Below are positions 1-64,000 of a stretch of 64,000 nt of DNA, in pieces; position 1 is the first letter of the stretch, and every line of letters starts with the position of its first letter. The DNA lies in assembly GCA_964017235.1 (NCBI GenBank), contig OZ024931.1:20126189-20190188 (forward strand), given 5' to 3'. The notes below the pieces were generated by a model, which was given only the letters and a program-made list of their open reading frames with translations, was not told the origin of the DNA and searched no databases. The position numbers were made by a program, and so were the translations under genes. This DNA comes from Sabellastarte sp. h YS-2021. Lineage: Eukaryota > Annelida > Polychaeta > Sabellida > Sabellidae.

Positions 1-1335
1 AACAGATCCAGAGACCTTCAAAGTACATTTGTGAACCATGCCTCTGCTAGATTGTATCCGGATCATGTGGACAAATACATCGAAGAGGAGGTCGGCTTCC
101 AAGCAATGCTAGGCCCCCTGGATAACAAGCCTTTTGATATCCATATATCACCCTTTATGACTAGGGCTAAGTCAGATTCTAACTCCAGAAGGACTATCAT
201 GGATCTGAGTTTTCCAAAAGGTTTTTCCATTAATGATGGAGTTCTCAAGAACACATACTTGGGCACAAATTTCCAGATGCATTATCTATCTATTGATTCC
301 ATTATACGAACACTTAATGAACTGGGTCCTTCGGCTGAAATTTTTAAGGTCGATAGATCCAGGAGATATTGACCTCCTTGGCTTGCAACACAGGGATAAG
401 CTTTATCTGGATCTTTCTCTCCCATTTGGATATCGCTTGGGTGCTTTTTTCTTTAGTAAGATCAGCGATGCTGTAAGGTTTATCATGAACAAAAATGGTC
501 ATAATGCACTCATGAATTACATTGATGACCTCATATACTATGGATTGCCTTCCAACATAGGTTATTCTTATAAATTTTTGTTGGATCTTCTCCAGGAACT
601 TGGACTTGACATTAGTGCTAAGAAACTGTGTCCTCCTAGTACAAAGGTCATATGTTTAGGTATCATGTTTGACACTGTCAACAGAAGTATCTCGATTCCG
701 GATAATAAGTTACAGGAAATATGTCAGACATGTAATGAATGGTCGGAGAAGAGAATAGTTACCAAAAATGAGTTACAATCATTATTAGGTTTATTGTTGT
801 ATATTACAAAATGTGTTAGACCGGCCAGATATTTTCTGAACCGTATGCTCCAGCTTCTTAGAGATAGCCATAATGATCAGAATATCTGTCTGACTGCCGA
901 ATTTTTCAAGGACTTGAGATGGTTTCAAGTATTCCTAACTTCTTATAATGGAATCACATTCTATCATCAACCCCCCTTCATAAGCGTATATATCTAGATG
1001 CCTCTTTAGAAGGTTTAGGCGGTTGTTATGATAATTATGTATATGCTTTAAGCACTCCCAGAGGTTACAATGACTATAATATTGCACATTTAGAGATCCT
1101 TAATGTGGTGGTAGCCCTTAAAATTTGGGCCCCTCAATGGGCCAACAAATCCATCCAGATTATGTGTGATAATATGGCAGTAGTGGAGGTCCTGACTAGT
1201 GGCAGAGCAAGGGACTCTATTATGGCAACTTGTGCCCACAATGTATGGCTGTTGGCAGCTATGTTTAATGTTAACATTATTGTCAGTCATATCAGAGGTC
1301 TGGATAACTCCATAGCTGATCTGCTTTCCAGATGA
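1..1335 (+). pseudogene. Ngaro-like reverse transcriptase-RNase H, decayed and cut by window start
   Basis: Reverse transcriptase joined to RNase H of a tyrosine-recombinase retrotransposon. The sequence aligns by eye with the intact copy at 33332-35809. The fingers segment ends near 355, where the stretch carrying the first catalytic Asp (DISRAF in the intact copy) is deleted with a frame change. The frame then resumes with the palm, and the YIDD active site is at 518-529. A second frame change lies at 995-997, where a TAG appears. The RNase H domain then reads open from 994 to 1335, with LDAS at its start, CDNMAVV in the middle and ADLLSR at its end. The 5' part, gag and repeat A1 lie left of the window. 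At least two frame breaks make it inactive. Family identity is sure; the Ngaro label rests on the absence of a methyltransferase domain after RNase H and on the split repeats downstream. Confidence 0.88.
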
Positions 1336-1426
1336 CATTTAACGGTTGATAATTGTCAGAAATTACACACTTTGGTTGCAAATCCTGTATGGCTTGATAC
1401 ACATATAGATTTAACCTTGCTTAATC

Positions 1427-2455
1427 ATGATATTTAGCCACATTTCTTTTGTCATTTCAGATTCTCAGGTGGCGACAGCTCCACTGGCTACCCAGGCTTG
1501 CAGAAGGTTGTGTTTTGGCTTCCGCCCTAATACTTTGGCCTCTTATGAAAGAATGTTTCAACTCTTCATGGCTTTCCTGGTGGTGGTGGACCTGTCGCTC
1601 CCTAGAATCTCAACATTGGATGTGCTTGCCTTTATGGAATACCTAGACCAGTCTGGTATGTCTCCTGACAATATCACTAATCATATTACTGGTATTAGAT
1701 CCATGTCCATTGTATATGGTATAGACACTGCACCATTTAGAGACCAAAGGATTCCTTTGTTTATTAAATCTCTAAAAATTAACCGGCCTTTGGCTCCTGT
1801 TGTTAAAATACTCATAGATCAGACTTTGCTTTTGCAAATAGTTACAGTTTCAGCCCACTTACAATTCCCTTTTGTCTATAAAGCATTGTACTTATTGGCA
1901 TTCTTCTCCTTTCTCAGGATTTCCAACATACTGCCCCATGCCGCCAAGAACTTTGATAAGACGAGGCATCTCTGTGTGGGGGATGTGGTTTTTGCTTTTC
2001 AGAGGGCAGTCATTGTGGTGAAATGGTCTAAGACCTTGCAGGACCGGGTGAAGACCACTACAATAGATATTCCTTACTTACGTGCGTCTGCCCTTTGCCC
2101 GATTGAAGCTCTGAAAAAGATGCTGGCCACATATCCCTCCCATCAGGATTCCTCTTTGTTTCAGATTCCATAGGCTGGCTCCCTTACACCTCTCACAGAT
2201 TCTGCTGCTAGAAAGCATCTTAAGCAGGTGTCGCTACTACTGGGACTACATAGGTCCCTCACTTTCCATGATTTTTGCAGGGGGGGGGGGGGCCTCCTGG
2301 GCTTTTCAGCATGGAGTTTCCATTCAGGACATCCAGGCTCATGGTACCTGGACATCCAATTGTGTCTGGAGATATATTGCCCTTCTTTCTTCCCAGTCAC
2401 GGGTTTCATCTGCATTCAGATCACACTTGTATTCCTAGCCTCCTCTCCCTACCTC
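1427..2455 (+). pseudogene. Ngaro-like tyrosine recombinase, decayed
   Basis: Site-specific recombinase that would integrate the circular cDNA of the element. The N-terminal core-binding part and the first catalytic Arg motif (FSFLRISN, near 1908-1931) are intact. An in-frame TAG at 2171-2173 stops the protein. The same frame continues to a His-x-x-x-Arg version of the HxxR box at about 2266-2280, where a run of 13 G (2280-2292) throws the frame. The remaining motif (GTW...WRYI, with the nucleophile Tyr) is in other frames up to about 2400. It follows RNase H directly, as in the intact copy at 35836-36813. No usable ATG stands before the core domain, which is also true of the intact copy. Non-functional. 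Confidence 0.85.
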
Positions 2456-2468
2456 TACTGGGAGTTTG

Positions 2469-3001
2469 GGGCCCCTTCTTTCCATTATTATATCACATTT
2501 CTGTCATAATGTTACATGTTTATACTATATTATGACCTCATGACCTGGTGGGACCTCTCCACTTCTCAACTCAAGGTTCATAATCTGCTTGGGTGACCTT
2601 GACCTTTGACCTTAATTCACATCTGCTTGTCATTGATGGAGGTATTGTTTTCACCCCTCAATTTCTAAGGATAATTCAATACTACTTCATGGTTTACCTT
2701 GACCTTTGACCTTGATCCACCTGGGTTTTGACCTCCAGGTATTGTTTTCACCTTTCAACTTGTTTTATAATTTATACTTAATTCATGGTGTATCAAGTAG
2801 ATATGACCTCAGGTAAAGGTTTATAATTTGACCTTCAGGTCAACCCCAGTTAGATTGGGGTCATGGGGGGGGGGGTCTCCAGATCTATATTAATGAGATT
2901 ATAATGTCAGCTTTTAGTACTCCTTTATTAACATACATTATGTACTCTTTCATGTCCTTTGTGTTATATGTCTTTAAAAGTATTTTTAGTAGCAACATTT
3001 A
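2469..3001 (+). repeat. Split direct repeat B1 of the first Ngaro-like element
   Basis: This 533-bp block recurs from 3389 to 4164, interrupted there by a SINE. It starts at GGGCCCCTTC and ends at AGCAACATTTA. In Ngaro/PAT-type elements the internal B1-A2 block rebuilds the termini of the circular cDNA, and that order (YR, B1, A2, B2) is what is seen. The block is rich in TGACCT/AGGTCA half-sites and has an 11-G run at 2865-2875. Confidence 0.85.
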
Positions 3002-3388
3002 GGCGCCCAACTGAGTTAATGGAAGTTTTATACATTTGGCGCCCAACTGAGTTAATGGAAGTTTTATACCCTGGCTTCTGTATTGTTTGGTAGCCAGATT
3101 GGTTAATTTATTGGTAGGACTGTCCTGGCGCCTCGTGCCCAGTGGAGTGGAGTTTATGGACTGTCCTGGCACTGTTGCCCAACTGTGAGTGGAGTTTATG
3201 GACTGTCCTGGCACTGTTGCCCAACTGTTGTGCAAGGTCGATTATGGGACTGTCCTGGCTCAGTGCCCAACGAACTTTATATGAAAGGTTCAATTGTATC
3301 TGCCTGCTATAATTTACTTGTTTTTATCTTTAGTAACTTACAGATTTTAATTGTAATTTTATATGGCCCTTATTTACTATTGCCAGAT
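3002..3388 (+). repeat. Repeat A2 of the first Ngaro-like element, with internal tandem repeats
   Basis: The 387 bp between B1 and B2 occupy the position of A2. The partner A1 would lie left of the window. It holds two short tandem arrays. One unit begins GGCGCCCAACTGAG at 3002 and again at 3038, a 36-bp period. The other has GGAGTTTATGG at 3149 and 3191, a 42-bp period, with a partial third unit. No coding potential was seen. Confidence 0.7.
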
Positions 3389-4164
3389 GGGCCCCTTCTT
3401 TCCATTATTATATCACATTTCTGTCATAATGTTACATGTTTATACTATATTATGACCTCGTGACCTGGTGGGACCTCTCCACTTCTCAACTCAAGGTTCA
3501 TGATCTGCTTGGGTGACCTTGACCTTTGACCTTAATTCACATCTGCTTGTCATTGATGGAGGTATTGTTTTCACCCCTCAATTTCTAAGGATAATTCAAT
3601 ACTACTTCATGGTTTACCTTGACCTTTGACGTCGATCCACCTGGGTTTTGACCTCCAGGTTTTATACCTTTCAACTTGTTTTATAATTTATACTTAATTC
3701 ATGTTGTATCAAGTAGATATGACCTCAGGTAGTACTTTATAATTTGACCTTCAGGTCAACCCCAGTTAGATTGGGGTCATGGGGGGGGGGTTCCAGATCT
3801 ATATTAATGAGATTATAATGTCAGCTTTTAGTACTCCTTTAAGTGGGGGCCACGGTGGCAGAGTGGTAACACTCTCGCCTCCCACCTCTGAGGCCGGGGT
3901 TCGATTCCCGGCCCGGCCTCAAGTGGGAAAGCTGGTAGTTGCTTGCCGTTGGTCGGCAGTTTACAGTACAGAACCCTAACGAACTCTATGTACTGGTTTC
4001 CTCTGCCCTTCCAACTACCCGTCGTGATATGACCTGTACAGTGTTGAAAGCGACGTAAAACCCCAAATAAATAAATTTAGTACTCCTTTATTAACATATA
4101 TTATGTACTCTTTCATGTCCTTTGTGTTATATGTCTTTACAAGTATTTTTAGTAGCAACATTTA
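3389..4164 (+). repeat. Split direct repeat B2 (right end of the first Ngaro-like element), split by a SINE
   Basis: Second copy of the 2469-3001 block, with scattered substitutions. It is interrupted by a SINE at 3842-4075 and resumes through 4164 (ends AGCAACATTTA). The end of the repeat marks the right boundary of the element. B1 and B2 differ by several substitutions and small indels, so this insertion is clearly older than the one at 31733. Confidence 0.85.
3842..4075 (+). mobile_element. tRNA-derived SINE, copy 1 (full length, 15-bp target-site duplication)
   Basis: The head is tRNA-like: an A-box-like TGGCAGAGTGG and a B box GGTTCGATTCC, with the arrangement of tRNA-Gly and CCC at the anticodon position. 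A tRNA-unrelated body follows, and the 3' end carries TTACGTCG in complement and an AATAAATAAA tail. A perfect 15-bp duplication, TTTAGTACTCCTTTA, flanks it at 3827-3841 and 4076-4090, which proves insertion into repeat B2. It would be transcribed by RNA polymerase III and moved by a LINE. Five more copies lie in this window. Confidence 0.92.
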
Positions 4165-4918
4165 TTGTATAATAAATATATATAACCCCAGTGCGTCTTT
4201 ATTGGGGGCGAACAGGGACTGTGATATTTACTTGAAAGTGAAACTAGTTGGAATAAGGAGTAATTTTTCACACTTTAGTAATCTTTTGGCACTATTTTTT
4301 AACAAAATAGTTTTAGCAAAAATTGAGCTAGCAACTGTGTGACAACATTTTGAAGGTTAAATTAAAGGTTTTAAAAACTCAATAGAATTACTTCCCAGTT
4401 AACATTTTTGGGATTTGTAAAAGTTTGAAAGGAAATGCTTGCCAAAGGTTAAAAATGGTACGAAAACAATTTATACGAAAACCAATGGTAAGAAAACTAT
4501 TAAGAAAAACGTATTCAAAATGTTTTATGTATACCGTTTATTAAACATTTAATGATAAATGTTAGAAAAAATGTGGCAAATGAACATAATGTCTTAATAA
4601 TAATGTGGTCAGATGTCAAATTTAATATCTTTGTAAGGTTGCTCACCAATGAAAATATTACATTTATATCTAAAATTGCAAGATAGTGGTTTAGAAATTG
4701 TGCTCCCATCCAATGCTTGCTTTTATTCTTGCTTGTATGTGAGCCAAAAACTCCTCTAAAATCCCCTATTATTGCTCATGGTCATTTTTGTTTGGACATG
4801 TTTGAAGGTAAACGTTCAAATAAGTATTCTGAAAATATATGGATATAAAAAAACATTTTTAAAACATTTGATAGAAAATATTTCAAAAATGTTTTAAAAC
4901 GACGGGTATGAAAACCAG
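4165..4918. other. AT-rich DNA without a recognised gene
   Basis: This stretch lies between two Ngaro-like relics. No reading frame, tail or terminal repeat could be tied to a known family. It may be eroded element sequence. Confidence 0.5.
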
Positions 4919-5350
4919 TTGCTCTTAAACGTTTTTAAAACATTTACAGAGCAAACATTTACATTTCTTTATATAACCAAGTGTGTCATCTGTTCCATTT
5001 TGTTTTTAAATATAATGTTGGAGCTCTTACGTCAAAACACAAACAATAAAATTTTAAAGTTGACCCAAGACTTTTATAAAGACCTTATTTGGTTTTTGAC
5101 CCTTTTGGCCCAGTATAATAGGATTATAAAAACCCAAACCTGTGCACTTAGGTGCCTCTCTTACTGGTCTGGGTGGGGCCCATGCTGATATGGTTTATTC
5201 TCTGGACACCCCTAAAAGTTTTTCTGAACTATGCTTTTGTGCATTTGAAAATATTAAATATTATGGTAGCACTAAAATTTGGGCGCAGTATAGGCAAGAT
5301 AAATATGTAGAAGTCTTCTGTGACAACTTAGCAGTCGTTCAGGTTTAGAA
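4919..5350 (+). pseudogene. Ngaro-like RT/RNase H fragment (second relic), interrupted by a LINE
   Basis: The end of an RT domain (FLYITKCV then QDFYKDLIWFLTLLAQYN) is followed, in a shifted frame, by the RNase H start (LGASLTGLGG) and its central Asp motif (CDNLAVVQV). Both match the intact copy at 33332-35809. The frame is lost at about 5350-5375, where a minus-strand LINE begins. The RNase H tail resumes beyond that LINE at about 8760, so a single relic was split by a later insertion. Confidence 0.8.
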
Positions 5351-5374
5351 AACAGGCAAAGTGTAATGATGAAG

Positions 5375-8300
5375 AACTTAAATCTAATCTAATCTACTGC
5401 TTTGCAGGCGCAATCACTTCCCGACAAAGGGGAATTCAGTGTGCTAGCTTAACAAAAATCATTTATTGAAAGGAGAGTTGAGGGACGTTCAAGGTCAGTA
5501 ATCAGACGTTGTTGGTGTGACCAAGAGGGAAGGAGGCTAAGTTGGGAAACTGGAATTGAAGAGGTGGATTTTAGGTTTTTTCCTGAAAGATGCGACATAG
5601 GGGCTATTTTTTTTATTTGGAAGGGGAAGGAGTTCCAAAGAACTGGGACATAGTGACTGAAACAATTAGAAAAATGTTTGATTGATTTATGAACTTTACT
5701 GTCGAAAGTTGGGGTATGAAGGAACTTGAATTTGGGGGTGCTTTGCCTTGTATTTCTGGAAGAGGTGTAGGGGTAAACTGGTTGACCCTGGTTAAGAATT
5801 TTGTATGTAATGAGGCCTATTTAAATTGTACCCTGTACCTGTCTGGGAGCCAATGGAGTTTTTTTAGTTGAGGGGTAATGTGAAAGAATTTAAACGAACA
5901 AGTGACAACTCTGCCGAGTGAGTTTTGGACTAACTGCAATCTCTTAACTCAAAATCAGTGAGTGATAAGAACAGGGAATCGCAATAGTCCAATCTGCTGC
6001 TCACCAAAGCATTTACTAAAAGATGTTTTAAGGTCTAGACGGGGGTGAATTCTGTAGAGGTCTCTCACATGAACTCTGGTGGTCTTTATGACCTATGACA
6101 CATGGTCTAAGAAAGTGAAATTAGAATCAAACACCACTCCAAGGTGCCTGACATGTTGTGCTGGTGAGACCTGATTACCAAGAATATTGATAGGACAGTG
6201 AGGAAGGAGTTGTTTACGGTTGTTTTTGGAGCCTGTCAGAATAAACTCGGTTTTGTCAAGGTTCAGTTTTAATTTATTTGTGAACATGAAATTTTGAATG
6301 TCGTTTAGGTAGTTCTTTAGTTTTTGTATAGAGTGAGAGAAATTTGCTGGTCAGAGTGTTATAACTGGGTGTCATCGACATAGAAGTGGTAGTTAATACT
6401 AGTGCTGTAACGAGTTGACCGAAACTCGAGTCGTAACTCGGTGGGCGATATTTGGGACCACATCGATTTACGTAATTTAAACTCGAGTTTTTAAGAAATA
6501 AATTATGATATACTAGTCTTGTTATAAAACCAGCACTTTTACAATTTATCTAGCCATAAAGACAAAAAATTCAATGAGCAATGGCCGTTTTTAAATTTTA
6601 TTTCCTTATTTACGTGGATGTTCCATAATGTGCTCATACATATCTGTACAATTTAACCGGCAACAGAATATATTTCCTTGCAATAAAATGGTACTAAATA
6701 CGTCAATGGCGGATCCCTTGATGACAATATTTGGACATTGTTATTTTATTTATATTTGTGTCATTTACTCGAGTTCAACTCGAGTTCAACTCGCATCTAA
6801 CAAGCGAGCGTCGATCTACAGAAATCACTGTTGATTACAGCTCTAGTTAATACTAATGTGAGAGTGAATGATTGAGCTGATTGGGTTAGTGCAGAGAGAA
6901 AAAAGAATTGGACCGAGGACGGAGCCTTGGGGGACCCCATACTGGAGTGCAGCAGGATGTCAGAGTGTGCTACCTACCTTGACCGAGTGTGTCCTTCCCG
7001 ACAGATATGATTTGAACCAGTCAAGTGCTAGTTCACTGATTCCATCGTAAACATTATGTCAGTCCAGGAGAATGGTGTGGCCAATGGTATCAAACATGGC
7101 GGAGAGATCCAGAAGGGTAAAGGCTGTGACAGACCTTTGGCCATATTTAGAAGAATATCATTGCAAATATTAAGGAGGGCACTTTCAGTAGAATGGTGTT
7201 TTCTATAAGCCGATTGGAATGCAGTCATAAGGCCGGCTTCATCAAGGTGAGTTTATAGCTGGACTGCTACTACCCATTCAAGTATCTATGAAATAAAGTT
7301 TACATTAGAGATAGGCCTCTAGTTTTTGAAATCTTCTTCTAAGGATGATATTTTGAGGATTGGGGTAACACAGGCCGGCTTAAAAAATTAGGACACTTAC
7401 CTTGTTCAAGAGAGGCGTTAATTATTGAAGCGATGGGGGTGTTGAGAATATCCAGATAATCAAGAACAAGAAAAGTGGGCCAAGGGTCAAGGGAACATGA
7501 TTTACTTGGAGAGTTCATAATGATTTTTGTAACTTGATCCTCGGTTACAGTAGAGAAAATGGAAAGCATGGGGAAGGAGAGTCTGGGGTGATGTGTTGTG
7601 AATTCAGCTATGTAGGGAAAGTTGAGCATATTTTTTTCAATTTTTGAAAATCTGTCAGCCAAAAGCTGAGGAGGATTTATCGGTAGGAGCATCTTGTGTG
7701 GTAGTCTGTGTTACACATCGCCAAGGAATCACTATAATTTTTTGGGGTTGTGGTGATTATCCTGAATTTGTGCTTTAAGGAATTCAGATTTGGCCTGCAT
7801 GCAGATTCTATTGTACTGATGGACTTTCTGTATGTATTGGGATCTATTGATGGTTGATTCATTTCTGTGCCAAATCTGTTCGCTTGGTCTCTTTTGCCAC
7901 AATTACAGATTCGTTAACCCATCCTGGGATGTACTTTGCCTTATGGTGTCTGGTATGAGGTGGTGTGTGTTTGTCATTAAGGGTGGACAAGATAGTATGA
8001 TATTGTTTGTAGAGTGTATCAGCTTCCTTGGACAGATTATTTATTAGTTCAGAAGCAAGGAGATCTGTTTTGATTTTCTCTTTATCAATTTTATAGCACT
8101 TACAAAAGGTAACAGTAGCATTAGTTTGGGATCTAGGGGTTGAGAGATTTAGGGTGAAACTAACTGAAAAAATGGTCAAAAAATAGGATCAGTGGTATGG
8201 ACATTAGAAATATTGTCATTGTTGGATTTGGTTAAAACCAGGTCAAGAGTATATCCATGAATATGAGTCAGGAAGTTAACTTTCTGAATTAATCAAATGA

Positions 8301-8560
8301 ATCGATCAATGAGGGAAAGGTTTTTGAATTTGTGCATGTTGTTTCAAGGTGAAAATTGAAGTCGCGGATGATCACTAGATTTTCAGTGGTGTGATGAATG
8401 TCCTCCAAAACTGAACTGTTGAAAAAATGTTGGAGTACTGGAGGATGGTGGTCTGTATATATTCAGAAAATGAAAAGATTCTTTGTGTAGGGATATCTTG
8501 ATGAGGAAATTTTCAAAGGTGGTGCAGGTTAAATGAAACTATTCAATTATTAATAAACTT
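5375..8560 (-). mobile_element. CR1/L2-like non-LTR retrotransposon, decayed, minus strand
   Basis: A LINE that encoded an APE-type endonuclease and a reverse transcriptase. Read on the minus strand, 8480-8340 gives the endonuclease motifs NIYRPPSSSTP and a decayed GDFNFH, and 8300-8200 gives HGYTLDLVLTKSNN. The stretch 8179-7859 is the endonuclease-RT linker, and 7692-7228 is the fingers/palm (SLDPWPTFLVLDYLDIL, QSAYRKHHSTESALL). The YVDD active site is at 6371-6382, followed by the RT C-terminal region (HVRHLGVVFDSNF at 6200-6100) down to about 5600. The 3' tail is a short repeat of TAGAT type near 5376-5396. Many stops and frameshifts are present. It sits inside the RNase H region of an older Ngaro relic and is itself hit by a hAT MITE. 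A plus-strand relative is at 39056-40590. Confidence 0.82.
6400..6845. mobile_element. hAT-type MITE (446 bp) with 8-bp target-site duplication
   Basis: The termini are imperfect inverted repeats: TAGTGCTGTAA at the left and, reverse-complemented, TAGAGCTGTAA at the right. The 8-bp sequence GTTAATAC is duplicated exactly at 6392-6399 and 6846-6853. An 8-bp duplication with CAGTGCTG-like ends is typical of hAT transposons. The interior has no transposase and repeats CTCGAGTTCAACTCGAG-type motifs, so it is non-autonomous. It landed about 10 bp from the YVDD codons of the LINE. Confidence 0.85.
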
Positions 8561-9360
8561 TGAATTCCATAATATACAGGTAAAGTGCCTCAGTAAATTA
8601 GTTCTCATTGGACTTAGCAGTAGATATTAATAATCATATGGCATACCGCCTCTAATAAGAACCTCAACTAATCCCTGTCTCTTTGAGATAGACTTCTTAG
8701 AAATAAACCCAGCAATTGGTGACAAGTAATATGTGTTGTTGTATATGGGTTCTCAATTCCAATGTTTATTGTTCATTTGGCCATATCTCACATACCAGGC
8801 AAAAATAGCTTAGCTGCTGACTTGCTATTAAGGTGGAATACTATTGCTAACAATTATGAAAGGTTAGAGTATCTTAAATCAAGCCATTATTGGATGTCAG
8901 CACATTTAGATTTAATATAATTTAATTACGATATCTGATTAAAACAATGTGTGTTGTTTTATTGTATACAATACTACATATTGATTTGTTGCAGATCCTA
9001 ATTCAATGCTAGGCCAGCTCACCACCAGTGTGAATCACATACCAACCAAAGGCTTTCGACCCAATACTCATTAGAACTATGCATGCATGTTTAAAGATTT
9101 CCTTATATACCTGGTAGTCGCTGGCCTAGCTGTTAGCCATAGCCCCCTGTTAAGAACAGTGGAATTATAAAAAGTGTGTTCTCTTTAAGTGCAGGAGAGC
9201 CTTGTGCATGTTTGTCAAACAGTTCAAAACACATTTTCTTTCAGGGCCATTTCCCTTTTTGCCTTTTACAGCTTCTGTTGCATTGTTTCACTGACCCCAC
9301 CGCCTATGTTGGACATTTTACTCAACAAGGTTCACCTGCATCAAATATATAATTTAAACT
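8561..9360 (+). pseudogene. Continuation of second Ngaro-like relic: RNase H tail and tyrosine recombinase start
   Basis: Once past the LINE, the Ngaro relic resumes. At about 8765-8845 the RNase H end reads HISHIPGKNSLAADLLLRW, matching the ADLLSRW end of the intact copy. From about 8997 the recombinase N-terminus is visible (KGFRPNT, then KDFLIYLVVAGL), and at 9240-9290 a decayed form of its first catalytic Arg region (SLFAFYSFC). At 9363 a Harbinger element cuts it. No recombinase C-terminus was found beyond that element. The 200 bp after 8561 are unassigned. Confidence 0.68.
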
Positions 9361-9525
9361 TATGGGGGTGGTCAAGCGGGGCCATCTTGTCAGTAACTAA
9401 GGAATTTTCAAGGGTCGGGAGCAATGTTTACAGATTCGGTCATGGTCGGTTGCACTTTGCCAGCGGTTATTAAAGTTATTAAACATTATTATGGAACTTT
9501 GGAAAATTGTTCAAAATTTGTTGGA

Positions 9526-9731
9526 TTTATTTATTTATTTGGGGTTTTACGTAGCTTTCAACACTGTACAGGTCATATCATGATGGGTAGTTAGAAGGGC
9601 AGAGGAAACCAGTACATACAGTTAATCAAGGTTCTGGACTGTAAACTGCGGACCAACGGCAAGCAACTACCAGCAACTACCGGGAACCGAACCCCAGCCT
9701 CAGAGGTGGGAGGTGCAAGTGTGGCCCCTGG
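9526..9731 (-). mobile_element. tRNA-derived SINE, copy 2 (minus strand, 12-bp duplication)
   Basis: Same family as 3842-4075, reverse orientation, with the tRNA-like head decayed and shortened. AAATTTGTTGGA is duplicated at 9514-9525 and 9732-9743. It lies in the 3' part of the Harbinger element. Confidence 0.85.
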
Positions 9732-9919
9732 AAATTTGTTGGAAATTTGTGAGACATTGGTGCAATACCAGCTCAAATATAAGTTCTTGGAATAATTGGG
9801 TAGCCCTGAAGAGTACTGATAGATGTCAGCTTCTTCTGTCCCCAGGGTAGTTCCTCTTCACATCTCAGATCCTATCCTCCTGCCCAGCCAATGCACCAAT
9901 GAGATTGAAGTAATCTTTT

Positions 9920-11196
9920 AGTAGGTCTTGCTGATGTTTTGCCTCCCTCGAAGGATTCCTGTGGTTTTCATCAGGCACATATACTGCTACCTCATTTGCT
10001 ATGGTTGTTTTGTCACCTGCTGGGTTGGTTGCAATTTCTAGTCTGTCTTGGTGTTATCTCAGTATATTGTACAAGACAACCCATGTTAAAACAATGTCTC
10101 CAACAACCTTTGGCCTTTGCTCAATTGTCCCCAGTAGGACCTTGAATCTGCTTGCCAGGATTCCAAACACATAAACGCTTTCTCCACTACCCTCCTTCCT
10201 CTTGACACCCTGTAGTTTGCCATTCTCCCAGTAAGACCTTGAATCTGCTTTTTAGGATTCCAAATGCATAAACGCATTCTCCACCACCCTCCTGTCTCTG
10301 GAGATCCTGTAGTTTGCTATTCTCTCTTCCCTTGAGGGTTGTCTTCTACTAGAGGGTTTAACAAGCCAACGGATCGAGGCGAAGGTGTTGTCGTCCAGCA
10401 GAAAGTAGTACAAATCTGGCCCTCCCTCACCCTGGAAGGTGCGGGAAGCCCTTGATCTTCTTCAACTGGCTGTAGTTCAACATTTTTGCATCTGATGAAC
10501 ATCCACTTGACCCAACATCGACCCACAGCAATCTGTATTCTGCATCGACCAGGGCTAGCAGCACCAGGGAAAATAAACACTTGTTGCTGTAATATTCGAT
10601 TTCTTTCGCTTTGCTTCTTCATGACTTTATGTTTTCCGTCTAGTGCCACACGAGTGTGGGGGACATTCCATCTGGTTTTGAACTTTTCCTCAGTCTGTTT
10701 CCTGTCTTCTGGAGAGGTAGCGCAGCTCGAATACCCTTTCTGGAATTCATCAAGGATGACCCAGTAGACCTTAGGGGCAATTTTACATTTGGTGGTTTGG
10801 CAAACCAGCCAGTGATACTGTAAGAATTTGTATGTTTCTCCTGTTGCCAGGTGTCTCAGTGCTATTGCCAGTTTCAATCCAACGTCTAAGTGTTTCCTGA
10901 ACTTCGTGACTTAATTCTTGATGTGGTGGTCGATGCATTCTTGAATGATGTCAACAACTACAGCTGGCTTACTGACAATACTGGTAATCTGGGATATCAA
11001 TCTGTATTAAGTCGGCCATGAGGTTTCTATAGCATCTTTTTTCTTGTCTTTGAAGGATCCATGGCATGATCCAGGGGTTGGGTGGCGTTCTTCTTCTCCT
11101 CGGTGGTGGTGGGGTCTGTGGTGAAGTCGCTGGCTGTATGGCAGGTGCTGGTCCTTTAGACAAGGTGTTTAGACAAGTCATTTTTGTTTCAATCAA
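9920..11196 (-). pseudogene. Harbinger (HARBI1-like, DDE) transposase relic
   Basis: DDE-type nuclease of the PIF/Harbinger superfamily, which would cut and rejoin the element ends. Read on the minus strand, the N-terminal segment (11196-10969, ending RCYRNLMADLIQIDIPDYQY) is followed by LKLAIALRHLATGETYKFLQY and then, at about 10680-10640, the first catalytic Asp in RWNVPHTRVALDGKH. The C-terminal part is in other frames: ANYRVSRGRRVVEKAF near 10200-10250 and a decayed VLTWVVLYNIL near 10080. Stops and frameshifts break it into at least three pieces. Family assignment rests on the GKH-type first Asp motif and the RISRGRR-like box, both characteristic of HARBI1-like nucleases. The MADF-like accessory protein expected in such elements was not seen in this copy. 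Confidence 0.82.
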
Positions 11197-11880
11197 TCAA
11201 TCAATCAGTTGTCCAGGTGCTTAATCTCCGTATCAACGGATTCTAAGGCACACCATCCAATCCGTAAGGCATAAATCATGAGACATTAGACATGTTCCGA
11301 GTCGTTGCCAGGGAGGCGGTCCGGTGTTCGGTAGTAAGAAGCTATGGTGGGAATGATTTCTGAAATAGGTAGGTTTTGAGTCGACTTTTGAAACTGGAGA
11401 GATTTGGAGCGCTGCGTATATCATATGGAAGATCATTCCATAACTTAGGGGCATCAAAAGAGAAACTATTGTTAAAATGGACCTTTGATTTATGGATGGA
11501 AGGACAGTAAGAGGGAACCAGAAGGAACAAATTTTTGGGATTGGAACGTCTTGTATTCACGGCAGATTTGTACAAGGGGAGATATGGTGCAAAATACTTA
11601 GGCTGGCCAGTGGTGAGGTACTTATAGACCAAAACTAGGGTTTTGAAGATAATACGTTGTCTAACGGGTAGCCAATGGAGTGTCCTAAGGGTGGATGTAA
11701 TGTGAGTGTACTTTGAAGCACCAGTGACAAACCGTGCAAGCGCATTTTGAACATATTGGAGCCTTGTAGTGTTTCGGGATGACAAACTGCGACAAAGAGA
11801 GTTGCAATAATCCAAACGACTACTGACCAGAGCATTTGCAATCACCACTGATGTATCCACAGAAAGAAACCTCAGAATGT
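11180..11880 (-). mobile_element. 5'-truncated CR1/L2-like LINE 3' fragment with (TGAT)n tail
   Basis: On the minus strand 11860-11342 is an open stretch of about 170 residues that matches the RT C-terminal region of CR1/L2-like LINEs. It contains SSRLDYCNSL, LQYVQNALARFVTGA, LRTLHWLPVRQRI and APKLWNDLPYDIR. The 3' end is a short tandem tail, four TGAT units in complement near 11188-11206, which is the usual end of such LINEs. Only the 3' part was copied (5' truncation). It is inserted in the Harbinger element just upstream of the transposase relic, and its frame is well preserved, so it is a fairly late arrival. Confidence 0.83.
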
Positions 11881-12316
11881 TTCAGAATGAAAATAAAAAA
11901 TTCAACCCAATAAAAACAGGGCCCTAAGCTTCTGTAGATAGTCTCTGTGATAGGTATCTGGTATGTTTGCACTGACAAATGATGAGTTACAGCAGCCAGA
12001 ATGGCTGGTTTCATCTAGACTCCAGAAATTAATAAGTCCAGTCTGGCTGGATCGGGATAGTTGTCCAGTCTTGTCGGTTTGTCACTACAGCTTGTCTTGG
12101 TTTGATATGGCTTGCCGGTTAGAGGCTTATGGCTTGTCCTCGTGATTTCCCATTAAGTCATGGAGAAAAACACCCCAACTGCAAGTTAGGTCAGGTCCAG
12201 ACAAGCTGCGATGTGTTACATCCTGTCAGGGAAGTGTAACCATCCCTGACTTTTCAAACTGATCCTAGAGTCGTATAGTCAGTTGTAGGGTCGGCTCCAG
12301 TGGAACACCCCCATTA

Positions 12317-12936
12317 CTCAGGTATACAATTCATTATTAAATGCACAAAACATGCAGGCTGCTAGCGAATTCTAGCCCTGGTACTTAAAAACTCTGGTGG
12401 AGAAAATGGCTTTCGATCCTCATAACTTTGGATTCTATGTGTTTGGGCACTGCGGAAGAACTTTGCATTTTGCGAATAATGTATGGTCACAACAGATCAG
12501 AATGCATGGTCACAGGAAATATAACACGGTTTGGTCTTATTTGAAAAGCAACAATTAATTGTCTATGCACATAGCCTCAACGTTTTATTGTCAGGTTACA
12601 TAAAAGTCATTCCCTACTCCTACTTCTTTGGCCCTTGGCACATATTGTATTTCTTTACGATTTTATTTACGTCAATGAAGTCAAGTTGAAATTACATGGT
12701 TATCCACCCTCACATATTTTAACTGTGTACCTTGTTGAGGTCAATGTGCTGGTATTTCTATTATATGTTTTGGATGGGTAATAATTATAATGCATAATAC
12801 GGTTTAAGCAGTGTACTAACAGTGAGTTCCAAAAAAGTAGGTGAACAAAACTTGAAGTACTTGAAATGGGGTGATACTGAGCTGTTTAAAAAATTCCTGA
12901 TAAATTTGGGGGGAACAGGCTATATAACTTGCACTA
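12317..12936. other. AT-rich DNA without a gene; holds one arm of a diverged duplication
   Basis: No gene was recognised. The segment about 12655-12740 is similar to 13565-13640: both contain TCAAGTTGAAATTACA-like or TCAAGTTAAAATTACA-like sequence followed by TTATC(C/T)ACCC. This suggests an old duplication on either side of the MITE. Confidence 0.45.
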
Positions 12937-13339
12937 GGCGTATTTCACAACCGTAATCCGTCGAATCTAAATTCAGATTTGGATTCTTTGGATTAGCTAG
13001 ATTTGTGAAACACAAATTTCTGTAGATCTGAATCCAAATTTAAAACATAACATAAACAAACATAAATATCATATATTATTATAAATTATGATGCAGTAAA
13101 TGTAATATTATAATATCACGGTATAATAAAAATTTGCCAAATGTTAAAATTTCCTGCCACATGTTGCTGCCATTATTTTCAAAAGAATTATGGGTAATCC
13201 AAGCAATCTGAATCCGTTGATCTATGTCAAGAGGTAGATCAACGAATTCATAATCCAGATTCAGATTCAAGTCACAACACAAGCGAATCTGTTGATCTGA
13301 CGAATCTAGATTCGACGGATTACGGTTGTGAAATAGGCC
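12937..13339. mobile_element. MITE with about 31-bp inverted termini and TA duplication
   Basis: The left end, reading inward, is GGCGTATTTCACAACCGTAA. The right end in complement is GGCCTATTTCACAACCGTAA, and the identity continues through TCCGTCGAATCTA with a single mismatch in about 31 bp. TA flanks each side, as for Tc1/mariner-type cut-and-paste elements. The interior is filled with short inverted GAATCTG/CAGATTC motifs and has no transposase. Confidence 0.82.
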
Positions 13340-13750
13340 TACTGAGTGCGCTGACAGACCTTTGTTAATGCCCTCCCCCACCCCCCGCCTGCCTGTTTGG
13401 GGCTCCTATTATTCACTGGTTCGCCGAGTAGGCACTTGAGCCATATGATGCATACTTGAGCCCCCCCTCCCCCCCCCCCCCCCCCCCCCCCCCAGCTCGT
13501 TTTGGACTCATGTCAGTTCACTGGTTTTCCGAGTAGTCATATGATGCATAATTGAATCATAGTCTTCATGATTTAATTGAAGTAAATGCAGTCAAGTTAA
13601 AATTACAATGTTATCTACCCGTACACATTTTCACAGGTTGAGTGAATATGGGTTGTTTTACATTTTCATTTCTAAAAGATTTAAACAGTAACACATACAC
13701 GCACAGAATGAACCTTTGATAACTTATATACATGGCCACTGCCGCAGCGG
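13340..13750. repeat. Poly-C tract and short direct duplication
   Basis: A nearly pure C run fills about 13460-13493. A sequence of the type TTCACTGGTT..CCGAGTAG..CATATGATGCATA occurs at 13414-13460 and again at 13517-13555, so the tract sits between two arms of a short direct repeat. No gene. Confidence 0.6.
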
Positions 13751-14345
13751 TTATTTCCTTCCTTGGGATCAGTAATATATGAGAACTAAGGGAGATATAA
13801 GGCCTTTGTAGTAAGATGACCTCACTTGACACTGAAGAATGGGTCAAAGGTCAAAGTCGGCAATTGGAAAAGATTCCCAGGTCATGACTTCCTATAAGTT
13901 GTTTTCACATCCCGAACCACTAGGAGCAATGATAAAGGAGATACAAGGCCTTTTTAATAGGATATCCTCATTTGACATTAACCATATGATATGGCGGCCA
14001 TTTTGATTTGCAAACTAGGCCAAAATTACTATCAGACTAGCTTTCCTAGCTATATGTTTTTTGTGCAAATTTGATGAAGTTAGCTGCAAAATTTCCAGAT
14101 TGAGAAGTTTTATTATGAAATTCAAACAATTGGCTATGGCGACCATTTTGTTTTTCTAAATAAGGCCAAAATTTTGCACAGACATGTATTCATAGCCATA
14201 AACGATCCCTGCAAATTTGGTGAAGATATCTTTATAAATGAATGAGATATTAAGGTTTATGCAAAAATGTGATGAACGGACCCACAGACGCATGGACGGA
14301 AGGCATTTTATAATCTCCGGACCACTGCCTTGGTATCTCCATACA
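13751..14345. repeat. Probable interspersed repeat, unclassified
   Basis: Non-coding sequence of repetitive character. The phrase TGGC(G)GCCATTTTG-like occurs twice (near 13993 and 14137), each followed by AAA(C/T)(T/A)AGGCCAAAAT. It ends in a GGACCCACAGACGCATGGACGG segment. No inverted termini or target-site duplication were found. A DR1-type AGGTCA pair (GGGTCAAAGGTCA) is at 13841-13853. Confidence 0.4.
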
Positions 14346-14608
14346 GAGATAGGGTCATTCAATAAACATATATTCGTGTTATAGAAGTTTGTAGCAAATG
14401 TTTTTACTGGTGTTTAATAATAAACTGGGTTATCAATAAATTAACATACGCAACCTAAATGCTGGCCTAAAGAAAGTGTGAAGGTGTGAATTAGTAACTA
14501 TTTTAGGTCTGTGTTAAATTACACCTGAGAGTTTTTTCCTTTGTTAAAAGTGTCCAATATTTTTCATTGCTGGAGAGATGTTCCTCTCCATGACTATGAC
14601 AACATATG

Positions 14609-14834
14609 TTTATTTGGGGTTTTACGTCGCTTTCAACACTGTACAGGTCATATCACGACGGGTAGTTGGAAGGGCAGAAGAAACCAGTACATATAGTTCG
14701 CTAGGGTTCTGTACTGTAAACTGCCGACCAACGGCAAGCAACTACCAGCTTTCCCACTTACAGCCATGACGGGGATCGAACCCCGGCCGCAGAGGTGGGA
14801 GGCGAGAGTGTTACCACTCTGCCACCGTGGCCCC
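14609..14834 (-). mobile_element. tRNA-derived SINE, copy 3 (minus strand, 13-bp duplication)
   Basis: Full-length copy of the family. ATGACAACATATG is duplicated perfectly at 14596-14608 and 14835-14847. The B-box complement GGGATCGAACCCC and the A-box complement CCACTCTGCCA are both clear. Confidence 0.92.
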
Positions 14835-15119
14835 ATGACAACATATGGAAAATCCTTATTACAAACATTCCCAATGAAAACCCTTTCAATTCATTTAAAA
14901 TGATCACGATTAAAACTTTTCTGATGGTCAATGTGTGGGTCTAAAACTGCAGTAGGTATATCTTCTGTTTTGTTTTAACAACCTCTTCTCCAAGCAAGGT
15001 ACCACCCTGAAAACATTGGCTATGGCTGTGCCATTCACAAGAAAGGACAGAGCACACGTATGGCAGATGAATGTGAATGTTCTGTGGAATGGCATGCCAT
15101 CTTTTAATTTTTAAGCCGT

Positions 15120-15478
15120 TTCTTCTTGGAAAGCCCAATTGCTGTTGTGCAACTTTCCTTTGGTTGCCCATGCTGGCTTCAGTTTCATCAATTCTACCCT
15201 GATCTGTACATAAATAAAAAAAACACCTCGGCCACAGCTCTGCTTCAGTTTGGAAGGATTTGCCTGATGATGTTCATTCTGTCCCACCTCTTGAGTATTT
15301 CAGAAAAATCTTATCTCTTCGAAAAGGCTTTCAGCTTAGCAAGTAAACTACTCAGCATCTCTGTGGTGTCGACCTAGCTATATCTATGGAATAATGATTC
15401 CTGATGTTGTGCTTTGGAGTCTGCCTTGGCAGAGATTAAGTGCTATAAAAATTCAGAATAGAATAGAATATTAAAATA
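15120..15478 (+). mobile_element. CR1/L2-like LINE 3' fragment with (GAATA)n tail
   Basis: At about 15256-15340 the plus strand encodes WKDLPDDVHSVPPLEYFRK, the conserved end of CR1/L2-type RT proteins (compare APKLWNDLPYDIR at 11342-11860). The 3' end is AGAATAGAATAGAATA near 15463-15478. 5'-truncated and non-coding as a whole. Confidence 0.75.
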
Positions 15479-15581
15479 CAAACACCATCAGTTACCTTAC
15501 ATTCAGTAAGAAAAGTATTGGACTGTACTATATCTCTGGATTCTGATTTCTCCCTTTTTGGCTCTAGCATGTTACTGCTCA

Positions 15582-15783
15582 GCCAGTGAAGTTCGTCACC
15601 CCAGTGAAGTTCGTCACCTGCATTTTATGACAATATTAAAGAGTTTTTACTGTCCAGTTATGGCATATGTGTACCTTGCCATTGAAAGAAGCTATTCGAT
15701 TTATTTAAAGGTGAATATTGCCTGTCCTTGAGTGTTTTTACGGCAGGTGACAAACTTCACTGGGGTGACGAAATTCACTGGCC
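15582..15783. mobile_element. Short MITE (about 200 bp) with doubled motif in its termini
   Basis: The termini are inverted repeats of about 40 bp with two mismatches, starting GCCAGTGAA. Within each terminus the motif CCAGTGAAGTTCGTCACC occurs twice in tandem, giving four copies per element (two per end, opposite orientations). The interior is about 120 bp and non-coding. A target-site duplication was not clear. Confidence 0.72.
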
Positions 15784-16480
15784 GACCAGTAGAGTTTGTC
15801 TTATGATGGAGATTAAGCACAATAAAAGCACTAAATATCATCAATTTATGTAATTTAATCATTTTACAGACATGATGGATCTCTGTTTTAGTAACCCACT
15901 CTGTATTCCTCCTTAAGGTGTTTTTTTGTAATATTCATACAAAATAGTGGATATAATAAATCTAAATTATCCTTCATTAGATATATACCAAAATATATCA
16001 CTCATGGAGGTTGTCAATGTATTAATCATGTTGATCACTCATATAATATTGTTATCTCCATTTGTCAAAAAGTTTTGTACAATGATACTCAGGAAATTTT
16101 CCAGCTATATTTTTGATTTCTTGAAATGTTGCATTGCTATAGCTTATGCTAACATTGTAACCTGATGTATTATGTGAAAATAATTTATTTGATGACATTG
16201 GGTGAAGTGAGTTGAAAAAAAAACCTTTTAATGGTAAGTTAATAAATAACAAAGATCCATTTTTTTTCTTTCTTCCTTCAAATGCGATGTATTACCACTC
16301 TAGCTATCGATGCCACGTACTATTAGCCACGTAAATGACAATTTTATGAATTTTTAACATTCAACATGTTGCTTCCCTAGTTTACCACAATATAATATTT
16401 CAATATGGCGGCCGAAATTCCCATATCGCATAAGACAGTTTTATAAGGAATGTCCATTCTAGCCTATCTTATACGATTTC
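15784..16480. other. AT-rich DNA without a recognised gene
   Basis: No conserved reading frame, tail or terminal repeat was seen. Confidence 0.5.
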
Positions 16481-16481
16481 T

Positions 16482-16889
16482 ATGGCTAATGAGTCTAGAA
16501 TGTGTAATTCTATAAATCGTGTATTCCACAAATATGGTGTGGTAAAGGAAGATAGCAATTCTAATAAGTTAGCAATTTTTGAAAAGAAAGTGAGGCAATT
16601 ATGTGGCTTTAAAACCACTGTAGACTCAGCCACATATGCAGGAGTCATTAGAAATGTGATGTATGATATTAAACTGTTTACTTTTTTCCGCATGCAGGGA
16701 TTGAAAACATTTAAAGGGTTGTCTGTATCCATTGATACTTATTTTCCTTTTCTTTTTTTTTCCATTTCTCCCTCAATTTTTCTAATGTCTATATTCTATA
16801 TATCCCACTTGTGTAAATCTGGATACTGCATTAACATATATGAATATATGAAAATATACTACCAGACAAAACAATCAGCATCACACTGA
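16482..16889 (+). CDS. Uncertain open reading frame, 135 codons, function unknown
   Basis: A continuous frame from ATG to stop in AT-rich DNA. The first 70 residues are of mixed polar composition (HKYGVVKEDSNSNKLAIFEK, then KKVRQLCGFKTTVDSATYAG). The last 60 are hydrophobic and aromatic, as expected of untranslated AT-rich sequence. I recognise no family. It could be a coding fragment of an element or host exon that ends near residue 70, or chance. It lies about 170 bp from the minus-strand host exon, on the other strand. Confidence 0.2.
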   Translation: MANESRMCNSINRVFHKYGVVKEDSNSNKLAIFEKKVRQLCGFKTTVDSATYAGVIRNVMYDIKLFTFFRMQGLKTFKGLSVSIDTYFPFLFFSISPSIFLMSIFYISHLCKSGYCINIYEYMKIYYQTKQSASH

Positions 16890-17060
16890 ATGGGGAAGTT
16901 CCAAAGAAAAGGTTGATGACACAATGAGTATGCCATAAGACCATGACAATATACCAGGTGACATAGTAATAAAATACTTCCACATAGTAGTTTAGTTCAT
17001 TGAAACAAGGCATGATTCAGAGATAGAACTAGTGTTTACTGTTCATATAAATAAACTCAC

Positions 17061-17238
17061 CACAGTAAAAACCAAGGCCATTTTTGAAAAATCTACTTGC
17101 ATGTTTTGATGGAACAGTTTTACTCCGTGCAATTCCATTGGTATCAGGAAAGCAAAATCGAATGTAGTTATACTTGCGTGCTTCTTCACTGAGCTTGGTG
17201 ATATCAACTGTAATGTCAGACATGATATCAGAAGTGGT
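17061..17238 (-). CDS. First coding exon of a glutamine-synthetase-like (lengsin-like) gene
   Basis: The minus strand has a pyrimidine tract ending TTTTTTTTCAG at the acceptor (exon starts at 17238), a short leader, then ATG at 17223-17221. It has 54 full codons plus one base, and ends at a consensus donor GTGAGT (17060-17055). The peptide includes YNYIRFCFPDTNGIARSKTV and FFKNGLGFYCG. This matches the N-terminal beta-grasp region of glutamine synthetases and of the related lengsin (LGSN) proteins, where an IRF..D.NGIARSK motif precedes a Pro and a basic stretch. Glutamine synthetases join ammonia to glutamate; lengsins are thought to be non-enzymatic relatives. The later exons, which carry the catalytic domain, were not found in the 17 kb downstream, so either the introns are long or the exon is an orphan. 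It is the only convincing host coding piece in the window. Confidence 0.6.
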
Positions 17239-18369
17239 CTGAAAAAAAAAATAGTAAAACAGAAATGATTAACAGTGATTTGTCCAACAGTAAATCCTAC
17301 AATAAATAGCAAGCTTGGGATCTCCCGACATGTATTCTCAAAATATCTGAGTCTCGATCTTGAATCCAAGACTTTTGTCATTTAATGGAGAATTACCAGG
17401 TGATATTAAGACTAAGGTAAGTATGCCTTAGTGCAGAAGTAAGATTAAAGCTCCTGAAAGAGCCAATAGACGGGATGCACGAATTGCACCAGAAAGAGCG
17501 TTCCACAGGGCAAAGGTTTTACCAAACTGTTTGACCAACTTTTAAGTAGATGGAAGAAACGCCATTGTACTAAACTTTGCTATGACATTTGTTGTAGTCT
17601 AAGAGCAATTCATAAAATATCTTAATCTTACTCTTACTTTAGTCTTATCTTTGGTCATAACTCTGAATCTGCGTAGGGGTGGTCTTAAATATCTCGCAGC
17701 AGACTTATATATGGCAACCGTGTCATGTTTTCCCCACTTTAAATTTAAAATGGCTGAACTTAAATTTAAAATACTTTCTCTATACCTCTCCAAAGTTCTT
17801 CATGTAATGTTTAAAGTAGTACAAGGTTTTCACCTTCAAAACTTATCCCTTTCTGGTCTGTTTATCAGCAGTAAGTGGAAATAGTTAATATTGAGTGTCA
17901 CTTACTGGCTATTTAAAAATGAATGAGAAATTATCCCTCAATAGCCACTTTAGTTGAGGTCCCCATCCATATGGTTTTGTTAAATAATATAAACCCAATT
18001 TATCATCATAATGTGTCCTACATATATCCTCTAAAGACCTTGACAGAATGTATCCACAAATTACCTATCCATATGATCTGATTAAACCAGCTCAACTTAA
18101 ATTCATAATTTCATTCTACAATCTTTCTCATGGCCATGTTATAACACTTAAAACTTCATCTCTGATCTAATCTTGCTATATATAAATAATTAAATAGACA
18201 CGGTAAATAATAATATATGTCTATGCCCTATCAGGACACATATACTTTTATATGATAATGTAAATTTAATTGGATTACAACATCCTGTAATAATAAACTA
18301 ATCTAATATTAATATTTTATTACATTTTCAGAACACCTGTAACATTTAATTTGTTCAATTCAGGGATTT
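17239..18369. other. AT-rich DNA, probably 5' flank or first intron of the lengsin-like gene
   Basis: No gene was recognised. If 17061-17238 is the first coding exon, its acceptor site implies that a 5' untranslated exon lies in this direction. Confidence 0.4.
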
Positions 18370-18985
18370 AACGTGACTCAGTATCTCACACAAGATGCTG
18401 CTGTTGTGGTTGCTAATTCTTTGGTAGCTTGCTTTTCGCAAGCTGCAATTTGTCCAGAACAGTCTTGCTAGAAACAATACCACAAGTACTACCACATCAC
18501 TCCTATAAGAGAGACTCTCTATTGGTTACCTATTGACCATTTCTCTTTGCTGGAGAATAACTTACTGGCGTATAGGTTACTACAAAGTGGTTTTCCTAAA
18601 TATTTTGCACCTTTTCTCAAACCTAGATACAGTGCACGTAACAGTCATAGAAATAAAGCCGATGGTGTGGTGCATGAGATCCCAGATTTTGCCTCATTAG
18701 TACATAAGTCTACTGAGCATTTTGGTCTCATCTTTGCATGCGCCACAGAGTTTGGAATGATCTGCCTGATGATATTTATTCACCAACTCCTCTCCTCATG
18801 GTCAGAAAGAAGTTGAAAACTTGTCTACTTTGCAAAGCTTTTCTAACCTAGTATTTCCCCAGGTTCCTTTCTGGATGGTACTGACCCCTCTGGTCTACAA
18901 ATATTGATTTATGCTCCCCTGTATTACTCAAATTAGAGTCTGTCTTTGAGCTAGAGATTAAGTGTCAGAAAAGTACAAATAGAAT
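18370..18985 (+). pseudogene. CR1/L2-like LINE 3' fragment, decayed
   Basis: Plus-strand remains of the RT C-terminal region. A decayed LHWLPVDH-like motif is near 18520-18545, LLQSGFPKYFAPFLKPRYSA is at 18585-18640, and VWNDLPDDIYSPTPL is near 18749-18795 in a shifted frame. It ends with the AGAGATTAAGTG-type 3' sequence seen in the fragment at 15120-15478. Confidence 0.7.
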
Positions 18986-19620
18986 TATCTCAAGAATGAT
19001 TTTAAATATTCATGACTTTGATATAACTATATATGAATGATATTCCCAATATAATTTTGGATAAGGTGAATTTCTCTCATCTTTGCATTACCGTTTGACT
19101 TCCATATGTGATTAAGCAATGGAGATTCCAACTTCACATTGGAAATTGCATTTATTAAAAGTTTCACAGCACATCTAAGTTTGATTCATAGATATCTCAG
19201 TATTTTGTGTGGTGACCTCATATTTTTTATTTATTTTTGATTGATATTGTTTTATCTTTGTTTTCATAAAGTATTACAAAATTCCTGTTGTTGGAATTAT
19301 CACAAATTGCATTTTTGTCCAAAATTAAGTGAAGTTTAATCTGATATTCAGTCCAGTTGGTGATTGATGCTCCGTCATGACTTTCCTTGGGCTGAAGCTA
19401 TATTGAGTTGTACTGCTCTTTAAATATTTTGTTAATTTTTGCTAAATTTTATGTGAAAGATGATTCTGTGAAATAAAAATAAAAATGAATGATATACAGA
19501 ATAAAACTTACAAGATGCTATGTATATGCTCTTCTAACTTCAACGAAGTAAAGTACACTAAATTTGCGAGAATTATGGATCGGTTTCTTGTTTAAATAAA
19601 AAAGTTTCCTTGGTGACCCC
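18986..19620. other. AT-rich DNA without a recognised gene
   Basis: Nothing identifiable on either strand. Confidence 0.5.
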
Positions 19621-21240
19621 CTATTATTTTAAATGTATATGATATAAATCAGCAAGATGAACTTACTTTCAAACTTTGGTGATATTCTCAACGTTAAAAG
19701 TATTTGGTAGTGGTTGCCCTTAAGCTTCTTTCTGGAAGAGGAGATAGAGGGGGCATTCGAAAGAGTGGGGACATCAAAAGCAAAACTATGGTACAACAAG
19801 GAAATTACCAACACTCTGAATCTCTACGATATTGAATAGAACACTTGAGGAAACCAGAGTGAAGAAACATGTAAATATGTGTGGCTGCTTTAAACACATT
19901 AATGATCAACAGGAAGAAAATGCTTTTTTCTTAATTGCAGGAGTTAAACTGGTGCATCTACTAGAGTTAGAGACAATTCTAGCCACACTATTTTGGATAC
20001 AATGCAATTTGCAACAAATTGAACTTACAGAAATTCCTGAAAGGTGAATTACAGTAATCAAACCGACTACTGACAAGAGGATTACACAGAAGTATAAAAA
20101 CATCTTACATCTTGAGTGAAAAACTGTCTAACACGTCTGAAATCCCTGAGTTGTATTCACAACTGTTTACTAAACTCTAGACATGTCTGGATAAGGAAAA
20201 ATCAGAATCAAACCACAAGCCTAGGTTCATGATTGGCTAAGTCAGGCAGAGAGGACTATCCAAGATGTTAATTCGGAAACATGCTTTCTACTTATCCCTT
20301 AGTCCTTAGTATAAACTAAGAGTCAATTTGACTTTACTGACTGACAACAACTCTTCTAATCATTAAGGCACCTGTATGACTGTTGAAAGACAGAAGATGC
20401 ATTCTGCTAAGACAAATACACATAAAGCTAGGCATGTTTAGCATAAAAATAAAACTTCATGTCTTTGTGTTTACCACTCAACACTAACACTCAACTGAAG
20501 AGGGCAGTGTACAAGGAAAACAGCAAATGGCACAAAACAGAACACTGTATTATGCCAAACAAGATTTAACAAACGTCAGACATAGTAGAACCAGTTTTTA
20601 TCAATTGCTAACACTCAGTAAAGTTGGAAATGAACCATTCTAGAACAGAACCCCAACCCTAAACCATGTCTAAAGACAACTGAGTAGAGTCGAATGAACA
20701 ATGTTATCAAAGACGACGGATAGGTCAAGCCATACCCAGCAGTGGGTTTGCCATTTGACAAGGATAAGTGAACTTCAGTTTTCTCAGACTGGCATGAGCT
20801 GTTTAAGTATTGGATGTGGAACTGTTGTAATAGCTGCTAAGCAACCATGCATTAAACAGGGTTTGATATGAAGCTAATGCCAGGGACGGGGCGATAGTTC
20901 TTTATATCACCGGCTTGAAGAGAAGCCTTCTTTATAACAGTAACCATAGTAGTTGTGAAGCCATCAGGGACATATCCCTCAATGAGTGAGCAATTAACTA
21001 ACTTTGTGATTGATGGCTATAGGATATCACTGTATTCCTTGATGAGAACTTTTGGCCATGATTCGAACCGGTAGAATTTTCTTTGCTGAGTTTCCGGTTG
21101 GTTTATTGACATCTTCTGAAACAGGAGTAAAGGCAGTAATTTTTGGAGGATCAGAAGATACATCAACATTATTTTAAAAGATACAAGGAGCAAAAGTACC
21201 ACAAATTTCCGTAACAACAAAAAGAACAAAAAGTAAGCCA
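19620..21240 (-). pseudogene. CR1/L2-like LINE relic, RT and C-terminal part, minus strand
   Basis: On the minus strand, 20090-19960 gives LVSSRFDYCNS and QNSVARIVSNSSRCTSLTPA, and 19800-19730 gives FAFDVPTLSN. These are decayed forms of the motifs that are clear at 11342-11860. Farther upstream (21030-20700) the order and wording of the RT part resemble the better LINE copy at 7400-7050. Many stops. It may belong to the same insertion as the endonuclease fragment at 22980-23437. Confidence 0.62.
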
Positions 21241-22979
21241 GAGACTTATGAGACTCGTGGGTTGTTGCGTTACTTCAAAAAAAAACTATTTACGATTTTG
21301 CATAGATGCCTTTCTAGATGTGTGACTATTGTCTGAGATAAGTTTAGTATAGTAGTCTGACTTACTCTTGTAATTTGCTGACAGAGTCTTCTACGTAATG
21401 GATTCATAGCCCTTCACCATGTTATTTCAATTTGGCACCTCAGGGACTTTACTATATAGATAATGGCCAAGTGGCGCTCCATTATGTAAACTTAATGTCC
21501 TGAGGCCCTGAAAGGGCTGAAGGTTCATTAAGTTTACATAATAGAAGTGCCACGAGGCAATTATCTATTATAAAACCCTGTAAATTAAAACCAATTTATT
21601 AATTCAATAATTTAAAATCTTGTACCTAACAATCAACCTAGACAATCTTTGCAATGTTTCCTTTGGTGTGCATACCATATGGGGCTTTCACTAAATTAGT
21701 TGTATGGTTGTTGTTTTTTTATTTCAATACACAATCAACATTGTTTCATGATGTGTACCACTGGTTTTCCTTTATGGGAAAATATAGTTTTGGATAAAGC
21801 TTGAAAAGTTTTAATATAATCTGACTGCCACAAAATTTAATCATGGATAATGATGATTGATAAAATATGGATCTGTGACTTACAAAAAGCACTTTCCAGA
21901 AAAAATTAGACTGCTTATTTAACAATGTTGGGGATATTTTGCTGCGGTGAGTGTTTCATGTTACTTTATTAATCTGTGCTTATTTTAAGACAGTAAGCTA
22001 TTATTTTTGTGTTTCAGGCATTGAAAGTATTAGAAACTGGAAAATTATTTATTGGTTTTATTTTGTGTTGAAGTTTTTGGGTTTCTCAAGATTTTATTTT
22101 GTGTGCTTCTTTGTCTCTTAATTTGGAATCAATGAAAAATGTCTCCTGGAAAGATTGTCTCTTGGAAAAAAGCCCCATAGAAAGAATGCCTACTCCACAT
22201 TTATTTTGTATTGCAGTAATACCTCTTATGAAAATTAATCCACAACATTAATAACAAAATTCATTTCAACCACAAATAGTGTATCATTTTAGAAGTATAT
22301 AACAAACTGTAATAAGGTGAATTAAAATCTTTGTTTTAAACTTAAAAACATTAAAAATTTAAATCAAATTTAGACCCAGCAGTACTGCATTTCGGTACTG
22401 CATTTTTGCACTATGTTTTTGTTTCTCATTTTACTTGAGTAAATTTTGAGCCACTAAAAACATTCCTTTTGATATAGTATGCTGGGTTAGATTTTCACAG
22501 TGAGTTTGTTTGAAAGTTAGCTGCTCCTTTGATTAAGTTCACAGAAGATTATTGTAAAGTCAGATTGCAAAGAATTAAAAAATATCCAACTTTATAAATT
22601 AAATTGCTTGTTTTGTATTTGTCAGGAGGTATTTTTTCAAGGTACCATTTTTCCATGAGATATTTTTCCGAATGCTGAATGTCATTTAGAATTGAAAAGA
22701 CTTTGTTAATGTACCCACTGGACTAATTAATATGAAAGAAGTTGTGAAAACATTTCCATATTGAATGCATTGTGCTGAGGATGGGTGGCAAAGACTCTTT
22801 TGTTCTTGGCAGACTGGCCATTGAATTGAACCTCAATCCACTGTTAGAAAATAATGTAGTGTTAACTTTCCATTATGCAAAAATAATGGAGACTTGAGAC
22901 AATGGAAGGGTGGCCCATCTGGGTTTTATAAGTAAATAAGAATCAGACAACCAATCTGCAGAATCTTTCTTAGTATTTT
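21241..22979. other. AT-rich DNA with one fold-back element
   Basis: No gene was recognised outside the fold-back at 21437-21594. It separates two LINE pieces that share strand and order. Confidence 0.45.
21437..21594. repeat. Fold-back MITE or long hairpin, about 58-bp arms
   Basis: The left arm runs CAGGGACTTTACTATATAG, then ATAATGGCCAAGTGGCGCTC and TATGTAAACTTAATG. The right arm in complement gives CAGGGTTTTATAATAGATAA, then TTGCCTCGTGGCACTTC and TATGTAAACTTAATG. The arms leave a loop of about 27 nt (TCCTGAGGCCCTG...). Ends CAGGG...CCCTG suggest a non-autonomous DNA element. No duplication was clear. Confidence 0.75.
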
Positions 22980-23437
22980 CTAGTGGTGCATGCCTATCAA
23001 GAATGTCACCCGGGTCATGTACATATTGTTTATAGGGATAAAGTACAGGATTTGTAAGAGGCTTACAAATAGAGTATCTTTAAGATCAGACTGGAGGTCC
23101 AACAAGCTAATACGGTGACATTTCTTATACAACAGTCTTCTCAGATAATGAGCCACTGCATGATGAAAGGCAATGAAACATTTGACTTTTGCAAGATCTG
23201 ATACAAAAACCACAGATTTTTGGCATCAGCAATAGTATCGTGATTGCTGGGGGATAGAATGAGGTCGAGTATGTGATGATGCAAGGAGGTAGGCTGACTC
23301 ACTGACTGTTTAAGAACACGCCAGTCAAGGAAAGTCACAAATGTATAACCGTTACCAACAACATCAATGTGGATAATGAAATCACTACAGATATAATACA
23401 CACAATCAATAGATGACAAATACCCAACAAAAGACAT
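22980..23437 (-). pseudogene. LINE endonuclease (APE-type) fragment, minus strand
   Basis: On the minus strand the peptide includes DFIIHIDVVGNGYTFVTFLD, then QPTSLHHHILDLILSPSNHD. These correspond to the (G)DFN.H.D and PTH..GH.LDL motifs of the APE endonuclease of CR1/L2-like LINEs. A second frame continues with the linker (KKCHRISLLDLQSDLKDT). It is fairly well preserved over about 100 codons. Probably the 5' part of the relic ending at 19620. Confidence 0.72.
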
Positions 23438-24484
23438 GATTTCTGTTGTATCTTAGCTAATTGAACATGATCAGGAGTTTATATGTTTGACATTGTTTGT
23501 TTTGATGAGTATATCTTTATTATTCTGTTTCAATTGTAAATGGATGGGTTTATAGAATATATAATTATTGGACTGTCACACTATTCTGATGTGCTTAAAA
23601 TGAGGATTACTAAATTTTCAAGTATGTATATCTGTAATGTTTGTAAGGGCTCTTGTGTAAAAAAACAAGCCGGTACAATCATGCTGTCACACAAGCACGA
23701 AAGTAAATAAGTAAAATAATTAAATTATTGAAAACCATATGTGAGATGGTTGCAACCTCTCCCATCTCTGCAGGGTGTCTCAAAAAGTTTTAAATAGAGG
23801 GAATAAAACCTATAAAAAATTATTGAAAACGACTATCAACTGATTGTCTGATCAACTTCAATTACCTTGAAGTAAATCATTAATTACTTTGAAGTAAATC
23901 ATTAAATGCAACCTGGAGACAGCTGATTTGTGAACTTAGATATAATTTGACCTTTAACTTTTCATTATATGAACTTTAAGCTACAATGTCATCATCACTG
24001 CTGGGATATTTTCTAAGCAGACGAAAAGTAAATATGAGGTTATGAATGTCGCAAGTGGTACCAAGCTTCCACCTTGAACACATGTAGTTATTATGACTCA
24101 TAAACAAACTCGGACAAGTGTGACAGCGACGTTAGTCATATTTAAAGTGCTATGGCTCACCAGTGACTTGGAGAAGGGAATATGTATGCAAACGGATGCT
24201 TGAAATATAGCAAAATATCAAAATCCATCTGAAGTTTGAATTGTTATTGTATGTTGTGTCGTATTCTCAGTGTATTTGTGTATTGGAATTACCGTAGAAA
24301 GGATGAATTATATTTTCAGATATTACTTTAATAGAGAAGTTGCATGTTGTAAAATAAAGACCGAACTGTAGGAAATTTACAAGCAAATAATAAGTAGCCT
24401 TGCCAAAATGATTGTCCATAAATTTCCCCAATGTCTGTTTTAAGTGGTAGAATTAAGTGTTACTTCTTTGTTGTAACCAGTGTT
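23438..24484. other. AT-rich DNA without a recognised gene
   Basis: Nothing identifiable on either strand. A short direct repeat AATTACCTTGAAGTAAATCA / AATTACTTTGAAGTAAATCA is at about 23860-23902. Confidence 0.5.
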
Positions 24485-24685
24485 ACCGTGGCCACGGTGG
24501 TGCAGTGATAACACACTTGCCTCCCACCTCTGGGGTCAGTGGTTCAAACCCCAGACCCTATGTGGGCAAGTAGGTAGTTTCTCACCCGATGGTCGGCAGT
24601 TAATAGGACCGAACCTTGACCAACTGTATGTACTGGTTTCCTCTGCCCATAAAACTACTTATCATGATATGGCAGTACATAATAA
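24485..24685 (+). mobile_element. tRNA-derived SINE, copy 4 (diverged, 3'-shortened)
   Basis: The tRNA-like head is recognisable (GGCCACGGTGGTGCAGTGAT, then GGTTCAAACCCC as B box), and the body runs to ATCATGATATGGCAGTAC. The TTACGTCG part and the A-rich tail are missing. Substitutions are more frequent than in the other copies, so this is the oldest of the six. Confidence 0.8.
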
Positions 24686-25265
24686 TGACTCACCTGGTAT
24701 TCAAGCACACAATTCCAATGTAATCCTGATGGTGCCTGCTTGATATGTAAAGTACAGACCAGATTTTATACACAATACCAGCCTATTTAAAGACAATCGT
24801 GGCTTATGTCTATACACAGATTTATTGTGGATCGAAAATGGGTTGTATATTAAATGACGTCTGAGATGCCCCTGATATTTATTTGTTTATTTTTATTTAT
24901 CTGTAATAGGTATATCTCTACATAACAATGAGAGCAATTCTGAATGAAATCTAGAAGAGATACCAAAGAGCTTTCTTACACATTTTCGCCACTATTTGTA
25001 GAAAGATGTTTCGCTTGAGAGACCCCAATGAATACAGCCACAAAGAGACCAACCGTATGATTTGAAAAGTGTATGCCTGCAATGGTATGATAAGTGACTA
25101 AAACTATTTGAAACATGGTTAAGGCTGGGGGTTTATGTGTCTGTGTGTTGTCTCCTGTGCACTTATGTTGCATTGAGATGCTGTATATCACTGGTGAGGT
25201 CGTACCTACCAATGGCCCGCCTTGTGAATTCTTTAGTATGACATGACATGTGTATGTAAACAGAG
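24686..25265. other. AT-rich DNA without a recognised gene
   Basis: Nothing identifiable on either strand. Confidence 0.45.
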
Positions 25266-25269
25266 ATCA

Positions 25270-25480
25270 TGGAGGTGTTCCACTAGAACCGACCCTACAA
25301 CTAATTCTATGACTCTAGGGTCAGTTGCAAAAGTCAGGGGTCGGTGACAAAAATCCAGAAAAAAAAGGGTGGGAAAAATCTGGGTCGGTTTCATCTCCCC
25401 GACAGGTTGTAGTACAACCCGGCTTGCCTGGTTTCTAGAGGCCGACCTGACTTAGGGTATTACCATTACAGTTTTTGATG
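25270..25480. mobile_element. Harbinger-family terminal fragment
   Basis: The stretch GGAGGTGTTCCACTAGAACC, then GACCCTACAACTAATTCTA, is the reverse complement of the right end of the Harbinger element (12240-12313), with the same sub-terminal order. Only the terminus is present. Confidence 0.65.
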
Positions 25481-26929
25481 AATTGTTGGGGAAAAAAGAG
25501 GATCATAGGTCGCATAATCAACAAATAGAAAACTAGGTCAAGGCGGAATATTTGGATTGCATCACATGACCAAAACAGCAATATTGACATTTTCATTATT
25601 TAATCATGGTTTTCAGCTTTTTACTATAATATTATATAAGAAATAAATCATTATATCTCTAGTTCAGAAAAAAGCCACTTAAACTTGAAAAGTTTCATTA
25701 ACAATGTTACATCCTGTTTAAACAGGGAGATGTGCTTCTGACAATTGATCAATTGACAATGAAACCCCCTTGCTTGTTCACAGGGGTTTTGAGGAAAAGT
25801 TTGGTCACTGCAGTTTCCAGATAGACACTCCATGAAATTTGCTTGTGGCATCTTCGATACCACATTTTCATACAGAAAATACCTCCAGCCTACCAGACTC
25901 TAATAAAACTTGTAGCACCAGTTAAATCTGGCCCACTTAGGTAAGGCTCAAACCCTAGATCAGCTGCCCATTTACAGCAGAGCAAGGTAATTCCCATAAA
26001 ATTTCAGTAAATACACGTAGTTTAACAATGTATTTCTTTTCCAAAAGTGAGCAATAAAATTTAGATCTGTAACCAGGGTTGACTAAAATCTCCCTTTGAT
26101 CTTGTCCCTTCAATAGAGGAAGCCACACTATAACCACAAATGCCTTAAAAGGGATGTGCACACATGCGGACTTGTTTGGGTGTAAATCATTTTGTCTTAA
26201 ATGATAAGGTAAAATTTCTGTTGAATGAAAATATAGTTAAGATATGTAAAAATGTTGAAGCTCAAAGTGAAATTAATTTCTAAAACTTTTATTTATTGCC
26301 AACAAAAACACTTTTTGTGTGTCAGTCACATAAAATGGTAAAAAGTTAAATGATCTTTAATAATTTATAGGGATGTCACAGGTCCTTAGTAGCTGTGGGA
26401 TTGAAAATAACATGAGCTTAAATGAAATATTTACTTCCAGCACATACTTAAAGTTTGTAACCACAAATATTTAGAAGTCTAGTGTTACTTTTTCAACATA
26501 ATATGTTCATATAATGTACTGTAAAATGAAGTTTGCTTAGTGTGTTCTAATAGTCATCATAATAGAGTAAAGTGTTCAAATATAAAGTGTATTTTGGTTT
26601 ACAGTTCAGTATTATATATTTACAACCAGTGAACATCAAAGTTCCGTTTTACATATTTACTGAAAGTCAAACCAGTACACTTGTAAAATGACACAGGTCA
26701 TAAATCAGTAAATACACGTATTTACTAAAAATTTTAGGGAACACGCGTATTTACTGACAAAATAAGTAAATTTACTGATTTCACATATTTACTGTAACAT
26801 ATATAACCAATAACATCTTCTTTTTTGATAGTTTATAACGAATAGCACTAGACGATGACCAAATGTCATAATATGTGGTAATTTTAATCCAGCTTTGGAT
26901 TTTGAAAATGCAACGTTAACAACACAATA
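25481..26929. other. AT-rich DNA without a recognised gene
   Basis: No gene. Near 26700-26800 there are several near-palindromic AGTAAATACACGTATTTACT-type motifs of unknown meaning. Confidence 0.45.
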
Positions 26930-28290
26930 TGAAGGTAAAGCTTTTCTTCAAATTTATTTAAAAGCAGACATAGAATATCTGAAGTTGATCTTAAGAACTT
27001 TTTTGAAAATAGAAAAATCAATAAGTTAACATCTACAGACTCTCAAGGTTTGGGCAAACTTTTAACAGCTGACGAACTGTGGAAAGCATTTAAAAGTATT
27101 AAAAAAGATAAAAACACCTGGGTTAGAATGCTTTCCAGCCATTTTTTTTCAAAAATGTTTAGAGTAAATAAATGAATTACCAGTAAGTTGAAGTCATGCA
27201 CTGATTAACTGAAATGCTAAAGGTAATAAATAGAAAATCTTTTAAAAACTTGAGACTGATCTCACTTTTAAGTGTACTTCATAAGCTTGTATCTGGGATA
27301 ATAGCTAACTGTACTGAAAACTGTAAACATAAACTAATCTGTGATACCCAGACTGGCTTTATCGGAGGTAGATGCATTGGTTAATCCACTGGATTGGTAT
27401 ATGGTATTATAGAATACCTGGGAAATAAATAAAAGCCTTGATGGATAATGTTGACAGACTTTGAAAAAACTTTTGATTCTATGTCCTGAAAATTTATGTA
27501 ATAATAGTGTTACGTTTTAGTCCTAAACCTTAAAAGCAAATGTATTTATGTCAACAGTATATGTGTATCAGGTGATTTTTAATGTTTGATAGGTCAATAA
27601 CTTTATGTTTTATATGTAAACGGTAGCTCACTCACCCTATCTATTTTATTAAAACGCTACAATAAGCAGATAAATATGTGATAGCCACATATGCAGATAA
27701 AAACTACAGCTTATTCTGGTCAAGTTACCGTCAACTATATTTTCCCATATGAATATGACATCTTTGTTGACAATTATGCTTGTTTTGTAGTACATCAAAG
27801 AAACAATGTTGATTACATTCCTTTATTGGAGGTTTTACTGAACCCTTAAATAACAAATGCATCCACTTGAAATGTAAAATACCTGTTACAGAAATGATTT
27901 AGTGTGACGTGCCTTTTAAATATTGTAGAAAACATCTCTATTGTTTTAAAATTCCTGGGCTTTCTTTCTGATTATATAAATTGGATGTGACTTAGGAACT
28001 AAAATTTCACTGCTGTTCAAGCTGGAATAAAGTCAGCACCAATAACTTTTGCGAGAGGCTGCAAAAAAGGTATTCGATTTGCAACCTTTCTATTTGTATT
28101 TTGTGGTCAAATTTTAAGGGTATAACAATTAGAGAAAAAGAAGAAAAATTGTAACAATTGTAGATGATGTAACTCTCTTGTTAGATGGTTCACGTGATTC
28201 GCTTCAGTTTGCACTTAATACTATTGAAATAGTTGGATCCTTTTTGGGCCTCACAATGAACAAAAATAAGACAAAAATGATTTGGATTGG
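26930..28290 (+). pseudogene. Tx1/L1-like LINE reverse transcriptase relic
   Basis: Plus-strand pieces of an RT of different type from the CR1/L2-like ones. They include LTADELWKAFKSIKKDKNT (about 27067-27120), NLRLISLLSVLHKLVSGIIA then CDTQTGFIGGRCIG (about 27250-27380), and LTDFEKTFDSMS (about 27450-27490). Near 28110-28290 are GITIREKEEK, a decayed ADDVTLLLDGS and KNKTKMIWIGNE. The order is that of an L1/Tx1-clade RT. Stops are frequent. A Harbinger-type end follows at 28294. Confidence 0.7.
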
Positions 28291-28293
28291 TAA

Positions 28294-29700
28294 TGAGGGT
28301 GTTCCACTAGGGCCGTCTTGTCGGTAACTATGGATTTTTCGAGTTTTGGGAGCAATGTTTACAGAGTCGGTTAGGAGTGGTTGTATTTTCCCAGATGTCT
28401 TGATCGATCAGCCAATTTTCAAACATGTTTGACATTTCATCAACCCTCCATGACTCTGTATCTGGACCTTGGTTCCAGCCTTCTGGTAACCATCCTACAG
28501 TGGGTCTCTACAGCTTGTAGGACATACTTTCTGTTGTGTCCTATATTGTAACTGTCTTGTCTGGAAGCACTTCCCAGACTGATGTGGTTCAGTTCCTGAA
28601 CACCACCTCCAAACAGGCTGTATGCACAAACCAACAGTACTTGACAGAAAACCGGCCTGTCATAAACATAACCAACTTGACTTGGTCAATTCCTGTCTGC
28701 CACTATTGAGTCAGTAACATCTCAGCAGAACAGGGTGGGAACACATCATGGTAAGCCATAAACAGAAACTGACAAGGTGGTTACAGCAACAGAGAAGTCG
28801 GGAAGTGTGTAGGACAAGTCTCATTTTACCGACCCACGGCTTGTTGGCTATAAAATCTATAACTATATAAGGCGAGTCAGTATGTGAAATGTATCATTTG
28901 GAATCTGGTATCTGACAGATTGCATCTGGCAGAGTATAAGATAAGGCATTTGTTTTTTACAAATTAATTAGAATTTTGTGTTGAGATACAAGCTCGGCCG
29001 ACTTGTTTATAGGTATTTGTTTTTTGGGTTTTTTTTTTACAAATGCTACTTTTAAAAAGAAAAATGGATCCTAAAAAGGACAGAAGAGTAAAGAAGATAG
29101 AAGTCACCACAGACACACCTACAGAGTATGAGTTGGGGATACAGCTGTTGACATACAGAGGAGGGAAAGAGAATAGAGAGAGAGGAGGCGCAGAAACAAC
29201 AGAGGGGGGAGAGGGAGGAAGCCATGAGGGAGAAAATTACACACTCAGCAGAGGAGGGAGTGGCCGAAAAGCATGCAAGAACTTAGAGGAGTGACACAGA
29301 GGGTGGAGGGTGTCACAAGGTGGGGCATATCACAAACATTTATGTAACAGATGAGGAGGCCATTGTGGACTTTGTCAAGCATCATGAGGAACTCTAGACA
29401 AGACCAACAAGTACTTTAAGGACAAGGCAAGGAAGGAATGCCTGTGGGAGAGGTCGGCCAACAGCTGCAAGACTTGGTTCGAATCCCGAAGGACTCACTA
29501 TGGAGAAAACTCACCAATCCAAATCTGGCCATGCTCCCAAGAAAATGACAGAGGCAGAACAGGATTCAGGATAAAGTTAACTTCTTGAAGAGACACATCA
29601 GATGCAAGGGACTCAGCAAATCTTCAGCCTTCAAATCCCCAGCCCGAGGAGCCAGTGCATCTGCTGCCCCACACACAACATCTCCAGAAGTTCTGCGTAT
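28294..29700 (+). mobile_element. Harbinger-family fragment with MADF-like accessory region
   Basis: It begins TGAGGGTGTTCCACTAGGGC after TAA (28291-28293), matching the ends at 9363 and 54912, and shares GGGAGCAATGTTTACAGA-type sub-terminal sequence. A coding relic (about 29043-29660) has a basic start (MLLLKRKMDPKKDRRVKKIE), a purine-rich Glu/Arg/Gly stretch, then YVTDEEAIVDFVKHHEEL, TNKYFKDKARKECLWERSAN and CKTWF. This is the pattern of a MADF (Myb/SANT-like) DNA-binding domain, the accessory protein of many Harbinger elements. The right terminus was not found. Confidence 0.62.
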
Positions 29701-30785
29701 TAAAATGACTAATTGAGCCTAGTGCATTGTAATTAGTAATGTTTAATATTTGACTGATATATATACAATACTTTGTGAACAAGAGAGAATTATATCGTGA
29801 AACAAAATATGTTTGAAAGTATTGAAGGTACTTGAAAACAAATGCTTGTATTAAACATGTTTTCATTGTGTTCTGATTGATTTGACAGAAAATTAATGTA
29901 AATCCCAGATATTTTTCTGATATATTTAGTGATATGGTTTTACATACTCTGAAGAAGTGAAAAAAATAAGTGGTAAAACACTTGTTCAATTTCAATTTAT
30001 TGTTTTACATTCCTTTAAATAGCTTGGGCCATATTGGGACAAGGTCCTCAGCATTGTCATTTGTAGAAAAACACATGTTATGGCATGCCAACAGATCTTT
30101 CTTAAAAAGGCAGCCAAAAAGGCTATATCAAATTAGTCAAAAGACAATAGGTGAGTTTGAAAAGGTTACACCATTTATTGCATAAATGAACTTGTAAAAA
30201 ATCAGTTACCGTTTTCCAATTTTGAAATGTAAAAGGTTTGCAATTGACAATTGATTAAAAACAAAAACAAAATTATCATCTTCTTATCTAACAGTAAAAT
30301 GCATTAGTCCGGTGCAAGTGCTGAACAGTCGGACATAAATTTGCAAATTCTTAATGAACAGAAAACTTTGAGTATAAACATAGTATAAACACAAAAGTAT
30401 ATTCCATTAACAACATCAACAATGCTCTCAACGGTAATCAACCATTGTCTGATCCAGACAAAAACAAGTGACGCACAGTCTTTGAACAATGCACAGACAG
30501 ACCTCAGTGGGGTCACAGAAAGGTGCGACTTTTTGCATAATAGAAACAATACTGATCACACATCTAGGAGTTCAAAAAGTCAAAACAATTATGCAACATG
30601 ACAAAGTTAACCCTAAGTCACAGTGTTCCATTTTTACAGCAGGTCACTGATGACTTTGAAAAAAATCAGTTATTAAGAGTTTACAGGGATCATGCACTCA
30701 AGGTAGCCTTCAAAGCTACATACTACATTGTCATGAACACGATTAAAAGAATTTAGACCCCAATAACAGCTCTAAATGTCTTTGC
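29701..30785. other. AT-rich DNA without a recognised gene
   Basis: Nothing identifiable. It lies between the Harbinger fragment and a Ngaro relic, so eroded element sequence is likely. Confidence 0.45.
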
Positions 30786-31732
30786 AGATTTGATCCGGTT
30801 GTGGGAAAAAGTGATGCTTTCAACGCAGATGCACAAAATCCTGACAAATATGAATTAAATTTACATTTTTGTCCTTGTCACAGGCAAAAAATACAATGGG
30901 CTAAGGACTATAGTACTTTTAAGATATGGGATAGACAATGTCTGACAAATTTGGATTTATTCCTCTCCAACCAGCTACAGTACCTCATTCGTTAATGATT
31001 TACATTGGACTTTGACAATCAGATTGAATTATCACATACCATAGGTAACCATAGATCTGGCACTAAATACCCCCATGATCTTGAACCATACCTTACTGAA
31101 TAAAAACAATATAGTGATGTTTTAGGCCCATTTCGCAGTGCCCCCATTAAGAATCTCCTTGTATCCCCATTCATGACACATGAAAAACCAGGGGCCCCTC
31201 ATCACAGGTTCATTATTGACCTCAGCTTCCCTGCTGGTAAATCTGTCAATGCTGGGGTGGCTCCAGATTCAAACTTGTGTTGTAAATTTATGTTTATACT
31301 GACTACAGATTTGATCACAAATAAGCAAAGGTGTCCATATCTATAAAATTGACATACCCAGATCATTTAGACATGTAAAGATGGACACTTCTGATTATAA
31401 ATATTTAAGTTTGCACTTCCAAAGTTACTTTAATAAAAGTTGACTGCCTTTTGGGTTTTGTCTTGGCTCGGCCATCTTTCAATGCCTTCTCAGTACCGCC
31501 AGATATATAATGAGCAACAAATGCCATCAATATAACAACTATATTGATGATATAGTTGGGTATGCCACTAAATCCCAGGCACAAGCCTCTTTTAATACTT
31601 TGTATGAACTACTGTGATAACTAGGTTTCAAAAATAGTATGAATAAGTTAGTCAAACCCACCACTAAGGCTACCTGCCTAAGCGTTAAGTCAGACAATGA
31701 AATACTCCAATTGCTGTTCCACCTGAGAAACT
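30786..31732 (+). pseudogene. Older Ngaro-like RT relic, left half, host of a nested insertion
   Basis: Decayed plus-strand RT of the same family as 33332-35809. In order it shows NPDKYELNLHFCP (linker), then NLLVSPFMTHEKPGAPHHRF (about 31150-31210), DLSFPAGKSVNAG, and a decayed DIPRSFRHVK. A Y(I)DD region (NYIDDIVGYAT) is near 31540-31568. It ends in VPPEKL at 31709-31732. The sentence continues at 38590 with AEIKFTC.QW. Stops and indels show long decay before the young element landed in it. Confidence 0.83.
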
Positions 31733-31920
31733 GGGGGGGTGGAGCAATAGGCTCCACCCTAATCAGTGCACCACAGCGAAAAATATTCTTGTTAATGAAT
31801 TTCTTCGATAGGGTATAGATCTATTGCCTATTAAGTTTGCCGCCAAATTACAATTTAAGCCATTCAACATTGAAAAGTCAAAGGGGCAGGACGCCATTTT
31901 ATGGAACTGTGGAAATTTTT
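31733..31920 (+). repeat. Left terminal repeat A1 of the young Ngaro-like element
   Basis: 188 bp matching A2 with one mismatch seen. It opens with seven G and a perfect hairpin, GGTGGAGC-AATAG-GCTCCACC, at 31738-31758. The crossover with the target is at its left edge. Confidence 0.92.
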
Positions 31921-32334
31921 CTGTAGGACTTCATTTTAGTTTATGCCCTTCAATGTTGGATTGTCTTGGCGTATATGTGGATTGTTGTGTTCCTGCTTTG
32001 GACTCACCCTGAGGACGATTATCGAGCACAGAATCCAGGAGGATTAGTGCTTTGGTTTATGCGAGACTTGCTCCGGGATGCTGGAGCCACTGTGAAGGGA
32101 TGAGTTGCTTTTACATTATTTTAGTCATATTTTAATTCTTATTTTAGTCATTCCATTTTATCTTATTTTTATCTTATTATGTATCACTACTATTTACATG
32201 CATTTAGCTCGTTATTTCTACACTAGCGTGCACAACTCATCCTCTTAAGTGATCTCGTATTAATCAAAGCACACTGTGCTTCTATTATATTGCAGTACAA
32301 ACCATTTTAAAAACTAAAAATTGTGAACAAAAAT
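31921..32334 (+). promoter_or_regulatory. 5' leader of the young Ngaro-like element
   Basis: The 414 bp between A1 and the gag ATG contain no frame of note. Two polypyrimidine/AG sites (TTCTTATTTTAG near 32142; CTATTATATTGCAG ending at 32295) could serve as splice acceptors for a leader intron. Promoter position is not visible. Confidence 0.35.
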
Positions 32335-32796
32335 ATGCCCCCCAAGGAATATCTATGCAAGAAGTGTGGGGACATGCACAAGCGCCCAATTAACAGCAAG
32401 TGCCCGTTCATGGACAATAACAGTGACAATGACTCACAAAATGATTTGCTGCCTGGTGCTCAGGCATTGACACATAGTATTGACAGTGATTTAAACATGC
32501 AGATACTGGCAGAACTGAAGAGCTTAGGCGGCAGGATGACTGCCATGGAGCAGCAGATGGCAGAAAAGAAGACTGAGGACTCCAGGCAGTCGCAGATGCA
32601 ACAGACAGCTGCAGCCCTTACGACCCCAACCACGAGTGCAGCCCAGTTGGACCAAGTGGTGGTTCCTTCCATGGCAGCATTACAGAACTCTGACCAAATA
32701 CAGGCTCAGGTGGATCAACGCATCAGGCAACTTGCTCAGCTCAATGAATCAGGCAAGTTCAAGTCTCAGAGGGGGGGAGTGAAAATATTTGGGTGA
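32335..32796 (+). CDS. Gag-like ORF1, N-terminal frame (zinc finger and coiled coil)
   Basis: Structural/RNA-binding protein of the element. ATG at 32335 opens MPPKEYLCKKCGDMHKR, a C-x2-C-x3-H-x7-C finger (C8, C11, H15, C23). An acidic segment follows, then a helical, heptad-like stretch (about residues 55-85, MQILAELKSLGGRMTAMEQQ) and a Gln/Ala-rich linker. The frame stops at 32794-32796, just after a run of seven G at 32771-32777. The rest of gag continues in another frame. One additional G (or two fewer) would join both frames. The relic at 41707-42700 has a very long G run at the same place. Function is inferred from position and zinc motifs. Confidence 0.8.
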   Translation: MPPKEYLCKKCGDMHKRPINSKCPFMDNNSDNDSQNDLLPGAQALTHSIDSDLNMQILAELKSLGGRMTAMEQQMAEKKTEDSRQSQMQQTAAALTTPTTSAAQLDQVVVPSMAALQNSDQIQAQVDQRIRQLAQLNESGKFKSQRGGVKIFG

Positions 32797-33332
32797 AAAA
32801 ACAGGTGGCTTGGCCACAAAATTTCATTTTAGGTGGGAACAATAAAAGTAGAGTGTCATATGATAGCTTAAATTTATGTCAGTGGGTCTCAGGTTTTGCC
32901 ATGATGGCTAGGGAGGAGGTAAATATGGATAGGAAAAATGCTATGTTGGACTACCTGGGGGAACTTATGGAGGACGCGAATGATTTTAGTTGGCAGTCGG
33001 CAAAATCTGCACATGCAGTGCTTTTGTGTAGAATGGAGGAAGGGAAGGTTGAATGGACAGATACCAGTAAAATAGATAGAATTAGGAGGGCGCATGCCCA
33101 GAGGCCATACACACAGAATTTTGGCAATAATAATTCAAAACAGGGAAAGATAGAGGGCAAATCAAACATTTGCAGATTTTACCAAAGGGGAATGTGTCAA
33201 AATCAGAGGGATCACGAGACAGGGGGGGTTTTTTATAGACATATTTGTGCAACTTGCTACACCATGGGCAAAGAACATAGGCACATGGCCAAAGATTGTA
33301 GAGCATCCTCAAAATTTTCAAAAAACGAGTGA
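32793..33332 (+). CDS. Gag-like ORF1, C-terminal frame (conserved helical domain and C/H-rich finger)
   Basis: Continuation of gag in a shifted frame. Its open stretch actually reaches back to the G run, so GTG at 32793 is not a meaningful start. About residues 23-85 form the conserved domain (LNLCQWVSGFAMMAREE, AMLDYLGELMEDANDFSW), which is also present in the relic at 42108-42350. The C-terminus has a Cys/His cluster (C127, C135, H141, H150, C152, C155, H162, H164, C169: ICRFYQRGMC, RHICATC, HRHMAKDC) typical of Ngaro-like ORF1 proteins. The stop TGA at 33330-33332 overlaps the ATG of RT (TGATG), which suggests coupled re-initiation. Probably made as one protein with 32335-32796. Confidence 0.8.
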   Translation: MKKQVAWPQNFILGGNNKSRVSYDSLNLCQWVSGFAMMAREEVNMDRKNAMLDYLGELMEDANDFSWQSAKSAHAVLLCRMEEGKVEWTDTSKIDRIRRAHAQRPYTQNFGNNNSKQGKIEGKSNICRFYQRGMCQNQRDHETGGVFYRHICATCYTMGKEHRHMAKDCRASSKFSKNE

Positions 33333-35809
33333 TGCACTGCCACAGGGCAGTGCCTGAATTAACAACAAGGGATGGGGAACCAATGTGTGTAAATAAACAA
33401 AAGGTGTTTAATACAAGAATTGTATATTCAAATGTATGTAATCAGACTTGTAGTCTTAACTGGAGGGCCGACTGGGCTCGTTACTCGGGCAAAACTTATG
33501 CACAGGTGCTTAAAAGTAAGCCAGTAAGACAAGAGTTGGACATAGAGGTTCCAAAACAGGCAAAAGGCCTAGGGGCATTCAATAGTGACAAAACAGTAAT
33601 AAATGTAAGTTGGCAAGGCCAACAGCCAGTCAGTATTGCACCAGTCCGCCCTCCAGACAAAAAATGTGTTAACAGAACAAAAACTCAAACTAATGTGAAT
33701 AGTAAAGCAGCTAGCAAAGACTGCTTTCAAATAGCACTCAGTAACAGGTTTCTTCCCATTGCTATGCAACAGCAACAGTTTGAAGCGGTTACCAGTCAAA
33801 ATCAAGGGTCAAAAAACACCAACAAAAATGACTTTAACCCCCAAACTAAAGCTGTAAACACCCAATCTGCACCCAACAAAACAAAGAACAAGGGTGCAGA
33901 AAGGTCGGGTCAAAATATGGCACAACAGGCACCAATTCCAACGGAAAACAAATGCCAAAAAACATCGAAAGCACACTCAGGAAAAAACTTCCAAGGGGAA
34001 GACAAATATGACCTAGAGCTTCATACCACCAATAAAAATAAAATGAGAATAGCCAGGGCCAAACATGATCATACATACAAGCTTTGGTCAGATCAAAATC
34101 CGGACAAGTTTGGCTTCATACCCTTGGGTCCCTTAGTACTTCCAAACACAGATAAAGGCATAGTTATGGGTTCGGATCCGGTTTTACTCTATGATGCGGT
34201 CAAAAGCCAGAAACAGTATAATTTCTTGTCCAGTCAAGTCATACTTCACTCCCAGCTAAAATATCACGAATGGGAGAAAAGGTTAGGCAACTATTGGGAC
34301 CAACAACTCCTTTATTTGATAAAATACGGGTTTCCGCTTGATTTTGACATTGAGGCAACATTGGAATCGAATCACAAAAACCATTATTCAGCAGTGGCCT
34401 TTCCAGAGGATATAGAAAAATACATACATGAAGAAATTGAGTTCCAAGCAATTTTTGGCCCCTACGACATTCCACCCATTCAAAATTTACATGTATCACC
34501 ATTAATGACCAGAGAAAAACCTGGGGCAACACATAGGCGTGTGATAATGGACTTAAGTTATCCCCAGGGTCGGGCAGTCAATTCAAACATTAGCAAAGAT
34601 AAGTACTTAGGCACCGATTTTGTCCTCACCCTCCCATCTATAGATAACATCACAGAGAAGGTCAAAAAGTTTGGTAAAGGTTCTTTATTATACAAGATAG
34701 ACATTAGTCGTGCATTCAGACACGTAAAAATTGATCCAAGAGATTACTTCCTGATGGGTTTAAAGCACAAAAAATACTTTCTGGATACATGTCTCGCGTT
34801 CGGATTTCGGCACGGATCCGGAATTTTTCAGCGTTTAAGCGACGCCGTCAGGTACATCATGACGGCACAGGGTCATGACGTCATCAATTATATTGATGAC
34901 GTCATAGGTTTTGGCACCACCTCTACAGCAGACAAATCTTTTAAATTGCTTAAAAATACCCTAGAAACTCTGGGATTTGAAATCAGCATGAAGAAATTGA
35001 TACAACCCTCCACAAGAGTCACATGCTTAGGGGTAGAAGTCGACACTACAAATTTTACTGTAGCTGTACCTCAAGAAAAATTAGAAAAAATTTTAGCTAC
35101 CTGTCAGGAATGGCAGCATAGGGAAACCTGTAATAAAAAAGAACTGCAGTCTTTATTGGGCAGTCTATTATACATATCCAAATGTGTCAAAAATTCACGA
35201 ATTTTCCTAAATCGAATGTTAGATACTCTGCGTAGTCACAATAACACAGATAAGATTGTTCTGGACACTAGCTTTCATAGGGATTTGAACTGGTTTTCTA
35301 AGTTTCTCCCACAATTCAACGGGAGGGCGTTCTTTTCGCATAGCCCAGTACAGGCTACCATCGAACTCGACGCATGTTTGCAAGGGTTGGGCGCATACTG
35401 TATGAATCAAGTATATGCAATACAAATACCAGTACATTTAAAAAATTACACGATAGTACACTTGGAAATGTTAAATATTCTAGTTACCATCAGAGTTTGG
35501 AAAAAAATTTTCCAAAACAAAAGGATACTTATAGAGTGTGATAATCAAGCAGTTGTGTCGGTTCTCACCACAGGTAGGACTTCTGATTTGACATTAAGCG
35601 CTATTGCCAGAAATATTATGATGGAAACGGCAACCTATGATATTGAACTCCAAGTTATTCATATACTAGGTGTAGAAAACAAAATAGCTGACCTACTGTC
35701 AAGATGGTATATAACACCAAATCCTCACATCAGATTAAGTCAATTTATATCAGATCCGGAATGGTTACAACTTCCGGGCTCTATTATTAATATTGACTGG
35801 TCTATATAA
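33332..35809 (+). CDS. Reverse transcriptase-RNase H of the young Ngaro-like element
   Basis: Makes cDNA from the element RNA. ATG at 33332 overlaps the gag stop; 825 residues. Residues 1 to about 230 are a Lys/Asn/Gln-rich linker without recognised domains. RT follows, with the fingers (SPLMTREKPGATHRRVIMDL, about 388-407), first catalytic Asp in YKIDISRAFRHVK (D457), LAFGFRHGSGIFQRLSDAVR, and YIDD at 520-523. RNase H follows the RT thumb, with D680 (IELDACLQGLG), an HLEMLN glutamate, D737 (ECDNQAVV) and D787 (NKIADLLSRW). All catalytic residues expected are present and no stop interrupts. No methyltransferase domain follows, unlike in DIRS copies of this window. The recombinase frame begins at once downstream. 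Confidence 0.95.
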   Translation: MHCHRAVPELTTRDGEPMCVNKQKVFNTRIVYSNVCNQTCSLNWRADWARYSGKTYAQVLKSKPVRQELDIEVPKQAKGLGAFNSDKTVINVSWQGQQPVSIAPVRPPDKKCVNRTKTQTNVNSKAASKDCFQIALSNRFLPIAMQQQQFEAVTSQNQGSKNTNKNDFNPQTKAVNTQSAPNKTKNKGAERSGQNMAQQAPIPTENKCQKTSKAHSGKNFQGEDKYDLELHTTNKNKMRIARAKHDHTYKLWSDQNPDKFGFIPLGPLVLPNTDKGIVMGSDPVLLYDAVKSQKQYNFLSSQVILHSQLKYHEWEKRLGNYWDQQLLYLIKYGFPLDFDIEATLESNHKNHYSAVAFPEDIEKYIHEEIEFQAIFGPYDIPPIQNLHVSPLMTREKPGATHRRVIMDLSYPQGRAVNSNISKDKYLGTDFVLTLPSIDNITEKVKKFGKGSLLYKIDISRAFRHVKIDPRDYFLMGLKHKKYFLDTCLAFGFRHGSGIFQRLSDAVRYIMTAQGHDVINYIDDVIGFGTTSTADKSFKLLKNTLETLGFEISMKKLIQPSTRVTCLGVEVDTTNFTVAVPQEKLEKILATCQEWQHRETCNKKELQSLLGSLLYISKCVKNSRIFLNRMLDTLRSHNNTDKIVLDTSFHRDLNWFSKFLPQFNGRAFFSHSPVQATIELDACLQGLGAYCMNQVYAIQIPVHLKNYTIVHLEMLNILVTIRVWKKIFQNKRILIECDNQAVVSVLTTGRTSDLTLSAIARNIMMETATYDIELQVIHILGVENKIADLLSRWYITPNPHIRLSQFISDPEWLQLPGSIINIDWSI

Positions 35810-35835
35810 CAGGTATCCCGGCACCAGCTCGGAAT

Positions 35836-36813
35836 TTGGCCTCCAGGGCAGTATCCAGAGTTCACCAGTCTCTCAGACCAGCAACGCAAGCCTCCTACAA
35901 ACGAAAATTTAAGATTTTCATAGCTTATTGTTGTTTTGTCAATGTGCACCTGCATCAGCTATCCACAATTTTCATTCTATCATTTCTAGAATTTCTGCTG
36001 GAGAATGGCACCTCACCCTCGGGCGTTAGCAATTATACATCAGCTGTCAAGTCTAGCTTGGCTATGTATGGGGTTTCCACACTACCTTTCTTGGACCAGA
36101 GGATCATATATTTTCAAAAATCACTGGCTCGCCAGCGACAGTTTTCTATAAAAATCAAGAAAATAATAGACATCCCACTTCTTCAAAAGATCACTTCCTT
36201 ATGTGATACCACTTGGATGGGCCAGATATATAAAGCAACATACCTAGTCGCGTTCTTTTCCTTCTTGAGGATCTCCAATCTGGTCCCACATTCAATCTCT
36301 GCTTTTTCACCATTGGAACAGTTAACCAGGGGAGATATATTCTTTGCACCACCAGGAGTTCACCTGCTTATAAAGTGGTCGAAAACAATGCAAAACAGGG
36401 ACTCGGTCAAAATTATAAAAATCCCACAGCTAGGTACATCTCCCCTCTGCCCAGTCCAGGCATTAAAAAATCTATTAATCCTTACCCCTGGGAGTCAAAA
36501 CGATCCCTTGTTTCAGATTAAGAATGAAGGGGGCAGATGGGTACCATTAACAGACACAAAGGTGAGGCGCCACTTACAAGCAATCTTAGCAAGGCTCAAT
36601 TTGTCTCAATCTCAAATATGTCTACACACCTTCAGGCGTTCAGGTGCTACCTTGGCTTTTAACGCCAACGTTTCCTTACAAAATATAAAAAGTCATGGCA
36701 CCTGGACGTCTGACTGTGTCTGGAGATATATAGTTCAGGATCACAATGCATCCCAGGAAGTGGCTGAGGCATTCTCATCCATGCTTTATACACCTGCAGA
36801 ACCTACCCCCTAG
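35836..36813 (+). CDS. Tyrosine recombinase of the young Ngaro-like element
   Basis: Integrates the circular cDNA by site-specific strand exchange with a covalent phosphotyrosine step. Counting from the TTG at 35836, the N-terminal SAM-like core-binding part runs to about residue 110. The catalytic set is complete: R145 (FFSFLRISNL), H264 and R267 (LHTFRRSGATLAF), H287 and W290 (SHGTWTSD), and the nucleophile Y298 (VWRYI). There is no ATG before the core domain. The frame is open from 35797, overlaps the last codons of RT, and its first Met comes about 75 codons in. Translation by -1 frameshift from RT, by re-initiation at a non-AUG codon, or from a spliced mRNA is therefore likely. Intact to its own stop, 8 bp before B1. 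Confidence 0.93.
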   Translation: MASRAVSRVHQSLRPATQASYKRKFKIFIAYCCFVNVHLHQLSTIFILSFLEFLLENGTSPSGVSNYTSAVKSSLAMYGVSTLPFLDQRIIYFQKSLARQRQFSIKIKKIIDIPLLQKITSLCDTTWMGQIYKATYLVAFFSFLRISNLVPHSISAFSPLEQLTRGDIFFAPPGVHLLIKWSKTMQNRDSVKIIKIPQLGTSPLCPVQALKNLLILTPGSQNDPLFQIKNEGGRWVPLTDTKVRRHLQAILARLNLSQSQICLHTFRRSGATLAFNANVSLQNIKSHGTWTSDCVWRYIVQDHNASQEVAEAFSSMLYTPAEPTP

Positions 36814-36820
36814 TTGGGCA

Positions 36821-37257
36821 TTGGGGTGCGGCATCTACCTCACTTGATTTTTCTATATCACTTATATAACATAGATATATATACATAAATTAGCAGTAAC
36901 TTAGTTATCCATTGAGGTCACCTTTCTTTGGCGACAAGTAAGTTCATTTGGCAATCTCAAACTCAAAAAGTTTAAGGCCACCCTATTTTTAAAGTGTATC
37001 CACTTCTAAAATCTCATGTATGGACACTAATTGAAATATATATATGTAAATGAATTGAACATGTAATCTGGTGTTAAGGGGGCCTCAATTAGCTTCTTCC
37101 AAGTTTAAGGTGACCTCAAACTACTCTAAAGATGCTGTTTTAGTATTGTATATAAACTTAGACATTAAAAATATTATATCCCATGTCTGCATTTCATTTC
37201 TGTGTTTCACTGTAATGGTCACATCTTGCTGGTAATCCATCTGATGGGGCACTGTGG
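36821..37257 (+). repeat. Internal repeat B1 of the young Ngaro-like element
   Basis: 437 bp, matching B2 at 38153-38589 with one mismatch seen (CCCTATTTTTAAAG against CCCTATTCTTAAAG). It ends in CCATCTGATGG...CACTGTGG and runs straight into A2. The B1-A2 joint shows how the ends look in the circular intermediate. Confidence 0.93.
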
Positions 37258-37443
37258 GGGGGTGGAGCAATAGGCTCCACCCTAATCAGTGCACCACAGC
37301 GAAAAATATTCTTGTTAATCAATTTCTTCGATAGGGTATAGATCTATTGCCTATTAAGTTTGCCGCCAAATTACAATTTAAGCCATTCAACATTGAAAAG
37401 TCAAAGGGGCAGGACGCCATTTTATGGAACTGTGGAAATTTTT
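37256..37443 (+). repeat. Internal repeat A2 of the young Ngaro-like element
   Basis: 188 bp, copy of A1 with one mismatch (GTTAATCAAT for GTTAATGAAT). It includes the same seven-G run and hairpin (37261-37281). Confidence 0.92.
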
Positions 37444-38152
37444 CCCTCCTCCCACCCTGGTTCATCTCATTTCATCTGGAGCGAGCGTGTTCTCGGTAGG
37501 GTGGCCTCCTGCGAACCTAACTTTACAGCCTCTGTGGCGCAGGGGAGGGGTTGGGTGCCCTTGTATGTGCTCCTAGCTTGTTACCAATGGGGTTCACAGC
37601 ATTTGCACTTGTTAGCTAGTAGGGGGCCTCTCTACTTGACTCCTTAAGTTTGGGACCTTAGAGTCTCCTTCATTCATTCATTATTTCCAGGGTCATATTA
37701 TGAGATTATGGTTAGAAAAGTCCAATATGATTTTATTTTTCGCTGGGGTTATAGTATCAAACAATACTGTATGGGTGTATGTGCATGTTCTTGTTTATGT
37801 TTATATATTATGTAAATACATATGCATGTTTCTAAACTAGTTTTTGTAGTTTCAGAGTATCAGAGGCTCTGAACATTGAACCTGGGTAGCACAAGCCAGA
37901 AAGCACGAGGCTACCACAGACAAAGAAAAAATACCTTAATGTTCGATTTTTGCTTAATGTACTTTAAGGGTTTTTCAAAAATGAAACACGTTCACACTGT
38001 GCAATGTTAGACCTAAGTAGCCGAATTGCTCGGCACCCTAAGGCTTGAGTTAGGCATGGACTGGATATAGAACGGGACATTCCTCATACTTAAAGTTATT
38101 TTTTTTTAGTATAGCTTTTTAGTCAGGAACGTGTTTTGATTATTCTTTTAAC
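37444..38152 (+). other. Unique spacer between A2 and B2
   Basis: 709 bp without recognised coding content or similarity to the rest of the element. In typical split-repeat elements A2 and B2 adjoin, as they do at 3388/3389 in this window. It could be an extra functional 3' region or acquired sequence. Confidence 0.7.
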
Positions 38153-38589
38153 TTGGGGTGCGGCATCTACCTCACTTGATTTTTCTATATCACTTATATA
38201 ACATAGATATATATACATAAATTAGCAGTAACTTAGTTATCCATTGAGGTCACCTTTCTTTGGCGACAAGTAAGTTCATTTGGCAATCTCAAACTCAAAA
38301 AGTTTAAGGCCACCCTATTCTTAAAGTGTATCCACTTCTAAAATCTCATGTATGGACACTAATTGAAATATATATATGTAAATGAATTGAACATGTAATC
38401 TGGTGTTAAGGGGGCCTCAATTAGCTTCTTCCAAGTTTAAGGTGACCTCAAACTACTCTAAAGATGCTGTTTTAGTATTGTATATAAACTTAGACATTAA
38501 AAATATTATATCCCATGTCTGCATTTCATTTCTGTGTTTCACTGTAATGGTCACATCTTGCTGGTAATCCATCTGATGGGGCACTGTGG
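38153..38589 (+). repeat. Right terminal repeat B2 of the young Ngaro-like element
   Basis: 437-bp copy of B1. The right crossover (CACTGTGG|CTGAAATC) is at its end, and the interrupted RT relic resumes at once. Confidence 0.93.
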
Positions 38590-39055
38590 CTGAAATCAAG
38601 TTCACGTGTAGCCAATGGCTCACCAAAATATCATGCAAGAAAAAAAACCTTCAATCACTTCACAGAAAGTTACTCTATGTCACCAAATGTGTGCAGATGT
38701 TAGCCACCCTTAGATTGGCAAATAAGCATGATATCATACACTTAAACATTGACTTCACAAGGGACCTCAACTGGGTGACAGAATTCTTGCCCATATTTAA
38801 TGGGGTAACCTTTTTAAACACACCCACCCAAGCCCATGTAGAGTTTGATGCCTCACTCCAGGTCTAGGGGTTGTGTGTGGCAAAGAAATGTATATAATTA
38901 TGCAATTGCACTTCCCCTTGGCTAGGAAAACTATTATATTGTCCATCTAGAAATGGAAAATATTCGGGTATCCGTACCTGCGGTTATCACGGGAAAGAAA
39001 AAAAAGTAGTCATACATTGTGATAACCAGGCAGTAGTTGCAGTCTTTACCTCAGG
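38590..39055 (+). pseudogene. Older Ngaro-like RT/RNase H relic, right half
   Basis: Continues the relic that stops at 31732. AEIKFTC.QWLTK is followed by LQSLHRKLLYVTKCVQ, DFTRDLNWVTEFLPIFNGVT and the RNase H start VEFDASLQ (about 38840-38865). In a shifted frame come a decayed HLEM.NI and VIHCDNQAVVAVFTSG (about 39010-39055). A LINE begins immediately afterwards. Stops and indels are scattered. Confidence 0.83.
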
Positions 39056-40590
39056 TCCTCCATATCTTACTGGCAATCCAACCAGTCATTGCTGCATATC
39101 AACACATCAACTCGAGCATTCACTGTTCTGATGTTGTTAGTTTCTGTCAAAACATCATTGGACATCAAAAACGGATTGGATGCTTTTGTTATTCCGACCT
39201 TTACCACCTTTGAAAAGTTTCTCATTAAAATTTCCTAACACGAAGAATCTTTTCACTTTCTAAATGTATATAGACCACCATCCACCAGTACTCCAATCTT
39301 TTTTGAACAGTTTCAGTCACTTTTCGAAAACATTCATCGCACCAGTAATAATCTGGTGATCATCTGCGATTTCAATTTCACCTTGAAACAACATGCTCGA
39401 ATTCAAAAACCTTTCACTCACTGATTAACTCATTTTACCTAAAACAGAAAGGTAACTTCACCACATATTCATGGACATACTCTTGACTTGGTTTCAACCA
39501 AATCCAACAAAGCCAATATTTCTAATGTTCATAACACTGATACCTTTTTCGATCATTTTTCAATTAGCTGCACTGTAAATCTCTCGACTGCATCTTAAAT
39601 CTCTAGAACCCAAACTAATGCTACTGTTACCTTCGGCAAATATCATAAAATTGACAAAGAGAAAATGGAAACAGATATCCTTGCTTCTGAAATCCTTATC
39701 AATCCTCCCAAGGAAGCCAATACCTCTGTACAACCAATATTATTCAACCTTGTCAACCCTTGTTGATAAACATGCACCACCTCACACCAAACATGCCAAA
39801 GTGAAGTATATTACAAGATGGGTAAATGAAAGCGTAATAGCAGCAAAAGAGACCAAGCATTTACTCAAACGCATCTTGTGCAGAAACAAATCTACATTCA
39901 CTAGATCCCAATACACGCATAAAGTACTAGTGCTAGTTAGACGACAAGCCAAGTCGCTCCCATCATTAAATCGATAAGATTTGTGGAGTTCTTCAAATCA
40001 ATTGAAACACTTCGCTCTACTTTCCCTGCTTCCCTGAATTCGCAGCACATCACCTCAGACTCCCCCAGGGTTTCCTACTTTCTCCACTGTTACTGAGGAT
40101 CAAGGTGCCAAAATCATAATGAACTATCCAAGTAAATCATCTTCCCTTGACCCTTGGCCCACTTTTCTTATCCTTGATTATCTGGACATCCTCATCACAC
40201 CCATCACCTCAATAATCAATACCTCTCTTGAACAAGGTAAGTGTCCTAGCTTCTTCAAGCAGGCCCATGTTACCCCAATCCTAAAAAAATCCTCCTTAGA
40301 CAAAGAAGTTTTCAAAAATTATAGGCCTGTCTCTAATCTTTATTTCAAAGATACTTGAAAGGGTAGTAGCAGTCCAGCTCCAAACTCACCTTGATGAATC
40401 TGGCATTTATGACTGTGTTTCAATCAGCTTACAGAAAAGATCATTCTACTGAAAGTGCCCTCCTTAATATTCAGAATGATCTTCTTCTCATCACACACAG
40501 GATGAGGAAATCTAGTGCCATCTCTATTGATAACAAGATGCTTGAGGCTATCTGCAGCAGTAACTCAGCCAGGCCAATATAAACTACCTC
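39056..40590 (+). pseudogene. CR1/L2-like LINE relic, endonuclease and RT, plus strand
   Basis: Same family as the minus-strand LINE at 5375-8560. The endonuclease motifs are NVYRPPSTSTP (about 39265-39297) and ICDFNFHLE (about 39361-39388). The linker is an open stretch at 39618-39977 (YITRWVNESVIAAKETKH). The RT fingers are at 40119-40358 (SSSLDPWPTFLILDYLDIL) and QSAYRKDHSTESALLNI is near 40420-40470. The copy ends within the RT, before its active site, so it is truncated at both ends. It is inserted in, or abuts, the RNase H part of a Ngaro relic. Confidence 0.8.
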
Positions 40591-41700
40591 ACCATGGAAG
40601 ATACTAAGGCCCACATTAAAAGAGAAAACATAAGGCATTATGTGATTGAAAACCAAAAACTATAAAACTTTATTTATACCAAAATATAACTATAATTTTT
40701 TTTTGTATCTTGATTATTATGCTATTTAATACAGTTTTACTCTGAATAAAAACGTATGCTGAATAGATATACGTACTGAATAGATGGCCCACCAGTTATA
40801 TATATTTTATGGAGCTTATCAATAAATCCAATTATAGATTTAGTACTGACACGGATCTTTAAAAAGCTAAACAAAAAGCTAAATAATACTGAAAATCTAG
40901 TTATAATATGACCTTTAACCTTGAAATATTACAAAAGTAAAAATTAAGTTCATATTTAACCAACGTCAAATATGAAGATGGCCACCTTAATATATAGCTC
41001 AAGTGACCACCATAACATTTACCAATATGTGACACATATACCTCATTCCCACTAAAATGGCTCACCAGTTCAGGAAACTGGTACAATAGTTCCAAACTGG
41101 TTCTAGACCCAGTCTGATCTGCATTAGCACTACATACTTCAGGATACAAATGGAACGGTAAAATGTATAGCCTATGATTGGGCTGATAAAAAACCTACAG
41201 TCGAAATACTATGCTTAGTAACACTAAGGTGCCAGTGGGCTAATTTCCACCAGGGGGACCTTAAAGATCTTTGTATGGTTATGTTATACTTCTATACTAG
41301 GTATGTAATGTTATAATGAATTCTATTGGCCAGCGTGGTTAACCACATTGTAAAATAACTGGGGTTCTTCCATTTCAACTTCAGAAACCAGAGGGTCAAC
41401 ATCTAAAAAAATTACTGCTGTGTTGAATGGTTCCTGGGTGTATTGTTTCAAATTGTTTTTAAATGTCAAGTATTTTACACACAGTTGACTATGGAAAGAA
41501 CAGGCAGTACAAAACAACTTGCGTTCAGCCAAGCAGGGAAGTATTCAAGTACCCGTTCAAATTCAATTGTGCAAGGTATTTTTTTTAATCTTTCTTGAAC
41601 CTATATGAAAATTGCAATGAAGATTTGGATAACAATTCTAGTACTTCCGTACTTGGTGAATTAGATTGTTTGGTGTTATTAGACATATCGAACAGTTCAG
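40591..41700. other. AT-rich DNA without a recognised gene
   Basis: Nothing identifiable on either strand. It may include the decayed 5' end of the Ngaro relic that follows. Confidence 0.45.
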
Positions 41701-41706
41701 AAAAAA

Positions 41707-42700
41707 ATGAAAAAAATGGATCCAGGAAATGTTCATGAGAATAAAGCAGGCAGTCAGCAGGCGGGTTCATCCGGCAATGCTGATTGCAGTGCTCAGATAC
41801 TCATCAATCAAGAAATCTTGAGTCAATTGCATAAAATCAGTCAAAGATTGATAGTTCCAAATGTAAAAAGACGTCTGATTTTACAAAAAAAAAATAAAAA
41901 TAAGGGTTACAAAAGTCACACTAGTAGCCCCAAAGTAAAACAATCAAAGCACTCATCCACCAGGGAACAACAGTCACTAATCAATTCCAAACTTGTCGGA
42001 TACAGTAATAATAAGGGGGGGGGGGGGGGGGGGGGGGCAGATGTATTCGTGAAAAATCAGGTCTGATGGCCCCATGAAGATGTCGTATCTGGTTCCACCA
42101 AACAAAGATGGACTATGATCAGTTAACTATCATACAGTGGGTCTCTGACTTTTGCTGCACCATCAGGGAAAAATCTAATAAAAACATGAGGTCCTATATG
42201 TTAGATTACATCATTCCTTTAATGGATGATTCAAATGATTTTTCCTGGGGTGCGGCAAATGCCAGCCACATGGTGTTACTCTGTAAGATGGAACGGGGGG
42301 GGGGGGGGGGGGTGATAAAAGACTTCAGTCAAATTATTGAAAATAATTGACAGAGTCAGAAGGGCAAATGCCCAGAGACTTATGCCAAACGGATCTAGTA
42401 ATAACCCTTGTCAGTACAGAAAAAATGTTCAAAAGCATCGTTAATCTATGGTATGCACATATGTCAACCAAAACACATGTAATTTTACCAAGACCAATGA
42501 GATCAAAGGTGTCCTGTATAGACACATTTGTGCCACATGTTTCAGTGCTTGTAAAAACATTCTCTCATTCTGATAGTGACTGTAGGCAAAACAGAAAAAC
42601 CCAAAAAAGAGTCATAATGGATGTGGGACGCACTAGGCACCACAGCAAAACAAAACAAAAAAACACAACAATGTTACAAGGAACACCAGGCTTCCCCTGA
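41707..42700 (+). pseudogene. Ngaro-like gag relic with two expanded poly-G tracts
   Basis: It corresponds to ORF1 at 32335-33332. The first part (41707-42012) includes ILINQEILSQLHKISQRL, similar in place to the coiled coil. A run of 23 G follows (42015-42037), then DVFVKNQV. The conserved domain is at 42108-42290 (LTIIQWVSDFCCTIRE, YMLDYIIPLMDDSNDFSW) and breaks at a second run of 18 G (42295-42312). The Cys/His finger remains only in traces (YRHICATC-like near 42520-42545). Not functional in its present form. Confidence 0.78.
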
Positions 42701-45700
42701 TATTTGGAAAGATTGGTGACAAAAAGTAAAGCTTTTGCTAACAAGTGTGATAGCAGAATTTTTGCACAAGTCCTGAAACAGAATAAAGCATTAAAAATAC
42801 AAATTTCTGAAACAGAATAAAGGATTAAAAATACAAATTTCTTTGGAATAAACCCCCATTTCTGACCAGGTCACATATTCCAGCAAGGTCTACAATGGCA
42901 GCAGCCATAAAACTGTAAAACAGTGTCAGGCTAAAAAAGTCCTTCAAAATAGCAGGCAAAACTCACATTAGAGTACTGGTTTGCCGAAAGGTTGAACTTT
43001 CACCTAAATGGCAAATTACAGTCTCCAACAGATATGTCCCAAAAATCAGTGTTACTCTTATAATTTGGAAGACTCAGATAGGATCTGAGGCTGATCTGAA
43101 CAGTAGTCAAGGTCAAAATAAACGCAAAAAACAAGGTCAAAACAAGAAGTAGGGCTACAACAGCAGATCCCAAAGACTGCTGTATTGAATGACACAGATC
43201 AGGATGCTCAGACTTTTTCTGCTCAGCAACAATGTGACAGTAGTTTTGATTTGAATGATAATAATTATTAGACCACGCCACCTATGCCAAGATTATAACA
43301 ATTGTTTTCACATCAGGATTTATACCCCTTACTTCATTAAAAGTGTACAATGGGTTTCAAAAACTTGGGATCCTATTCCAGATACACTGCATTTATTTAT
43401 TTATTTGGGGTTTTACGTCGGTGTAACACTGTACAGGCCATATCACAATGGGTAGTTGGAAGGGCAGAGGAAACCAGTACATACAGTTAATCAAGGTTTT
43501 GTACTGTAAACTGCTGACCAACGGCAAGCAACTACCAGCTTTCCCACTAGAGGTTGAGCCGTGAACCGAACCCCAGCCTCAGAGGTGGGAGGTGAGAGTG
43601 TTACCACTCTGCCACTATGGCCCCTCCAGATACACTTCAAGCACATAAGCCAATTAAAGAAAGTGGTGTCCCTAACTATTTATAATAGAATAGAATACAA
43701 AAGAATGGAAACAATACTTACAAGATAGATTATTGGGACAAACAGCTAATAGACTTAATTATCTATGGATTTCCTTTAGTTTTTGATAGGACTGAATATG
43801 GTGCCTTACTCGATTCATTTGATTCCTTGCCAATAGAAGCTCATATATTGCCTCTCATGACAAGATCCAAACAAAATTATGAGAAATGTCGGACTATTAT
43901 GTACCTCAGATGGCCACAAGGACACTCGATTAACACTGGGGTTTATAAGAATAGTTATTTGGATACATATTTCAAACTACATTACCCCTCCATAGACAAT
44001 ATTACTGCTGCCTTAAATACTTTAGGTCCTGGGGCTATGTTTTATCAAATAGACATTAGCCGTGCAGTTAGACACATCAGGATATAGACTTATTAGGTGT
44101 TTCACATCAGAGGCCGTATTTGAATCGAGGACTTCCTTTCGGATTTTGTTATGATTTGGTTTTCTTCCTGCATTGTTCTTCCGTCACATAATGTGCCAAT
44201 ATGGCTTCACAGGTCTGGAACTATATTGACGATCTAATATACACAGGATTGTCCTCTAAAATGCATAAATCGTTTCTTATTGTTACTGTTGCAAGAACTT
44301 TGACTGGATATTGGTAAATAAAAGTTAGTAGCCCCAACAACTTCTGCTATATGTTTAGGAATCATGGTAAATACCTCATTGAGAACAATATCTATTCCAG
44401 ACCAAAAGTTGCTAGAAAAAATCCCTTTGTAAAAATGGACTCTAAAGTCACAATGCACAAAAATTCAACTACAGTCCTTACTTTGCTCCCTTCTCTACAT
44501 AACAAAATGCATGAAGCCAGCACGGTCTTTCCTTAATAGAATGCTAACAGTACTAAGCGACAATCATTTAAGTTAAAAAATTACACTAACTCAAGAGTTT
44601 TTAAAGAGCTTAACTGGTTTAATGTTTTCATTCAAACATATAATGGGGTGGCTTTCTATGACACTCAGAGAGTAGACGAAATCATACATTTAAATGCTTG
44701 TTTGACTGGACTGGAAGATGCTTTTAACAATATGGTATATACTCACCCATTCCTCTAAATTATTAAACATCAACCACCAAGAAATTATGAACATTATGGT
44801 GTCTATCAAAATATGGGGTCCTATATGAGGCAACAAAAAGATTAAGATTAATTGCGATAACTTGCCAGTTGTAGAGGTACTAAATAGTGGCAGGGCCAAA
44901 GATGAAACTCTGGCAACATGCACAAGAAACACGCACTCTACAGTATTCAGAGTCCAACACATTGCTGGCTCTGAAAATAATGTGGCAGGTCTGTTATCTA
45001 GATGGAAAAATTCACTATATGATTTTCATGTGTCAGCTGGACTGTCCCTAGAACAGGTAGATATATGACAGTTGTTCAATTTCATGGAATTTGGCAGAAT
45101 TATTTGGCTGCCATTAGAGCCAAATTCATTGCTTATGGTCTTCCTACTCCCATGTTCAGGGACGAGAGAGTACAGTTATATATTAAATCATTACAGTTCA
45201 ACAGGCACTAAGTTAAGCCTTCCCATCCATTCATCAATACAGATGACATATTTTGAGAAATAGTTTTTATTGGCCATCAGTTGCCTCTTGCACAGTTATT
45301 TATTTTATAAATACTTTTGCTTTCTTTTCATCTCTTAGAATTTCAAATATACCACCACACACATCCACAGCATTTGATGTCACCAGGCACCTCTGTAGAG
45401 GTGTCACTGTTTTACTTATATGGTCAAAGACATTACAGGACAGAAAGGAAACCAGAACTATTGTTATCCCAGCTTTAGGGGAGGGAGCTATCTGCCCTGT
45501 AGCAGCAATGAAAACCATGCTCACTACTGACCACTTATGTTCCAATGATCCATTATTTTCAATTAGGCATGCAGGTAGGACTACTGCACTGACTGATTCA
45601 ACGGCCAGGAAGCATCTTAGGCTAGTAGGTACTAAATTGCATCGCCCTGCACACCTCACTGTTCATATGTTTACGAAAGGTGGAACCTTTAAATCACTTC

Positions 45701-45753
45701 CCACGGCCACTTCACCTGTTGCCTGCACATTTCGTGCCTTCCTACATCCATAA
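42701..45753 (+). pseudogene. Ngaro-like RT, RNase H and tyrosine recombinase relic
   Basis: Continuation of the gag relic. A decayed linker is interrupted by a SINE (43389-43624). RT resumes at about 43715 (YWDKQLIDLIIYGFPL), runs through LPLMTRSKQNYEKCRTIM and YQIDISRAVRHIR (about 44043-44082), and shows a YIDD box (NYIDDLIYTG) at about 44220-44250. RNase H has CDNLPVVEVLNSGRAKD (44853-44902) and GSENNVAGLLSRW. The recombinase keeps FFSSLRISNIPPH (about 45320-45360) and LLIWSKTLQDRKETRTI. Its C-terminus breaks off at a decayed HxxR box (VHMFTKGG, 45661-45684) with no Tyr motif after it. No terminal repeats could be recognised. Confidence 0.8.
43389..43624 (-). mobile_element. tRNA-derived SINE, copy 5 (minus strand, 12-bp duplication)
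   Basis: Full-length copy. TCCAGATACACT is duplicated at 43377-43388 and 43625-43636. It is inserted in the Ngaro relic between gag and RT. Confidence 0.9.
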
Positions 45754-47432
45754 TTTGGCTCTTTGGTGCCTCTCTTTCACCACAAATTATCCAAAAAGTA
45801 TCATTTCAAAAATTCTAAATCCTCACCTCACCTGGTAAGCTGCTTCTGGTTTCACCCTACAAAATTTCAATATTTTCTGAATTCATGTGGAAATACTAAG
45901 AATAAATAAAGTGAGGTGACATTTGTTGAATGATTAGGAACTTTAGTCAAACAAAAAAAGATTGATTTGCTTCATAGATTTTAGATTCCTTCCTTGAACA
46001 TTTTTCATTGTGACACAATATTGTTATTTCTCATGTTGTGTTGTTTTGACATTGAAATTAAATTAATTTCACATAACTGAGCTTTATTTTCTCCTTTCTA
46101 TTTAATATATAGTTTAAGTGCCAATTATTATTATGTAGAACAAAATGATTTATTTATTGCTCTCACAAAAGGACGTACCAATACATCAGCATAAAAAATG
46201 ACAGTTCTCTTTATAAATAATTCATTCTATAAAAATATGAGTACGATAAACCTGTCGTTTCAATAAAATATTATTTTCCAGTGACTCTAAAAAGTTTAGT
46301 AGCCCAATAAATCCGAAGGAAATGAATAACTTTTGTAGCCTTGAATATGGAAATAATATTAAATATTTTAATATAATCTTTATATCTTGAGCAAATTGCC
46401 CTCTGTTGATGATTAATGTTATTTTATTGTCAGAAAGAAAGGACAATAAGGAAACAGTTGGGAGTTTCTTTTTTTAATAAAAACGGTTTGTTGCTTTTAT
46501 TTTCCTAAAAAAATATGCGTGTCAAACACCTGCACCACTGCTGAAGCTCGAAAGGCAAAAAGAGTTAATAATCTAAAATAATCTGTTACGACAATCTAAA
46601 AAATGTTTGTATGTGAACATATATGATTGAGAGGTTTACATAGCCAAAAAAATGATGGAATTGTACATTGTCTGGGATTGTTTTTGTGTATTTTTCTTTT
46701 GCTTTTGCTGTAGAGAAAAAAACACCTGAAGAAGCCAACAAATGTGGCATTTTTTTCAATTTCTTTTGGAAAGTTTTATAACCATTTAGACGATTATAAC
46801 TTTTATTATGATTTCTCATGTTGTTTGTTTTATACATATATTATTAGCCATAAAACAAGACTGCTCTTGGTTAGTAATTATATCTTTATGTTTGCCTTTT
46901 AAAATTGAAATTATGTTAATTTAATAGTATACAAAATATTTCTCATTATAACTGTAGCTTCATACCAAGTAAATATGTTATGTTTTAGAAACAATGGAAT
47001 AAGTACTGGAAGGGAAACAGGCGTCAATGCAAATAAGTAACATTTCTGAGAGTATTTTCTTCAAAACATAAATATGATAAGCACAGTACGTACTGCTTAA
47101 GTAACAGTAGTATATATAGGTATACTACTACTACTGAATAAATTATTATATTATTTTCAGGGGCGGATCCAGCTATCTATCACTTGGTGTTTTTTCACCT
47201 TTATAAAATATCAAAGAGGTTGCTATTACCTGCTTTGATGAATACTTTACTTGGAAATAATTAAGAGGAGTTCGTGTTACCACCTTATTTCACTTCACAA
47301 CTCTATATCAGGATTTACGACTGAATAATTATATAGTGTACTGTGGGTTTATTAATTTATAGATTTGTCTGTTGATAAGTAAATGACAATTTGTTTGATT
47401 TGATTCACTAAACTAAGTACCCAAAAAACTAC
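45754..47432. other. AT-rich DNA without a recognised gene
   Basis: Nothing identifiable on either strand; strongly AT-rich. Confidence 0.5.
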
Positions 47433-47579
47433 CTGTCCTTGCACGCCGGGGTCACAGGCAAGACTTTTCGTACATGTATTATGGGGATGAAACTCCATCA
47501 TAACACGGCCACAACTGTCGCATTTCTGTTCTGAAGATGCCATTAAGCTGACACATGAGCAAACAGCATAGTAAACCAT
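47433..47579 (-). CDS. Candidate first coding exon with Cys/His motif, possibly ORF1 start of an old DIRS element
   Basis: On the minus strand, ATG at 47543-47541 opens 37 codons (MASSEQKCDSCGRVMMEFHP, then HNTCTKSLACDPG). An in-frame upstream ATG at 47579-47577 would add 12. The frame ends exactly at a codon boundary before a possible donor, CAG|GTAGTT (47433/47432). The C-x2-C...H-x-H-x2-C arrangement suggests a small zinc finger. It lies directly beyond the left end of a young DIRS element. If that element is removed, the exon follows the old DIRS-like terminus at 53731-53990 on the same strand. Alternative: an unrelated host exon. Confidence 0.4.
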
Positions 47580-47781
47580 AATTTTATTGCGTTAATACAT
47601 CCTATCCAATGGACAATTGCTTTACCGGTCGGCGCGACCGGTCCCGCCAAACGCCAGAAAAAGACGTCCTGTATATAATACTGGCAGGACCGGTCAGTAG
47701 TGTGCATTCGCTAGGTGGCGCATCATACTTGCTTCCTGTCCAGACAGAGTGACATCAGTTCATCTTTTTCGTTTGGCGCGT
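47580..47781 (+). repeat. Left inverted terminal repeat of DIRS copy 1
   Basis: Its inner 165 bp match the complement of 53517-53680 nearly perfectly. Its outer 38 bp (47580-47617) match the complement of the internal region 53363-53400 without a mismatch. Confidence 0.92.
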
Positions 47782-50110
47782 AGTGTGCAGACGTGTTTTG
47801 AAGTGATCTCCAAGTTTTTGAAGGAAACGCGGCTTATTCTACGAATTTAAATATATTTATTGTGTTCATACATATCAGTGCCTCTCCAGGACTAAAACGA
47901 GGCATTATCCAGCACTTTATAACCAGTTTGAAGAATTTCTGTGTACTTGTCGTCGAGACGAAGTCGTGGGTGAGAGCTCGTATGTCGTCCCTGCAGCATT
48001 CCTTCTTCTACACAGAAGGTTGTATCTCCACGACTTAACCTCCATTTATTTCTTCGTTGTCGAGAAACACTGAGTGTATGTCGACGAGAAGAATTTAGAA
48101 GGAAAGAAGAATGCATCGTCTGACGTCATCACTTCCAGCTTATGCTTGTCACGTGACAGGAACCTGATCACGTGATACGCATTCAACAATGGAGGTCACG
48201 TGATACGCATTCAACATGGAGGAATCGTGTTTTCAACAGAAGTTTTAGAAGAAAAGACGAGTAATTATTACTGTACACACACTTTTTAACTGGCAAGAAG
48301 GAATCCAGCATCTCGTCTGTTGACCTGAAGAATTAGATGACAAGTGGTCATTGAACTCTGCAAATTTTTGCCGGTGCCGGTCATGTGACTTCACAGATCT
48401 CAACACCACTACTGGCAAGCAAATCCCCAGGCGTGACTGGTTCAGCTGACAAGAAGTGATGAGTTTTACCGGTACCAGTTCTGGTCAGACTACCGGTGGG
48501 GAGCACTAGTGATGAGTTTTACCGGTTCCAGTCTGTACAGACTACCGGTGGGTGCTGTTCCTGTGAAGAAACCCCTTCAGTTGGTTGCCAGTGATCAGTC
48601 CTGCTTGATCCTGGAACCTCCACCAGAGGCCTTTCCACTGGTGGGACTGTTGGGGGTATTGGTTCCAGTCATGTTCCTGTGAAGCTGTCAACAACCCCCC
48701 TTCAGTGGTTACCAGTGATCACCCTGTTTTGATACTGGAACCTCCACCAGAGGCCTTTCCACTGGTGTGACTGTTGGGGGGTACCGGTTCCGGTCTGTAC
48801 AGACTACCGGTGGGTGCTGTTCCTGTGAAGAAACCCCTTCAGTGGCTGCCAGTGATCAGTCCTGCTTGATCCTGGAACCTCCACCAGAGGCCTTTCCACT
48901 GGTGGGACTGTTGGGGGGTACTGGTTCCAGTCATGTTCCTGTGAAGCTGTCAAGGACCCCCTCCTCAGTGGTTTCCAGTGATCAGCCCTGTTTGATACTG
49001 GAACCTACACCAGAGGCCTTTCCACTGGTGTGACTGTGGGGGTACCGGTTCCAGTCTTGTTCAGACCACCGGTGCGGCTGCTCAGAGGGTTCACCTACCA
49101 GAAGTCGCAGTGACCATTGACCCTTATCTCCCCAGTGCAGAATTTTGGACCGGTACCAGTCCTGTTCAGGCTACCGGTAGGGTCACTAGCCAGCCAGTGA
49201 TGAGGGATACCGGCACCAGTTCTGCTCAGACTGCTGGTTGTGGTCACAGAAATCCAGCAAGGGCTACCGGTTAAATAGGATTACCGGTTACACAGAGTTG
49301 CTGGTGACACACAGCAGGGCTACTGGTTCAGAGAATTACCGGCTCCCGAGTGTTGCCGGTTCCGGAGTGTACCGGTGCCGCAGGGTTGCCGGTGCCTGAG
49401 TGCTGCCGGTCCAGGAGTGCTGCTGGTTACAGAGGAATCTGCTGTTCCCATTCTTACTGGCAAGAAACCAGCTTCAAATCCAGTGCTGACAGCAGGTTCA
49501 CCGGTTACAGAGAATTACCGGTTCCGGAGTGCTGCTGGTTCCCGAGTGTGTTGCTGGTTACAGAGAAACTACTGTTCCCATGCTTACTGACAAGAAACCA
49601 GCTTCAAATCCAGTGCTGACAACAGGTTCACCGGTTACAGAGGTTTACCGGCTATAGAAATTTGCTGGTGACAAGTTAGTTGGACGGGAAGAAATTCCCT
49701 TAACCGACTGGTTACAGAACCTACCCACCAGGTGCCGGCTTGCAAACCTTCAGGGACAGTTGCTTCAAAAGAATCTGAGAGATAATGGTGAAGTAACCAG
49801 ACTGAACCTCGAACACCAGTCTACTGGACTGGGAGATCTACCAAGGGATTAACTAAGACTACAGAAATGTGATGTCCCAATTCTTTGGTTACAGGGCCTT
49901 CTCCCAGAAACTTTGGTTACAGAGAGATGGCACCTACCGGTTTGGCCGGTTACAGAGACTGTTGGTTGCAGAAGCTGCTGAATCCTCCACTGGGCAGGAA
50001 GAAAGGCAGTTTTCATATGAACCTACCCCTACAAAGAAATGGTTCAATTCACCCAGTTCGGCCAACTCCAATGAGTTTATGCAGAACTGGGGAACCACCA
50101 GGAACCGGTT
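47782..50110 (+). repeat. ACCGGT-rich tandem-repeat region in the place of gag
   Basis: Non-coding in any sustained frame. A 29-bp unit with TCACGTGATACGCATTCAAC is doubled at about 48163-48220. Between about 48510 and 49040 a unit of about 133 bp recurs four times (CCACCAGAGGCCTTTCCACT in each). At 49424-49640 another unit of about 130 bp recurs twice (CAAGAAACCAGCTTCAAATC). ACCGGT and GGTTACAGAG words are everywhere. The related copy at 58366-64000 has a gag gene and a Cys-rich RT leader here, so this region replaced them, with a sharp boundary near 50135. Confidence 0.8.
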
Positions 50111-50113
50111 ACA

Positions 50114-52120
50114 GTGAATTGCTTCACTTATAACCGGTGCTGGGAGAAGTGGGAAGTTCTGGGTTTGAGTCCAAAAGTAGTCCCCACACTGAGGGAGGGC
50201 TACACCCTCCCCTTCCGGTTCAGACCCAACTTGACAAGGTCACCAACTGTAATAAGCAACTACCACAACCCAGCCAAGCAGTCCTTCCTTTTAGAAGCAC
50301 TGTATCAGCTGGTGAACAAGAATACAGTACAACCGGTAGAAAATCAAACTCACAGGGCAACCGGCTATTTTTGGTACCCGAGCCCAACAACCGGTGGAGA
50401 CCTGTCCTGGTCCCGAGCACCTTGAACACCTTTTTGAACACAGGGACGTTCAAGATGGAAGCCCCAGAGACAATAAGAACCTCCCTCCAAGCAGGGGAGT
50501 GGGTCACATCCATAGATTTCAAAGAAGCATACTTCCACATACCAATTCACAGTCAGTCCAGGAAGTACATGCGCTTTTACCTCCAGGGTCGGTCCTACCA
50601 GTTCAAGCCCTTCCCTTTGGCCTGTCCACAGCTCCCATGGAGTTCACAGTGGTGGCCAAAGAGGTCAAACTCGTGGCTTTTCAGAAGGGTATAAGGATCC
50701 ACCAGTACCTAGACGACTGGCCTGCTGAGAGCCTCTACCCACCACACCTGTCTCCAGCATACTCAAACCCTAGTCACACTTTGTCAGGAATTAGGGTGGC
50801 TGGTGAACAAGGAAAAGTTAGAGCTGGTTCCCAAACAGGTCTTCAACTTCGTAGGTTACCAGTTCGACCTGAAAGAGGGCAAGGTCAGACCAACAGAAGA
50901 ACGTTGGCAGGCCTTGACACACAAGATCAGATCAATATTGTCGGATCCGCTTTGCCCGGTCCGACAATTCATGTCCCTCATAGTTCTACTCACAGCAACA
51001 GAAAAGCAAGTCCACTTAGGGCGACTAACATGAGACCCATACAGTGGCACTTGAAAAACAACTGGAGGGTCCCAGAGTCACTGGAAAAGGTGATCTCGGT
51101 CCCCAAATCCCTCCACCCCCATCTAAGGTGGTGGCTGGAGGAAAGCAATGTGCTTCTAGGTCAACCATTACACCCTCTAAAACATGCTCTGCAAATCTTT
51201 ACAGACGCATCAATAGAAGGGTGGGGCGCTCACTTAGACGAGCACACTGCAAGGGGACAGTGGTCCCTACCCGAGAGCAAGTTACACATAAACCACTTGG
51301 AGCTGAAAGCAGTATTTCTAGCTCTAAAAGAGTTTCAAACCCTAGTCTTCAACAAGACAGTGTTGGTAGCTACAGACAACACAACAGTGGTTGCCTATAT
51401 CAGCAAAGAAGGGGGGATGAAATCGGGCTCTCTGTGTGCCCTACTGTGGAGAATTCTGTCCTGGTGCACCAGGCAGCAAGTAACCCTCAGGGCACGTCAC
51501 ATCCCCGGCCGGCTGAACGTGATAGCAGACAAGCTATCCAGGCTTGGCCAGACCATTCAAACAGAGTGTCCCAAGCTGTATGTTCAAGGTGGCATCAGCC
51601 ACAAGTGGACCTGTTTGCCACCAGGTTCAACAACAAACTACCACAGTTTGTATCACCGGTACCAGACCCCCAGGCTTGGGCAGTGGATGCACTCAGCCTG
51701 TCCTGGGAGGACCTGGACCCATACGCCTTCCCACAGGCAGCCATCTTGGGCAAAGTGGTGGAGAAGCTCCAGGACTACCCCTGCAACAGAATAATTCTGA
51801 TTGCTCCAGGGTGGCCCAACATGCCCTGGTTTTGGGACCTGGTAGCAATGTCAAGCCAGATCCCACTGTGTCTGCCCAGCATACCCAACCTAGTGTCTCA
51901 GCCATTCAACCAGGTCCTTCACAGGAACCTGCCGAATCTGAACCTACATGCCTGGCTCCTAGAGCCTCAGCAATCAAGGAGCAAGGCTTCTCTGAGGCAG
52001 TGGCAGCACGAATTGAGGCTCCTCAAAGAAGGTCAACCAGATCTGTCTATGAGGCAAAGTGGACCATTTTTACAAAGTGGTGCCTCAGTAATCAGGTGGA
52101 CTTCAGGGCACCACCTCTGA
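50114..52120 (+). pseudogene. DIRS RT-RNase H-methyltransferase-like ORF, copy 1, with frameshifts
   Basis: The leader EGYTLPFRFRPNLTRSPTVI is in one frame (50114-50425). RT proper begins in the next (NRLFLVPEPNNRW, then EWVTSIDFKEAYFHIPI with the first Asp). It shifts near 50615, shows YLDD at 50706-50717, shifts again near 50740 and near 51030, and passes into RNase H (FTDASIEGWGAH, ATDNTTVVAYI). It shifts near 51570 to the methyltransferase-like domain (HQPQVDLFATRFNNKLPQFV, then YAFPQAAILGKVV), which ends RWTSGHHL at 52120. The last domain corresponds to the Dam-like region described for DIRS and PAT elements. At least four frame breaks make it inactive. Confidence 0.88.
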
Positions 52121-53034
52121 AAGCCATTGCTGACTTCCTCCTGCACTTATTTCAGGAGAAGAAGTTACAACCAAGCACTATTGATGGCTACAGATCCGCC
52201 ATTGCTGACAAACTGGGCAATTCCACCATTAATGTCAGCAAAGATGAGAATCTCTCTCGTCTCCTGGATAGTTTCCATAGAGACAGACCTAAGGGCAGGA
52301 GGGGCATCCCCTCCTGGAACCTTTCACTGGTTTTACATCAGCTCACAAAGGCTCCCTTTGATTCCCTGAAAGAGGCCTCCTTGAAACATCTAACTTTCAA
52401 GACTGTTTTCTTGCTGGCTTTGGGTTCAGGTAAACGCAGGAGTGAGATCCATGCTTGGTTACATAAGAACATCAGACACCAGTCGGACTGGTCTAAGGTG
52501 TTTTTGTACCCCTCACCCAGTTTCCTATCCAAGAACCAGCTGGCTAAGGAAGGTCCAGATAGTGTGGCACCAGTGGTCATCCCAGCCCTGGCACCATCTC
52601 TGGATAGGTCACTCAAGGGTGACAGGTCCCTATGTCCAGTTAGAGCCCTGCGCTACTACTTGGACAGGACTGCAGACCTCAGGCAGAATAAGGAGTTAGT
52701 CTTTGTCTCCTTCAAGAAGGGTTTTGATAAAGACATCTCACCTGCCACCATCTCCTCATGGATCAAACAGACTGTGGTTCTGTGCTATGAGCTCTCTGAC
52801 CAGGAGGCCCTCACCTTACATCAGGTTAAAGCCCATGATGTTAGGGCCTTTGCTGCCTCTAAGGCTTTCCAATTAGGGATTTCCTTAGATCAGATCTTGT
52901 CAGCCTGCCACTGGAAATCTCACAACACCTTCACCCAATTCTATTTGAAGGATGTTGCCTGGGCTGACTCGGAGCTTTTCCACCTGGGACCTGTAGTGGC
53001 TGCCCAGCAGGTGCACCACCAGACCCAGAAATGA
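51544..53034 (+). CDS. Tyrosine recombinase of DIRS copy 1 (intact catalytic core)
   Basis: Recombinase that would insert the circular DNA. The frame is open for 496 codons and overlaps the methyltransferase-like frame by about 580 bp. The true start is unknown; recognisable recombinase sequence begins near FSEAVAARIEAPQRRSTRSV (about residue 148, nt 51985). The catalytic set is complete: R298/R299 (GSGKRRSEIHA), H431 and R434 (AHDVRAFAAS), H456 and W457 (ACHWKSHNTF), and Y467 (TQFYL). The stop is at 53032-53034. The sister copy at 59080-60149 has a frameshift and a stop at places where this copy is whole. Copy 1 thus has a sound recombinase beside a broken RT. Confidence 0.9.
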   Translation: MARPFKQSVPSCMFKVASATSGPVCHQVQQQTTTVCITGTRPPGLGSGCTQPVLGGPGPIRLPTGSHLGQSGGEAPGLPLQQNNSDCSRVAQHALVLGPGSNVKPDPTVSAQHTQPSVSAIQPGPSQEPAESEPTCLAPRASAIKEQGFSEAVAARIEAPQRRSTRSVYEAKWTIFTKWCLSNQVDFRAPPLKAIADFLLHLFQEKKLQPSTIDGYRSAIADKLGNSTINVSKDENLSRLLDSFHRDRPKGRRGIPSWNLSLVLHQLTKAPFDSLKEASLKHLTFKTVFLLALGSGKRRSEIHAWLHKNIRHQSDWSKVFLYPSPSFLSKNQLAKEGPDSVAPVVIPALAPSLDRSLKGDRSLCPVRALRYYLDRTADLRQNKELVFVSFKKGFDKDISPATISSWIKQTVVLCYELSDQEALTLHQVKAHDVRAFAASKAFQLGISLDQILSACHWKSHNTFTQFYLKDVAWADSELFHLGPVVAAQQVHHQTQK

Positions 53035-53362
53035 GGGGATGTTGTATATATGTAAATATGTACATATTGTAAAAAAAACAAAAAAAAAACTGTGACTTGC
53101 TTCCCTTGGGAAGTTTATTTCTTCTGGGACTGAACTCAGCCCCTCTCTCTCTATCTTTCCCTTCTCAAACCGACTCTGGAAGGAAAGAAAAAGGGGGGGG
53201 CAACGTCGGCAGACTCCCGGTTAACCGGTGAGTTAGTGGCCGACCTTGACCTGTCAGGGTTCTCTGACCCTAGGTCAAATGGGCCTGTACAATTTTGTTT
53301 TGTTATGAGTTCACAGAAGTCCCTAGCTGCTTACCCGCCTACCAAGCGGTAGTTATTCAGCC

Positions 53363-53455
53363 ATTGTCCATTGGATAGGATGTATTAACGCAATAAAATT
53401 GCAAATTTAATAAGTAAATTAAATTTTTATAAGTTAATACCCTATCCAATGGACA
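53363..53455 (+). repeat. Internal complementary region of DIRS copy 1
   Basis: 53363-53400 is the perfect complement of the left end (47580-47617, 38/38). 53401-53455 is the perfect complement of the right end (53674-53728, 55/55). The region is bounded by perfect 15-bp arms, TGTCCATTGGATAGG and CCTATCCAATGGACA. It is thought to act as a splint when the cDNA ends are joined into a circle. Confidence 0.95.
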
Positions 53456-53516
53456 GGCAAGGCCCTCCCAACCGACCCCGCTACCAGCTTACTAGGGGTC
53501 TAAATCGTTTTAGACA

Positions 53517-53730
53517 ACGAAAAAGATGAACTGACGTCACTCTGTCTGGACAGGAAGCAAGTATGATGCGCCACCTAGCGAATGCACACTACTGACCGGT
53601 CCTGCCAGTATTATATACAGGACGTCTTTTTCTGGCGTTTGGCGGGACCGGTCGCGCCGACCGGTAAAGCAATTGTCCATTGGATAGGGTATTAACTTAT
53701 AAAAATTTAATTTACTTATTAAATTTGCAA
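53517..53730 (+). repeat. Right inverted terminal repeat of DIRS copy 1
   Basis: Complement of the left terminal repeat (47618-47781), followed by the distinct outer end 53674-53728 that the internal region also carries. Confidence 0.92.
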
Positions 53731-53990
53731 AATAATCCGTGTATGCCGTAAAATCTACAAAATTTAAAACCACAGTTCCTCAAGGACACCAAACAAAAAA
53801 GATGAAGTGACGTCATATCCACCTGGTGAGTGGAGAAGGCATTAACCAAGTAGTGAGTGAGGGCGATCTTATTAGTCCAACCAGAGAAATCAATACATCT
53901 TTTTCTGATGTTTAGCAGGAGTTTTTTTGCAAAGGATAATTGGTGTATGTCTGTTAGAGAAGATATATTAACACAATAAAAGGTGACACT
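53731..53990 (-). repeat. Decayed terminal repeat of an older DIRS-like element
   Basis: Diverged version of the DIRS terminus. It has AAAAAGATGAAGTGACGTCAT and CATCTTTTTCTGATGTTTAGC, in the order of AAAAGATGAACTGACGTCAC and CGTCTTTTTCTGGCGTTTGG at 53524-53644, and ends near ATATTAACACAATAAAA. It shows that DIRS copy 1 inserted at the edge of an older relative, read on the minus strand. Confidence 0.65.
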
Positions 53991-54306
53991 GCTGCAAGGC
54001 CATGACATTTTATGCTAGTATTTCCTTCCCTCCAACTACACTTTTGGGCACTGTACATATTTCCTAATTGATAAACATAGCCTCAAATGACCAAAGAAAC
54101 AATTTCAAAGACGCTCTGACAGCCCAGTTCTTTACCGACGCTGTACAGTTACTTCATGGCAGTGTCAGTTTCTGTAAAACCTCACAGTACCATTTTTTCC
54201 ATATGGCAAAAAGTCAATAAAATCATTCCACCGTTTTGCTTAATCCTTACAACTGGTTACCCTATTTTCTTTTTTGAAGTAACTGATTTATCTGGGTTTG
54301 TATTTA

Positions 54307-54530
54307 TTTATTTTGGGTTTTATGACGCTTTCAACGCTGAACAGGTCATATCACGATGAGTAGTTGGGACGGCAGAGGAAACCAGTACATACAGTTGGTC
54401 AAGGTTCTGTACTGTAAACTGCCGACCAATGGCAAGCAACTACCAGCTTTCCCACTTGAGGTTGGGGTGGGAACCAAATCCCGATCTCAGAGGAGGTAGG
54501 CGAGAGTGTTACCACTCTGCCACCGTGGCC
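54307..54530 (-). mobile_element. tRNA-derived SINE, copy 6 (minus strand, 16-bp duplication)
   Basis: Full-length copy of the family. TCTGGGTTTGTATTTA is duplicated at 54291-54306 and 54531-54546. Confidence 0.9.
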
Positions 54531-54606
54531 TCTGGGTTTGTATTTACATACGCATTTAAGTTATTCACTTAGGCACAACCATGTGGTGGTATGACATGCA
54601 CACAGT

Positions 54607-54894
54607 TCAAGAATATTTCCGTGTAGCCTTTTTTCCCCAACCAACAACAGACCTTTTACTGAGTCTCGTTCCAAGTGAGCGTCCCAACCTGTGTTTGAGG
54701 TGTTGGTATTGATTTTGCCACCACTCTAGATGAGCTGAAAAGGTCCAAGGAAGGAGGATGCCCATCGAATGAGGATATCTCCAGTTCTCTTTGTGATGCC
54801 ACTGAAAGGGTCTCATGTGAAGACGACCCTCTGGGGCCATCTTCTCCGTTGAGGTGAGCAACTCAATGAGCGACATCAAACATCTTGTAGTCAA
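54607..54894 (-). pseudogene. DIRS RT fragment, diverged, minus strand
   Basis: The minus strand reads LMSLIELLTSTEKMAPEGRL, HMRPFQWHHKENWRYP and LEWWQNQYQHLKH. This aligns with the RT thumb/connection region of both DIRS copies (FMSLIGLSTATEKQVPLGRL, HMRPIQWHLKSNWRIP, LQWWL). It is another, more diverged DIRS lineage. A Harbinger-type end follows at 54912. Confidence 0.75.
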
Positions 54895-54911
54895 AGCAGG
54901 CCCGAATCTAA

Positions 54912-56945
54912 TAGGGGTGTTCCACTGGGGTCAACTTGACAGTAATTAGGTATTTTTTTGAGGGTCGGGAGCAATGTTTACAGTCGGTTGTAGTTTCCTG
55001 GCTTATTGCAGTGGATCGTCAAAATATCAAACATGTTTTTCACCAACTCTGTATCCAGACTGTGGCTCCCCCCACCTGGTAACCATCCTGTTAGAGATTT
55101 CTATGGCTTGTCAGACACACTTCCTGTCTTGTCCTATACGTTTACCATCTTGTCTTGAATAACTTGCCGTCCTGTGCTGGTTAAGTACCAGGACTCCCCC
55201 TATAGACAGGCTGGCTACAAGAATCGCCCATACTTGAAAGCAAACAGGCCTGTCATAAACATTACAGACCTGACTTGGAAGGGAAGTCTCCCAGAAGAGT
55301 CAGTAACATCTCAGCAGGACAAGCTGGGAACACATATAGACAACCCGTTTGCAATGCATTATTTGGAATATGGACTACATCTGGCAGCGTTTCAAGAATA
55401 GGAGTTTGTTTTTTAACAATTATCTAGGGCAGTGTTCAGTTGAAGCTGTCTGACTTTATATTTTAGGATTTTTTTTATAAAATGCTGCTTATTAACAATG
55501 GGTCCTAGGAAGGGCAGCATTGTGTTCCTGAATTTGAGCTAGGGGACACAGTTGCAGATATCCAGTTGAGAGGGCGAAGGAGGCAAGAGAAAGGGAGGAG
55601 GTACAGAAACAGAGGGAGGAGAAGGCCCGGAGGGAGGAGGCAAGAATGAAGGAAACACACTTGCAAGAGGAGGGAGTTGCAGAAAAAAGGGCCAGGACAG
55701 AGAAAAGCGACACTGAAACAGAGGCTGGAGGAGAGGCAGGAACAATCATGATACAAGAAGATAACCAACATCTACCCGACGGACTCGGAAGCTATTGTGG
55801 ACTTTGTATGTGAAGGGCCATTAGGAGTTGTAAAACAAGACTAATGAACATTTCAAGGACAAAGCAAGGAAGGAGTATCTCTAAGAGAGTTTCACTAACA
55901 GTCGCAAGCTGTCTGTCAAAGTGTGTAAGACCTGGATTGATTCGCAAAGGACACGTTACAGCAAGCTGACGCAATCAAAGTCTTGACAGGCCCTGAAAGA
56001 AATGACAGAAAGTCAGAACTGGATACAGGATAACTTTGGATTCCTGGGGTCGCACATTAGATGCAGGAGACTCAGCAAATGGTCAGGCTTCAAGTCCCAG
56101 GCCCGAGCAGCCAGTTCTTCAGAACACGAAATCACCACAGCTTCAATCGACACGGATAGTATGGAGATCAGCATGCTGTCAACAGACACCACATTACATC
56201 CTTAACAAGTCACGGGCCCCACCGACAGTTTCAGGGCACCTTTGGACGACCAGCAGGTCATGGACCAGTTCATACAGGAGAACCATGCCGTCATCATTCC
56301 TCAGGCAAAAGCAGGAGACAACACATACAGTCTTCTGCAATTACCTGGCGTCGGAGGTGGAGGGATTAGAAGATAAAGACATTTAGAAACGAGGCTGTGA
56401 ATCTTCTTAGCAGCATTCAAGGCAGGGCAGAAGAATGCAGTCACCAGCCCCAGTAACAACAGCACAGGCACTTCCACGAAGCTCAAGTGCAACTTCAACA
56501 TTTGTGCCACACAACATTTAAACAGCCACAGCAGCCAGTACCAGCTGCAAGGGAATCTTAACCATCCCAGAGACTCAGATACCAGCAAGCCAGGTCATCA
56601 AACCCGCTAAGCAGAGCCAAGTGGCAACCAAAGGACAGCAGCAGCAATCCAGAGGGCAGCCGACTTCCTTCCTAGTCATTGACAACCAACAGGCTGGACC
56701 TTCACGACCACTTACCTTCATATTGACAATGGCAAAGCACTTCAACTCTCCGTCAGTTGCCTCTGTCAGTTTTCACCAGCTGACATACAACCAGCAACCG
56801 CCTCTACTCCAACCATCACTGCCTCTCAGCAATATCAGCAGCCACCAGCCCAGCTTCAGCCTCCTCCGCAGTCAGCCGAGACCAAACAGCAGCTGCAGTA
56901 GAAACACTACCATTGCCTCCAATCGATCATTTTCAGGACCACTGC
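54912..56945 (+). mobile_element. Harbinger-family fragment with MADF-like accessory region, copy 2
   Basis: It begins TAGGGGTGTTCCACTGGGGT after TAA (54909-54911), and the sub-terminal sequence GGGAGCAATGTTTACAG is as in 9363 and 28294. Coding relics in several frames follow: a purine-rich Glu/Arg stretch (55550-55740), then a MADF-like region (YPTDSEAIVDFV, ERNDRKSELDTG-type remains, 55770-56100), DTDSMEISMLSTDTT (about 56149-56195), QKQETTHTVFCNYLASEVEG (56318-56360) and a Gln/Pro/Ser-rich tail to about 56945. No transposase and no right terminus were found. The same accessory gene decays at 29043-29660. Confidence 0.62.
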
Positions 56946-57115
56946 AGTAAACTCTTTAAACGTCCATTTCAGGACCACACAAAACTTCCCAAAACAATGA
57001 ATAACTGCTGTTTAAAAAATTCCCAAACAAGAAGCATTACACTGCTTTGTCATTGTTGGTTCTTTAACATACACCATTGATTTATGGTAAAATTAAGAAA
57101 GAACCAGCTGGCTAA

Positions 57116-57830
57116 TTGTCAGATACATATCGCAGGGCCAAATCAATTAAGTCCCAGTTTGAGCAAATGTGGTGTAAAGACAGGTCTCAGTTGAGCAGAA
57201 CTAGATTGCGCAAACAGATTGCCCAGTGCAACTCAATTATCAACAGAGACAAGGCTGAATACTACAGCACTGTCATCAATGACAATAGCCGAGACCCAAA
57301 GAAGTTATGGCAGGTGCTACAAGTTCTTTATAAGGGCCGCAAGATGACTCTTCCTCCTCACCAGTCAGACAAATCATTGGCTAATTAATCTGCTTCCTTC
57401 TTCACGCAAAAAATCTAAAAGATCCGAGATATGTTTTTTCGATGTCTACCACAACTGTTACAACACCCACGGATTCCCCCCCAACCTGTCTCACTTCAGT
57501 GAGGTCTCAGAGAATAAGATACTTAAGATTATCAAAAATTCCCCAATAGAATCATGTCTTTTAGATCCGGTCCCCACACTTTTCTTCTCAAAGACTGTGT
57601 GGATATTTTACTCCTATCACAAAACTTATCAATCTGTCTTTGATTGAGGGAGTTTTTCCCCAACAATTCAAGAAGGTGGTGGTCACCCCCTTATTAAGAA
57701 AGCATCACTTCAAAGTGATGACTTAAAGAACTATCATCCAGTATCAGGACTGTTTTATGTCAAAATTGGTGGAGCAGGTTGTTGTCAAACAGCTTATGCA
57801 ACACATCAATAGTAACAAGCATTCTGACGC
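57116..57830 (+). pseudogene. CR1/L2-like LINE fragment (endonuclease-RT linker and RT fingers)
   Basis: The open part 57116-57388 contains TRLRKQIAQCNSIINRDKAE, then SRDPKKLWQVLQVLYKGRKM. In broken frames follow NSPIESCLLDPVPTLF-like sequence (about 57540-57590), VVVTPLLRK and MSKLVEQVVVKQLMQHINSN (57757-57816). This is the linker and first RT motifs of a CR1/L2-like LINE, somewhat different from the copies at 5375 and 39056. It is truncated on both sides. Confidence 0.75.
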
Positions 57831-57943
57831 ATGCATTTATCTCCTGCCAAATAAATTAGATGTACTAAAGATAGTGGAATATAAATTTTCTTGTGAGATG
57901 GAGGCACATGTAGAAGTGACAATAAGAGGCACTTTAATGTTGG

Positions 57944-58364
57944 ACTGCAATACCTTTAAAGACAAAAGGCATTTACTCATTTTAGTAGCTATTACTCTGC
58001 CATCCAAAGAGCTACAGTTCTGCAAGTTTATTATGTAGTAGATCAACCCAAAGTAGGTAAAGGACATATTTAGAAGAAATTGCCCATCTGTAACACTTTT
58101 AGAGATAAAAGACATTTACTCATTTTAGTACCTGTTACTCAGCTAGGCAAAGAGCTACAGTTGTGCAACTTTACTGTGTGGTAGATCACCCAATAGTAGG
58201 TGAACAACTTGTTTAGAAGAAATTGCCTATCTGCAATACTTTTAGAGATTAAAGACATATACTCATTTTAGCAGGTATATGACTCAGCTATGCAAAGAGC
58301 TATAGATGTACAACTTCACTATGTGGTAGATCACCCAAAAGGTGAATCAGTTATTCAGAAGAAT
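57944..58364. repeat. Tandem array, unit about 143 bp, nearly three copies
   Basis: Unit starts CTGCAATACCTTTAAAGAC at 57944, CTGTAACACTTTTAGAGAT at 58088 and CTGCAATACTTTTAGAGAT at 58231. Each includes AAAGAGCTA(C/T)AG and GTAGATCA(A/C)CC. The last unit is cut by the DIRS terminus at 58365. Confidence 0.82.
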
Positions 58365-58631
58365 TTGCAAATTTAATAAGTAAATTAAATTAAAGTTAAT
58401 ACCCATCCAATGGACAATATGCTAAACCGGTCGGCGCAGACCGCCCCGCAAACGTCAAAAAAATGACGTCCTGCGTTTCCACCGGCTGGCCGGTCCTCAC
58501 ACTGCACTCGCCAGGTGGCGCATCGTACTTCCTTCCTGTCTAGACAACCTGACGTCATAGCATCTTTTTTGTTGTCTAAATGTATTAGACCCGTAGTAAG
58601 CTGATGGCGGGGTCGGTGGGAGGGTCTTGTG
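58365..58631 (-). repeat. Right terminal repeat of DIRS copy 2
   Basis: The outer end GCAAATTTAATAAGTAAATT begins at 58367, with TT at 58365-58366 as the junction dinucleotide (AA on the other strand, as in copy 1). The inner part follows the 53517-53673 repeat with substitutions (CCAGGTGGCGCATCGTACTT). Confidence 0.85.
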
Positions 58632-58722
58632 TGTCCATTGGATAGGGTATTAACTTATAAAAATTTAATTTACTTATTAAATTTGCAATTTTATTGCGTT
58701 AATACATCCTATCCAATGGACA
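58632..58722 (-). repeat. Internal complementary region of DIRS copy 2
   Basis: Matches 53363-53455 in the opposite orientation almost base for base, including the 15-bp arms TGTCCATTGGATAGG and CCTATCCAATGGACA. It is better conserved than the coding parts of the two copies. Confidence 0.92.
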
Positions 58723-59079
58723 ATATGCTGAATAACTACCGCTTGGTCGGTGGGTAAGTTACTAGGGACTTAAGTGAACTCAGAAAAGAACTAACAAAAT
58801 TTCCTCCAAGCCTGGGTCGACCTTGAGGTCGGCAAGACCCTTAAGGCTATAGTCGGTCAACAGAAACCGGTTAATTGGTCCAAACCGACTCGCCTCCCCC
58901 CCTTTTTTTACAGACTTGCTCTGAGGTAGGGGAAGAGAGGGATGAGTTCAGTCCCTTAGGAAATAAACCACCCGAAGGAAGCATGTCAGAGTTTTTTTTT
59001 ATGCTTCTTAAATATATATATACACTATTTACATATGCACAATTATTTACATATGTATAGATCTCCTCCCTGTCCTGGG
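58723..59079. other. 3' non-coding part of DIRS copy 2
   Basis: No gene. Similar in reverse complement to 53035-53362 of copy 1 (AATAACTACCGCTTGGT, then a C-rich/T-rich tract and GGAAATAAAC). Confidence 0.7.
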
Positions 59080-60149
59080 CTACTGGTGGACCTGTTGAGC
59101 AGCCACCACAGGTCCCAGGTGGTAAAGCTCGGAATCAGCCCAAGCCACATCCTTCAGGTAAAATTGTGTGAAGGTATTATGTGATTTCCAATGGCAGGCT
59201 GACAAAATCTGTTCTAAGGAAACTCCTGATTGGAAGGCCTTAGAAGCAGCAAAGGCCCTGACATCATGGGCTTTTATTTGATGCAATGAGTGGGCCTGGT
59301 GATCAGAGAGCTCATAACAAAGGATCACAGTTTGCTTGATCCAGGAGGAGATGGTGGCAGGGGAGATGTCTTTGTCGAAGCCTTTCTTAAAAGAGACAAA
59401 AACTAGCTCCTTATTCTGCCTGAGGCCTGAGGTTCTGTCCAAGTAGTAGAGCAAGGCTCTGACTGGGCAGAGGGACCTATCAGACTTGAGGGATTTGTCC
59501 AGAGTTGGTGCCAGGGCTGGAATAACCACTGGGGCAACACTATCTGGGCCCTCTTTGGCCAGCTGATTCTTAGAAAGAAAGCTGGGTGATGGCTACAGAG
59601 ACACCTTGGACCAGTCGGACTGGTGTCTGATATTCTTGTGCTGCCAAGCATGTATCTCACTTCTTCTCTTACCCGAACCGAGGGCTAAGAGGAAAACAGT
59701 TTTGAAGGTCAAGTGCTTTAGTGATGCTTCTTTGAGAGGCTCAAAGGGAGCCTTGGTCAGTTGGTGTAATACCAAGGAGAGGTTCCAGGAGCGGATTCCC
59801 CTCCGACCCTTGGGTCTGTCTCTATGAAACTATCCAGGAGACAGGCGAAATTTTCATCTTTGCTGATGTTACGGGGCGAGTTCCCCAGCTTATCAGCAAT
59901 GGCAGATCTGTAACCATCAATGGTGCTGGGCTGTAACTTCCTGTCCTGGAAGAGGTACAAAAGAAAGTCTGCCACTGACTTCACAGGTGGTGACCTGAAG
60001 TCCACCTTATGATTGATGCACCACTTTGTAAAAATGGCCCACTTTGCCTCGTAGACTGATCTGGTTGACCCTCTTTGCGGAGCCTCAATTCTTGCTGCCA
60101 CCGCCTCAGAGAAACCCTGCCCCTTGAAAGCTGTGGCTCTAAGAGCCAT
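59080..60149 (-). pseudogene. DIRS tyrosine recombinase, copy 2, with frameshift and stop
   Basis: Sister of 51544-53034. The N-terminal core-binding part is at 60149-59790 (GFSEAVAARIEAPQRGSTRS). A frameshift lies near 59800, and the catalytic Arg motif is intact at about 59685-59655 (GSGKRRSEIHA). An in-frame stop lies just after KVSL near 59595. The rest (59529-59080) keeps HDVRAFAASKAFQSG and CHWKSHNTFTQFYL. All catalytic residues survive but the frame does not. The upstream part of the frame (60686-60189) is also open and overlaps the methyltransferase-like frame. Confidence 0.88.
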
Positions 60150-62271
60150 GCATGGAGATTTAAGTTTGTCAGACTTCTGTGAGGGGTCTTACTGAAGGGT
60201 TGAGTCAGGAGGTTGGGCAGCTGGGGCAAGAGCAATGGGATCTGACTGGACATCTCCACCAGGTCCCCAAACCATGGCATGTTGGGCCACCCCAGGGCAA
60301 TAAGGATCAACCTTTGGAATGGGGAGTCCTGCAACTTCTCCACCACTTTGCCCAATATGGCTGTCAGTGGGAAGGCATATGCGTCCAGATTCTCCCATGG
60401 CAGGCTGAGTGCATCCACTGCAGTGGCCATGGGGTCCGGGACTGGTGATACAAACAGGGGCAATTTGTTGCTGAATCTCGTGGCAAAGAGATCTATTTGA
60501 GGCTGGTGCCACCTGTTGCACAAGGTCTGAAAAACCTCTGGAAGGAGGGACCATTCTGTTTGGATGGTCTGGCCTAACCTGGATAGTTTGTCTGCCACTA
60601 CAATTAAACGGCTTGGAATGTGTCGGGCCTTTAGAGTCACTTGTTTCCCGGTGCACCAGGTCAAGATTCTCCAAAGTAGGGCACACAGTGGGCCCGACCT
60701 CATGCCTCCTTCCTTGTTGATGTAGGACACTACTGTGGTGTTGTCAGTTGCTATCAGAACCATTTTGCCCACATATAGGTCTTGGAACTCTTTTAAAGCT
60801 AGAAACACCGCTTTTAGTTCCAGGTAGTTTATATGCAATTTGCTTTCTGGCAGGGACCAGGTTCCTCTGGCAATGAACTCGTTTAAGTGAGCGCCCCACC
60901 CTTTTTTTGATGCATCTGTAAAGATTTGCAGAGCATGTTGTATGGGTGTAATGGTTGGCCTGTGAGGACATTGTCTTCCCACAGCCACCATTGTAAGTGA
61001 GGATGTAGAGATCTGGGTAGAGGAATCACTTTCTCTAACGATTCTGGTATCCTCCAATTGCTTTTGAGATGCCATTGAATGGGCCTCATGTGTAGTCTGC
61101 CTAGGGGAACTTGTTTTTCTGTGGCTGTTGACAGGCCTATCAAGGACATGAACTCCCTTACCGAATAAGTCGGTAGGGAAATAAGTTCCAGTATTTTTTC
61201 TTGCAGGCTTTGCCACCAGTCCGGTGTCGGTCGGACACGACCGGACTCGAGGTCGAATTGGTAACCTACGAAGTTGAAAACTTGTTTTGGTTCCAGTTCC
61301 GACTTTTCTATGTTCACCAGCCAACCTAAATCCTGGCACATTTTCACTAGGACCTGTGTGTGTTGGAGACAGACCCGGTGGGATGTGGCTCTCACCAACC
61401 AGTCGTCTAGGTATTGGTGGATCCTTATACCCTTTTGAATGGCCATCACTTTTACCTCCTTTGCTATAATAATGAACTCCATGGGCGCTGTCGACAGACC
61501 GAATGGCAGTGCTTTGAACTGGTAGGTCTGGCCTTGGATATGAAATCTCAAGTACTTCCTAGACTGTTCCTGTATCGGAATATGGAAGTAAGCGTCCTTG
61601 AAGTCTATGGAGGTTACCCACTCTCCCTGTTGGAGTGATGTCCTGATGGTTTCCGGTGTCTCCATCTTGAATCTTTCGGTCTTGAGGAAAAGGTTCAGAT
61701 TGCTTAGGTCTAAGATCGGCCTCCACTTGTTGTTGGGTTTTGGGACTAAAAATAGTCGGTTGAAAACAGTGAGATCTGTTTGTGAACTAGTTCTATGGCA
61801 TTTTTGTCCATAAGCTGATGTAATGCCTCTAACAGTTTGAGGTTTCTGTGAGGATTGCCATAACAGCTTATGACTGTGGGAGTTCTTGACAAGTTCGGCC
61901 GGATCCGAAAGGGGAGGGTGTAGCCCTCTTTCAGGATTTGAACTACTTTCGGACTGGCACCCAGATCTAACCACTTTTTCCAAAAGTTTTGGAGTCTGGC
62001 CCCTACAGGCAGATTTGTGACAACATTGGGAGCATTTATAACAGGATTTACACAAGACAATGGAATGACACAAGAAACACTTTTCACAGACTTTAATTTG
62101 TTTTTCTTGAAGTATCAGCCTGCTGCCCCGGGACTTATTTCGTTCTTTTGAGAATGCCCGGGCGCAGTATGAACAAAATGTACAATATCTAGCTTTACAT
62201 TTGAAAAAGTGTTCATTGTCTTTACTGTGGGGCTCCCGGCCAGCAGCAGAGGCTTCAACAGAATTACACAT
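59981..62271 (-). pseudogene. DIRS Cys-rich leader, RT, RNase H and methyltransferase-like ORF, copy 2
   Basis: The minus-strand ATG at 62271 opens a Cys-rich leader (FKCKARYCTFCSYCARAF, then CEKCFLCHSIVLCKSCYKC and SQCCHKSAC), with many C-x2-C pairs suggesting zinc binding. The RT leader (LPVGARLQNFWKKW, EGYTLPFRIRPNLSRTPTVI) is in another frame (62087-61746). RT then reads in the first frame (NRLFLVPKPNNKWRPILDLS, SIDFKDAYFHIPI, LPFGLSTAPMEF) with YLDD at 61413-61402. A single-base deletion near 60948 moves to RNase H (FTDASKKGWGAH, ATDNTTVVSYI), and the methyltransferase-like domain follows (HQPQIDLFATRFSNKLPLFV, YAFPLTAILGKVV). It is in better shape than copy 1, with about three frame changes. 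Confidence 0.88.
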
Positions 62272-62277
62272 TGATTG

Positions 62278-64000
62278 TCATTTGTACTGCTGCTGACCCT
62301 TGGCCGGTCGCGAATATTGCTGTTTTCCCTTATTCCTTCTGCGTTGGCTACGTGACAAGTTTTTCCAAGCTGGCCTGTTCTGCTTCTTTTCCGACGTTTG
62401 CTCGTCTTTCATAGGGATGATATCTGTGGCTCCTGTATACAGAGCTTGACCGACCCTTATCAAACGCGGCTATATCCTCCTCAGCTCTCTTAACAGTACT
62501 GTCCGGAAACAGTGTCCTGGTGAAGTGGAGCAGTTCGTAGGGCATTGAGGGTGTCGGCTTTCACACCAGCCTTGAGGTAGGGAAGATAAGAGTCACGTCT
62601 CAGAAGGGTAGCATTGGCCATGTTGACAAAAACGAACTCGGTGAGGTGCTCCATGGATTTCGCCATGGCTTGGCAAACACTTGAATTAAAGTCAAGTAAA
62701 CACCGGAGTTCGTCCACTGCTGATGATACCTTGGCCGGTCCCTTTCCCTTTGATTAAACACGTATAGCTTTCACTTGAGTGTTCATGTTCTGCTGGATCT
62801 TCAACAGGCAACGGTTGAATCCGGCCGCATGGTTGCAAATCACTGTTGATTCGCGCGCAGACCTCTCCCATTTGCGCAGATTCTCTTGTGAAATAGGTCG
62901 TGACATGGGAGGTGTACTGGCAATACCGGCCTGTCGGGTGAACCTGAGGTACGTACTGTTGAGTCGGGAGGATCCAGTGTGCCAAGAGGAGACAGCTTGT
63001 TCAGAGTCCTTCTTAGGGTTAGCATGAAACCCATACCATTTCCCTTGCGACTTAGGTGGCCGCACAAACTGGTCTTTCAAAAGTCCTCCTGCATCAGATG
63101 TACAAGTAGGGTATCCCTGGACCAGTGTGAGATTTAACTTGGGACATCTTTTTGCATAGCCATTCGTCGGTCGGTAAGTTCACGGACACTTTCCCTGGTG
63201 TATGCAACTTGGGACCCGCGAAGGGGTTGTCTTCAGATGTAGTAGCACCGGAATCAATGTCTGGTATGTAGTTCCAATCCATATATGACCTAATCCCCCT
63301 CATAGTCTCTCGGTAGGATTGTTCCTCTGAGAGGGATTGGTCATGGTCAGACAGATTGGCGTCTTTGATCATCCGACAGTTTGCCTTCTTCCGGGAAGAT
63401 GTCCAAGGGAGGTCGGTCTGATGATAAACTTTCCGACTCAGAGTCACTGGAAGAGGGAGTTTCTTTCCTAGACGTATCAAAGGCACTAGATAATTGTCTC
63501 TGAACAGTCTGTGCAGTGGTCGGTGCAGTAGTAGGTTCTGGCCGAGTTGAAGATGAAGCCTTGGCAGTAGACTTATGCTGAGATAGGTCGGTGGCCGGTG
63601 GGCCAACAGCAGTGTCGGCAGGCTGAGAAGGTTGAGTGACAGGCTTCAAAAACGGGTCGGACCGGACCACATTAGATGGTGGTGTGCGCAAGGGAGCAAC
63701 CTTCACCGTGCTGAAGACAGGGTCCTGAGGTCGGTCCAGTGTCTTAGACATGAGCAGGGCCTCCAGTCGGTTGAAGCGATCTGACCATTTCTTGTCGAGA
63801 TCAGAGATTCTTGTGTCGGTAGAGGAGGTGGTAGATCTGCCCTGGTCGGTGGATGAAGTAGCCGGGGGTCGGCTGGATGAAGACGTCAAAGACTTGTCTG
63901 ACTTCGCCGACTTAACAGAGGATGAAGATTTCTTGTCAACCTTCTTGTCAAGCTTCTTCTTCTTTTCAGCTGGCCCACTCGAACCAGAGGAACTCTGGCC
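62278..64000 (-). pseudogene. DIRS gag-like ORF1, copy 2, with frame changes, cut by window end
   Basis: Structural protein of the element. The minus-strand frame is open from the window edge (Ser/Lys-rich, EKKKKLDKKVDKKSSSS) to about 63350: a Ser/Thr/Pro-rich region with a short helical segment (LDKKWSDRFNRLEALLMSK) and an acidic Ser cluster (SSSDSESESLSSD). The conserved part continues in other frames: EQSYRETMRGIRSYMDWNYI and NPFAGPKLHTPGKVSVNLPT (63330-63150), KSQGKWYGFHANPKKDS and SSRLNSTYLRFTRQAGIAST (63060-62900), then FVFVNMANATLLRRDSYLPY (62640-62580). The tail is FPDSTVKRAEEDIAAFDKGR then a basic end (WKNLSRSQRRRNKGKQQY). At least three indels or stops. Copy 1 lacks this gene altogether. 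Confidence 0.78.

Follow-up and report, generated by a model that had tools for sequence, protein, structure and literature searches.

Integration by tyrosine-recombinase retrotransposons has so far been largely a model. For DIRS1, that model involves a circle and no target duplication (PMC3266345). Ngaro elements, described from zebrafish, sea urchin, Cafeteria and Xenopus, encode reverse transcriptase and RNase H (RT/RH) and a tyrosine recombinase (YR) without a methyltransferase, and carry split direct repeats in the arrangement A1-[ORFs]-B1A2B2, with B1A2B2 downstream of YR. Solo AB repeats are reported for Cafeteria Ngaros (PMC8547959), and amphibian Ngaros have a hydrolase ORF after YR (PMC9210276). 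The attC site of integrons is palindromic, with outer and inner arms, an unpaired bulge base and a crossover beside the outer arm (PMC3053210). The base-exact empty sites and sibling junctions of one genome put the integration model to the test, and the outcome for the family described here is that precise insertion holds and the 3-bp identity rule fails.

The copy under study lies in a window, that is, the whole analysed stretch of 64,000 nucleotides, whose numbering is used throughout; C- and L-numbers denote contigs and copies or loci of the same genome. The features are as follows.

30834..31731, + strand: older Ngaro-like RT relic, left part of the target (tblastn with the element RT; paralogues L029-L035)
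31732..38586, + strand: whole Ngaro-type element in its left-most register (TGG...CACTG), 6,855 bp (junctions and sibling copies)
31732..31921, + strand: A1 repeat, 190 bp (comparison with A2)
32311..33329, + strand: gag-like region, two overlapping open frames (32311-32793 and 32748-33329; sub-threshold Pfam matches only)
33302..35809, + strand: RT and RNase H ORF (Pfam; YIDD motif read by eye)
35797..36813, + strand: YR ORF (Pfam, both matches under the curated cut-off)
36821..37254, + strand: B1 repeat (comparison with B2)
37241..37299, + strand: B1-A2 joint, a nested inverted repeat, with the candidate crossover point, the CACTG/TGG border, between 37254 and 37255 (DNA fold; joint comparison)
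37255..37444, + strand: A2 repeat (comparison with A1)
37445..38152, + strand: spacer of 708 bp between A2 and B2
38153..38586, + strand: B2 repeat, right end CACTG (repeat comparison and junctions)
38587..39056, + strand: older relic, right part of the target, starting TGG CTG AAA TC (tblastn; paralogues)

The element is Ngaro-type by its repeat layout, RT/RNase H, YR, the lack of a methyltransferase match and the lack of a target duplication. Its order, A1-gag-RT/RH-YR-B1-A2-spacer-B2, shares with described Ngaros the split direct repeats, the internal ones downstream of YR, and the pairing of RT/RH with a recombinase, and the family also includes a solo AB copy (L004), as in the account of Cafeteria (PMC8547959). 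It differs from them in the added 708-bp spacer and shortened A1, in a gag split over two overlapping frames, in a joint that forms a nested inverted repeat (joints were compared within this genome only) and, relative to the amphibian elements (PMC9210276), in having no hydrolase ORF after YR. The spacer is probably the portion of A missing from A1, because in the relative L014 spacer positions 1-556 come after A1. With DIRS1-like and PAT elements it shares a tyrosine recombinase; unlike them it gives no methyltransferase match (none among Pfam matches up to E=1 in the four ORFs scanned) and does not need an identical 3-bp target core, and unlike DIRS1 it has no inverted repeat pairing its two ends, the terminal repeats being direct in a search for repeats of 25 nt or more.

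The coding regions are recognizable to different degrees. The RT/RNase H ORF matches Pfam RVT_1 (5.5e-10, above cut-off) and RT_RNaseH (2.4e-4, just under cut-off). The YR ORF overlaps it, starts without a nearby ATG, and matches Phage_int_SAM_5 (0.0036) and Phage_integrase (0.019), both under the curated cut-off; the recombinase residues R...HxxR...H...Y can be read by eye in the translation as FLRIS, HTFRR, HGTW and WRYI, and a comparison with solved structures gave zero matches up to E=1. RT and YR are evidently under purifying selection; for YR, dN/dS is 0.07-0.27 against four siblings, computed with stop-containing codons skipped. A separate alignment (A2) omitted L010, in which a stop codon occurs, and L012. 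The sub-threshold matches of the gag-like region include a CCCH zinc finger (E 0.066), and a relic homologous to this region lies at 42096-42555.

As the earlier note held, the element is young and nested in an older relative: A1 and A2 differ by one mismatch in 190 bp and B1 and B2 by one in 437 bp, and the flanking relic pieces (30834-31695 and 38592-39056) match element RT residues 231-581 and 596-758 by tblastn. Excision of 31732-38586 yields the predicted empty site AAACTGGCTGAAATC. The restoring deletion is thus 6,855 bp, with equivalent registers running from 31732-38586 to 31735-38589; the deletion first proposed, 31733-38589 (6,857 bp), was wrong by 2 bp, leaving AAACTCTGAAATC and breaking the frame. 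Restoration of the relic frame, which had also been claimed, holds for the corrected deletion locally only, since alignment with paralogue L029 puts a gap of one base in the relic some 20 bases upstream of the insertion point. Among at least 38 non-self matches listed genome-wide for the relic, seven (L029-L035) were read, and two of them, L029 (C3, 83% alike) and L031 (C20, 76%), match the predicted AAACTGGCTGAAAT letter for letter, so the empty site is independently supported, with nothing duplicated or lost. L030 (C4) has AAACAGACTGAAA at the site, and L032-L035 have more distant variants of equal length, L032 with one extra base slightly upstream. By this comparison the element sits between AAAC and TGGCTGAAATC of the relic RT gene.

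Since element and target are both Ngaro-like, the nest could in principle reflect gene conversion, unequal exchange or misassembly between related copies and not transposition, and the solo A-spacer-B copy (L004), an A-ORFs-B copy (L010) and tandems (L024, L025) do suggest recombination between repeats. Such an origin is nonetheless very improbable here: relic and element RT are only about 33-48% identical in amino acids, piecewise, and the ends of the window element coincide with the ends of copies elsewhere.

The three junction sequences given in the earlier note were all found: AAAC-TGG-GGGGGTGGAGC on the left, CACTG-TGG-CTGAAATC on the right and CACTG-TGG-GGGGGTGGAGC at the internal B1-A2 joint. 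In this copy alone, the flanking TGGs might be taken for a 3-bp duplication left by LTR-type integration with a DDE integrase. That reading is extremely improbable, being contradicted by the paralogous empty sites with their single TGG, by the TGG inside the B1-A2 joint and by the absence of a DDE-type integrase domain among Pfam matches of the element ORFs up to E=1. Moreover, the longest flank duplication in the ten copies with both ends read is 0 bp in six, 1 bp in three and 2 bp in one, so that the other nine, at 0-2 bp, share no fixed-length duplication, and the claim of no target duplication stands.

To which partner TGG belongs is answered by the sister copies, and here the earlier note, which made sharing of TGG part of the mechanism, is not supported. 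TGG is present at nine of ten left ends, the single deviation being L016 (AAG), whose flanks match two different repeats; at the right, letters other than TGG follow CACTG in 13 of 15 family copies, and TGG follows in two, the window copy and L052. The left count omits L009 (its left end lies inside a G run) and subfamily 2 and keeps L011, in which three bases are absent right after the G run; the right count omits L019 (B end CACT then T) and subfamily 2 and keeps L016 despite its B end TACTG. L013 and L014, which lie 13 kb apart and are separated by foreign DNA, were treated as the ends of a single copy. At the C7 copy, five of six alignments spanning the flank join have no gap, among the matches listed, and all five of these neighbouring repeat units lack TGG at the join; the sixth has a 21-base gap across it.

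In the textbook DIRS-type reaction, two-strand exchange takes place between the TGG of a 3-bp junction and an identical TGG in the genome, and the shared core would be expected to resolve 50:50. Under that expectation the chances of the observed counts are 0.011 (left) and 0.004 (right); biased mismatch repair would make this test misleading. The presence of TGG in the window target and at the right end of L052, and the published DIRS1 model (PMC3266345), speak for this reaction; the non-TGG right ends, the retention of TGG on the left and the unfilled C7 units without TGG make it improbable for this family. TGG as a required shared core was rejected for this family because right ends are mostly non-TGG and the C7 repeat units lack it; TGG appears to be the element's own left end, a target TGG not being required, and the crossover looks like a single point at the CACTG/TGG border. 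The first target base after CACTG is A or T in 13 of 15 copies, and we claim no preference since the window itself is A+T-rich.

Taken together, a young Ngaro-type YR retrotransposon has very probably inserted at a single point into the older relic RT, with no need for a TGG match in the target. In the proposed pathway, reverse transcription, with the internal B1-A2 joint as template for the B-A junction, would lead to a circle; the recombinase would recognize the inverted repeat of this junction and join the circle to the target at one point, the CACTG/TGG border. TGG would depart with the left end and target letters would directly follow CACTG on the right, for a net change of 0 bases, the TGG of the window target having pre-existed by chance or weak preference. 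The earlier note's "direct evidence for circle insertion" was too strong, yet a circle remains likely because of the precise insertion, the recombinase ORF and the internal joint.

The B1-A2 joint seems to be a conserved nested inverted repeat, and its sequence is the one predicted for the circle junction. Its arms comprise 12 outer pairs, with one bulge and one mismatch, and 9 inner pairs, and the crossover in the window copy lies at the end of the outer arm; positions 37236-37312 fold as DNA at -21.5 kcal/mol (z -6.39; 0/200 shuffles). A genome search of the kind the earlier note had called for, covering joints and their flanks, found mostly non-TGG right flanks and 16 distinct joint sequences, after two chance pattern matches (L014, L019) were removed; the joint of the window copy recurs in sibling L002/L011 and relative L013. 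Five of eight further joints have z -2.24 to -4.42, and three fold weakly in their own orientation (L020 z -1.06, L022 -0.74, L023 -0.91) and on the opposite strand (-1.58, -1.87 and -1.70). In the joint alignment, from which L012 was left out because of its longer G run, 90.6% of cells are paired against 28.3-53.3% for slid partners; 307 of 500 shuffles pair equally well and no pair changed on both sides. This hairpin was not seen in a second Ngaro-like family, near the start of the window (2965-3055; z -1.44 and -2.48).

The hairpin suggests, without proving, a one-strand reaction like that of integron attC. Arms, bulge, crossover position and one-sided junctions are alike in attC/IntI (PMC3053210), which serves as a working analogy and not as a relative: the window element is a eukaryotic retrotransposon, without attI, and no compensatory changes were found in its arms. 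A tentative and rather doubtful extension is that Ngaros integrate as integron cassettes do, the recombinase acting on the folded single strand of the reverse-transcribed circle at the B-A hairpin, with exchange of one strand at the CACTG/TGG border with almost any target and replication resolving the product. Such a reaction would account for junctions that are one-sided and confined to a single point, for targets without homology and for the nested inverted repeat. The junction of the DIRS1 inverted terminal repeats would presumably be palindromic too. With its conserved palindrome, the joint is a defined substrate on which circle-to-chromosome joining could be tested biochemically.

Subfamily 2 may prefer TA in its targets, since all four right ends (L024, L025, L026, L028) start with TA, resembling the core TAG; its left ends (L021, L024, L026, L028) carry TAG in three copies and TAA in one. 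The flanks of L028 join as CTC/TATATCAG, a sequence present in paralogue L062, which matches across the join; L063 and L064 show minor differences at this point, and the three paralogues are of unequal length 5' of the site.

The window holds a complete Ngaro-type element, which has inserted into an older relative:

31732-38586, + strand, complete split-direct-repeat retrotransposon

Its two A repeats (A1, 31732-31921; A2, 37255-37444) have a single mismatch in 190 positions, as do its B1 and B2 repeats in 437 (compared over 36821-37257), and because this amounts to 2 differences in 627 bp the insertion is young. A1 and B1 enclose a gag-like region of two overlapping frames, an RT/RNase H frame of 835 codons (Pfam RVT_1, 5.5e-10), and a tyrosine-recombinase (YR) frame of 338 codons, whose Pfam matches fall under the Pfam cut-offs and in which the motif residues (R, HxxR, H, Y) were identified by eye. 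Against sibling copies elsewhere in the genome, dN/dS of the YR frame is 0.10 (L010), 0.27 (L011), 0.16 (L012) and 0.07 (L013), with the stop codons of L010 and L012 skipped; the RT/RH value against L011 is 0.18. According to PMC4157794 and PMC9210276, what distinguishes Ngaro elements is that they have split direct repeats and no methyltransferase. The element is like them in its split direct repeats, and neither a methyltransferase nor a DDE integrase was found in its frames by Pfam up to E=1; on structure, it is a new member of Ngaro. Inside the RT frame, 34841-34917 forms the strongest single-strand fold of a scan of the window, an almost perfect palindrome that covers the YIDD codons, and RT stretches at this region also self-match inverted in L010, L011 and L013.

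The element's RT residues 231-453, 456-581 and 596-758 align to 30834-31325, 31318-31695 and 38592-39056 with 33%, 48% and 39% identity, respectively. Because these alignments cover both flanks at 33-48%, the target is a decayed relative from another Ngaro family. Excision of 31732-38586 (6,855 bp) yields AAACTGGCTGAAATC with the local frame kept. This is the empty-site string proposed in the earlier note, but the coordinates offered with it, 31733-38589, were wrong, as a cut there leaves AAACTCTGAAATC. In the 1.79-Gb assembly, where the window is C5:20126189-20190188, the joined flanks matched at least 40 places, including the window's own two halves; continuous matches among those listed lie on contigs C3 (83%), C4 (78%) and C20 (76%). 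The site was read in 7 of the at least 38 non-self places. The C3 and C20 paralogues have exactly AAACTGGCTGAAAT, the C4 paralogue has AAACAGACTGAAA, and the other four are more distant variants of equal length at the site. These paralogous loci are an independent unfilled site, and the nested insertion and reconstructed empty site are real, now with independent support.

Sibling copies came from queries with the B1-A2 joint and with the B end (at least 40 matches each), and junctions were counted only in copies whose sequence was read. In the main group, whose joint carries TGG as in the window, left ends read flank-TGG in 9 of 10 copies and AAG in the tenth (L016); L009 was excluded from this count since it sits in a G run. 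Among 15 right ends, TGG follows the B end twice, in the window and in L052; in the other 13 the next three letters are TAT, AGT, ATA, TGT, AAT, ATC, ATT, TAA, TTT, AAC, TTG, CAT and GTC. Both ends could be read in ten copies (window, L004, L010, L012, L013/14, L016, L019, L024, L026 and L028), and flank duplication among these is 0 bp in six, 1 bp in three and 2 bp in one. The copy on C7 (L012) sits in tandem-repeat DNA and its flanks join as TTACGAGAT|AGTAAGTTG; among the listed alignments, six span the join, ungapped there in five and with a 21-base gap over it in one, and no repeat unit in the six has TGG at this position. Precise insertion without duplication is thus general among the copies read. 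Three-base identity with the target was rejected as a rule of the family on the 13 of 15 right ends and the C7 repeat units. In this the family differs from the DIRS1 model (PMC3266345), where a 3-bp circular junction recombines with genomic DNA of the same sequence and nothing is duplicated. No test of the target core in Ngaro insertions was recognised among the papers listed, though one may exist, for instance in the founding Goodwin and Poulter papers. Three further copies about 99% alike to B (L059/L036, L060/L037 and L061/L038) end precisely at CACTG on the right, but on the left they are shortened to positions within B, spacer and YR.

The second subfamily has the joint CACTG-TAG-CGGG. 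Its left ends read TAG in 3 of 4 copies and TAA in one, all four right ends start with TA, and it may prefer TA in targets. The joined flanks of L028, one of its copies, read CTC|TATATCAG; L062 carries this joined sequence, and the other two paralogues found, L063 and L064, differ.

Canonical tyrosine recombination exchanges the two strands at positions separated by some bases, and after replication the intervening letters are equally likely to lie on either side. At the junctions read here, element letters stay left and target letters stay right (chance under 50:50, 0.011 and 0.004, respectively), and because the letters are one-sided the exchange seems to take place at one point, CACTG|TGG. 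The sequences directly show the ends and the empty sites, this asymmetry and an open recombinase frame. Reverse transcription would give a circle, with a junction presumably templated by B1-A2, and the element's own recombinase would act.

The joint itself, CTG(A)TGGGGCACTG / TGGGG / GGGTGGAGC-AATAG-GCTCCACCC / TAAT / CAGTGCACCACAG, is a nested inverted repeat, with 9 inner pairs inside 12 outer ones that a bulged base and a mismatch interrupt. Its single DNA strand folds at -21.5 kcal/mol (z -6.39; 0 of 200 shuffles), and the opposite strand at z -6.26. The integrated right end retains none of this fold (z 0.0); at the left end the inner arm persists (z -2.62; matched by 1 of 200 shuffles). 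When the 64 kb were scanned in 77-nt windows every 20 bases, the joint's fold was equalled or bettered in 3 of 3,197, and in none of the 464 with similar GC. Across 16 distinct joint sequences taken from the genome 90.6% of cells are paired versus 28.3-53.3% for slid partners; this pairing was matched by 307 of 500 shuffles, and no pair is altered on both sides. Eight other joints folded singly give z of -0.74 to -4.42 in their own orientation, three of them weak (L020, L022 and L023), and -1.58 to -4.70 on the opposite strand. Judged from the pairing of the 16 joints and these single folds, the inverted repeat is conserved, and the sequences fit equally the recognition of a duplex by recombinase subunits in pairs and the use of a folded strand. 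Integron attC sites, as described in parts of PMC3053210 and PMC4792948, are palindromic, with a folded bottom strand, extrahelical bases, and exchange of one strand that is possibly resolved by replication. We hypothesize a resemblance of the joint to attC, as a palindrome with possible folded-strand use. Of the new leads, the conserved palindromic joint, taken together with the one-sidedness of the junctions, is the most interesting.

Derivative forms include a solo A-spacer-B (L004, C18), an A-ORFs-B form without A2-spacer-B2 in its 10-kb locus (L010, C6), and tandem B-A-spacer units (L024 and L025). They do not discriminate between homologous recombination and recombinase action at two B-A joints, because both predict equal products. 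The L004 form is similar to the solo AB repeats known in Cafeteria Ngaros from a portion of PMC8547959. In the relative L014, spacer 1-556 stands between A1 and the leader; the spacer of the window group therefore probably represents A sequence that A1 has lost.

A second Ngaro-like element lies at 1-4164; its RT and YR pieces have 41-54% protein identity. Its long repeats span 2469-3001 and 3389-4164, and a SINE-like insert near 3846-4071 interrupts the latter. Further Ngaro-type relics of gag, RT and YR lie at 42096-45684. Two inverted elements (50141-53731 and 58364-61982), 76% alike and within a stretch of 44-51% GC, match RT, RNase H and tyrosine recombinase and probably belong to another YR retrotransposon class. 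To the right of the target lies a LINE-like relic (39197-40488), of which 7149-8529 is an inverted copy, 77-83% alike.

Follow-up and report, generated by a model that had tools for sequence, protein, structure and literature searches.

The locus analysed here raises the question of how a retrotransposon that carries a tyrosine recombinase (YR) enters its target. In the window, which is the whole 64,000-nt stretch of Sabellastarte sp. h YS-2021 DNA that was analysed and whose numbering is used throughout, a complete copy lies inside the reverse transcriptase (RT) gene of an older relative, and the site as it was before the insertion can be read to the base. The accessible text of PMC3266345 explains the entry of YR retrotransposons by a circle model drawn up for DIRS1, in which the target carries an identical 3-bp sequence. 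The element family described here offers 20 right and 22 left junctions from one genome in addition to the base-readable empty site, and its insertion rule differs from the published three-base model; it thus supplies a weak target motif together with a testable contradiction of the three-base rule.

The whole nested element (31732-38586, + strand, as for all its features below) has the order A1-ORF1-RT/RNaseH-YR-B1-A2-spacer-B2. The left split direct repeat A1 (31732..31921, from repeat D2 and its mismatch list) starts with the element's own TGGGGGGG, the initial T of which is found in most left ends of other copies, and A1 differs from A2 (37255..37444) at 1 of 190 positions. B1 (36821..37254) and B2 (38153..38586), the latter being the right end of the element, both end in GGGGCACTG and differ at 1 of 434 positions; the A and B repeats together thus differ at 2 of 624 positions, and hence the element is likely young. 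The nine terminal bases of B2 are identical in 18 of 20 right ends, with one base changed in the other two. A2 and B2 are separated by a spacer (37445..38152) in which no coding domain was recognised from open frames and Pfam. A 10-nt inverted pair (37245-37254 and 37287-37296), with a hairpin at 37260-37282, flanks the B1/A2 joint (37245..37296), where the crossover point would lie between G37254 and T37255; these inverted arms and the hairpin about the crossover (37245-37296) are conserved across sub-families. All repeats of at least 25 nt inside the element are direct, and the inverted terminal repeats with an internal complementary region of DIRS1-like elements are absent.

Between the repeats, ORF1 consists of two overlapping frames, with the frame change near a G run. 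The first (32335..32796) is an open frame that is gag-like by position only and has no Pfam match above cut-off, while the second (32748..33332) has a Cys/His-rich end, as judged by eye, and weak zf-CCCH matches below the Pfam cut-off; a relic related to it lies in the window at 42096-42555. The RT and RNase H share an open frame of 835 aa (33302..35809), for which 504 relatives were found and in which Pfam detects RVT_1 above cut-off (E 5.5e-10) and RT_RNaseH below its own cut-off (E 2.4e-4). The YR (35797..36813, 338 aa) gave no match to PDB sequences, and its structure model has a Cre-like fold; across 69 sequences, K196, H277 and W303 are invariant and R158, R280 and Y311 are conserved in at least 90%. 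No relatives were confirmed in viral and prokaryote collections, and Rfam gave no match in the window at the gathering threshold.

By its architecture, the element probably belongs to the Ngaro-like group as a new member, sharing with it the split direct repeats A1-ORFs-B1-A2-B2 and an RT-RNaseH and YR on the same strand. PAT-like elements are comparable in their split direct repeats but, like DIRS elements and unlike Ngaro-like ones, carry a methyltransferase domain. Pfam detected no methyltransferase in the four main and five further frames of the element, although it may lack a model for the DIRS-type domain. The spacer of 708 nt between A2 and B2 is a feature of the element described here, and amphibian Ngaro-like members carry an SGNH hydrolase, according to the accessible part of PMC9210276, whereas this element has none. 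Solo AB repeats in Cafeteria, as well as regions preferred by Ngaros, are reported in the available sections of PMC8547959; in the titles, abstracts and text passages accessible from open papers, we found no work on which target bases lie where Ngaros insert.

The element sits on the same strand as the RT relic of the older relative, which tblastn places at 30834..31731 on the left and which continues at 38590..39062 on the right without loss or gain; over the matched pieces, it has roughly 32-50% amino acid identity to the element's own RT. The original prediction, in which a young element of Ngaro-like type is nested within an older relative, is borne out by the near-identical repeats and by the relic on both sides, with IAVPPEKL ending at the left junction and AEIKFTCSQW resuming past the right one. 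The left junction is AAAC-TGGGGGGGTGGAGC, the internal joint CACTG-TGGGGGGGTGGAGC and the right junction CACTG-TGGCTGAAATC, as had been proposed, and the inferred empty site is AAACTGGCTGAAATC. The inserted block comprises 6855 nt (31732-38586 or, equivalently, 31735-38589); the interval proposed earlier, 31733-38589, is 2 nt off, since it spans 6857 nt and its removal disrupts the reading frame, with AAACTCTGAAATC remaining. Among the 120 best of the 504 RT relatives, the segment spanning the insertion is 18 residues long in 119, the remaining one being cut there, and it is also 18 residues long in the element's own RT. As the joined relic flanks again give 18 residues, the insertion left the number of target bases unchanged at protein resolution, and this exact family length is beyond chance.

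The host genome, which spans 1.79 Gb in 647 contigs, was searched three times, and 40 of 194, 402 and 159 candidates were scored, so that copy counts are lower bounds. This search for joint-bearing copies and their flanks, which the original prediction had suggested, found CACTG/T at all 15 aligned internal joints (10 distinct), including those of a sub-family whose A end starts with TAGCGGG. The element's T, followed by GG or A, is present at 22 of the 24 left starts read, which is the figure to be used for T retention because left ends were chosen with patterns starting in T. C4 (lost in a G run), L042 (T missing before a G run), L103 (a joint) and L049 and L100 (A start missing) were dropped as left ends. 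Right ends show CACTG and then free sequence, after dropping L082 (last CACTG base missing), C8 (B2 cut short), L022 (B end not found) and a stray CACTG inside L060; six stretches at predicted end positions (L105-L110) contained no ends.

The target bases before the insertion point carry a weak motif. RRWH at positions -4 to -1 fits 13 of 22 left ends, compared to 2.9 expected, and G is absent from position -1 in all 22. Since RRWH was first seen by eye, and thus chosen after inspection, the fair tests are the leave-one-out test, with a combined P of 2e-10, and the information tests. The signal, which was not matched in any of 10000 random draws, lies in the 12 left ends picked as younger or as having intact A starts; the other ten left ends alone are below significance (P 0.11-0.16), and the last four left ends to be retrieved all fail to fit RRWH strictly. 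The left flank at the window site itself reaches only quantile 0.12 of the motif score, and a motif in the right flanks was not significant (P 0.06-0.26).

The best-supported explanation, and in our judgement a probable one, is a recombinase-mediated insertion at the G/T point of joined B/A ends. The element's own Cre-like YR would act on a substrate in which the B and A ends are joined, the crossover would occur at the G/T point of the B/A joint, and the left flank of the target, CAGAT-like as against CACTG at the B end, may guide insertion as a weak half-site of the recombinase. In this way, the RT gene of the older relative would have been interrupted with its bases neither gained nor lost. 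The scar is of the recombinase type rather than the integrase or LINE type, as anticipated, but to call it direct evidence for a circle claimed too much, as it equally fits a circle, a linear cDNA whose ends are joined and a folded single strand. Linear single-stranded cDNA is reportedly the subject of work by Malicki in 2020, going by its title, and DIRS-1 circles are said to have been verified. The latter statement is found in the accessible part of PMC5633606.

When folded as single-stranded DNA, the B/A joint forms a double stem, at the edge of which the crossover lies (z -4.8). Ten of the 15 aligned joints were folded, the window and L068 sharing core letters, and eight of them form the double stem, with none in L076 and a partial one in L014. 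Covariation was not supported in the folded joint: changes on both sides of a pair are absent from the outer helix and affect one pair in the inner helix, and 156 of 500 shuffles match the score. The B-A arm alone is weak (reached by 38 of 1000 shuffles), its duplex energy is unremarkable (reached by 338 of 1000), and the joint of the window's other Ngaro-like element lacks such a fold (z -0.95). The conservation of the joint would also follow if it served as a pair of conserved binding arms in double-stranded form. Integron cassettes are inserted by tyrosine recombinases as folded single strands, and the crossover lies at the edge of their double stem. Insertion of a folded single strand is likewise described for filamentous phages in the accessible text of PMC3089051, which also mentions integrons. 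A foldable double-stem joint, a stem-edge crossover and one-point junctions are common to these systems and the element; the likeness is mechanistic only, and a single-strand step would be hypothetical for the element, whose folded joint is without covariation. It is conceivable, though we regard it as unlikely, that integration is of this kind. Single-stranded cDNA would fold at the B/A joint into the double stem, one strand would be exchanged at the unpaired G/T point with the weak CAGAT-like target half-site, and replication would complete the insertion. If true, this would account for the element sequence on the left, the free target on the right and the lack of both a shared overlap and a duplication, as well as for single A-x-B units acting as separate cassettes.

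The full element consists of two such A-x-B units in succession, U1 (31732-37254) and U2 (37255-38586), and distances and alignments distinguish copies with U1 alone, U2 alone, both, or a U1-U2-U2 tandem. C6 is a U1-only copy with 5.5 kb between its ends, which were read, the middle being deduced from the distance, and C18 is a U2-only copy. U1-U2-U2 tandems of the TA sub-family with clean B/A joints lie at C1:157759773-157767841 and C2:11479824-11488068, with their U1 middles placed by distance. The U1-only, U2-only and U1-U2-U2 copies fit a YR resolution of a two-joint circle and a homologous exchange between repeats alike. The family further leads to the prediction that every A-x-B unit would be a mobile cassette.

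DIRS1-like elements resemble this one in having a YR instead of an integrase, no target duplication and a joined-end sequence that is the crossover. DIRS1 itself has inverted terminal repeats and is held to recombine with a target of identical 3 bp, as far as PMC3266345 is accessible, whereas here the repeats are direct and the triplet is not needed. Under the rule stated for DIRS1-like elements in the same source, the 3-bp junction of a circle crosses over with the same three bases in the target. This would fit the window site, where TGG occurs in the joint as well as at either flank, the target TGG being at 38587..38589. The original prediction of a shared TGG with nothing duplicated is therefore correct for the window site read alone, but not for TGG as the crossover, because the left TGG is element sequence. 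Among the 20 right ends, three bases are shared with the joint in only three, the window site included, none in ten and at least four in none, so that the three bases required by the DIRS1 rule are missing in 17 and even one is missing in ten. TGG directly follows B2 in the window and in C8b, with different bases in the other 18, and the inferred C7 target, GAGAT/AGTAAG, has no TGG. Hence, TGG is the sequence of the element's A end and not a required target core, and as a general core it is ruled out by the other copies. The shared bases sum to 19 over the 20 right ends, compared to 8.3 expected (P 0.002), an excess that speaks for the rule; short matches are thus favoured but unnecessary, and the match at the window site is mostly luck. 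Altogether, we consider the DIRS1-type rule improbable for this family.

Target duplications were sought in nine insertions with intact ends and both flanks by comparing shared words within 40 nt to shuffles, leaving out three 5′-truncated copies and those pairs whose ends have decayed (L042 with L077, L046 with L082, and C8). As in Ngaro-like elements, a duplication is absent at the window site, and none was detectable in eight of the nine complete pairs. The flanks of the ninth, C7, share 17 bp; a 17-bp target duplication is unlikely there, as the flanks form a local palindromic repeat. When the joined C7 flanks were compared to the neighbouring repeat units, two of four alignments ran ungapped over the junction, while in the other two 1-2 nt gaps lie to the right of it, at a distance of up to about 5 nt. 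The lack of a detectable duplication, together with short matches at right ends, is also what the capture of a complete linear cDNA at a chromosome break by end joining would produce. However, both ends are exact in all nine tested pairs, where ragged ends and small losses would be expected, and the left target motif is significant, which is unexpected under end joining; such a capture is thus a distinctly improbable origin.

A copy at C2:124542850 (L066) is 5′-truncated, with a 24-bp flanking duplication, an exact CACTG end and no poly(A). It may derive from a LINE-type capture or from a filled-in break, and its duplication implies that some copies arrived by another route. For the window copy, a LINE-type target-primed insertion of element RNA, to which L066 lends some weight, is very unlikely, since the copy is complete, the length of its site is exactly kept, and the complete pairs mostly lack a detectable duplication. 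Equally far-fetched is a nested arrangement due to assembly error or a later exchange between relatives, for although the A and B repeats could mislead an assembly, and the data are assembled sequence only, the same joint recurs in near-identical copies that have different flanks on different contigs, and around the window copy the reading frame carries on from one flank to the other. As a control on assembly, a SINE-like insert in the second YR element of the window keeps its 15-bp duplication beside its own empty copy.

This second YR retroelement (16-4164) comprises an RT (16-1395), a YR (1484-2453), B1 (2469-3001), A2 from 3002 and B2 (3389-4164), the last being split by the SINE-like insert (3842-4075, tRNA-like by eye, with the 15-bp duplication); the letters of its joint are unlike those of the main element. 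At 41683-45684, fragments of ORF1, RT and YR mark the relic of a further old YR retroelement. Long inverted repeat arms, about 76-81% complementary, are found at 50141-53058 and 59044-61982. A further inverted repeat pair, at 39376-40488 and 7149-8354, resembles a non-LTR RT fragment by eye, and one repeat of this pair adjoins the older RT relic on its right side.
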